Shown here one piece after another: positions 1 to 35,616 of a stretch of DNA of 35,616 nt. The notes beneath the pieces are model-generated. The model saw nothing but the letters and a program-made list of their open reading frames with translations, was not told where the DNA came from and made no database searches. The DNA lies in contig JAJQFG010000133.1 of the NCBI GenBank assembly GCA_021201315.1, positions 1 through 35,616 of the forward strand, read 5' to 3'. The stretch's first letter is position 1. Each line of letters starts with the position of its first letter. Source of the stretch: Erysipelotrichaceae bacterium (GTDB taxonomy: Bacteria > Bacillota_I > Bacilli_A > Erysipelotrichales > Coprobacillaceae). The translations under genes and the position numbers were made by a program.

Positions 1-61
1 ATATTATGAATTGTGAAATTTTTTCTTGACAAAGGTCACTTCATAACAGGAGGATGAGATC

Positions 62-1627
62 ATGTATTATTTAAATGTTGATAGACCAATTGAAAGATTC
101 ACCAAGATTGCTCAAAATCCGCTATATGTTGATAAAAGTCTTTTAATAAATAAAATTGCATCATCTTTAGGAAATGGATTGGGACATGATATTTGTATTA
201 CTCGTCCTCGAAGATTTGGAAAGACAGTTAATGCTGATATGCTTGCTAGTTATTATTGTAAAGCATATGATACAAAAGATATATTTGATCAGTTAAAGAT
301 AGCTAAGTGTGACAGTTATTTAAAAAATTTAAATCAATATAATGTTATTTATATGAATATGGCTGCAATGCCTAGAAATTGTCAATCATATAATGGCTAT
401 ATATCTTATATAGAACATAATCTTATTTCAGATTTAAAGTCTTCATATTCTATAGATTTATCGTCTGAATATCCTATTAGTGAATATTTTTATCAAACAA
501 AAGATTCTTTTGTTTTCATATTAGATGAATGGGATAGTGTTCTCTATGAGGACTTTATGGAAGAAAGTGATGAAAAGAAATATTTAAAGTTTTTAAGAGA
601 TCTTATCAAAGATCAATCATATGTTATTATGGCTTACATGACAGGTATTCTTCCAATTGTGAAACATTCATCTGGTTCTGATCTAAATAATTTCATTGAA
701 TATAATTTTATCAATGATAGAAGATACAATGAGTATTTTGGTTTTACTGAAGAAGAAGTGAGCGAATTGTGTCAAAAATATCCTTATATGAAATATTCGG
801 ATTTAGAATATTGGTATGATGGTTATTATACAAATGATGGTAAAAAATTATTTAATCCACGTAGTGTAAGAAATGCATTTGATAATCAATATTGTGATAA
901 TTATTGGACATCTACAGGTCCTATGAGTGAAATATCTGATTGTATAGAGGATAATATTGATGATGTTAGAGATGATATGATACAATTAGTTTCTGGTACA
1001 CCTGTTGAAGTTGATATTATGGAATATTTAGATAAAGATGATAATCTTGATACAAGAGATGAAATATTATCATCGATGGTTATTTTTGGCTTTTTAACAT
1101 ATCATGATGATTGTCTTTATATTCCTAATCATGAGTTGATGTTGAAGTTTGAAAAAATATTAAATAGAAAAGATATGGGTGATTATCATGAAATAGTTAA
1201 GCAAAGTAAGTTGATATTAAAAGCAACTTTAAATAAAGATGAAGCGTTACTTGCATCTATGATTGAAGAAGCACATGATAAAGAAGTGGATTTATTTCAT
1301 TATAACGACGAGAACAGTTTAGCTTGTTTATTAACGGTTTGTTATATATATGCCAGAAAGTTTTATAAAGTTAGACGTGAAGAAGTAACAGGCAAAGGTC
1401 GTTGTGATATGATATTTATACCGCAAAGATCTAATAGGCCAGTAATGATTATAGAATTAAAGGTTAAAGGTACACCTCAGGAAGCTATTGATCAAATTAT
1501 CAATAAAAATTATATCGATAAGGTTAAAGATTATAAAGAAATCTTATTAGTAGGTATTACTTATAATCCTGATAGTAGTCAAGCTAATTATAAGAAACAT
1601 CAATGTAAAATATTACAATATAAGTAA
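62..1627 (+). CDS. AAA-ATPase-like protein with C-terminal PD-(D/E)XK nuclease domain
   Basis: 521-residue protein of the AAA-ATPase-like (PF09820) plus PDDEXK_9 (PF08011) architecture. A P-loop, RPRRFGKT, lies at residues 48-55, and a Walker B-like VFILDEWD at 151-158. The C-terminal nuclease-like fold shows D449 (GRCDMIFIP) and E465-L-K467 (MIIELKV), the D...ExK signature. A strong ribosome binding site (AGGAGG) precedes the ATG, and a terminator directly follows, so the gene is probably monocistronic. A TTGACA hexamer at 26-31 has no clear -10 partner. Such genes are often multicopy in gut Firmicutes and Bacteroidetes; their biological role is not established. Family assignment is confident; any defence or DNA-processing role is inference. 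Confidence 0.85.
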   Translation: MYYLNVDRPIERFTKIAQNPLYVDKSLLINKIASSLGNGLGHDICITRPRRFGKTVNADMLASYYCKAYDTKDIFDQLKIAKCDSYLKNLNQYNVIYMNMAAMPRNCQSYNGYISYIEHNLISDLKSSYSIDLSSEYPISEYFYQTKDSFVFILDEWDSVLYEDFMEESDEKKYLKFLRDLIKDQSYVIMAYMTGILPIVKHSSGSDLNNFIEYNFINDRRYNEYFGFTEEEVSELCQKYPYMKYSDLEYWYDGYYTNDGKKLFNPRSVRNAFDNQYCDNYWTSTGPMSEISDCIEDNIDDVRDDMIQLVSGTPVEVDIMEYLDKDDNLDTRDEILSSMVIFGFLTYHDDCLYIPNHELMLKFEKILNRKDMGDYHEIVKQSKLILKATLNKDEALLASMIEEAHDKEVDLFHYNDENSLACLLTVCYIYARKFYKVRREEVTGKGRCDMIFIPQRSNRPVMIIELKVKGTPQEAIDQIINKNYIDKVKDYKEILLVGITYNPDSSQANYKKHQCKILQYK

Positions 1628-1630
1628 TTT

Positions 1631-1655
1631 GACGGGAATATTTCCCGTCATTTTT
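1631..1655 (+). terminator. Intrinsic terminator after the AAA-ATPase-like gene
   Basis: Perfect 8-bp stem GACGGGAA / TTCCCGTC with a TAT loop, followed by ATTTTT. It starts four bases after the upstream stop codon. Confidence 0.85.
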
Positions 1656-1674
1656 AGAGTGATAAAAATAATTC

Positions 1675-1703
1675 TTGTATTTTAAAATTTGATATGTTAA
1701 TAT
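1675..1703 (+). promoter_or_regulatory. Candidate sigma-A promoter of the DEAD-box helicase gene
   Basis: TTGTAT (1675-1680), a 17-bp spacer, then TAATAT (1698-1703). It lies between the upstream terminator and the helicase ribosome binding site. The hexamers are imperfect, so this is a candidate only. Confidence 0.4.
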
Positions 1704-1730
1704 CTCTTTTGCTTTTAGGAGGTTGATGGT

Positions 1731-3275
1731 ATGACATTTAATGAATTAGAATTATCCAATGATGTATTAAAAGGTATAGAAGATATGGGATTTAAAACAC
1801 CTACACCTATACAAGAAAAATCCATACCCTTATTACTTAATGGTAGAGATATTATTGGACAAGCACAGACAGGAACAGGTAAAACTTTAGCATTTGGTAG
1901 TGTTATATTATCAACTTTACAAAAAGATGTAAAACATATCCAAACTTTGATTTTATCGCCCACAAGAGAATTAGCTATGCAAATTGAAGATGAATTGAAA
2001 CGTATTGGTAAATATACGAATTATAAAACAATTTGTGTTTATGGTGGTAGTGATATTAATTTACAAATGCGTTCTTTAAATAAAGGTGTTGATATTGTCG
2101 TAGGGACACCAGGACGTGTTTTAGATTTAATTAGACGTAAGGCTTTAAATATAGAAAATATTTCATGGATGGTTTTAGATGAAGCCGATGAAATGTTGAA
2201 TATGGGTTTTATTGAAGATATTGAAAGTATTTTAGAAAAGACTCCTGAAGATAAACAAACGGCTTTATTTTCTGCAACCATGCCAAGTGAAATCAAGAAA
2301 ATTGCTAGTCAATATATGCAATTTGACTATAAAATGATTCAAATCAAAGCTAAAACTATGACAGCTACAACTGTATCACAATACTACTTTGTGACAACGC
2401 AAAATCAAAGATTTGAAACATTATGTCGTATATTAGATTCAAGAGATATGCAAAGAACCTTAATCTTTTGTAAAACCAAAAGAAGTGTAGATGAAGTCGT
2501 TGCTGCTATGAGTCAAAAACATTATAGTGTTGAAGCTTTGCATGGTGATTTATCTCAACCACAACGTATTAATACTTTAAAAAGATTTAAAAATGGTCAT
2601 ATTCAGTTTTTAGTTGCAACGGATGTTGCTGCTAGAGGAATTGATATAGATGATATTTCTCATGTGATTAATTATGAATTACCACAGGAGGATGAATTAT
2701 ATATTCATCGTATTGGTAGAACTGGTAGAGCAAATAAAAAGGGTATTGCTTATAGTATTGTAACGAGTAGAGAAAAGAGATTTTTAGATAGTATTGCAAG
2801 AAAGACAAATAGTCATATGGAGGAATTGAAGATTCCTAGTAATGATGAAATATTTGAACAAAAATCTAAGGATTTATTATTTGAAGTTCAAGAGCGTATT
2901 TTAAAAGGGCAATTGGATAATTATAAAAGATTATTAAGAGATATTCCAAAATCTATGCAAAAAGATGTGATGGCTGGTATGTTAGCAATGCTTTATGAGG
3001 AAAGAGTAGGGTTTGATTATCAGCAGCTAGACGATCATCAAGAAGATCGATTGTTTTTAAGTGTTGGTTCTATAGATAAGGTTAATGTTAGAGATATTAT
3101 TGATTTTTTACAACGATATGGACAAGTAAAACGTAGTGATATTGGCGATATTTCTATTAAACGTAAGTTTACTTTTGTGAGTATTAAAAGTAATGTGAGT
3201 GAACAGGTTGTAGAAAATTGTTATAATGAAAAAATCAAAGGTAGAAGAGTGAGATTAGAATATAGTGAAGAGTGA
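1731..3275 (+). CDS. DEAD-box ATP-dependent RNA helicase with C-terminal DbpA-type RNA-binding domain
   Basis: 514-residue superfamily 2 RNA helicase. Visible motifs in order: Q motif around GFKTPTPIQ (20-28), motif I AQTGTGKT (45-52), PTREL (78-82), TPGR (126-129), DEAD (150-153), SAT (181-183), and motif VI HRIGRTGR near residue 330. The C-terminal part from about 440 (RLFLSVGSIDKVNVRDIIDF) resembles the DbpA/CshA RNA-binding domain (PF03880), which helps target structured RNA. Homologues act in ribosome assembly, mRNA turnover and cold growth; which of these applies here cannot be read from the sequence. AGGAGG lies just upstream of the ATG and a terminator follows, so the gene is probably transcribed alone. 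Family certain; exact orthology (DeaD, CshA or DbpA/YxiN) not assigned. Confidence 0.93.
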   Translation: MTFNELELSNDVLKGIEDMGFKTPTPIQEKSIPLLLNGRDIIGQAQTGTGKTLAFGSVILSTLQKDVKHIQTLILSPTRELAMQIEDELKRIGKYTNYKTICVYGGSDINLQMRSLNKGVDIVVGTPGRVLDLIRRKALNIENISWMVLDEADEMLNMGFIEDIESILEKTPEDKQTALFSATMPSEIKKIASQYMQFDYKMIQIKAKTMTATTVSQYYFVTTQNQRFETLCRILDSRDMQRTLIFCKTKRSVDEVVAAMSQKHYSVEALHGDLSQPQRINTLKRFKNGHIQFLVATDVAARGIDIDDISHVINYELPQEDELYIHRIGRTGRANKKGIAYSIVTSREKRFLDSIARKTNSHMEELKIPSNDEIFEQKSKDLLFEVQERILKGQLDNYKRLLRDIPKSMQKDVMAGMLAMLYEERVGFDYQQLDDHQEDRLFLSVGSIDKVNVRDIIDFLQRYGQVKRSDIGDISIKRKFTFVSIKSNVSEQVVENCYNEKIKGRRVRLEYSEE

Positions 3276-3280
3276 TTCTA

Positions 3281-3311
3281 AGTGATTATTAGCTTATAAT
3301 CACTTTTTTTT
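3281..3311 (+). terminator. Intrinsic terminator after the helicase gene
   Basis: 9-bp stem AGTGATTAT / ATAATCACT with loop TAGCTT, followed by a run of eight T. Confidence 0.88.
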
Positions 3312-3332
3312 AAAAATAAATGAATTTTGTTG

Positions 3333-3361
3333 TTGAAAGGAAGTCTTACATTGTGTATAAT
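3333..3361 (+). promoter_or_regulatory. Sigma-A promoter of ppdK
   Basis: TTGAAA (3333-3338), exactly 17 bp, then consensus TATAAT (3356-3361). It sits 32 bp upstream of the ppdK start, between the helicase terminator and the GGAGG ribosome binding site. Confidence 0.75.
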
Positions 3362-3393
3362 GATTCAAGTAGTTATGAAGGAGGAAAAAATAA

Positions 3394-6039
3394 ATGACAA
3401 AGAAATATGTCTACCTATTTAGCGAAGGTAATAAAGACATGAGAAACCTTCTTGGTGGTAAAGGTGCAAACCTTGCAGAAATGACTAACTTAGACTTACC
3501 AGTACCAAGAGGATTTACTGTTACTACTGAAGCTTGTACTAGATATTATGAAGACGGTAAACAAATCGCACCAGAAATCGAAGAAGAAATTGCTGGAAAA
3601 CTAGTAGAATTAGAAAAAATTACAGGAAAAACAATGGGAGATGCTAAAAATCCATTATTAGTTTCTGTAAGATCAGGAGCAAGAGCTTCTATGCCTGGTA
3701 TGATGGATACTGTATTAAACTTAGGTATGAACGATGAAGTTGCTAAAGGATTTGCTGAAACAACTAACAATCCTCGTTTTGTATATGATAGCTATCGTCG
3801 TTTTATTCAAATGTTCGCAGATGTTGTTAAAGGATATCCAAAGAGTTCATTTGAAAGAAAATTTGATGTTATTAAAGAAGAAAAAGGTGTTCAATATGAC
3901 ACTGAATTAACAGCTGAAGACTTAATGGAAGTTGTTGAAATCTATAAGAATGAATATAAAGCAATTTCTGGTGTAGATTTCCCACAAGATCCACGTGAAC
4001 AATTGATGGAAGCTGTTAAAGCTGTATTTGGTTCTTGGAACAATGATCGTGCTATTTCTTATAGACGTATGAATGATATTCCAAGTAGCTGGGGAACAGC
4101 TGTAAACGTACAAGAAATGGTTTATGGTAACCGTGGAGATACTTCAGGAACTGGTGTTGCCTTCACAAGAAACCCTGCAACTGGTGAAAAGAAGCTTTAT
4201 GGTGAATACTTAATGAATGCACAAGGTGAAGACGTTGTTGCTGGTATTCGTACACCTCAACCAATTGATACATTAAAAGATATTTTACCTGATTGCTATG
4301 ATCAATTCGTAAAGATCAATAAAACTCTTGAAGATCATTATAGAGATATGCAAGATATGGAATTCACTATTGAAGATGGTAAATTATTCATGTTACAAAC
4401 TCGTAATGGTAAGAGAACTGCACAAGCTGCATTAAAGGTTGCAATTGATTTAGTTAAAGAAGGTATGATCACTGAGGAAGAAGCTTTATTAAGAGTTGAA
4501 CCAAAACAATTAGATCAATTATTACACCCTAACTTTGATGCTGATGCATTAAAAGCTGCTAAAGTAGTTGCTACTGGTTTAGCTGCATCTCCAGGTGCTG
4601 CTACTGGTCATATTTATTTCACAGCTGAAGATGCTTTAAATGCTAGTAAAAATGGTGTACAAGACATCTTATTAGTTCGTCTTGAAACTTCTCCAGAAGA
4701 TATCGAAGGTATGAACGTTGCTCATGGTATCTTAACTGTACGTGGTGGTATGACTTCTCATGCTGCTGTTGTAGCTAGAGGTATGGGTACTTGCTGTGTA
4801 TCTGGATGTGGTGCTTTAAAGATTGATGAAGAAGCTAAAGTATTAACTACTCCAGATGGAAAAGAATATCATGAAGGTGACTATATGTCATTAAATGGTA
4901 GCACAGGTGATGTTTATGGTGAACAAATCAAGACTGTTGATTCAACTATTAGTGGTGATTTCGAAACATTTATGGGATGGGCTGACAAAGCTCGTAAGTT
5001 AAAAGTACGTGCTAATGCTGATAACCCTAGAGATGCTAAGCAAGCTCGTAAATTCGGTGCTGAAGGTATCGGTTTATGTAGAACAGAACATATGTTCTTT
5101 GATGAAGAAAGACTCTTCAACTTTAGACGTATGATTACTGCAGAAGATGTTGAAACAAGAAAAGAAGCTTTGGATAAGATTATGCCTTATCAAAAATCTG
5201 ATTTTAAAGCATTATTCAAGGCTATGGAAGGTTATTCAGTAACAATCCGTTTCTTAGATCCACCTTTACATGAATTCTTACCTCATACTGATGAAGAAAT
5301 CAAACCATTGGCTGAAAGCTTAGGTATGACTTTTGAAGCTTTAAAAGCTCGTGTTGAATCATTAAAAGAATTCAACCCTATGATGGGTCATAGAGGATGC
5401 CGTTTATCAGTAACATATCCTGAAATCGCTGAAATGCAAACAAGAGCTGTTATTGAAGCTGCAATCGAAGTTAACCAAGAAGATGGTTTAAATGTTGTTC
5501 CTGAAATCATGATTCCATTAGTTGGAGATGTTAAGGAATTAAAATATGTTAAGAGTTTTGTAACTAAAACAGCTGATAAAGTTATTGCTGAAGCTGGTGT
5601 TGATTTACAATATAAAGTTGGTACTATGATTGAAATTCCAAGAGCTGCATTAACAGCTGATAAGATTGCTGAAGAAGCTGAATTCTTTAGTTTCGGTACT
5701 AACGACTTAACTCAAATGACTTACGGTTTCAGCCGTGATGATGCTGCTAAATTCTTAGATGACTATTATAATAAACAAATCTTCGAATCAGATCCATTTG
5801 CTAAATTAGATCAAGAAGGTGTTGGTCAATTAGTTCAAATGGCTGCTAAGAAAGGTAGAGAAACTCGTCCTGATATCCATTTAGGTATCTGTGGTGAACA
5901 TGGTGGTGAAGCAAGTTCTGTAGAATTCTGCCATAGAGCTGGATTAGACTATGTATCATGCTCTCCATTCCGTGTACCTTTAGCAAGATTAGCTGCTGCA
6001 CAAGCTGCTGTTAAAGAAAAAATGGGTATTACTGAATAG
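3394..6039 (+). CDS. ppdK: Pyruvate, phosphate dikinase
   Basis: 881 residues, the usual length of bacterial PPDK. It interconverts pyruvate + ATP + Pi with PEP + AMP + PPi in the cytoplasm and often serves as a PPi-dependent glycolytic enzyme in anaerobes. The N-terminal ATP-grasp part begins with LLGGKGANLAEM. The swivelling phosphohistidine domain carries GGMTSHAAVVARG with catalytic His456. The C-terminal PEP/pyruvate barrel carries GICGEHGG with catalytic Cys833. AAGGAGG precedes the ATG. Codons are markedly more regular than in neighbouring genes (many GCT, GAA, GGT and AAC), suggesting high expression. Own promoter and terminator, so monocistronic. No PPDK regulatory protein gene is adjacent. 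Confidence 0.98.
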   Translation: MTKKYVYLFSEGNKDMRNLLGGKGANLAEMTNLDLPVPRGFTVTTEACTRYYEDGKQIAPEIEEEIAGKLVELEKITGKTMGDAKNPLLVSVRSGARASMPGMMDTVLNLGMNDEVAKGFAETTNNPRFVYDSYRRFIQMFADVVKGYPKSSFERKFDVIKEEKGVQYDTELTAEDLMEVVEIYKNEYKAISGVDFPQDPREQLMEAVKAVFGSWNNDRAISYRRMNDIPSSWGTAVNVQEMVYGNRGDTSGTGVAFTRNPATGEKKLYGEYLMNAQGEDVVAGIRTPQPIDTLKDILPDCYDQFVKINKTLEDHYRDMQDMEFTIEDGKLFMLQTRNGKRTAQAALKVAIDLVKEGMITEEEALLRVEPKQLDQLLHPNFDADALKAAKVVATGLAASPGAATGHIYFTAEDALNASKNGVQDILLVRLETSPEDIEGMNVAHGILTVRGGMTSHAAVVARGMGTCCVSGCGALKIDEEAKVLTTPDGKEYHEGDYMSLNGSTGDVYGEQIKTVDSTISGDFETFMGWADKARKLKVRANADNPRDAKQARKFGAEGIGLCRTEHMFFDEERLFNFRRMITAEDVETRKEALDKIMPYQKSDFKALFKAMEGYSVTIRFLDPPLHEFLPHTDEEIKPLAESLGMTFEALKARVESLKEFNPMMGHRGCRLSVTYPEIAEMQTRAVIEAAIEVNQEDGLNVVPEIMIPLVGDVKELKYVKSFVTKTADKVIAEAGVDLQYKVGTMIEIPRAALTADKIAEEAEFFSFGTNDLTQMTYGFSRDDAAKFLDDYYNKQIFESDPFAKLDQEGVGQLVQMAAKKGRETRPDIHLGICGEHGGEASSVEFCHRAGLDYVSCSPFRVPLARLAAAQAAVKEKMGITE

Positions 6040-6050
6040 TATATACATAT

Positions 6051-6080
6051 AGAGATATGCATTGCATATCTCTTTTTTTT
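6051..6080 (+). terminator. Strong intrinsic terminator after ppdK
   Basis: Perfect 10-bp stem AGAGATATGC / GCATATCTCT, ATT loop, then a T-run through 6080. Confidence 0.93.
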
Positions 6081-6131
6081 GATTAAATTTTTATTTTTGA
6101 TATATAATTTTAATATATTTATTAAAATCTA

Positions 6132-6160
6132 TTGAAGTACAATAAATTGTACGTTATAAT
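6132..6160 (+). promoter_or_regulatory. Promoter with embedded palindromic operator of the yefM-yoeB operon
   Basis: TTGAAG (6132-6137), a 17-bp spacer, and perfect TATAAT (6155-6160). The spacer holds the palindrome GTACAAT-AA-ATTGTAC (6137-6152), overlapping the last base of the -35 box. YefM-YoeB complexes are known to bind TGTACA-containing palindromes in their own promoter, so this is very probably the autoregulatory operator. Confidence 0.8.
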
Positions 6161-6180
6161 ATGGTTGAGGAGGTTGAATT

Positions 6181-6438
6181 ATGCAAGCTATAAATTATTC
6201 TACTTTAAGAAGTTCAATGAAACATTATTTTGATATGATTACTGATTCTTTTGAAACAATGATTGTTACACGAAAAAATGGTAAAAATATAGTATTTATG
6301 TCTGAAGAAACTTATAATAATCTTATTGAAAATAATTATCTTACTCAAAACAAAGCAAATTATGATTGGTTAATTGAATCAAAACAACAATTAGAATCTG
6401 GAAAAGTCGTAGTGAAAAATATAGAGGATTTATTATGA
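6181..6438 (+). CDS. yefM: YefM/Phd-family antitoxin
   Basis: 85-residue antitoxin. The N-terminal half (MQAINYSTLRSSMKHYFD through VFMSEETYNNLIE) is the DNA-binding, dimerising Phd/YefM fold. The C-terminal tail is the flexible toxin-binding segment. It neutralises the YoeB toxin encoded immediately downstream and, with it, represses the operon promoter. GAGGAGG lies upstream of the ATG. Its stop overlaps the toxin start by 4 bp (ATGA), so the two proteins are translationally coupled, as is typical for type II modules. Confidence 0.93.
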   Translation: MQAINYSTLRSSMKHYFDMITDSFETMIVTRKNGKNIVFMSEETYNNLIENNYLTQNKANYDWLIESKQQLESGKVVVKNIEDLL

Positions 6439-6692
6439 AAATAGTATTTACTGAAGATGGATGGATTGACTATACTTATTGGCAAACGGAAGATCGTAAA
6501 ACTTTAAAAAGAATTAATAAACTTATTCAAGATATAAACAGAAATGGAAATGATGGACTAGGTAAACCAGAACCTCTAAAAGGAAATTTATCAGGATTAT
6601 GGAGTAGACGAATTAATGATTACGATAGACTTATTTATAAGATTGATGACGAGAATATTTATATCTTATCATGTCGCTATCATTATAAATAA
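6435..6692 (+). CDS. yoeB: YoeB-family mRNA endoribonuclease toxin
   Basis: 85 residues, the standard length of YoeB/Txe toxins. It is a RelE-fold RNase that cleaves mRNA in the ribosomal A site when its antitoxin is lost. Catalytic residues fall at the same numbers as in E. coli YoeB: Glu46 (GKPEPLKG), Arg65 (NDYDRLIY), and His83-Tyr84 at the C terminus (CRYHYK). All are intact, so the toxin is predicted to be active. It starts within the last codon of the antitoxin gene. Confidence 0.95.
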   Translation: MKIVFTEDGWIDYTYWQTEDRKTLKRINKLIQDINRNGNDGLGKPEPLKGNLSGLWSRRINDYDRLIYKIDDENIYILSCRYHYK

Positions 6693-6750
6693 TCTTACAT
6701 TTTTGTGTTCTAAGAACAAATTATTTTCTTCTTTTTGTATCATAAAATAA

Positions 6751-6778
6751 TTGTATATTTCTAGAATTTGATTATAAT
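6751..6778 (+). promoter_or_regulatory. Candidate promoter of the RraA-like gene
   Basis: TTGTAT (6751-6756), a 16-bp spacer, and perfect TATAAT (6773-6778), 23 bp upstream of the start codon. The -35 is weak but the -10 is consensus. Confidence 0.55.
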
Positions 6779-6801
6779 ACATTATTGGTGAGGAGAGAAT
6801 C

Positions 6802-7491
6802 ATGAGTGTAGGAAATAGAATATATAAAAAGTTTAAAAGAATTGATCCATCATTATATGCTGATTTTAATGATATTCCTGTAGCTAATATAGGTGATGCA
6901 TCCATGAAAATAGCCTGTGTAGATAGCCATATACGTTCGATGAATCATCATCGTCTTATTGGACAAGCTTATACTGTAAGAGTACCTGAAGGTGATAATT
7001 TATTGGTATTTTATGCTATTGATAATGCAAGTGCTGGTGATATTATTGTAATTGATGGTGATGGTTATAGTCAAAGAGCTTTATTTGGGGAAATATTATT
7101 AACCATGGCTAAAAAGAAAAATATTGGTGGTTTTATTATTAATGGGGCTATTAGAGATTATGATGCTATTGAAAAGTCTGATATTCCTGTTTTTGCTAGT
7201 GGAATCAGTCCTAATGGACCATATCGTAATGGCTTTGGTGAAGTGAATGTACCAGTTGTTATTGATGGAAAAGTGATACAGCCTGGAGATGTTGTCATTG
7301 GTGATGATGAAGGTATTGCGGTTGTTGCTTTTCATGATATTGAGTCTGTATTAAAAGAAGCTAAGAAGATTAAAGAGAATGAAGAAGCTTTACTTAAGAA
7401 GATTAAAGAAAATGATGAAAATCAAATAGATTGGGTATATCAAAAGTTAAAAGATTTGAATTGCGAAATTATTGATGATGTTTATGAGTAG
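6802..7491 (+). CDS. RraA-like / 4-hydroxy-4-methyl-2-oxoglutarate aldolase family protein
   Basis: 229-residue member of the RraA/HMG-aldolase fold (PF03737). The family core is clear: IGDAS near residue 32, the active-site stretch FIINGAIRDYDAI with Arg118-Asp119 (substrate- and metal-binding positions in class II pyruvate aldolases), then PNGPYRNGFGEVNVPV and PGDVVIGDDEGIAVV. Family members are either metal-dependent pyruvate aldolases/oxaloacetate decarboxylases or, in proteobacteria, RNase E inhibitors. The intact Arg-Asp pair favours enzyme activity, but no pathway neighbours reveal the substrate. A charged, Lys/Glu-rich helix extends the C terminus. GAGGAG precedes the ATG; a terminator follows. 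Confidence 0.85.
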   Translation: MSVGNRIYKKFKRIDPSLYADFNDIPVANIGDASMKIACVDSHIRSMNHHRLIGQAYTVRVPEGDNLLVFYAIDNASAGDIIVIDGDGYSQRALFGEILLTMAKKKNIGGFIINGAIRDYDAIEKSDIPVFASGISPNGPYRNGFGEVNVPVVIDGKVIQPGDVVIGDDEGIAVVAFHDIESVLKEAKKIKENEEALLKKIKENDENQIDWVYQKLKDLNCEIIDDVYE

Positions 7492-7515
7492 ATATGTTTG
7501 TCATATCTGCTTTTT
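7490..7515 (+). terminator. Intrinsic terminator after the RraA-like gene
   Basis: 7-bp stem AGATATG / CATATCT with loop TTTGT, extendable through a G-T pair, then GC and TTTTT. It overlaps the stop codon. Confidence 0.75.
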
Positions 7516-7538
7516 ATCTTTTTTTATGATGTAAAATT

Positions 7539-7547
7539 TGTTATAAT
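7539..7547 (+). promoter_or_regulatory. Extended -10 promoter of the DprA-like gene
   Basis: TG-T-TATAAT, an extended -10 element, 23 bp before the ATG at 7570. No good -35 hexamer is present, which is usual for extended -10 promoters. Confidence 0.55.
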
Positions 7548-7569
7548 GTTTTTCAAGTGTGGTGATGAT

Positions 7570-8562
7570 ATGCGTTTAGAATTAAATTTAGATAGTATTG
7601 CATTACTTCTTTATTGTGGTGATGTAATAGAAACAAATATGTGTCTAACAAATACAGAATGGTTAAGTGTTGAAAAAACACTTAAAAGTGAAACTAGGAA
7701 AACACCATCACGTTTACTTAATATTAGTGAAGATACATTACTTAATATCTATCAATTTGATGAAACAATTACTCAAAAAATACTCTATCGCCTACCTTTA
7801 CTCAATGAACTACTATATGCCTTGTCTCATCTAGAAAACATGGGCATCTTCATAACAACCATCTATGAAGATAATTATCCTAGGATATTACAAAAGAAAC
7901 TCAAAAAAAATGCCCCAACTTATCTCTATTATGTAGGTAATATATCATTAGTTAATCAACCAATGATATCCTTATTAGGTTTACAAAATATTGGTAAGAA
8001 ACAATATGGATTTATTAAAAACTTTGTATCTAAAATTCATAAAGAAAATGAAATATTAGCAACTAATGATACTAAAGGTAGTGATGTTTATGCCTTAAAA
8101 ACTATGATGCGTTTAAATGGTCAAGCTATTTGTTTTTTAAGTTGTCATTTATATGATAAAAAAAAGATTTATTCAAAATATCTTAAAAATAATCAATTAT
8201 TATTAATAAGTGCTATTAATCCTTATAGTGAATTTAATGTTACAAATGCTTTAGATTGTAATAACTATATCAGTTGTCTAAGTGAAATACAATTGATATC
8301 ATCTTTGCAAGCTAATAGTGGTGCTGTATGGTTTACAGCTATGCAGGTATTACATTATAAGTGGACTAAAATATTAGTACTGAATGATTTTATGTATAGT
8401 GGTAATATTAAATTATTAGAGATGGGTGCTATTCCTATATCTTATAATGATATTAAATCAAAACTATCAATTAAAGAATTAATAGAAAAAAATAATACAA
8501 TAAAGGAGGAAAATAAAATTCAAGTAGAACAATTATCAATATTTGAATTAATGGATAAGTAA
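7570..8562 (+). CDS. Degenerate DprA-like (Smf family) protein
   Basis: 330 residues when started at the ATG preceded by GGTGATGAT; longer upstream reading is unsupported. The layout follows DprA: a short N-terminal helical part, then the lead-in found before the Rossmann fold (GIFITTIYEDNYPRILQKKL...APTYLYYVGN), then a Rossmann-like core and a late GAVWFTAMQVL segment matching the SG.l.Ta..A region. The hallmark motifs are not recognisable: GSR is replaced by GLQ, and SGxAxGID by TNDTKGSDVYA. DprA loads RecA on ssDNA in competence; with these motifs lost this is probably a divergent paralogue with altered function. The rhomboid gene follows after 1 bp, so the two are co-transcribed. An intact A8 run lies in this gene. 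Confidence 0.7.
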   Translation: MRLELNLDSIALLLYCGDVIETNMCLTNTEWLSVEKTLKSETRKTPSRLLNISEDTLLNIYQFDETITQKILYRLPLLNELLYALSHLENMGIFITTIYEDNYPRILQKKLKKNAPTYLYYVGNISLVNQPMISLLGLQNIGKKQYGFIKNFVSKIHKENEILATNDTKGSDVYALKTMMRLNGQAICFLSCHLYDKKKIYSKYLKNNQLLLISAINPYSEFNVTNALDCNNYISCLSEIQLISSLQANSGAVWFTAMQVLHYKWTKILVLNDFMYSGNIKLLEMGAIPISYNDIKSKLSIKELIEKNNTIKEENKIQVEQLSIFELMDK

Positions 8563-8563
8563 T

Positions 8564-9187
8564 ATGTATGAATTAGAAAAAAGATGTCATCAATATCCAA
8601 TAACAATGATGCTTATTATCATATGTGTTATTGTATATATTGTTTCTTTTATATTATATGGACAAGAAATGAATGTTTATGAAGCTTTAGCATTTGGTGG
8701 TTATAATCCATTATATGTTGATTATTATCATGAATATTATCGATTACTTACAAGTAATTTTATTCATTTTGGGATATTTCATCTATTAATGAATTGTTAT
8801 TCATTATACAATCTAGGATCATTTATTGAATCATTTATGGATAGAATGAATTATATCATTGTATTATTTGTAAGTGCTATAGCTACTACTGGTATTCCTT
8901 ATGTTTTATATTTATTTAATGGTTTTGGAAGTAATAGTGTTAGTGGTGGTATTAGTGGTGTGATATTTGGTTTGATTGGAGCTATTATTGCATTAGCAAT
9001 GATTTATCATAATATCTTTGATGATGTACTAAGACAACTAGCACCTAGTATTATTATTATGTTAATATTGTCACTTACAGTTTCATCTATCTCTATGTCA
9101 GGACATGTATGTGGTATGATAGGTGGTTTTGTCGCAACTTATATTTTAATGAATACCATGAATAATCAAAGACAGTATTATAATTAG
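8564..9187 (+). CDS. Rhomboid family intramembrane serine protease
   Basis: 207-residue polytopic membrane protein with about six helices. Signature residues are all present: HLLMN (His73, Asn77), nucleophile Ser131 in GGISGVIFG, and catalytic His181 in SGHVCGMIGG. Rhomboids cleave substrates within or near transmembrane segments. The ATG is only 1 bp after the preceding stop and lacks a clear ribosome binding site, suggesting translational coupling to the DprA-like gene. An AGGAGG-led membrane protein gene follows 11 bp downstream. Substrate unknown. Confidence 0.93.
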   Translation: MYELEKRCHQYPITMMLIIICVIVYIVSFILYGQEMNVYEALAFGGYNPLYVDYYHEYYRLLTSNFIHFGIFHLLMNCYSLYNLGSFIESFMDRMNYIIVLFVSAIATTGIPYVLYLFNGFGSNSVSGGISGVIFGLIGAIIALAMIYHNIFDDVLRQLAPSIIIMLILSLTVSSISMSGHVCGMIGGFVATYILMNTMNNQRQYYN

Positions 9188-9198
9188 GAGGTGTTTTA

Positions 9199-9675
9199 AT
9201 GGCATTTAAAGATAAATATGAAGATTATAAACAAAGAAAAGAAGCTCAAAGATACTTTAGAAGTAATAATGATCAATTCTTAGATTCCTCTCAATGGATG
9301 AAAGTTATCCTTTATGGTATTGTATCTTGTATTGGTATTGGTGTTGTTTTAGGTTTGGTGATCTATTATGCGCCAATCACAAGTGTTTGGTTTTATATTA
9401 TTACTGGTTATTTAGTAGCAATAGCGATTACCAAAGCAGCTAATGTACAATGTCATCAAGCTGGCTATGCTGCAGTTGCTTTTACTTTCTTATCTTATCT
9501 TATTTCTATTATGACGATGTATTCTTTAAGCTATATTAGCTTAGGCGTTAATGTTGGTATATTAGGCTTTTTAAGCTTATTCTTTCCTAGTCTTAAATAT
9601 ATGTTTACAGGCAGTGTTATTAGTATTATCTTAATGCTTGTGGGGCTATATGAAGCCTACATGGTAGCTAAGTGA
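9199..9675 (+). CDS. Small integral membrane protein of unknown function
   Basis: 158 residues. A charged cytoplasmic-type N terminus (KDKYEDYKQRKEAQRYFRS) is followed by about four hydrophobic segments (roughly 34-56, 62-79, 90-110 and 118-155). I do not recognise a family. TTAGGAGG precedes the ATG and a strong terminator overlaps the stop. It is the last gene of an apparent three-gene unit with the DprA-like and rhomboid genes; a link to rhomboid function is only a possibility. Confidence 0.75.
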   Translation: MAFKDKYEDYKQRKEAQRYFRSNNDQFLDSSQWMKVILYGIVSCIGIGVVLGLVIYYAPITSVWFYIITGYLVAIAITKAANVQCHQAGYAAVAFTFLSYLISIMTMYSLSYISLGVNVGILGFLSLFFPSLKYMFTGSVISIILMLVGLYEAYMVAK

Positions 9676-9701
9676 AATGTGTTATGCATTTCACTTTTTT
9701 T
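9670..9701 (+). terminator. Intrinsic terminator after the membrane protein gene
   Basis: 10-bp perfect stem AAGTGAAATG / CATTTCACTT, loop TGTTATG, then T-run to 9701. Confidence 0.92.
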
Positions 9702-9716
9702 ATACCTAAAATAAAT

Positions 9717-9746
9717 AACTGTCAAAAAGTATACTTTTTGACAGTT
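9717..9746. repeat. Perfect 30-bp palindrome, copy 1
   Basis: The half-site AACTGTCAAAAAGTA is followed immediately by its exact reverse complement, with no loop. The central 26 bp recur exactly at 9868-9893. Each arm ends in an outward-facing TTGACA, so each copy carries a -35-like hexamer on both strands. It could be an operator, a recombination site or a dispersed palindromic repeat. Nothing else in the window matches it. Confidence 0.85.
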
Positions 9747-9867
9747 GTGGACTACGTTGTTAATTGTATCATAATTCATACTAAAAATCAACAACAAATT
9801 AAGAATATCATGCTTATAAACACCCTTATCATTGGATTTTACATCAATTTTTCTTATTAATTTTATG
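9747..9867. other. 121-bp non-coding spacer between the two palindromes
   Basis: AT-rich sequence flanked by the two palindrome copies. Short open frames here on both strands have no ribosome binding site and run through the palindromes, so I do not call a gene. Being bounded by inverted/direct copies of a palindrome, the segment could in principle invert or be deleted; no recombinase gene is adjacent. Confidence 0.4.
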
Positions 9868-9893
9868 CTGTCAAAAAGTATACTTTTTGACAG
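9868..9893. repeat. Perfect 26-bp palindrome, copy 2
   Basis: Half-site CTGTCAAAAAGTA plus its exact reverse complement, identical to the centre of the copy at 9717-9746. The centres are 149 bp apart. This copy lies 292 bp upstream of the first gene of the polysaccharide operon. Confidence 0.85.
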
Positions 9894-9928
9894 TAGGAGT
9901 ATTGATCTTAATAGACAGTAATGGTTTA

Positions 9929-9945
9929 ACAGCATTTTATGCTGT
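9929..9945. repeat. Inverted repeat in the polysaccharide operon upstream region
   Basis: 7-bp perfect stem ACAGCAT / ATGCTGT with a 3-base T loop. No T-run follows, so it is not a typical terminator. It lies just upstream of the candidate promoter at 9953-9982 and could be an operator. Confidence 0.4.
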
Positions 9946-9952
9946 ATATATT

Positions 9953-9982
9953 TTGATATTATAGTTCGTAGAAAAATAATAT
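9953..9982 (+). promoter_or_regulatory. Candidate promoter of the polysaccharide operon
   Basis: TTGATA (9953-9958), an 18-bp spacer, and TAATAT (9977-9982). Transcription would start near 9990, giving a leader of about 195 nt before the first gene. Other AT-rich combinations are possible, so confidence is low. Confidence 0.35.
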
Positions 9983-10019
9983 CTTAGAACATTATACCAT
10001 TATTTTTTATGAAGATTCA

Positions 10020-10162
10020 TTTTATTTTGCTTATTTAATTCGCAGAATAAAAAAAGAAGTAAATCATGATATATGTGATGGTGTCCACACATAGAGAGTG
10101 TTTGAACATAGGTTTGAAGTCTAATTAACTATTAATTGGATAGGAGAACTATGTTCTTTTTT
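10020..10162 (+). promoter_or_regulatory. Structured leader with attenuator-like hairpin before the polysaccharide operon
   Basis: Nested inverted repeats: TTTTATTTTGC (10020-10030) pairs with GCAGAATAAAA (10042-10052). GAACATAG (10104-10111) pairs with CTATGTTC (10149-10156) and is followed by six T. Inside that loop AATTAA-CTA-TTAATT (10123-10137) forms a second hairpin. The outer stem plus T-run, 23 nt ahead of the GGGAGG ribosome binding site, looks like a transcription attenuator. Long operons for surface glycans are often controlled by processive antitermination; no NusG-like gene is in this window. Confidence 0.4.
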
Positions 10163-10184
10163 ATTTTAATGGGAGGGAGTAATA

Positions 10185-10898
10185 ATGGACATTGATGAAT
10201 TGATATCTTCTAATGTTAATAAAGTTAATGAAGATAGATTATTCACAAATGAAGAGTATGAGGATTATTTTAGTAGAGAGTTAGAGAAACATAAAAATGA
10301 TATTAGATGTGAAAGCAAAGTTGGATATGAAGTGTTTAGGAGATTTATAGATATTGTATTTTCTTTATGTGCGATTATACCTGTGACAATACTTATCATT
10401 ATTTTATCATTGATTATTAGGTTGGATTCACCAGGTAATCCTATTTTTACTCAAGTAAGAGTTGGTAAAAATGGAAAGTTGATGAAGATACATAAATTAA
10501 GATCTATGAATATGAATGCTGAAGCTAATGGACAAAAATGGGCTGAAGATGATGATCCAAGGATAACAAAGATAGGAAGAATACTTAGAAAATATAGGTT
10601 AGATGAAATACCACAATTCTATGATGTACTTACGGGAAAACTATCTTTGATTGGTCCAAGACCTGAAGTTCCTGTGTTAACAAAACAATTTAATGAGGAG
10701 ACACCTGGTTTTGTAACAAGGTTACTTGTTAGACCAGGATTATCTGGTTATGCACAAGTTAATGGTGGATATGATATAGATTATAAAGAAAAATGGGAAA
10801 AAGATAACTATTATATAGAACATAGGAGTATTAAACTTTATATTCATATTTTCTTTAGGACATTAGGTGTTGTAAGTACAGGAGAAGGGGCAAAATGA
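10185..10898 (+). CDS. Undecaprenyl-phosphate phosphoglycosyl transferase (bacterial sugar transferase)
   Basis: 237-residue initiating enzyme of the PF02397 family, transferring a sugar-1-phosphate from a UDP-sugar to undecaprenyl phosphate at the inner membrane face. A hydrophilic N terminus (1-50) leads to a hydrophobic re-entrant helix (about 54-82) and the catalytic domain with GKNGKLMKIHKLRSM, DDDPRITKIGRILRKYRLDEIPQF and SLIGPRPE. The C-terminal GLSGYAQVNG is typical. It lacks the multi-helix N-terminal half of WbaP, so it is the small monotopic type. First gene of the operon, with GGGAGGGAG ribosome binding site; it overlaps licD by 4 bp. Sugar specificity is not readable. Confidence 0.93.
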   Translation: MDIDELISSNVNKVNEDRLFTNEEYEDYFSRELEKHKNDIRCESKVGYEVFRRFIDIVFSLCAIIPVTILIIILSLIIRLDSPGNPIFTQVRVGKNGKLMKIHKLRSMNMNAEANGQKWAEDDDPRITKIGRILRKYRLDEIPQFYDVLTGKLSLIGPRPEVPVLTKQFNEETPGFVTRLLVRPGLSGYAQVNGGYDIDYKEKWEKDNYYIEHRSIKLYIHIFFRTLGVVSTGEGAK

Positions 10899-11821
10899 AG
10901 TATTTTTTGAGGGAGGTTTACGCATTGGAAAAGGAAAATGTTAGAAATTTAAGCCTTGAAGAAACTAAAATCATGCAAAATAAAATGTTAGAAATTTTAT
11001 TATATTTTAAAGATTTTTGTGATAAATATGGATTAATGTTTTATCTTGCTGGTGGGTGTGCCATAGGTGCTGTTCGACATAAAGGATTTATTCCATGGGA
11101 TGATGATATAGATTGTTTTATGCCGAGAGATGATTATGAAAAATTAAAAATTCTTTGGGAACAATATGGAGATAAAGAAAAATACACATATTGCAGGACT
11201 GATAGAGATTATAATTATCATCATGCCGCTGCATCTTTAAGAGATAATAATACTACATTTATAAATATGCATAGTAAAGATGAAGATATTTGCCACGGAA
11301 TGGCTCTGGAGTTTATACCTATTGATGGTTGCCCAAAAAAATTACATTCAAGGGTTTGGCAATTGATAAATGCATCTGCTTTTGTTTTATTTAATAATCA
11401 AAGATTACCTGATAACAAAGGCAAATTTTTTAGATTTATGTCTAAGATATTGTATAGTATTATAAGATCTAAAAAAATTAGAGATGATATTTGGATTTAT
11501 GCTGAAAAGCAACTGTCTAAATACAAGTGGGAAGATTGTGATTATGTCACTGAGTTAATAGGCAGTCTAAAAGGAATGATGTATAAGCATCCTAAATCAT
11601 GGTTTGATCATGTAGTTTATAAAGAGTTTGAAGGTTATGATATGCCTTTGATGGCTGGGTATGATCAATATTTACACTTGATTTGGGGTGATTATATGCA
11701 ACTGCCACCAGAAGAACAACGTGTTGCTAAACACAATACTGTTTATTTAAATACGGAAGTATCATATTTAAAGTATAAGGGAATTTATTATTGTGTAAAT
11801 AAGGATGATAAAGCAAAATGA
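10895..11821 (+). CDS. LicD-family phosphotransferase
   Basis: 308-residue LicD protein (PF04991), a nucleotidyltransferase-fold enzyme that attaches phosphocholine or other CDP-activated phospho-alcohols to glycans. The signature GGCAIGAVRHKGFIPWDDDID spans 53-73, including the catalytic Asp cluster. The ATG overlaps the previous stop (ATGA). An alternative TTG at 10925 has a stronger ribosome binding site (GGGAGG, 8 bp upstream) and would remove 10 residues; the true start is uncertain. The CDP-unit donor may come from the TarI/IspD-like cytidylyltransferase encoded 9 kb downstream in the same locus. No choline uptake or kinase genes are here, so a phospho-polyol is as likely a substrate as choline. 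Confidence 0.9.
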   Translation: MKYFLREVYALEKENVRNLSLEETKIMQNKMLEILLYFKDFCDKYGLMFYLAGGCAIGAVRHKGFIPWDDDIDCFMPRDDYEKLKILWEQYGDKEKYTYCRTDRDYNYHHAAASLRDNNTTFINMHSKDEDICHGMALEFIPIDGCPKKLHSRVWQLINASAFVLFNNQRLPDNKGKFFRFMSKILYSIIRSKKIRDDIWIYAEKQLSKYKWEDCDYVTELIGSLKGMMYKHPKSWFDHVVYKEFEGYDMPLMAGYDQYLHLIWGDYMQLPPEEQRVAKHNTVYLNTEVSYLKYKGIYYCVNKDDKAK

Positions 11822-12870
11822 AAAAATTTAATCTATTAGAAAATAAATATCATGTGGGATGGAATTTATTAAGTGAAAATCGTGATTTTCTTATGGGATT
11901 AGCAACACTTTGGATAGTATGTTTACATGGAACACAATTATATAAGGATATAAATATTCCTGCTCTCACTTTGATTATGAAATTAGGTAATATGGGTGTT
12001 GAAATTTTTCTGATTTTATCGGCTATTGGTTTGTATTATTCACTTAATTATAATTATAATTTAAAAATTTTCTATTTAAAAAGAATAAAAAGAGTTTTAA
12101 TTCCATATCTTATAATTTCCTTATGGTATTGGTTATGGGTTTTATGTTCCACAAAAATTTCAATTTTGGATTTTTTTAAAAATTGGTTTTTAATATCATT
12201 TGTTACTGATGGTGTAACTACATCATGGTATGTTTTATTAATTTTATGCTTATATTTAGTATATCCGATTATATATTTATTACAAAAATATAATTCAAAT
12301 TATATTTTATTTATTGTATTATTTGATTTAATTTTTAATATATTTATTTTTATTAAATATCCCGTTTTTTGGGATAGTATAGAAATAGCATTAACTAGAA
12401 TTCCAACATTTCTGATAGGGTGTTATATTGCTCCTTTAGTTAAAGATAAAAAGAAAATCAATCAATTTAACTTTATTATAGAAATTGTTTTAGCATTTTT
12501 TGGGACAATATGTTGTGTTGCATTTTTGAAAATAGGACTTAATAATATCGCTTCAATGATATATAGATATACAAGTTGTTTTATTGCCTTTTTTATATGT
12601 TTTGTATCAATATTTCTAGTTTCATTTTCTAAAAATATTAAATTGTTTTTTGAAAATATTGGAAAAACATCATTTGAGGTATATTTGATTCATGTTTTTG
12701 TTAGAAATATTTTATCATTCTATAAAATTGGTTATAAAGGAAACATATTAGATAAAACTATTATATATTTTATTATGGTTTCTATCGTAATTATTACTAT
12801 TCTTATCTTTAAAAGATATATGTTAATTGGAAAGGTATACAAAAAGGGTGATATGATTGGAAAAAATTGA
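11818..12870 (+). CDS. Acyltransferase 3 family membrane O-acyltransferase
   Basis: 350 residues with about ten hydrophobic segments, matching the Acyl_transf_3 family (PF01757; OafA-like). The first helix carries the family His (WIVCLHGTQLY). GNMGVEIFLILSAIGLYYS and the Arg-rich loop YLKRIKRVLIPYLI are characteristic. Members O-acetylate or O-succinylate surface glycans at the membrane. Its ATG overlaps the licD stop by 4 bp. Its 3' end overlaps the TTG start of the next gene by 14 bp, so it is firmly inside the operon. Confidence 0.88.
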   Translation: MKKFNLLENKYHVGWNLLSENRDFLMGLATLWIVCLHGTQLYKDINIPALTLIMKLGNMGVEIFLILSAIGLYYSLNYNYNLKIFYLKRIKRVLIPYLIISLWYWLWVLCSTKISILDFFKNWFLISFVTDGVTTSWYVLLILCLYLVYPIIYLLQKYNSNYILFIVLFDLIFNIFIFIKYPVFWDSIEIALTRIPTFLIGCYIAPLVKDKKKINQFNFIIEIVLAFFGTICCVAFLKIGLNNIASMIYRYTSCFIAFFICFVSIFLVSFSKNIKLFFENIGKTSFEVYLIHVFVRNILSFYKIGYKGNILDKTIIYFIMVSIVIITILIFKRYMLIGKVYKKGDMIGKN

Positions 12871-13837
12871 TTTTGTAATTCCATGGGTTGATGGAAATGA
12901 TAAATTATGGAGAGAGGAAAAAAGAAAGTATATTCCTAATGACGAGGGTGATGATAGAGAAATTAGATTTCGTGATAATGGTTTACTTAGATATTGGTTT
13001 CGAGGCATAGAAAAATTTGCTCCATGGGTTAACAAGGTATATTTTGTTACTTGTGGGCATAAACCTGAATGGTTAAATATAAATCATCCTAAATTAGAGA
13101 TTATATGTCATACTGATTATATTCCTAATCAGTATTTGCCAACGTTTAGTTCGCATGTCATCGAATTGAATTTTCATAGAATAAAAGATCTGAGTGAAAA
13201 ATTTGTATATTTTAATGATGATTTTTATTTAATAAAAAATGTAAAACCAAATGATTTTTTTATTAATGATTTGCCTTGCGACTGTTTAGTAGAAAGTGCT
13301 ATAACACCGAGAATTGGAGAATTTTCCTCGATATTGTGCGAAACAGTAGGAGTTATTAATAAAAATTTTAGTAAAAAGGATATTAGGAGAAATTTTTTAA
13401 ATATATATAATCCAAAATATAAAGAACTTTTAATTCGTACATTTTCAACTTTACCATATTACCATATTATGGGGTTTTATAATCCTCATATTTGTCAATC
13501 ATTTAGAAAAAGCACATTTAATGAAGTTTGGAGTAAAGAATATGATATATTGCATAAAACATGTATGAATCGTTTTAGAGGTAAAAATGATGTTAGTCAA
13601 TATCTGTTTAGATATTGGCAATTATGCAAAGGTGAATTTGTTCCACAATATCCTATTGGTAAAATGTATAATATTTCTTCTGACATTAGAGTGATTTGTA
13701 ATACAATAGAAAAACAAAAGTATAAGGTAATTGCTATTAATGATACAGACGACGTTAATAATATTGATGATCGTGAGAATCAAATAAAATCAGCATTTAT
13801 GAAAATATTACCAGATAAATCTTCATATGAATTATAA
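12857..13837 (+). CDS. Stealth-type sugar-phosphate transferase (capsular polysaccharide phosphotransferase)
   Basis: 326 residues with the Stealth conserved regions in order: CR1 IDFVIPWVDGND at the N terminus; CR2 with RFRDNGLLRYWFRGIEKFAP, LPTFSSHVIELNFHRI and FVYFNDDFYL; a CR3-like His-rich segment (YYHIMGFYNPHICQSF); and a short CR4-like IAINDTDD near the C terminus. Stealth enzymes transfer hexose-1-phosphate from a nucleotide sugar, making phosphodiester bonds in capsules such as those of meningococcus. The start is a TTG with AGGGTGA upstream, inside the end of the preceding gene. With LicD and the phosphoglycosyl transferase it makes the third phosphotransferase in the locus. Confidence 0.92.
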   Translation: MEKIDFVIPWVDGNDKLWREEKRKYIPNDEGDDREIRFRDNGLLRYWFRGIEKFAPWVNKVYFVTCGHKPEWLNINHPKLEIICHTDYIPNQYLPTFSSHVIELNFHRIKDLSEKFVYFNDDFYLIKNVKPNDFFINDLPCDCLVESAITPRIGEFSSILCETVGVINKNFSKKDIRRNFLNIYNPKYKELLIRTFSTLPYYHIMGFYNPHICQSFRKSTFNEVWSKEYDILHKTCMNRFRGKNDVSQYLFRYWQLCKGEFVPQYPIGKMYNISSDIRVICNTIEKQKYKVIAINDTDDVNNIDDRENQIKSAFMKILPDKSSYEL

Positions 13838-13850
13838 AGGTGAATATATA

Positions 13851-14435
13851 ATGAGTAAAAAATTAGTTGAATTTTCTCTTATTTTGTTTTTGTTTATAAT
13901 CGAATTTTTTTATGTTATAGCTCCTATTATGGGAAATTATAATATTATATTAATATTGACATTTCTTTGCTTGTTAATACTATTTTTATATTATTTTCTT
14001 AATAAGATTAGTATTTTAAATATGAATAACTTTGAAATTCTTTTATTCTTTTTCTTAGCTTATGTTATATTAAGAGTATTATGTTCTCAAAGTTATATTG
14101 ATTTATTTTTTTATCTTTTTGGCTTCACATTTCTTATCTTTTTTGGAAGTTGTAAAGAACATATAAATCTTAATTATTTATTAAAAGTATTATTTTGGTT
14201 TGGCTTGTTTTTTTCTATAGGTGTAATTTTTCAAATGTTATTTACTGAGCAGTTTATGGAGTATTATTATCCATTATTTGCTGATGCCTTTAAAACATCT
14301 ATAAGAAGGCAAGTTGTTTTTCATCAAATGTATCCTGGTTGGACAAGCCAAACATTTGCAACAAGTATAAATATCATTATGGGATTATGTGCTTCATTTT
14401 ATTTGTGGTATAGAGAAAAAAATTATCATATTTGA
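13851..14435 (+). CDS. Wzy-like polysaccharide polymerase, N-terminal part (frameshifted)
   Basis: 194 residues, nearly all hydrophobic, with about six transmembrane helices, started at the ATG with AAGGTGA 7 bp upstream. It ends abruptly after YLWYREKNYHI at 14435. A run of seven A at 14416-14422 lies just before the stop. Reading with one more A would give YREKKLSYLIAIVIM and run directly into the next frame, which continues a helix and the LTGKRG loop typical of O-antigen ligase/polymerase proteins (PF04932 type). Wzy links repeat units on the outer membrane face of the cytoplasmic membrane. Broken gene, phase-variable tract or base-call error; see the findings. Confidence 0.75.
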   Translation: MSKKLVEFSLILFLFIIEFFYVIAPIMGNYNIILILTFLCLLILFLYYFLNKISILNMNNFEILLFFFLAYVILRVLCSQSYIDLFFYLFGFTFLIFFGSCKEHINLNYLLKVLFWFGLFFSIGVIFQMLFTEQFMEYYYPLFADAFKTSIRRQVVFHQMYPGWTSQTFATSINIIMGLCASFYLWYREKNYHI

Positions 14436-15148
14436 TTGCTATCGTAATTATGATAGTGGCATTGTTACTTACTGGAAAAAGAGGACCTCTGGTCTTCTTT
14501 TTGATTTCATTTGTTTTTGTAGAATTGTGGAGTTCAGATAATTTAAAATTAATTTTAAAAAAGATGGGAAAATATATTTTAATATTGTTAATAAGTGTAT
14601 TTATTATTTATTTGTATATAAATTTAAATGACAATGGTATAGAATCTAGAAATACAATTATTCGTTTTTTAGAAATGTTCAATAATTTGGGAGAAAATGA
14701 TGTTTCAAATGGAAGATTTGAACTTTGGAATTTAGCACTAAAAACTTTTATTAATAATCCAATTTTTGGAAGTGGTTGGAATGAATTTCATAATATTGCT
14801 TTTGCTTATTTAGGTGAGGATATTCAAACACATAATATTTATTTGCAATTATTATCAGAATTAGGTTTTACTGGCTTTTTATTATATATGGTTCCAATTA
14901 TTTATTGTTTTATTGATACTAAAAAACAATTTAGGATTGAGAAAAATACAAAACATTATGAAGAAAGTGTTTTTATGAAGATTTCGCTATTTTTACAAAT
15001 TTTTTTGTTTTTATACGGGATGACAGGTAACACAATTTATGATTATAATGTGTTATTAATATACTTTTTTGCTTTTACGATTTATTGTAACATTAAATTT
15101 AAAGTAAAAAATAGTAGTAGTTTAAAAAATCATAAAAATAATGTTTAA
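14432..15148 (+). CDS. Wzy-like polysaccharide polymerase, C-terminal part (frameshifted)
   Basis: Continuation of the polymerase in the -1 frame. It begins at a TTG without any ribosome binding site, in the middle of a transmembrane helix (IAIVIMIVALLLTGKRGPLVFF), so it is unlikely to be a gene start. It contains the family's periplasmic-loop region (SNGRFELWNLALKTFINNPIFGSGWNEF, then DIQTHNIYLQLLSELGFTG), which matches the O-antigen ligase/polymerase signature with the conserved H-N near a Leu-rich stretch. The combined reading would be about 432 residues with 10-12 helices, the usual size of Wzy. A 137-bp gap with no gene follows. Confidence 0.75.
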   Translation: MIAIVIMIVALLLTGKRGPLVFFLISFVFVELWSSDNLKLILKKMGKYILILLISVFIIYLYINLNDNGIESRNTIIRFLEMFNNLGENDVSNGRFELWNLALKTFINNPIFGSGWNEFHNIAFAYLGEDIQTHNIYLQLLSELGFTGFLLYMVPIIYCFIDTKKQFRIEKNTKHYEESVFMKISLFLQIFLFLYGMTGNTIYDYNVLLIYFFAFTIYCNIKFKVKNSSSLKNHKNNV

Positions 15149-15285
15149 TTTTATAAATTTTAATTATTTAAAATACTGAATTATTTTTATAAAAATTTTA
15201 AAGAAAGGATTTATATTGTAATAATTATAGGGAATGCATTATATTTTTACTTTATAATATATTACTTTAAAATAAGGTGTCTTAA

Positions 15286-16449
15286 ATGAAAGGTATTGTA
15301 ATGTATATGCATGGAGGAAGTGAAAACCATGGATGTGAAGCGATTGTACGTTCGACAGTTAAATTGGTAGAATCTGACTCCATACTATATTCAAGGAATC
15401 CAGAAATGGATACTACATATAATTTAAATAATATATGTGAAATAAAGAATCGAGGAGAAGTAATTAAACAATTTGATATTAAATGGTTTATACGTCAAAT
15501 AAAAAAGAGACTTTTTGGAGACAGATTAGCTTTTATACGACATAATTATTGTAATATTTTAAATGAAGCAGATCCTAATATGTTGTACTTGTCTATAGGT
15601 GGTGATAATTATTGTGGAAAATTAATTCCAGCATTAAAATATACCAATAAAAATTTAAATGAATCAGGTGTTAAAACTATTTTGTGGGGCTGTAGTATAG
15701 ATCCTGAATATATAAAATCAGATACAGGAAATCATGATTTAAAACTTTATACAAAAATTTTTGCACGTGAAAAAACTACATATCAAGCACTAATTGATAA
15801 TGGATTGGGATCAAAAGCAAGATATTATCCTGATCCTGCTTTTATATTAGAACAAGAAAAATGGAAGTTACCAGATATATTTTATAAATCCAAAGTTATT
15901 GGAATTAATATAAGTCCATATGTACAAAAAAATGGTAAAAAAGATATTATTTTTGAAAACTATGTAACGCTAATTGAGTATATACTCAATGCAACAGATT
16001 ATTCAATTGCTTTAATTCCTCATGTAATATGGGATGAAAGTGATGATAGAATTCCTTTAAATAGATTGTATGAAAAATATCATGAGGATAGAGTTGTATA
16101 TATAAAGGATCAAAATTGTTGTAGATTAAAATATTGCATTGCAAATTGTGAAATGCTAGTTACCGCAAGAACGCATGCGAGTATAGCTGGATATTCTACA
16201 TATGTTCCAACATTAGTAGTTGGATATTCTATGAAGTCCAAAGCAATCGCAAATGATATTTTTGGATGTACTGAACATTATGTTGTTTCTGCTTCATTAG
16301 TAAGAAATAATAATGTGCTTTTAGATGAATTTAAATGGCAATATGAACATAAGGAAATAATAAGAAATTATTTGAAAAATTTTATGCCTGATTATATAAA
16401 GAAAGTATATTCTGCTGGTATTGAAATTAAAGAGATGCTAGATGAATAA
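15286..16449 (+). CDS. Polysaccharide pyruvyl transferase family protein
   Basis: 387 residues, PF04230 family. N-terminal MYMHGGSENHGCEAIVRS is the Rossmann-type GxxNxGdea-like start. LYLSIGGDNYCG and GCSIDPEYI follow. The C-terminal TARTHASIAGYSTYVPTLVVGYSMKSKAIANDIFG matches the conserved R-x-H region of CsaB/WcaK-type enzymes. They transfer a pyruvyl group from PEP as a ketal onto a sugar, adding negative charge to the surface polymer. AAGGTG precedes the ATG. In other Firmicutes these genes often neighbour FrhB-like genes and a Wzx flippase, as here. Confidence 0.9.
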   Translation: MKGIVMYMHGGSENHGCEAIVRSTVKLVESDSILYSRNPEMDTTYNLNNICEIKNRGEVIKQFDIKWFIRQIKKRLFGDRLAFIRHNYCNILNEADPNMLYLSIGGDNYCGKLIPALKYTNKNLNESGVKTILWGCSIDPEYIKSDTGNHDLKLYTKIFAREKTTYQALIDNGLGSKARYYPDPAFILEQEKWKLPDIFYKSKVIGINISPYVQKNGKKDIIFENYVTLIEYILNATDYSIALIPHVIWDESDDRIPLNRLYEKYHEDRVVYIKDQNCCRLKYCIANCEMLVTARTHASIAGYSTYVPTLVVGYSMKSKAIANDIFGCTEHYVVSASLVRNNNVLLDEFKWQYEHKEIIRNYLKNFMPDYIKKVYSAGIEIKEMLDE

Positions 16450-16498
16450 TATGTTTTTAATAAAAATTAATATTAAATTAATAACTATTAAGGAGTGA

Positions 16499-18034
16499 AT
16501 GCCAAGTATGCATTTTAATCAAAAAAAGGTAGGAGTCATATTGTCATATGTTGCAGAAGCTATAAAAATTCTTTCTAGTTTGATATATACACCTATTATG
16601 CTTAGATTACTAGGTCAAAGTGAATATGGTCTTTATCAGTTGGTATATTCGGTTGTTTCATATTTGAGTTTACTTAGTTTAGGATTTGGTAGTTCTTATG
16701 TGAGATTTTATTCAAAATATACGATAGATAATGATGATGATGGTGTTGCAAGATTGAACGGAATGTTTTTGATTATTTTTACTTTAATGTCAATCATTTG
16801 CATTCTATGTGGTGCAGTTATGTTAGGTAATATAACAGCAATTTTTGGGAACGGATTAACGAATTCAGAATATGCTACTGCAAGGATATTGATGTTTTTC
16901 ATGATTTTTAATCTTGCAATAACATTTCCTAATAGTTTGTTCAATTGTGTTGTTACAGCACATGAAGAATTCTTTTTTCAAAAAATTCTCATTGTATTAC
17001 AAAATTTATTAAATCCATTCCTTACATTACCTTTATTAATTATGGGATTTGGATCAATTGGTATGGTATCCGTAACCACATTTTTAACTATTGCTGTTTT
17101 TTTATCAAATATGTTTTATTGTTTTAAAAAATTAAATATAAGATTTATATTTAATGATTTTCAATTTTCATTATTAAAGGAAATGTGGATTTTTACTTTT
17201 TTTATATTTTTAAATCAAATCATTGATCAAGTAAACTGGAGTGTAGATAAATTTTTATTAGGTAGATTTAGTGGTACAGTTGCAGTTGCAATTTATGGAG
17301 TTGGTTCACAAATTAATACTATGTATATACAATTATCAAGCACAATTTCTAATGTTTTTGTTCCAAAAGTTAATATGATTGTTGCTAAATCTGATGATAA
17401 TGGAGAGTTATCTAAATTGTTTACAAAAGTTGGTCGCATACAGTTTATACTTTTAGCTTTGGTATTAACTGGTTTCATATTTTTTGGAAAGTCATTTATT
17501 TCTTTTTGGGCAGGTGAAGGTTATGAAGAATCATTTTATGTAGCTCTACTATTAATCGGTCCAGTGACTATACCTTTGATTCAAAATTTAGGTATTGAAA
17601 TTCAAAGGGCTAAAAACATGCATAAAGCTAGATCTATTGTATATTTCTTGATTGCTATTGCAAACGTGTTTATTAGTATACCATTAATACAATTATTTGG
17701 TGCTTCAGGTGCAGCAATGGGAACTGCGATAGCTTTAATTGCTGGCAATGTTTTATTTATGAATTGGTATTATTACAAAAAAATAGGATTAGATATGATT
17801 GATTTCTGGAGAAATATAGGCGAGTTTGTTCCAGCATTAGTCTTGCCTTGTATATTAGGAATAGTTATGAATTTATTTGTATCGATGAATTCGTTGATTG
17901 TATTAGGACTATGTATTATATTTTACAGTTTGGTTTATTGCCTATCTATGTGGTTTTTTGGTATGAACAATTATGAAAAATCCATGATTGAAGAGCCAAT
18001 TAATAAGTTTTTATATAAGGTGGGAATAAAATGA
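16499..18034 (+). CDS. Wzx-type polysaccharide flippase (MOP superfamily)
   Basis: 511 residues with 12-14 predicted helices. The N-terminal ILSYVAEAIKILSSLIYTPIMLRLLGQSEYGLYQL is classic for the Polysacc_synt / MOP exporter family, which flips undecaprenyl-linked repeat units across the membrane. AGGAG sits 3 bp before ATG 16499 and 12 bp before ATG 16508, so the exact start is ambiguous by three residues. The stop overlaps the start of the next gene (ATGA). Pairing with the polymerase above indicates a Wzx/Wzy-dependent pathway. Confidence 0.93.
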   Translation: MPSMHFNQKKVGVILSYVAEAIKILSSLIYTPIMLRLLGQSEYGLYQLVYSVVSYLSLLSLGFGSSYVRFYSKYTIDNDDDGVARLNGMFLIIFTLMSIICILCGAVMLGNITAIFGNGLTNSEYATARILMFFMIFNLAITFPNSLFNCVVTAHEEFFFQKILIVLQNLLNPFLTLPLLIMGFGSIGMVSVTTFLTIAVFLSNMFYCFKKLNIRFIFNDFQFSLLKEMWIFTFFIFLNQIIDQVNWSVDKFLLGRFSGTVAVAIYGVGSQINTMYIQLSSTISNVFVPKVNMIVAKSDDNGELSKLFTKVGRIQFILLALVLTGFIFFGKSFISFWAGEGYEESFYVALLLIGPVTIPLIQNLGIEIQRAKNMHKARSIVYFLIAIANVFISIPLIQLFGASGAAMGTAIALIAGNVLFMNWYYYKKIGLDMIDFWRNIGEFVPALVLPCILGIVMNLFVSMNSLIVLGLCIIFYSLVYCLSMWFFGMNNYEKSMIEEPINKFLYKVGIK

Positions 18035-19017
18035 ATTTAAATACTTTTGCATGTTACAACAACGATGAAGAAATTCGTTTAATAAGCTCATCAGGTGGTA
18101 TCTATTATTTATTAGCTTCTAAAATTCTAGATTATGGAGGATCAGTATATTCAACTTGTTATAGTAATGATTTAAAAGCAGAATTTAAAAAAATTGAAAA
18201 TATTAAAGATTTAAAACTAAGCTGTGGTTCAAAATATATGCCATCAAGCTTAGGGGATACTTTTAGCAGTATAAAAAAAGAACTTAACAGTAATCGAATA
18301 GTTTTATTTGTTGGATTGCCTTGTCAATGTCAAGGATTAAAGTCTTATATAGGAAATTCAAATATATTAAATGAGTTTAAAGACAATCTAATTCTAATAG
18401 ATTTAGTATGTCATGGGGTTCCAAGTAGTAAAGCTTGGGAGTCATATAGCAAATCATTAAAGAATAGAGGTTTCAATATATCAAAAGTTAACATGAGAAA
18501 TAAATCCAGTGGGTGGAGAAGATATTGTTTTCACTTAGTATCGATAAATGGTAAAAATGTATATGAATCTCATGGAAAAAATTTATACATGAAAGGTTTT
18601 ATATCTGATATTTATCTTCGACCATCATGCAATGATTGTAATTTTAAAGGTGTTAACAGAAATGTTGATATTACATTAGGAGACTACTGGGGAATTCAGA
18701 ATATACATCCTGAAATGGATGATGATAAAGGGACATCTCTAGTACTAGTGCATACAGAAAAAGGATTAGAATTATATAGAAGCATTTCAGATAAAATAAG
18801 TTATATATCTACACCAATTGAAGAAGCAATAAAGCATAATACTGCCATTGTAGAATCTGCAAAATTAAATAATAATAGAGCAGATTTTTTTGTTCGTTTA
18901 TCAAAAGGAGAGGACTTTATGAATATAGTGAACGATTTGACAAAAATACCATTATATAGAAAAATATTGAATAAAATACTTTGCTCGAAGAATTTCTTCG
19001 GGGGGGTTAAACCATAA
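18031..19017 (+). CDS. FrhB-like iron-sulfur flavoprotein of the polysaccharide locus, copy 1
   Basis: 328-residue member of the coenzyme F420 hydrogenase/dehydrogenase beta-subunit family (PF04422/PF04432) found in many glycan loci. Visible marks: EIRLISSSGGIYYLLA at the N terminus, LFVGLPCQCQGLKSY, DLVCHGVPSSKAWESY, and YLRPSCNDCNFKGVNRNVDITLGDYWGI, which hold the cluster-binding Cys. It lacks the N-terminal ferredoxin domain often fused to relatives. Substrate unknown; reductive modification of a glycan precursor is only inferred. A G7 run (18998-19004) lies six codons from the stop, unusual in this AT-rich DNA. Tandem paralogue of the next gene. Confidence 0.85.
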   Translation: MNLNTFACYNNDEEIRLISSSGGIYYLLASKILDYGGSVYSTCYSNDLKAEFKKIENIKDLKLSCGSKYMPSSLGDTFSSIKKELNSNRIVLFVGLPCQCQGLKSYIGNSNILNEFKDNLILIDLVCHGVPSSKAWESYSKSLKNRGFNISKVNMRNKSSGWRRYCFHLVSINGKNVYESHGKNLYMKGFISDIYLRPSCNDCNFKGVNRNVDITLGDYWGIQNIHPEMDDDKGTSLVLVHTEKGLELYRSISDKISYISTPIEEAIKHNTAIVESAKLNNNRADFFVRLSKGEDFMNIVNDLTKIPLYRKILNKILCSKNFFGGVKP

Positions 19018-19071
19018 ATATAACAGCAATGCTTATATTAATATAAATTATAAGCTTGGGGGTGCTGTGTA

Positions 19072-19827
19072 ATGAAAACATTAGCATATGCAGCATTAAA
19101 TTTAAATGATGATATAAGAAACAAAAGTTCATCAGGTGGTATATTTTATGAGATAGCAAAATATGTTGTTTTAAATGATGGAGTTGTATATGGTGCAAGA
19201 TATGATGATCATTGGTTAGTCGTACATGATCATACAGAAAATATTAAGGATATATCAAGTTTTCTTGGAAGTAAATATGTTCAAAGTAATATGAATAATC
19301 AATATGAGAAAATAAAAATTGACCTCATGTCTGGTCGACTTGTTTTGTTTTCAGGGACACCTTGTCAAATTCGAGGATTGCAATGTTTTCTTGGCAAAGA
19401 ATATGAAAACCTAATAACAGTTGATTTCATCTGCCATGGAGTACCTAGTCCTAAAGTATGGGAAAAATATATTAATGAATTATCTAATGGACATAATATA
19501 ACAAAGATTAATTTTAGAGACAAATCTAAAGGTTGGCAACATTTTTCCTTGAGAATTGATTTTAGTGATGGCAATTATTATAGTAAAACTCAGCAGGAAG
19601 ATTTGTATATGAGAGGATTTCTTCAAGATATATATCTTCGACCATCATGCTATCAATGCAGATTTAAGGGAATTGAAAGAAAATCTGATTTAACTTTGGC
19701 AGATTATTGGGGCATAAATAATATATATCCAGAATTATATGACGACAAAGGAACATCCTTAATATTTATTCATTCAAAAAAAGGTAAAAATATTTTTTTG
19801 AAGATAAGTAATTCTTTAAAAAAATAG
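19072..19827 (+). CDS. FrhB-like iron-sulfur flavoprotein, copy 2, main part (frameshifted near the 3' end)
   Basis: 251 residues, paralogous to the preceding gene: KSSSGGIFYEIAKYV, LFSGTPCQIRGLQCF, DFICHGVPSPKVWEKY and YLRPSCYQCRFKGIERKSDLTLADYWGI align directly. GGGGGTG is placed 9-10 bp upstream of the ATG. It stops at TTA AAA AAA TAG within a run of seven A (19818-19824). Copy 1 continues about 60 residues further at this point. The missing tail is present downstream in the -1 frame (next entry), so the gene is split by a single-base homopolymer change. The tract is also a perfect A AAA AAA slippery heptamer in the zero frame. Confidence 0.85.
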   Translation: MKTLAYAALNLNDDIRNKSSSGGIFYEIAKYVVLNDGVVYGARYDDHWLVVHDHTENIKDISSFLGSKYVQSNMNNQYEKIKIDLMSGRLVLFSGTPCQIRGLQCFLGKEYENLITVDFICHGVPSPKVWEKYINELSNGHNITKINFRDKSKGWQHFSLRIDFSDGNYYSKTQQEDLYMRGFLQDIYLRPSCYQCRFKGIERKSDLTLADYWGINNIYPELYDDKGTSLIFIHSKKGKNIFLKISNSLKK

Positions 19828-19829
19828 AA

Positions 19830-20033
19830 TTGGATGTAGATGATATGGTTGAAAATAAAAAAATTCAACCTAATGCAATATCTTCAGTGAACTTAACACC
19901 AAAGAGAGAAAATTTTTATAAGAACAATGTAGATAATTTTGACAATTTAAAAAATCTTACACATATATCATTTATAGATCGTATTTTTAGAAAAATAAAA
20001 TACATATTAAAACATATTACAAGAAAAAAATAG
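19830..20033 (+). pseudogene. C-terminal tail of FrhB-like copy 2, separated by the frameshift
   Basis: About 67 residues in the -1 frame. With one extra A the join reads SNSLKKIELDVDDMVENKK and continues NAISSVNLTPKRENFYKNN, matching the family tail (copy 1: AIVESAKLNNNRADFFVRL). It begins at a TTG with no ribosome binding site. A basic C terminus (FRKIKYILKHITRKK) parallels the basic tail of copy 1. I therefore treat it as part of the upstream gene, not as an independent protein. Confidence 0.75.
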
Positions 20034-20055
20034 CATATCTGTTTAATGAAGGGAG

Positions 20056-20496
20056 ATGATTTATATATTTAATAATATAAGAAAAGAAAAAAATTCTTTT
20101 TCAACTTCAAATTTCACAGCAATATACCAATATGCAGATGGAAGCTATCTTCCCAATTCATCACAGCCTGATATAGAAAAAAATTATAAAATCAATGCAC
20201 AGGAGTATACACCACATAAATCCACAAGATATATAAACATTAAATTAGGAAATAATGGAAAAGCAAAAAAAATCAATAATTTTGGAGAGTATATTGAATG
20301 TGAAAAAGATTTACCAGAATTATATTATGTTAGAGAAAATTGTTGTGGATGTACAGCTTGTTATACAATTTGCCCAATAAAAGCAATAAAAATGAGGCCG
20401 GATGAGGAAGGATTTGTTTATCCTGTAATAGATGCAGCCAAGTGTTTACGCTGTTATAAATGTATTAATGTTTGTCCTATAAGAAAATATCTATAA
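20056..20496 (+). CDS. Free-standing 2[4Fe-4S] ferredoxin-domain protein
   Basis: 146 residues. The N-terminal half (1-90) is polar and unrecognised. The C-terminal half carries two bacterial ferredoxin motifs, CCGCTACYTICP and CLRCYKCINVCP (each CxxCxxCxxxCP), with the standard KMRPDEEGFVYPVI spacer seen in ferredoxin-FrhB fusion proteins. It ends right after the second motif (CPIRKYL), exactly where an FrhB domain would begin in a fused protein. It probably donates electrons to the two FrhB-like proteins just upstream. The start is uncertain: GGGAG abuts the ATG with no spacer. Confidence 0.75.
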   Translation: MIYIFNNIRKEKNSFSTSNFTAIYQYADGSYLPNSSQPDIEKNYKINAQEYTPHKSTRYINIKLGNNGKAKKINNFGEYIECEKDLPELYYVRENCCGCTACYTICPIKAIKMRPDEEGFVYPVIDAAKCLRCYKCINVCPIRKYL

Positions 20497-20580
20497 ATGG
20501 TACAACAAATAGGAAAAAATTAATGGGATATGTATGAATATTTTTTAATGTTTTAATAATATTTTTTAAAAATTATTGAT

Positions 20581-20601
20581 GTGTCATAAGACACTTTTTT
20601 T
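20581..20601 (+). terminator. Weak terminator or attenuator before the cytidylyltransferase gene
   Basis: 5-bp stem GTGTC / GACAC with loop ATAA, followed by seven T. It lies in the 127-bp gap after the ferredoxin gene and could separate the upstream long unit from the following three genes. Confidence 0.5.
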
Positions 20602-20623
20602 AATGAAGAGAGAAGGAAAAAGT

Positions 20624-21346
20624 ATGAATATAGCTATTGTATTCGCAGGAGGAACAGGTACAAGAATGGGCGCGGGATTACCTAAACAGTTTTTACAAAT
20701 CAATGGCAAACCTATTCTTATACATACCTTGGAAAATTTTGAGAATTCACCAGAAATTGATAAGATTTATATTGCCTGCAAAGAAGATTATATAGAACAT
20801 ACAAAAAAAGAAATAAAAAAATTTCAAATAACTAAAGTTGTGAATGTTATACCTGGTGGAAATTCTAGTCAGGATTCTATTTATAAGTCTTTAAAAGCTG
20901 CGAGAGAAGAAAATGATGATGACTCAATTGTATTGATTCATGATGGTGTACGACCAATTTTGACACAAGAAGTTATAAAAGATAATATTGAAAGTGTAAA
21001 AAAACATGGCTCTGGAATAACTTGTACAGCTTGTTATGAAACGGTAATAATTACTGATGATGGTAATAAGGTTGATGATGTTCCTTTGCGTGATAAAGCT
21101 TTTACAGCACAAGCACCGCAAAGTTTTTATTTGGGTGATATCCTAGCTGCACACGAACAAGTAAGAAAAACTAATCCAAATTATGATGGTATAGTTGATT
21201 CTTGTACTTTGCTTAGAAGACAAGGCAAAGAAGTTTATATTGTTAATGGCAATAGAGGTAATATTAAAGTTACAACACCTGAAGATTTTTATATTTTAAG
21301 AGCATTATTACAGTATCAAGAAAATGAACAGATTTTAGGATTATAG
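20624..21346 (+). CDS. TarI/IspD-family cytidylyltransferase
   Basis: 240 residues from the ATG preceded by AGAAGGAAAA. It is a CTP:sugar/polyol-phosphate cytidylyltransferase: FAGGTGTRMGAGLPKQF (7-23) is the CTP-binding loop, IHDGVRP (105-111) holds the metal-binding Asp, and TTPEDF lies near the C terminus. HDGVRP (rather than HDAARP) and the glycan context favour a TarI-like role (ribitol-5-phosphate or a related polyol phosphate) over IspD isoprenoid synthesis. The downstream partner is an SDR rather than the TarJ alcohol dehydrogenase, so the activated polyol may not be ribitol. The product would be a CDP-polyol donor for LicD-type transfer. Confidence 0.85.
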   Translation: MNIAIVFAGGTGTRMGAGLPKQFLQINGKPILIHTLENFENSPEIDKIYIACKEDYIEHTKKEIKKFQITKVVNVIPGGNSSQDSIYKSLKAAREENDDDSIVLIHDGVRPILTQEVIKDNIESVKKHGSGITCTACYETVIITDDGNKVDDVPLRDKAFTAQAPQSFYLGDILAAHEQVRKTNPNYDGIVDSCTLLRRQGKEVYIVNGNRGNIKVTTPEDFYILRALLQYQENEQILGL

Positions 21347-21356
21347 GAGTATAATA

Positions 21357-22409
21357 ATGAATAAAATTTTAGAAGAAGATTTACAATTGATTATTAATTC
21401 TGGTGACTATTTCAAAAAATTAAATAATAAAACTATTCTAATAACTGGTTTTAAAGGAATGATAGGCTCATATCTAACAAAAACATGTTTATATTTGAAT
21501 GACATTAAAGGATTTAATATTAATGTAATTGGTTTAACTAAAAGGAATGAAAATATCGATCCTTATATAAGCAATCATCCTAATATGAACATAGTAATTC
21601 AGGATGTTTCAAAACCATTTGAAATTGAAAATCACGTTGATTGGGTGATACATGCAGCATCTCCAGCTTCGCCTAAAATAATGAAAATAGATCCAGTTGG
21701 AACTATTGCTGCAAATGCTTTAGGGACATGGAATGCTTTAGATTTTGCATATAAAAATAATTCTGAAGGATTCTTATTCATTTCATCAAGAGAAATTTAT
21801 GGTCAACCATATGATAATCAGGAACAGTTTTATGAAGATACGTATGGATTGGTTGATCCTTTAAGAGTACGTTCTTGTTATCCTGAAGGAAAAAAATGTG
21901 CTGAAACCATGTGTGTATGTTATAAAGAACAATATGGATTAAATACAAAAATAGCACGTTTAGCTCATACATATGGTCCAGGAATGTCAATTAATGATGG
22001 AAGAGTACAAGCTGATTTCTTGAATAATGTTCTAAATAAAGAAAATATTGTTATGAAAAGTACAGGAGAAGCAATCAGAACTTATACATATATTGCAGAT
22101 GCTGTTAGTGCATTATTTAGAATATTATTGGATTCAAATGATATTGTTTATAATATTGGAGATAGTAAAAATAAAGTTTCTATTAAAGAATTGGCAGAAA
22201 TATTAGTACAAATAAATCCAGAAGATCATTTAAAAGTAGTAATGGATATACCTAAAGATGCTTTAAAAGGTGTTTCACCTTTTACATTAGGTATATTGAA
22301 TAATGAAAAATTATTGAAATTAGGATGGGAACCACAATTTTCTATTTTTGATGGTTTTAAAAGAACTGTTAGATATTTAGAAATTGAAAGAGCTGAAGGA
22401 AGGATATAG
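21357..22409 (+). CDS. NAD-dependent epimerase/dehydratase family (extended SDR) enzyme
   Basis: 350 residues. Rossmann motif ITGFKGMIG (29-37), HAASPAS (99-105), FISSREIYG (141-149) with catalytic Ser, and YPEGK with Tyr175/Lys179 mark an active extended SDR, close in pattern to nucleotide-sugar decarboxylases/epimerases. It starts 10 bp after the cytidylyltransferase stop with AGGAG, and glmM begins 1 bp after its own stop. Pairing with a TarI-like enzyme recalls two-gene modules that make CDP-polyols by reducing or remodelling a CDP-sugar. The exact reaction is not determined. Confidence 0.85.
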   Translation: MNKILEEDLQLIINSGDYFKKLNNKTILITGFKGMIGSYLTKTCLYLNDIKGFNINVIGLTKRNENIDPYISNHPNMNIVIQDVSKPFEIENHVDWVIHAASPASPKIMKIDPVGTIAANALGTWNALDFAYKNNSEGFLFISSREIYGQPYDNQEQFYEDTYGLVDPLRVRSCYPEGKKCAETMCVCYKEQYGLNTKIARLAHTYGPGMSINDGRVQADFLNNVLNKENIVMKSTGEAIRTYTYIADAVSALFRILLDSNDIVYNIGDSKNKVSIKELAEILVQINPEDHLKVVMDIPKDALKGVSPFTLGILNNEKLLKLGWEPQFSIFDGFKRTVRYLEIERAEGRI

Positions 22410-22410
22410 A

Positions 22411-23757
22411 ATGGCAAAATATTTTGGAACAGATGGTTTTAGAGGAGAAGCCAATGTAGATTTAACAGTAGAACATGCTTATAAGGTAGGAAGATATCTT
22501 GGATGGTATTATTCAAGAAATCATAAAGCAAGAATCGTGATTGGTAAGGATACAAGAAGAAGTTCATATATGTTTGAATATTCTTTGGTGGCTGGTTTAA
22601 CAGCCAGTGGTGCTGATGTATTCTTACTTCATGTTACAACAACTCCTTCAGTATCTTATGTGGTAAGAAGTGAAAACTTTGACTGTGGTATTATGATTAG
22701 TGCATCTCATAATCCTTATTACGACAACGGTATTAAGATTATAGATGGTAATGGTTATAAGCTGGATGCCAAGATTGAAAATCTGATTGAAAAATATATT
22801 GATGGCTTGTCAGATTCAATACCTTTTGCGACTAAAGATGATATCGGACGTACAATAGACTATTCTATGGGACGCAATCGTTATATTGGTTATCTTATGA
22901 GTATACCAATGAGAGCATTCAAAAATAAGAGAGTTGGACTAGATTGTGCCAATGGTTCAAGCAGTGCCATAGCTAAAGCTGTTTTTGATGCTTTAGGTGC
23001 TAAAACCTATGTTATTAATAATGATCCAGATGGCATCAATATCAATGAAAACTGTGGCTCAACCCATATTGAAGTATTACAGAACTATGTCAGAGAAAAT
23101 GGCTTGGATTGTGGTTTTGCCTATGATGGGGATGCAGATAGATGCATCGCTGTAGATGAATATGGCAGAGTGGTTAATGGTGATATGATTTTATACATTT
23201 GTGGCAGTGAAATGAAAAGAAAGAATGAACTTGTTCATAATACAATAGTTACAACAGTTATGAGTAATTTTGGATTATATAAATCATTGGACAAAGTTGG
23301 TATCAATTATGAAAAGACAGCAGTCGGAGATAAATATGTCAATGAAAACATGGTGAAGAATGGCCATGTCATTGGTGGAGAACAATCAGGACATATCATA
23401 TTTTCAAAGCATGCAACTACAGGAGATGGAATCTTAACATCATTAAAGATTATGGAAACCATGGTAGAAAACAAGAAAACATTAGCACAATTATGTGATG
23501 GTATCGAAGTCTATCCACAGTTACTAATTAATGTAAGAGTGAAAGATAAAAAAGCAGCTCAAGAAGATGAAGATGTGCAGAAAGCTATCAAAGAAGTAGA
23601 AGAGAAATTAGGCAATGATGGAAGAATATTAGTAAGAGAAAGTGGCACAGAACCAGTAGTAAGAGTCATGGTAGAAGCATTGAGTGATGAAATATGTCAT
23701 GAATATGTTTTAAAAGTTGTCAATACAATTAAAGCGAAAGGTTATGCGGTGGATTAA
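22411..23757 (+). CDS. glmM: Phosphoglucosamine mutase
   Basis: 448 residues starting at MAKYFGTDGFRGEAN, with AAGGAAGG upstream. It converts glucosamine-6-phosphate to glucosamine-1-phosphate for UDP-GlcNAc, feeding peptidoglycan and glycan synthesis. The phosphoserine loop ISASHNP (Ser99), the Mg-binding DGDADR (239-244), the sugar-binding GEQSGHI and the phosphate-binding RESGTEPVVRVM are all present. It follows the SDR gene by 1 bp, so it is probably co-transcribed with the surface-glycan genes, while having a housekeeping role. Confidence 0.95.
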   Translation: MAKYFGTDGFRGEANVDLTVEHAYKVGRYLGWYYSRNHKARIVIGKDTRRSSYMFEYSLVAGLTASGADVFLLHVTTTPSVSYVVRSENFDCGIMISASHNPYYDNGIKIIDGNGYKLDAKIENLIEKYIDGLSDSIPFATKDDIGRTIDYSMGRNRYIGYLMSIPMRAFKNKRVGLDCANGSSSAIAKAVFDALGAKTYVINNDPDGININENCGSTHIEVLQNYVRENGLDCGFAYDGDADRCIAVDEYGRVVNGDMILYICGSEMKRKNELVHNTIVTTVMSNFGLYKSLDKVGINYEKTAVGDKYVNENMVKNGHVIGGEQSGHIIFSKHATTGDGILTSLKIMETMVENKKTLAQLCDGIEVYPQLLINVRVKDKKAAQEDEDVQKAIKEVEEKLGNDGRILVRESGTEPVVRVMVEALSDEICHEYVLKVVNTIKAKGYAVD

Positions 23758-23770
23758 TTCTTAAATTAAT

Positions 23771-24526
23771 ATGAAAGATATTCAAAAGAAGAAATATATT
23801 ATAATAATTGGTATTATATTATTATTAATTATTATAGGTATTTGTGCTTATCGTTTTCATTGTATTAAAGGTGCTGAATTATCATATTTGGGTGCTATAT
23901 TGGGTGGGTCATTAACACTTTTTGGTGTCTGGTGGACTATAGAAGATCAAAGAGAAAGTAGATTAGAGGAATTATCGATTCAATTTAGGCCGATGGTCAT
24001 TTTATATGATGAATATAAACTTTTTAATGATCATATTATAAATGATTTATATTTTAATTATGATAAAACCTATAAAACACAGTTCAAACCCAAATATATG
24101 CAAATCAATGAAAAACATGAAAAAGATAAAAAAATTTGTTTTTCTGTCAAAAATATTGGTAAGGGTGATACGAAAAATTTTAAATTTACTAAAATAGTTT
24201 TAGAAAATAAGGATATATTTTGTAATTATATTTTAGATAATAACGAAATAATTAAATTAAAAGATTTATTATATGATCAAGAATTAGCATTTAATCTTAA
24301 TTTTCCAATGTATCTAAAAATAGATAATAGTTATCAAGGAAAATCTGTTGTAGCTATAATTAATATTTATTTTAATTATGAGGATGAGTTTCAATTGCAT
24401 GCTTATGATTTATGTATTTCATTAGAAGTTTTGATTGAGATTCACAAAGTAGATAATTCACCAAATATTATTGAACCAAAATATACTTTAGTGAAAAAAG
24501 AATATGAAATTGTAAAGGTTAAATAG
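23771..24526 (+). CDS. Membrane-anchored protein of unknown function
   Basis: 251 residues. Two N-terminal hydrophobic segments (about 8-28 and 34-56, GAELSYLGAILGGSLTLFGVWWTI) are followed by a charged linker (EDQRESRLEELS) and a soluble domain of mixed beta/alpha character. This YLGAILGG...GVWWT layout is common in uncharacterised proteins, some from phage or defence loci, but I do not recognise a specific family. No good ribosome binding site precedes the ATG, which lies 13 bp after glmM. A terminator follows. Its lower G+C than glmM hints at separate origin; weak evidence. Confidence 0.6.
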   Translation: MKDIQKKKYIIIIGIILLLIIIGICAYRFHCIKGAELSYLGAILGGSLTLFGVWWTIEDQRESRLEELSIQFRPMVILYDEYKLFNDHIINDLYFNYDKTYKTQFKPKYMQINEKHEKDKKICFSVKNIGKGDTKNFKFTKIVLENKDIFCNYILDNNEIIKLKDLLYDQELAFNLNFPMYLKIDNSYQGKSVVAIINIYFNYEDEFQLHAYDLCISLEVLIEIHKVDNSPNIIEPKYTLVKKEYEIVKVK

Positions 24527-24529
24527 ATG

Positions 24530-24552
24530 AGAGGGACTTTGTCCTTCTTTTT
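24530..24552 (+). terminator. Intrinsic terminator after the membrane-anchored protein gene
   Basis: 8-bp stem AGAGGGAC / GTCCTTCT including one G-T pair, TTT loop, then T-run. It probably ends the glmM-containing transcript. Confidence 0.75.
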
Positions 24553-24572
24553 AAGTACAGGAGATGATTGAT

Positions 24573-25478
24573 ATGATTGATGCTATAACATTCACTCAAG
24601 AATGGTTAGATATAAAACGTAATGATATAAAACCTATATCATATGATAAATATGAAGTTGTTATAAAGAATTATCTTGTACCATTTCTAAAAAAACATCC
24701 CATTGATACTTTAAATGAATCAATCATCAATCAATATCTCAATAATGAACTCAATGGTACATTATCCCAAAGAACAATCTATCTTATCAAAAGTGTCTTA
24801 AAACTACTATATAACTATGCTGAAGAAAAATATCATCTTAAACATATAGACTTTAGTATTATTAAAGTTGATATTACCCAAAAACAACAAACATTAGATT
24901 CATATCAAGAAAAAATTATATATGATTATTGTTGTAATCATATCGATGCCTTAAGTGTATCTATATTACTATGTTTATATGGTGGTTTAAGATTTAGTGA
25001 GATATGTGCTTTAAGATATAGTGATATTGATTTAGATCATGGTCTTATTCATATTAATAAAAAGGTACAAAGAAAAAAGGAACGTGGTAATCGTTTATCT
25101 AAAACAATTTTTTCTACAGAAACATTGGATATACCAGAGAAACGTATTGTGGCTTTATCGGATTTTATGATAGCTTATTTAAAGAAATTTATGATTTATA
25201 GTGAAATAGATTGTTACTTATTAAATCAAAGCCAGAAGTTACCAGAACAGCGTTTATACCAAAGACAATTAAAAGCTCTAGGACAAAAATATGATCTAGA
25301 AGTAACCTATCTCATGCTTAGAAACACCTGTAAAGAAAAATGTATACAAAACAATGTTGATATGAATACTGTATTAAAAACATTAGGAATCACAAAAATT
25401 ATCATCAATGTTGATAATGATAAACCTATAGATATACACTATAATCAAAAACAAATGGAAAAACTTATACCAAGATAG
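24573..25478 (+). CDS. Tyrosine recombinase/integrase-like protein with altered active site
   Basis: 301 residues from the ATG 9 bp after AGGAG. The N-terminal SAM-like, core-binding part (TFTQEWLDIKRNDIKPISYDKYEVVI...) and the catalytic domain with GLRFSEICALRYSDID (Arg140) follow the phage integrase family (PF00589). The second box reads YLMLRNTC: Arg250 is kept, but the His three residues earlier is Leu and the following His is Asn. The normal LGH...Y end is LGITKIIINVDNDKPIDIHYN, with Tyr290 as the only nearby nucleophile candidate. No att sites, excisionase or phage genes flank it. It may be a domesticated or decaying recombinase. Confidence 0.75.
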   Translation: MIDAITFTQEWLDIKRNDIKPISYDKYEVVIKNYLVPFLKKHPIDTLNESIINQYLNNELNGTLSQRTIYLIKSVLKLLYNYAEEKYHLKHIDFSIIKVDITQKQQTLDSYQEKIIYDYCCNHIDALSVSILLCLYGGLRFSEICALRYSDIDLDHGLIHINKKVQRKKERGNRLSKTIFSTETLDIPEKRIVALSDFMIAYLKKFMIYSEIDCYLLNQSQKLPEQRLYQRQLKALGQKYDLEVTYLMLRNTCKEKCIQNNVDMNTVLKTLGITKIIINVDNDKPIDIHYNQKQMEKLIPR

Positions 25479-25510
25479 GGTAGTTACATAAGTAACTACC
25501 CATTTTTTTT
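25478..25510 (+). terminator. Strong terminator between the integrase-like gene and cotJC
   Basis: Perfect 10-bp stem GGGTAGTTAC / GTAACTACCC, loop ATAA, followed by A and eight T. It overlaps the integrase stop, and the T-run touches the convergent cotJC stop codon. Confidence 0.92.
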
Positions 25511-26018
25511 AGCAATCAGGCTGATAGTATTTAGCTTTATAGACTTCAAATAGCTCTGCAAATCTTTGATAGTGCACAATTTCTCTTTGACGTAAGAAAG
25601 AAAGTGGAGCCAATACATCAGGATCATCTGTTTGATCCATTAAGTTTTCATAAGTTGCTCGCGCTTTTTGTTCGGCAGCCATCGATTCAGCTATATCAGC
25701 GACAGGATCGCCCATGGAAGCAAAACAAAGTGCATTAAAAGGTGTGCCTGAAGCATCCACAGGATACAAACCACATCCATGATCTGTATAATAATTCTGT
25801 AAACCTGCAGCCTTAATCTCTTCTATTGAAACATCACTCGTCAATTGATAAACAATTGCACATATCATTTCCATATGTGCCAATTCTTCTGTACCAATAT
25901 CTGTAAGTAACGCTTTACCTTCATCATCAGGCATTGTATATCGTTGTGCTAAATAACGCTGTGAAGCTGCTAATTCACCATTAGGGCCTCCAAATTGGGT
26001 AATAATATACTTAGCCAT
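25509..26018 (-). CDS. cotJC: CotJC-like manganese catalase-family spore coat protein (N terminus split off by frameshift)
   Basis: 169 residues with a ferritin-like di-metal fold. NGELAASQRYLAQRYTM (Glu15), GTEELAHMEM (Glu45, His48) and EIVHYQRF near the C terminus supply metal ligands of the Mn-catalase/CotJC family. CotJC is a spore coat-associated protein made in the mother cell. Relatives begin with an MWxYxKKLQYPV segment that is missing here but present immediately upstream in another frame (next entry). An AAGGA 7 bp before this ATG could still allow separate translation. It lies downstream of the cotJA-cotJB fusion gene on the same strand. Confidence 0.88.
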   Translation of the reverse strand: MAKYIITQFGGPNGELAASQRYLAQRYTMPDDEGKALLTDIGTEELAHMEMICAIVYQLTSDVSIEEIKAAGLQNYYTDHGCGLYPVDASGTPFNALCFASMGDPVADIAESMAAEQKARATYENLMDQTDDPDVLAPLSFLRQREIVHYQRFAELFEVYKAKYYQPDC

Positions 26019-26028
26019 TGATAAATCC

Positions 26029-26079
26029 TTATTTTTTAATCGCTACAGGATACTGTAACTTCTTAGAATAAATCCACAT
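26029..26079 (-). pseudogene. Detached N-terminal segment of cotJC
   Basis: A 16-codon reading frame, MWIYSKKLQYPVAIKK, preceded by AAGGAGGAGATAAG. It matches the conserved CotJC N terminus and ends at TAA just after six A (plus-strand T 26032-26037). Removing one A gives AIKNKDLSMAKYII and joins perfectly to the main cotJC frame at the length expected for the family. The start of cotJC is therefore really at 26079, and the gene is interrupted at the homopolymer. Confidence 0.8.
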
Positions 26080-26091
26080 CTTATCTCCTCC

Positions 26092-26472
26092 TTATTGATA
26101 TTCCCAAGGCCAAGGGCCTTCAATCCAACTAAATGGCATGCCATGTGTTTCTTTGACTTCTATAGGACCATACATTTTTACAAATTGTTTTCTAGCTTCA
26201 TGAGCCTTCTTAGTATATTCTTCAAATAATGAAAGCATCGCTTCATTATCTGGATACAAATCTAAATACAAATTAATCTCATGCGCAGCAAACTCATACA
26301 TTTGTAATGTCAACAAGGCCTTTTGTCTTTCACTAGATGGCTGTAAATAATAATTAGAAAATCCTTTATAACTCATATATAGATTTTTAAAAAGATTTCC
26401 TAAAGTTAAAGCTTCTTCAGGATCGAATAAGGGTGGCTGATTTGGTGTAAAATAATTGACATTATAATTCAT
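26092..26472 (-). CDS. CotJA-CotJB fusion spore coat protein
   Basis: 126 residues from the ATG with GAAGGAGG upstream (a TTG five codons earlier lies inside that ribosome binding site and is rejected). The N-terminal part (PPLFDPEEALTLGNLFKNLYMSYKG) resembles CotJA. The rest (LLTLQMYEFAAHEINLYLDLYP... FVKMYGPI...PFSWIEGPWPWEYQ) is CotJB, with its characteristic Trp-Pro-rich end. In Bacillus, cotJA, cotJB and cotJC are separate genes of a mother-cell operon; here JA and JB form one chain. cotJC follows 12 bp downstream, so the operon order is kept. Confidence 0.85.
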   Translation of the reverse strand: MNYNVNYFTPNQPPLFDPEEALTLGNLFKNLYMSYKGFSNYYLQPSSERQKALLTLQMYEFAAHEINLYLDLYPDNEAMLSLFEEYTKKAHEARKQFVKMYGPIEVKETHGMPFSWIEGPWPWEYQ

Positions 26473-26576
26473 AATAACCTCCTTCAAAACAATATATGCT
26501 ATTATTTTTAAAAGGTGATAGGGATGTTTAAATTCAGTTCATATTATATTTTTATAATTGTTTTAGGGGTGGTTTG

Positions 26577-27002
26577 ATGAATGTTCAGGTTGTTTATACT
26601 TCACATTGCAAAAACGGAAAGCTTTTAGCTGAAGATATGGCTAGATATGCCCGTACATATGCTAAACCACTAGCTGATTTTGATTTTAATGAAGATGCGG
26701 ATTTATTAGTGATTGGTTTTGAAGAATATCCATGTCGTAAGGATAAAGAATTAGAAGCATTTATTTCTAAGTTATCTAGAGATCATATAAAAAATCTAGC
26801 TTTATTTAATTTGTTTTATTTTAATACCAAAATGATGGATGACATTATTACTTTATGCCACATTAATGATTTACCATTAATGCGAGAAACCTACTCCTGT
26901 AAAAAAAGTCTAAAACCAAAATCATTATTAAGCGATGATATTATCTCAGGTGGCAGAGTGTACATAGAAGATATGGTCAATATCTGTAATCATTATTACT
27001 AA
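26577..27002 (+). CDS. Flavodoxin-like domain protein
   Basis: 141 residues with an alternating beta-alpha flavodoxin pattern: VQVVYTSHCKNGKLLAEDMARYA at the phosphate-loop position, then DADLLVIGFEEYPCRKDKELEAFISKL, and ALFNLFYFNT. The FMN phosphate-binding loop (normally T/S-x-T-G-N-T) is degenerate (TSHCKNG), so flavin binding is uncertain. The ATG has AGGGGTGG upstream; a TTG one codon earlier is not needed. Divergent from cotJA-B and convergent with def, sharing a bidirectional terminator with it. Possible small electron-transfer protein; partner unknown. Confidence 0.65.
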   Translation: MNVQVVYTSHCKNGKLLAEDMARYARTYAKPLADFDFNEDADLLVIGFEEYPCRKDKELEAFISKLSRDHIKNLALFNLFYFNTKMMDDIITLCHINDLPLMRETYSCKKSLKPKSLLSDDIISGGRVYIEDMVNICNHYY

Positions 27003-27029
27003 AAAACGAGCTTTAAAAAAGCTCGTTTT
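27003..27029. terminator. Bidirectional terminator between the flavodoxin-like gene and def
   Basis: Perfect 12-bp stem AAAACGAGCTTT / AAAGCTCGTTTT with AAA loop. T-rich on both strands, so it can serve both converging genes. Confidence 0.88.
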
Positions 27030-27597
27030 ATTCTATCACCATAGCATCAGGAATATATTTAACTGGATCATCTCTATTAATATAATCATAAAATAACTTA
27101 CCTTCAAAATGATCCAATTCATGTTGTAAACAAATAGATAAGAAACCTCTAGCGACAATCGTCACTTCACTATGTGTCAATACATCATAAGCCTTCACAG
27201 TCACTTTAGCATGTCTAGGTACAACACCTTCAACCTCATAATCCACACTTAAACATCCTTCTCCATCTTTTAAATAAGCCTCTTTTTCAGTATAAGAAAT
27301 AATTCTAGGATTCACTAAAGCATAATCATCAGACTTCTTTAAATTACCATCATTATCATATGTAAGCACATGAATCGCACACATTCTTTTTGGTACACCT
27401 ACTTGTATGGCTGCAAAGCCAACCGCAGGTCTTAAATCATATTCCGCACATTTTTCTTCATCTTGTGAATAGACAAGAAATTGATGCATATCTAATAATA
27501 ACTGTTCATCTTCCTTACTTAAAGGCATCTCAACAGGTAAAGATTTTTCCCTAATCATAGGATTATCATCTTCAATAATATCCTTCATCAATAACAT
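27028..27597 (-). CDS. def: Peptide deformylase
   Basis: 189 residues from the ATG with GAGGTGG at good spacing; a longer upstream reading is hydrophobic, lacks support and is rejected. The three deformylase motifs are present: GFAAIQVG (60-67), EGCLS (113-117, metal ligand Cys115) and QHELDH (158-163, His159 and His163, catalytic Glu160). It removes the N-formyl group from nascent proteins. The insert between motifs marks the Gram-positive type 2 class. Transcribed opposite to the flavodoxin-like gene and towards a shared terminator. Confidence 0.96.
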   Translation of the reverse strand: MLLMKDIIEDDNPMIREKSLPVEMPLSKEDEQLLLDMHQFLVYSQDEEKCAEYDLRPAVGFAAIQVGVPKRMCAIHVLTYDNDGNLKKSDDYALVNPRIISYTEKEAYLKDGEGCLSVDYEVEGVVPRHAKVTVKAYDVLTHSEVTIVARGFLSICLQHELDHFEGKLFYDYINRDDPVKYIPDAMVIE

Positions 27598-27643
27598 AAT
27601 TTCCACCTCGCCTAGTATTCTAACACAAAAACAAATACAATGC

Positions 27644-27669
27644 AAAAATATGCTAGAAAATCTAGCATA
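27644..27669 (-). terminator. Intrinsic terminator of the YjcZ-like gene
   Basis: On the minus strand: 9-bp perfect stem TATGCTAGA / TCTAGCATA, TTT loop, then five T. It overlaps the stop codon of the small gene and lies upstream of def. Confidence 0.85.
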
Positions 27670-27835
27670 CTTTTGTACAACCACAGATAATCAATAATAA
27701 GAAGACAACAAGCACAATCGCAAACCATGTGCCACCACTGCCGCCAAATGATCCACCACAACTAAATGGATTATAACCATATACAGGATAATAACCACCA
27801 TAGCCACAGCCACCATAATTATAGCATCCGTTCAT
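27662..27835 (-). CDS. Small Gly/Tyr/Cys-rich membrane protein, YjcZ-like sporulation protein
   Basis: 57-residue protein beginning MNGCYNYGGCGYGGYYPVYG. The first half is Gly/Tyr/Cys-rich; a single hydrophobic helix follows (WFAIVLVVFLLLIICGC) and it ends TKVC. GAAAGGAGGG lies just before the ATG and a matching terminator overlaps the stop, which argues strongly for a real gene. The layout (glycine-rich head plus FAxIVVLFxLLIIxG helix) is that of the YjcZ/SscA-type small sporulation proteins. Five Cys are unusual for that group. Family assignment is by pattern only. Confidence 0.8.
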   Translation of the reverse strand: MNGCYNYGGCGYGGYYPVYGYNPFSCGGSFGGSGGTWFAIVLVVFLLLIICGCTKVC

Positions 27836-27868
27836 AAATACCCTCCTTTCATTTTAGCATATTCTAAA

Positions 27869-27918
27869 TGTTTAAAATTGCTAGGGTTTCTACCTATTTA
27901 TTATTTAAATTTTAAACA
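27869..27918. repeat. Inverted repeat in the divergent promoter region
   Basis: TGTTTAAAATT (27869-27879) and its exact reverse complement (27908-27918), separated by 28 bp, between the divergent YjcZ-like and UPF0223-ftsW genes. The right arm lies just upstream of a TATAAT at 27927-27932. It could bind a regulator of both genes; no known site matches. Confidence 0.4.
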
Positions 27919-27932
27919 ATATCATGTATAAT
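27904..27932 (+). promoter_or_regulatory. Candidate promoter of the UPF0223-ftsW unit
   Basis: Perfect TATAAT at 27927-27932, with TTTAAA 17 bp upstream as a weak -35. The start codon at 27955 and an AGGGGTGA ribosome binding site follow. Confidence 0.5.
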
Positions 27933-27954
27933 AGGAAATCAAAGGGGTGATAAA

Positions 27955-28215
27955 ATGTACGATTATCCATTAGATTATTCTTGGAGTACAGATGATGTGA
28001 TTGATGTCATGTCTTTATATAATGCGGTAGAAAAAGCTTATGAAGAGGGGATTTCAAAAACCGAGTTAATGGCTTGTTATGAAAAATATATTCAAGTTGT
28101 TGATTCTAAAAGTGAACAAAAACAATTTGATAAAGCTTTTGCAGAAGTTTCTGGTTATTCTATATATAAAGCCATACAAATGGCTAAAGATCATGATTGG
28201 ATTGATTTAAGATGA
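27955..28215 (+). CDS. UPF0223 family protein (YktA-like)
   Basis: 86 residues. YDYPLDYSWSTDDVIDVMSLYNAVEKAYEEGISKTELMACY and FAEVSGYSIYKAIQMAK match the UPF0223 family (PF05256), small helical cytosolic proteins of unknown function conserved in Firmicutes. AGGGGTGA precedes the ATG. Its stop overlaps the ftsW start by 4 bp (ATGA), implying translational coupling to a cell-wall gene, which is a functional hint and not proof. Confidence 0.9.
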   Translation: MYDYPLDYSWSTDDVIDVMSLYNAVEKAYEEGISKTELMACYEKYIQVVDSKSEQKQFDKAFAEVSGYSIYKAIQMAKDHDWIDLR

Positions 28216-29447
28216 AAAGAATAAAACATATATTTGATTTAATCAGAAGAATATTTAGAAGTCGTGGTGTCGATCGACCAATTTATTTTTGTGTTATATT
28301 ATTAGCTATCTATGGTATTGTCATGATTGGTAGTGCATCTGTAGGATCAACGGCTAAATATGGGGCTAATTATGCTATTATGAATATGGCTAAGCAAGCT
28401 ATCTTTGTTTTTATTGGACTTGGTATCATGATATTTTTTACTCGATGTTTTAAAAAATCATGGATTAATGAATATACCACTTGGATATTATATATTATAG
28501 GTTTTATTTTACTTCTAGCTTGTTTATTATTTGATGATGTTAATGGTTCTAAAGCCTGGATTCATATTGGCTCTTCTTTTACCATTCAATCATCTGAATT
28601 TATGAAAATTATTTTAATATTATTCTTATCTTATCACTTTGGTGAAATTGAAGAATATTGTGTTATACCTAAAAATATCTCTATTGAAAAACGTCATAGT
28701 ATGTATTTACGTAAAATATGGTATTGTATTTTAAGACCAGTGATTGCTTGTTTGGCTGCTTTTGGGGTCGTTGCTTTAGCACAAAGTGACTTAGGAAGTG
28801 CCTTGATTATTGCTTTTATATGCTTAGGATTGTTTTATGTTACACCTAGACCTTTTTATCGTAAGTTTAAAAAAATCGTTTCTGTGATGCTTGTAGCACT
28901 ATGTGTTGTTTTTGCTTTTTTGGCAGGATTTGTCTTAAAATCGCATCAATTAGCACGTTTTACCAGTTGGCTTAATCCTTTAAGTGATGCTTTAGGGGAT
29001 AGTTATCAATTGGTGAATTCTATGATTGCTTTTACGAATGGTGGTTTATTTGGTTTAGGTTTTGGTAATAGCCAACAAAAATATGGTTTTATTCCTGAAT
29101 CACATAATGACTTTATTGCAGCCATTATTTATGAAGAATTAGGATTGGTTGGTTTTTTAGTATTTTTGATTCCTTATTGTATTATTATCTATCGATTATT
29201 CCAATATGGTTTAAAGATAAAAGATACCAAGAGTAAGTTAATTTTATATGGTGTTGGTTTATATTTCTTTGCCCATTTGATTATTAATGTTGGTGGTGTT
29301 TCTGGTTTAATACCAATGACTGGTGTACCATTGTTACTGATATCATATGGTGGTTCATCCTTATGGGCAGCAATGATTGGTTTAGGTATTTGTCAATCAA
29401 TTATTGCAAAGTATAATCGTGATTTATTAAAAGCACAAATTGAATAA
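28212..29447 (+). CDS. ftsW: FtsW/RodA/SpoVE-family SEDS peptidoglycan glycosyltransferase
   Basis: 411 residues with about ten membrane helices. SEDS proteins polymerise lipid II into glycan strands together with a class B PBP. Landmarks: GIVMIGSASVGS in helix 1, GSKAWIHIGSSFTIQSSEFMKI, AQSDLGSALII, and PESHNDFIAAIIYEELG, which carries the catalytic Asp300. The C-terminal IPMTGVPLLLISYGGSSLWA is the family signature. Gene order ahead of ylbD-coaD matches the Bacillus ftsW region, so the division paralogue is favoured; RodA or SpoVE cannot be excluded. Confidence 0.93.
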   Translation: MKRIKHIFDLIRRIFRSRGVDRPIYFCVILLAIYGIVMIGSASVGSTAKYGANYAIMNMAKQAIFVFIGLGIMIFFTRCFKKSWINEYTTWILYIIGFILLLACLLFDDVNGSKAWIHIGSSFTIQSSEFMKIILILFLSYHFGEIEEYCVIPKNISIEKRHSMYLRKIWYCILRPVIACLAAFGVVALAQSDLGSALIIAFICLGLFYVTPRPFYRKFKKIVSVMLVALCVVFAFLAGFVLKSHQLARFTSWLNPLSDALGDSYQLVNSMIAFTNGGLFGLGFGNSQQKYGFIPESHNDFIAAIIYEELGLVGFLVFLIPYCIIIYRLFQYGLKIKDTKSKLILYGVGLYFFAHLIINVGGVSGLIPMTGVPLLLISYGGSSLWAAMIGLGICQSIIAKYNRDLLKAQIE

Positions 29448-29475
29448 ATAAGCATATGCTACTATAGGTGAGTAT

Positions 29476-29775
29476 ATGAATATTGATGATTTTAAAACTT
29501 TTATTAAAACGATTCCAAATATTAGAAAAGAAGTTGAAAATGGTCATTATAGTTGGCAACAACTCTATGAATATTATATATTATATGGTGAAAACGATAA
29601 AATATGGGAACCCTATAAAGAGACTCATACAGATTTATCATATATCTTAGATATCTTAAAAAATATAGACTTAGATGCCCTTTCTAAAACCTTTGAAGGT
29701 TTACAACAAGTCTTAGCCTTATTATCAACTATGATGAGTAAAGATGAAAATAAACCTTCATGGTATGATGATTAA
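29476..29775 (+). CDS. YlbD-like protein
   Basis: 99 residues. FKTFIKTIPNIRKEVENGHYSWQQLYEYYILYGENDKIWEPY matches the YlbD family (PF14071, described as putative coat protein), in the conserved position upstream of ylbE, ylbF, rsmD and coaD. It has a GGTGAG ribosome binding site. Function is not established beyond a suggested spore-coat link in Bacillus. Confidence 0.82.
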   Translation: MNIDDFKTFIKTIPNIRKEVENGHYSWQQLYEYYILYGENDKIWEPYKETHTDLSYILDILKNIDLDALSKTFEGLQQVLALLSTMMSKDENKPSWYDD

Positions 29776-29950
29776 TGAAGAAATGTATCTATATATGAGA
29801 AGCCATCCTAAATGGTATCTCATATTATCAAGATATCCTGATAAAATCAATGATTTTATCAATCAATATCACTTAGATACACATACCACTATGAATGATT
29901 ATATTCATAAAATAGAAACTATTATACAAATGATAGAAATGTTTATATAG
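29765..29950 (+). CDS. YlbE-like small protein
   Basis: About 61 residues from ATG 29765, which lies inside the ylbD end; an upstream ATG at 29744 lacks support, and ATG 29783 is another option. YMRSHPKWYLILSRYPDKINDF matches the conserved core of YlbE (PF14003), whose function is unknown. No clear ribosome binding site, so translational coupling with ylbD is likely. It sits exactly where ylbE lies in Bacillus. Confidence 0.75.
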   Translation: MMINEEMYLYMRSHPKWYLILSRYPDKINDFINQYHLDTHTTMNDYIHKIETIIQMIEMFI

Positions 29951-29958
29951 GAGAAAAT

Positions 29959-30306
29959 ATGTTTGATATAATTGATGAACTGATAGAAGAAATCAAAAAA
30001 GATGAAATCTATCAATCTTATAAAAAAGCTAATCTTGCTTTAAACAACCCACAAACCTTAGCCTTGTTATCACGAAGAAAAAACCTTATGGAAGACTACA
30101 ATCGTTTAAAACAATATGAAAAATATACATCCTTAGATGAACTAAATCATGATATTAAAGAAGTTAATCAAGAAATCAATCAAAATGATATTATTATGCA
30201 TTATTATAAGTGTTATTATCAGTTGAATGACTTATTAGAAGAAGTCACTTCTATAGTATTTGATAATATTAGTGATGAATTGATTGTATCGAGGTTTGAA
30301 TTATGA
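29959..30306 (+). CDS. ylbF: YlbF-family RNase Y regulator
   Basis: 115 residues, all helical, of the YlbF/YmcA family (PF06133). In B. subtilis YlbF, YmcA and YaaT form a complex that directs RNase Y to specific mRNAs and influences competence, biofilm and sporulation. TAGGAG precedes the ATG. The stop overlaps the rsmD start by 4 bp. The ylbG gene that normally follows in Bacillus is absent. Confidence 0.85.
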   Translation: MFDIIDELIEEIKKDEIYQSYKKANLALNNPQTLALLSRRKNLMEDYNRLKQYEKYTSLDELNHDIKEVNQEINQNDIIMHYYKCYYQLNDLLEEVTSIVFDNISDELIVSRFEL

Positions 30307-30860
30307 GAGTCATTGCAGGTAAATATCGTAGCAGACGTTTAAAGACAGTGGATTCTTCTGCTACAAGACCGACAACAGATAAGAATAAAGAAAACTTATT
30401 CAATATGATTGGTCCTTATTTTCAAGGTGGTACTTGTTTAGATTTGTTTGCGGGTAGTGGCGGATTAGGTATTGAGGCATTAAGTAGAGGGATGGATGAG
30501 CTTTATAGTGTGGATAAGCAATATAAGGCTTTTCAAGTGATTAGAGATAATTTTGAAGCATTGAATATTGAGAATGCTTATGTGTATAAGATGGATTATC
30601 GTAAGGCTTTAGAAAAGTTTAAAGAAATGGGTTTAGTATTTGATTTGGTTTTATTAGATCCACCTTATAGTATGAAGATTAATCAAAGTATTATTGATTT
30701 TTTAGTAGACAATCATATGCTTAATGATGGTTGTATGATTGTTGTAGAAGATAAAATAGAAGAAGCATTAACATTTAATGAGCCTTTTTACTTGTATAAA
30801 CAACAAACTTATGGTATAACCATCTTACAGATCATTAAATATAAAGGAGAAAGCTCATGA
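30303..30860 (+). CDS. rsmD: 16S rRNA (guanine(966)-N(2))-methyltransferase
   Basis: 185 residues. MRVIAGKYRSRRL and TRPTTDKNKENLFN are the family N terminus; DLFAGSGGLGIEALSRG (47-63) binds S-adenosylmethionine; LLDPPY (117-122) is the catalytic motif of N2-guanine methylases. It modifies 16S rRNA in the 30S subunit. 4-bp overlaps at both ends (ylbF and coaD) place it firmly in the operon. Confidence 0.96.
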   Translation: MRVIAGKYRSRRLKTVDSSATRPTTDKNKENLFNMIGPYFQGGTCLDLFAGSGGLGIEALSRGMDELYSVDKQYKAFQVIRDNFEALNIENAYVYKMDYRKALEKFKEMGLVFDLVLLDPPYSMKINQSIIDFLVDNHMLNDGCMIVVEDKIEEALTFNEPFYLYKQQTYGITILQIIKYKGESS

Positions 30861-31333
30861 AGGCAGTTTATGCAGGAACCTTTGATCCTGTTACCAATGG
30901 ACATTTAGATATTATTGGTCGAGCAAGTCGTATGTTCGATCATTTATATGTGACTATTTTTGATAATCCTTCTAAAAAGACATTATTTACTTTAGAAGAA
31001 AGAATGGATTTATTAAGAAAAGTAACAGCATCATATGATAATGTCAGTGTTGATTATAGTGATGATTTAGCAGTTGAATATGCTAGGGATAAAGATGCTT
31101 TTGTATTGGTTAGAGGATTACGTGCTACAATGGATTTTGAATATGAACTGCAATTAGCTTTTTGTAATTATTATTTGGATGATAGTATTGAAATGGTTTT
31201 TTTAATGACAAGACCAAGTCAATCTTATATTTCTTCATCTTCTGTTAAAGAAATTGCTATGCATAATCATAGTGTTAAAGGATTAGTGCCTTTAGAAGTT
31301 GAAGAAGCTTTAAAGATGAAATTTGATGAATAG
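30857..31333 (+). CDS. coaD: Phosphopantetheine adenylyltransferase
   Basis: 158 residues, the normal length. It makes dephospho-CoA from 4'-phosphopantetheine and ATP. AGTFDPVTNGHLDII contains the TxGH nucleotide-binding motif (13-16), and YISSSSVKEI is the ISSS(T)xxR-like signature. It starts within the rsmD stop codon, as in many Firmicutes. A palindrome plus T-run follows. Confidence 0.97.
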   Translation: MKAVYAGTFDPVTNGHLDIIGRASRMFDHLYVTIFDNPSKKTLFTLEERMDLLRKVTASYDNVSVDYSDDLAVEYARDKDAFVLVRGLRATMDFEYELQLAFCNYYLDDSIEMVFLMTRPSQSYISSSSVKEIAMHNHSVKGLVPLEVEEALKMKFDE

Positions 31334-31357
31334 ATATATTAATATATCTATTTTTTT
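31332..31357 (+). terminator. Intrinsic terminator after coaD
   Basis: Perfect palindromic stem AGATATATT / AATATATCT (effective loop of four bases), followed by A and seven T. It is A-T-rich, so efficiency may be modest. Confidence 0.65.
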
Positions 31358-31385
31358 GAATGTAAATTTAGGAAGGAGAAGTTGA

Positions 31386-32258
31386 ATGAAGGGGATTGTT
31401 AATTTAAGTGATTTAAGTTTAGAAGAGATTAATGATATACTTGATGAAGCCATTGCTTTTAAAAATGGTAAAGAAGTGAATTATCATTATCAGAAAGTTA
31501 TTGCGAATCTATTTTTTGAACCATCTACAAGAACACATTATAGTTTTGATATGGCTGAAGGTAATTTAGGATGTCGTATTCAAAATTTTGAAGCAATTAA
31601 TTCTAGTCTAAAAAAAGGTGAAACACTTTATGATACTTGTAAATTATTTGAAAGTATAGGTTGTGATTGTTTGGTTATTAGACATACCGATGATGATTAT
31701 TATAAACAATTAACAGGATTAAATATACCAATTATTAATGCAGGTGATGGTAAAGGTAATCATCCTTCTCAATCATTATTAGATTTAATGACCATTAAAG
31801 AAGAATTTGGCCATTTTGAAGGCTTAAAATGTGTGATTGTAGGAGATATTCTTCATTCTAGAGTAGCTCATTCCAATTATAATGTTATGCAAAGACTTGG
31901 CATGGAGGTTTATACTGCAGGTCCTTTAGAATATAAGCAGGAAGGTTATAACTTTGTTGATTTTGATGAAGTGATTGAAGATATGGATATTGTGATGTTG
32001 CTTAGAATTCAACATGAAAGACATGCAGGTGATGAGAAGTTTTCAAAAGAAAACTATCATCGTATCTATGGTTTATCCCATGAAAGATATGAAAGAATGA
32101 AAGATAGTGCGATTATTATGCATCCTGCTCCAGTTAACAGGGATGTAGAAATTAGTGATGATCTTGTAGAAAGTGAAAAGAGTCGTATATTTACCCAAAT
32201 GCATAATGGTGTATTTGTTAGAATGGCGATGATACATAAGGTGTTAGAAGATGAATAA
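31386..32258 (+). CDS. pyrB: Aspartate carbamoyltransferase catalytic subunit
   Basis: 290 residues, first gene of the pyrimidine cluster. It condenses carbamoyl phosphate and aspartate. FFEPSTRTHYSF (43-54) is the carbamoyl-phosphate loop; GDGKGNHPSQSLLDL and HPAPVNRDVEI are further substrate motifs. AGGAAGGAG precedes the ATG. No pyrI regulatory subunit is adjacent. The 52 bp between coaD and pyrB are too short to hold a PyrR-type attenuator. Confidence 0.97.
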   Translation: MKGIVNLSDLSLEEINDILDEAIAFKNGKEVNYHYQKVIANLFFEPSTRTHYSFDMAEGNLGCRIQNFEAINSSLKKGETLYDTCKLFESIGCDCLVIRHTDDDYYKQLTGLNIPIINAGDGKGNHPSQSLLDLMTIKEEFGHFEGLKCVIVGDILHSRVAHSNYNVMQRLGMEVYTAGPLEYKQEGYNFVDFDEVIEDMDIVMLLRIQHERHAGDEKFSKENYHRIYGLSHERYERMKDSAIIMHPAPVNRDVEISDDLVESEKSRIFTQMHNGVFVRMAMIHKVLEDE

Positions 32259-33523
32259 TTATTTATTAAAGAATGCCCATCTATATCGAAATAATCAATT
32301 TGAAGATGTTGATATATTAATAGAAGAAGGCATCATTTCAAAAATTGATACAAATATTCATAGTCAATATCCAACCTATGATTTAAAAGGAAAACTTGTT
32401 TGTCATAACTTTATCGATATGCATGTGCATCTAAGAGAACCAGGCTATGAATATAAAGAAACCATTGATACAGGTACACTTTCAGCATTGTATGGTGGTT
32501 ATGGAACCATTTGTGCTATGGCTAATACTAATCCATGTATGGATAATGTAGAAACGATTCAAGACTTTACAAAACGTGTTAAAAAAGATGGCCATGTTAA
32601 TGTTTATACATATAGCGCGATTACTAAAGATCTTAAAGGTCAACAATTAGTTGATATGGAAAATAATTTAAAAGAAGATATTGTTATTGGCTTTTCTGAT
32701 GATGGTAAAGGTGTCCAAAGTGATACGATGATGGCTAGTGCTATGCAAAAAGTAGCAGAGTTAGATAGTATCATTTGTGCTCATTGTGAGGATGAAAGTG
32801 AATTACATGGAGGATGCATTCATGAAGGTCATTATGCTAAGGAACATGGTTTAATTGGGATTAACAGTGATTCAGAATTCAAGCAAGTGGATAGGGATAT
32901 TCAATTAGTGAGAAAATATCATAATCGTTATCATGTATGCCATATTTCTACCAAAGAAACTGTTGATTTAATCAAACAAGCCCAAAGTGAAGGCTTACGT
33001 GTATCTGGTGAAGCTACACCACATCATTTGATTTTAACTGAAGACAATATCAAAGATTGTCATCCTAACTATAAAATGAATCCACCAGTACGCTCTAAGG
33101 AAGACCATCAAGCCATTATCAATGGCTTAAATAATGGCGCTATCTCTGTTATATCAACTGATCATGCTCCTCATTCAAGAGAAGAAAAGATGCAACACAT
33201 CTCCAAAGCACCTTTTGGAATTATTGGCATCCAACATGCATTTCCTTTATTATATACATATTTAGTCAAAAAGAACCTTGTATCTTTACAAACCATCTTA
33301 AACGCTATGACCATAGGTCCAGCTAAAGTACTAGGTATTGATGCATTAATAGAAACTAATCGACAAGCTAATTTATGTATTTTTGACTTAGATCAATCAT
33401 TTACCATCAAAGAAGAAGATATTAAATCTAAAGCATGCAACACACCATTCTTAGGAGTAACATGTTATGGAAAAATATATGGTAATATATTAAATGGAAA
33501 ACTATATTTAATGGAGGATCATC

Positions 33524-33531
<8 letters not shown>
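32251..33531 (+). CDS. pyrC: Dihydroorotase
   Basis: 426 residues, class I (amidohydrolase, Gram-positive PyrC type). It cyclises carbamoyl aspartate to dihydroorotate. FIDMHVHLREPG gives metal ligands His58 and His60; later motifs are CHISTKET, GEATPHHL, NPPVRS and STDHAPHSREEK with the catalytic Asp. The ATG overlaps pyrB by 8 bp, and the 3' end overlaps pyrK by 8 bp, implying coupled translation. Confidence 0.96.
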
Positions 33532-35189
<1,658 letters not shown>

Positions 35190-35204
35190 TATAATGTTTA
35201 AATA

Positions 35205-35233
35205 CGCCCTATTTAGGTATACTAAATAGGGTG
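35205..35233 (+). promoter_or_regulatory. Palindrome/hairpin overlapping the ribosome binding site of the EamA gene
   Basis: CCCTATTTAG (35207-35216) and CTAAATAGGG (35222-35231) form a perfect 10-bp stem with loop GTATA, extendable by G-T and C-G pairs. No T-run follows, so a normal terminator is unlikely. The 3' arm contains the AGGGTGA ribosome binding site of the next gene, and TATACT (35218-35223) could be a -10. It may act as an operator or as a translation-blocking hairpin. Confidence 0.55.
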
Positions 35234-35238
35234 ATTTC

Positions 35239-35616
35239 ATGAAATTATATTGGCGTATATTTTTAGCATCATTATTTTGGGGTAGTAATATCATTGTGAT
35301 GAAAATCGTTCTTCAAGATATTTCATATATGATGCTTGCATTAATCCGTGTTTTTTTATCGTTAGTATGTTTAGGAATTTATATGTTATATAAACATATA
35401 AGTTTTTACTATGTATATCATATGAAAGCTTTAATCATAGGATTATTAGGTATTTATTTAAATTTTGTGTTTACTTTTATGGGGATGCAGCATGTTAGTG
35501 GTCAAGGTAATGCTTTTATGAATGCTTTAGCACCATTGGTTACATTTGTTTTTTCGCTTATTTTTTTATGCTAGACCATCTGATTCACTTGACGCATAAT
35601 GATCATATTTATATTT
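35239..35616 (+). CDS. EamA/DMT-family transporter, partial, with apparent frameshift
   Basis: The N-terminal half of a drug/metabolite transporter-type permease: four hydrophobic helices beginning LYWRIFLASLFWGSNIIVMKIVL, then FTFMGMQHVSGQGNAFMNALAPLVTFVFSLIF, matching the end of the first EamA repeat (about 280-300 residues for the whole protein). The frame stops at TAG 35572-35574 directly after a T7 run (35561-35567). Adding one T keeps the frame open to the end of the window. Either the gene is broken or the tract length is variable or misread. Substrate unknown. Confidence 0.7.

Follow-up and report, generated by a model that had tools for sequence, protein, structure and literature searches.

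Twin palindromes upstream of polysaccharide genes in an Erysipelotrichaceae genome: probable crossover sites of an invertible promoter

Palindromes and genes at the locus

The window (the whole stretch of 35,616 nucleotides that was analysed; contig C13 of a genome of 2.99 Mb in 136 contigs, G000) was found to contain a run of polysaccharide genes preceded by two exact copies of the palindrome CTGTCAAAAAGTATACTTTTTGACAG (Table 1), with centres at 9731.5 and 9880.5, i.e. 149 bp apart. The first copy was found to extend to a perfect palindrome of 30 bp with two 15-nt arms and a loop of 0 nt, the second to measure 26 bp, and 121 bp (9747-9867) separate the one from the other, as the first-pass annotation had described. 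The outward-facing TTGACA hexamers that it had reported at the ends are present as well (e.g. 9738-9743), but they belong to the palindrome arms. Its view that such palindromes are rarely a product of chance was borne out, as no match at up to three mismatches was found in 100 dinucleotide shuffles of the window. The 12-2-12 anatomy assigned to the site follows from a comparison with the sites beside serine-recombinase genes. Near the sites, Rfam gave three matches (E 0.29-0.48), all far under the gathering scores.

The polysaccharide genes were found to encode sugar transferase, LicD, acyltransferase, Stealth, O-antigen-ligase-domain and pyruvyltransferase proteins together with flippase-type, IspD, epimerase, phosphomannomutase-type and other proteins. 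The leader in front of them was found to be repeated at C95:74745, C92:3281, C7:30447, C39:968, C83:3739 and C73:14706, mostly near a tyrosine-recombinase gene, with the tyrosine homologues of C83 and C73 directly preceding their copies. Such a repeated leader with a terminator-like hairpin might place several operons under antitermination control.

Table 1. Features of the window around the twin palindromes
Feature	Position	Strand	Basis or remark
Terminator-like hairpin with T-run where the upstream gene (9199-9675) ends	9670..9701	+	Direct reading
Putative left crossover site, 26-bp perfect palindrome	9719..9744 (30 bp at 9717-9746)	.	Half-sites CTGTCAAAAAGT, central dinucleotide AT
Putative invertible promoter segment, 123 bp between the 26-mers, OFF in the assembly	9745..9867	.	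Inversion at this locus probable, from other loci
Promoter-like sequence	9763..9791	-	-35 TTGATT 9791-9786, 17-bp spacer, -10 TACAAT 9768-9763; consensus scoring
Putative right (operon-side) crossover site, identical 26-bp palindrome	9868..9893	.	Sequence match
Leader of the polysaccharide operon	10019..10150	+	Resembles six other places in the genome; holds GAACATAG...CTATGTTC followed by a T-run
Polysaccharide genes, probably controlled by the switch	10185..24526	+	Presumably transcribed as a single unit
Tyrosine-recombinase homologue with degenerate active site, last of the + run	24573-25475	+	Possible accessory factor, probably not the flipper

Pairs in the genome and in other taxa

At up to three mismatches the genome was found to contain 12 copies of the palindrome and none of a reversed control pattern. 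All copies form pairs, six in number and 146-178 bp apart (C13 149, C39 178, C93 147, C97 146, C103 158 and C107 147 bp). Five of the pairs precede polysaccharide or surface-protein-type genes: a signal-peptidase-like gene was found downstream of the C39 and of the C93 pair, a SpaA-domain protein downstream of C103 and a Cna_B/FctA-domain protein downstream of C97. The sixth pair (C107) was found to be followed by mobile-element-type genes, namely a tyrosine homologue, a toprim-type gene, a PD-(D/E)XK/AAA protein, a relaxase and then a Big_2-domain protein, with no clear surface operon, which was counted against the proposed switch. This pair (L017) is also the sole ON switch of the genome, in the sense defined below, so that switches of this kind may also sit on a mobile element.

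In other genomes the sites were found across classes of Bacillota and in MAGs labelled Treponema and Coriobacteriales. Sites at three mismatches outside the clear carriers were treated as chance, as they occurred in 6 genomes against 4 control-hit genomes, and in 19 against 18 in another scan. The genes behind the pairs elsewhere were found to encode BspA repeats (a Lapin bin), SLH (Clostridium ASF356) and a bacterial sugar transferase (Selenomonas). In the relative G068 (L204, L211, L212, L297-L299 and L301) variant arms, TCTTATAA and TGTCAAAA, surround the same GTATAC centre in pairs 114-135 bp apart. A single extended palindrome was found at L081:8844, on a putative viral IMG/VR contig that also carries an integrase-like ORF.

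Promoter segment and its direction

At the window, as in an inverton, two matching sites were found around a promoter-like sequence upstream of an operon. This promoter points to the left, away from the polysaccharide operon (a state termed OFF), with 31 bp between the end of its -10 element and the centre of the left site. In its present direction it would serve no sense gene, because the terminator-like hairpin ends the upstream gene; after inversion it would sit at 9821-9849 on the + strand and face the operon.

Both strands of each segment were scored for a -35/-10 pair in 33 pairs from several taxa, eight near-identical copies (two Lapin bins) and the six pairs of the window's genome included. 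The side of the gene was decided manually, on the basis of ORFs and ribosome-binding sites, for all but three of the 33 pairs. The promoter was found to point away from the gene in 24 of the 30 assigned pairs and towards it in 6; where the strands differed by at least 2 the counts were 20 and 6, respectively. In 28 of the 33 pairs the distance from the end of the -10 element to a site centre was 28-34 bp. Five switches of the window's genome are OFF and one is ON.

Orientation at related loci

The loci G001 C298 and G002 C116, from sister species, were found to be one homologous locus with the same gene on the right. Their inner segments align in reverse complement (131/153, score 107) and not directly (score 23), the maximum among 200 shuffles being 21, whereas the gene-side flank and the gene align directly (832/941). 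The G001 locus is OFF and the G002 locus ON. Both orientations were thus found at one locus relative to the gene; the distal 100 bp gave a score of 23.5, which 61 of 500 shuffles also reached, so that conservation on that side is unclear. Two loci with the same inner segment (82/89 direct) and the gene on opposite sides were found in the JAITMQ genome, L046 being OFF and L049 ON. A promoter-like sequence between the sites of each pair, taken with the opposite orientations seen in the two sister species, points most readily to an invertible promoter, i.e. a phase-variation switch.

The arms outside the site core were compared in 24 distinct pairs. In OFF loci the promoter-end inner arm was found to mirror the distal outer arm (mean 4.25 of 7 positions) and the other inner arm to mirror the gene-side outer arm (mean 4.04 of 7), whereas the swapped pairings gave means of 2.83 and 2.46. 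The swapped arms that inversion predicts were found in two of the six ON loci (C107 and G2), with no arm signal in the ON loci of G3, JAITMQ-b, Selenomonas and CANRJU. In 14 of 37 loci the contig was found to end no more than 300 bp from a site, against 1.7 expected, the ends being deduced from the lengths of locus and contig. Such ends are to be expected if assemblers meet both orientations, and repeated segments could contribute to them.

A single orientation was found at the window locus, where we infer inversion from the other loci of the same kind. The promoter direction, the opposite orientations in sister species and the arm pairing lend good support to one proposal of the first-pass annotation, namely that the palindromes are recombinase sites on either side of an invertible segment.

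The candidate enzyme

A palindrome in G045 lies directly before a serine-recombinase ORF, and a search with PF00239 was therefore made. Contig C44 of the window's genome (L225:1492-2061) was found to encode a small Mpi/Hin-like serine recombinase, away from all six pairs, with relatives at 55-69% identity (87-90% within the genus). Relatives of at least 55% identity were found in 14 of the 16 palindrome-bearing genomes (G000, G002, G003, G045, G068 and G294-G302), and in G296 and G301 this enzyme is the sole PF00239 match. The two remaining carriers contain only a large-type PF00239 protein (G001, a 93% complete MAG) and only a relative of 36% identity (G303). In four genomes the gene adjoins the sites, with a pair directly after it in G295 (Selenomonas sp. 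AE3005), G296 and G298 and a single site directly after it in G300 (Treponema MAG).

The catalytic domain was found to match PF00239 alike in the G000 and G002 copies (95.8 bits against a cut-off of 23.3), followed in the G002 copy by a C-terminal HTH_23 signal of 22.3 bits, below the cut-off of 24.6. No such signal was found in the G000 copy, whose last codons are missing: its ORF stops before the recognition helix found in relatives, owing to either a small deletion or an assembly error, and intact copies are present in G002 and G003. If the truncation is real, the six switches of this genome may be frozen.

The association of enzyme and site is not exclusive in the order. A serine relative at E <= 1e-20 was found in 99 of 294 order genomes. 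Clear sites were found in only six of the 294; such a relative is present in five of these six and in 94 of the 288 without clear sites. Moreover, no serine gene was found downstream of any of the six pairs in the window's genome, which was counted against the serine reading. Twin palindromes were absent from 57 of the 60 examined loci of related serine enzymes. Inverted pairs of sites with a GT core were found beside three related serine genes (L265, L273 and L281) and similar repeats beside two more (L276 and L289); some of these other enzymes plausibly use other sites.

Site core, deletion and helical phasing

Passages of PMC11607074 and PMC4817059 describe that serine recombinases join at a 2-bp overlap and that mismatched cores block recombination. 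For GT cores, inverted or direct order of the sites should set inversion or deletion. Being self-complementary, the AT core gives the sites no direction, and either something else must prevent deletion or selection acts against it. A symmetric core should allow deletion, yet no single site was found in the window's genome, which was counted against the model. Excision of the segment, which the first-pass annotation had also considered, could occur in principle, since sites without polarity would permit it; the solitary palindrome at L063:3075, before a signal-peptide-bearing protein and with no promoter segment, looks like an excision product and may be one. At L055:2861 and L080:3479, a homologous locus in two related Gracilibacteraceae MAGs, a single palindrome was found just downstream of a promoter-like sequence, possibly as a locked-ON remnant.

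Site centres lie 114-180 bp apart overall. Nineteen spacings, de-duplicated by hand to one per lineage and value and including a weak, out-of-phase one of 172 bp, were found to lie preferentially at integer multiples of some 10.5-10.7 bp (for a period of 10.5, R was 0.737 with a Rayleigh p of about 3e-5), and none of 20,000 uniform simulation runs reached the observed maximum. With the G068 values of 135 and 124 bp the R value was 0.728; with the weak, out-of-phase 129 (L069) and 171 bp (L074) as well it was 0.631 (p about 1e-4, n=23), and with five GT-core distances 0.673 (n=28). The latter distances were taken by hand as 136, 156, 125 and 136 bp and re-derived as 136 (L265) and 125 (L281), plus 106 bp (L273). 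The out-of-phase weak second sites (172, 171 and 129 bp) were counted against the model. The phased spacings support a short loop with both sites on the same side of the helix.

The proposed switch

The twin palindromes are most probably the crossover sites of a small Mpi/Hin-like serine recombinase that would flip the promoter of the polysaccharide genes. The C44 enzyme would act in trans on the two 12-2-12 sites, pair them over a short loop of whole helical turns, cut both at the central AT and rejoin them after rotation, and the 123-bp segment would thereby be inverted. With the TTGATT-17-TACAAT promoter of the segment facing left, as assembled, 10185-24526 would be OFF; after inversion the promoter would read through the right site and the leader into the polysaccharide genes and turn them ON. 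The action of this enzyme would extend to the remaining five pairs of the genome. Both the catalysis by a C44-type enzyme and the ON/OFF effect on the capsule are steps that we infer.

Tyrosine-recombinase homologues

A tyrosine-recombinase homologue was found downstream, on the same strand, of all six pairs of the genome and of the G001/G002 pair, at about 15 kb in the window, 3.5 kb at C39 and adjacent in four. The promoter could accordingly be flipped by this linked homologue or by an intact relative, as promoter inversion by tyrosine recombinases is known from C. difficile and Bacteroides (passages of PMC5903667 and PMC4747536). Intact copies are present at C39 and just before the C93 pair, and G296, G297, G301 and G303 share an intact tyrosine recombinase (41-89% mutual identity). 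We nevertheless consider such a flipper unlikely. The enzyme shared by the four genomes is only about 28-34% identical to the nearest one in G000. In the palindrome-linked subgroup and its sisters the alignment revealed that both histidines (of HxxR and of GH), the lysine of the hairpin and the position of the catalytic tyrosine have been lost: HxxRH is changed to e.g. SxLRN, the lysine hairpin is deleted, GH is changed to GL, GI, GV or GM, and the tyrosine is shifted or absent. The window homologue retains the two arginines only, and that of C97 is split in two frames; a linked tyrosine recombinase with an intact active site, as in RecV-type switches, was thus found at C39 and not at the window. 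At E 1e-3 the family was not matched in the palindrome loci of other taxa, which span up to 8 kb (L081 12 kb) so that recombinase genes beyond would be missed, except for a distant phage-type match in L081, and 20 of the 26 scanned loci contain a tyrosine-recombinase homologue and no such palindrome. By the active-site alignment and the palindromes at loci lacking the family, the linked tyrosine recombinase was demoted from first-choice enzyme.

The degenerate clade was found in the window's genus and comprises the homologue of the window and those of C93, C103, C107, C83, C56, C95, C41, C73 and G001-G003. These proteins are possible DNA-binding regulators. Three tyrosine-recombinase matches in tandem were found at G000:C133:38993-41421, which we take to resemble a recombinase-in-trio element.

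Looping operators, repeats and a joint reading

GalR/LacI-like regulators are the model for paired looping operators. A regulator might similarly bind both palindromes and loop out a fixed promoter, and the degenerate tyrosine recombinase could be the binder. Spacings near whole helical turns, perfect symmetry and a conserved, catalytically degenerate homologue under purifying selection (dN/dS 0.14 for G1 versus G2, the one pair compared) would suit this further proposal of the first-pass annotation, but it is very unlikely to hold. A fixed promoter should face its gene, and such an arrangement was not found: the promoter faces away in 24 of the 30 scored pairs, and sister species carry the segment in opposite directions ahead of one and the same gene. 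Regulation by looping only was rejected on these two grounds, while a need for looping as such is suggested by the helical phasing. The third proposal, a dispersed family of palindromic repeats, considered here together with a small mobile element that would lack any local function, is hardly credible: near-identical copies do occur in some genomes (eight pairs in two Lapin bins), but the 12 copies of the window's genome are all paired, the reversed pattern gave none, and promoter geometry and phasing are alike in 33 pairs.

Beyond the serine-recombinase switch proposed for the window, a wider joint reading is tentative and, taken as a whole, rather doubtful: minimal serine-invertase switches would be widespread, with directionless AT-core sites, an inversion enforced by geometry, a state marked by the arms and a tyrosine recombinase as holder. 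A loop of whole turns, with 114-180 bp between centres, would favour inversion over deletion; the arms outside the core would pair in OFF and swap in ON, and so mark the state; and, within the genus of the window, the state would be held by an inactive tyrosine recombinase that would be made only in ON and bind the same sites.

Comparison with known systems

The best-known cases of phase variation in capsules and surface proteins come from Bacteroides and C. difficile. Given a site of 24-26 bp and a candidate enzyme, such switches can be found from sequence in members of Bacillota that have received little study, and the palindromic core raises the testable question of how a recombinase inverts, and does not delete, with polarity-free sites. 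The kind of switch is known, since it would work like Mpi and inversions in Firmicutes have been described (passages of PMC5903667 and PMC11892184); the palindromic site itself is apparently undescribed in the main texts searched, the motif letters of the supplements lying outside their scope. In the main text of the hCom2 survey (PMC11892184) promoter-bearing invertons are grouped by repeat motif, groups 125 and 139 being mostly from Firmicutes_A and group 145 common to several phyla; the present switches are like them in bearing a promoter. The letters of those motifs are given in the supplements. The RecV switches of Clostridioides difficile are similar as phase-variable inversions that affect surface genes in a member of Bacillota (passages of PMC5903667), but RecV is a tyrosine recombinase, whereas the tyrosine homologue linked here is catalytically degenerate.

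The proposed switch resembles the Hin/hix system of flagellar phase variation in its small serine recombinase and two-site inversion. The hix site measures 26 bp, Hin/Gin-type sites combine this length with a non-palindromic 2-bp core, and the Hin segment is much longer than that described here. The present sites fit in length and differ in their self-complementary AT core, a GT core being found only beside related enzymes, and their centres are 114-180 bp apart. In passages of PMC4817059, a core change in one hix site is described to block ligation in the inverted orientation, and Hin to use a Fis-bound enhancer. The working of the switch would be most like that of the Mpi master invertase system of the capsular polysaccharide promoters of Bacteroides fragilis, as described in part of PMC4747536. 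The G002 orthologue is no member of the Mpi family NF009949 of NCBIfam, with 50.7 bits against a cut-off of 272 (E 1.7e-13), and in contrast to Mpi the present switches were found to contain sigma-A-type promoters and a shared 26-bp palindromic site with an AT core.
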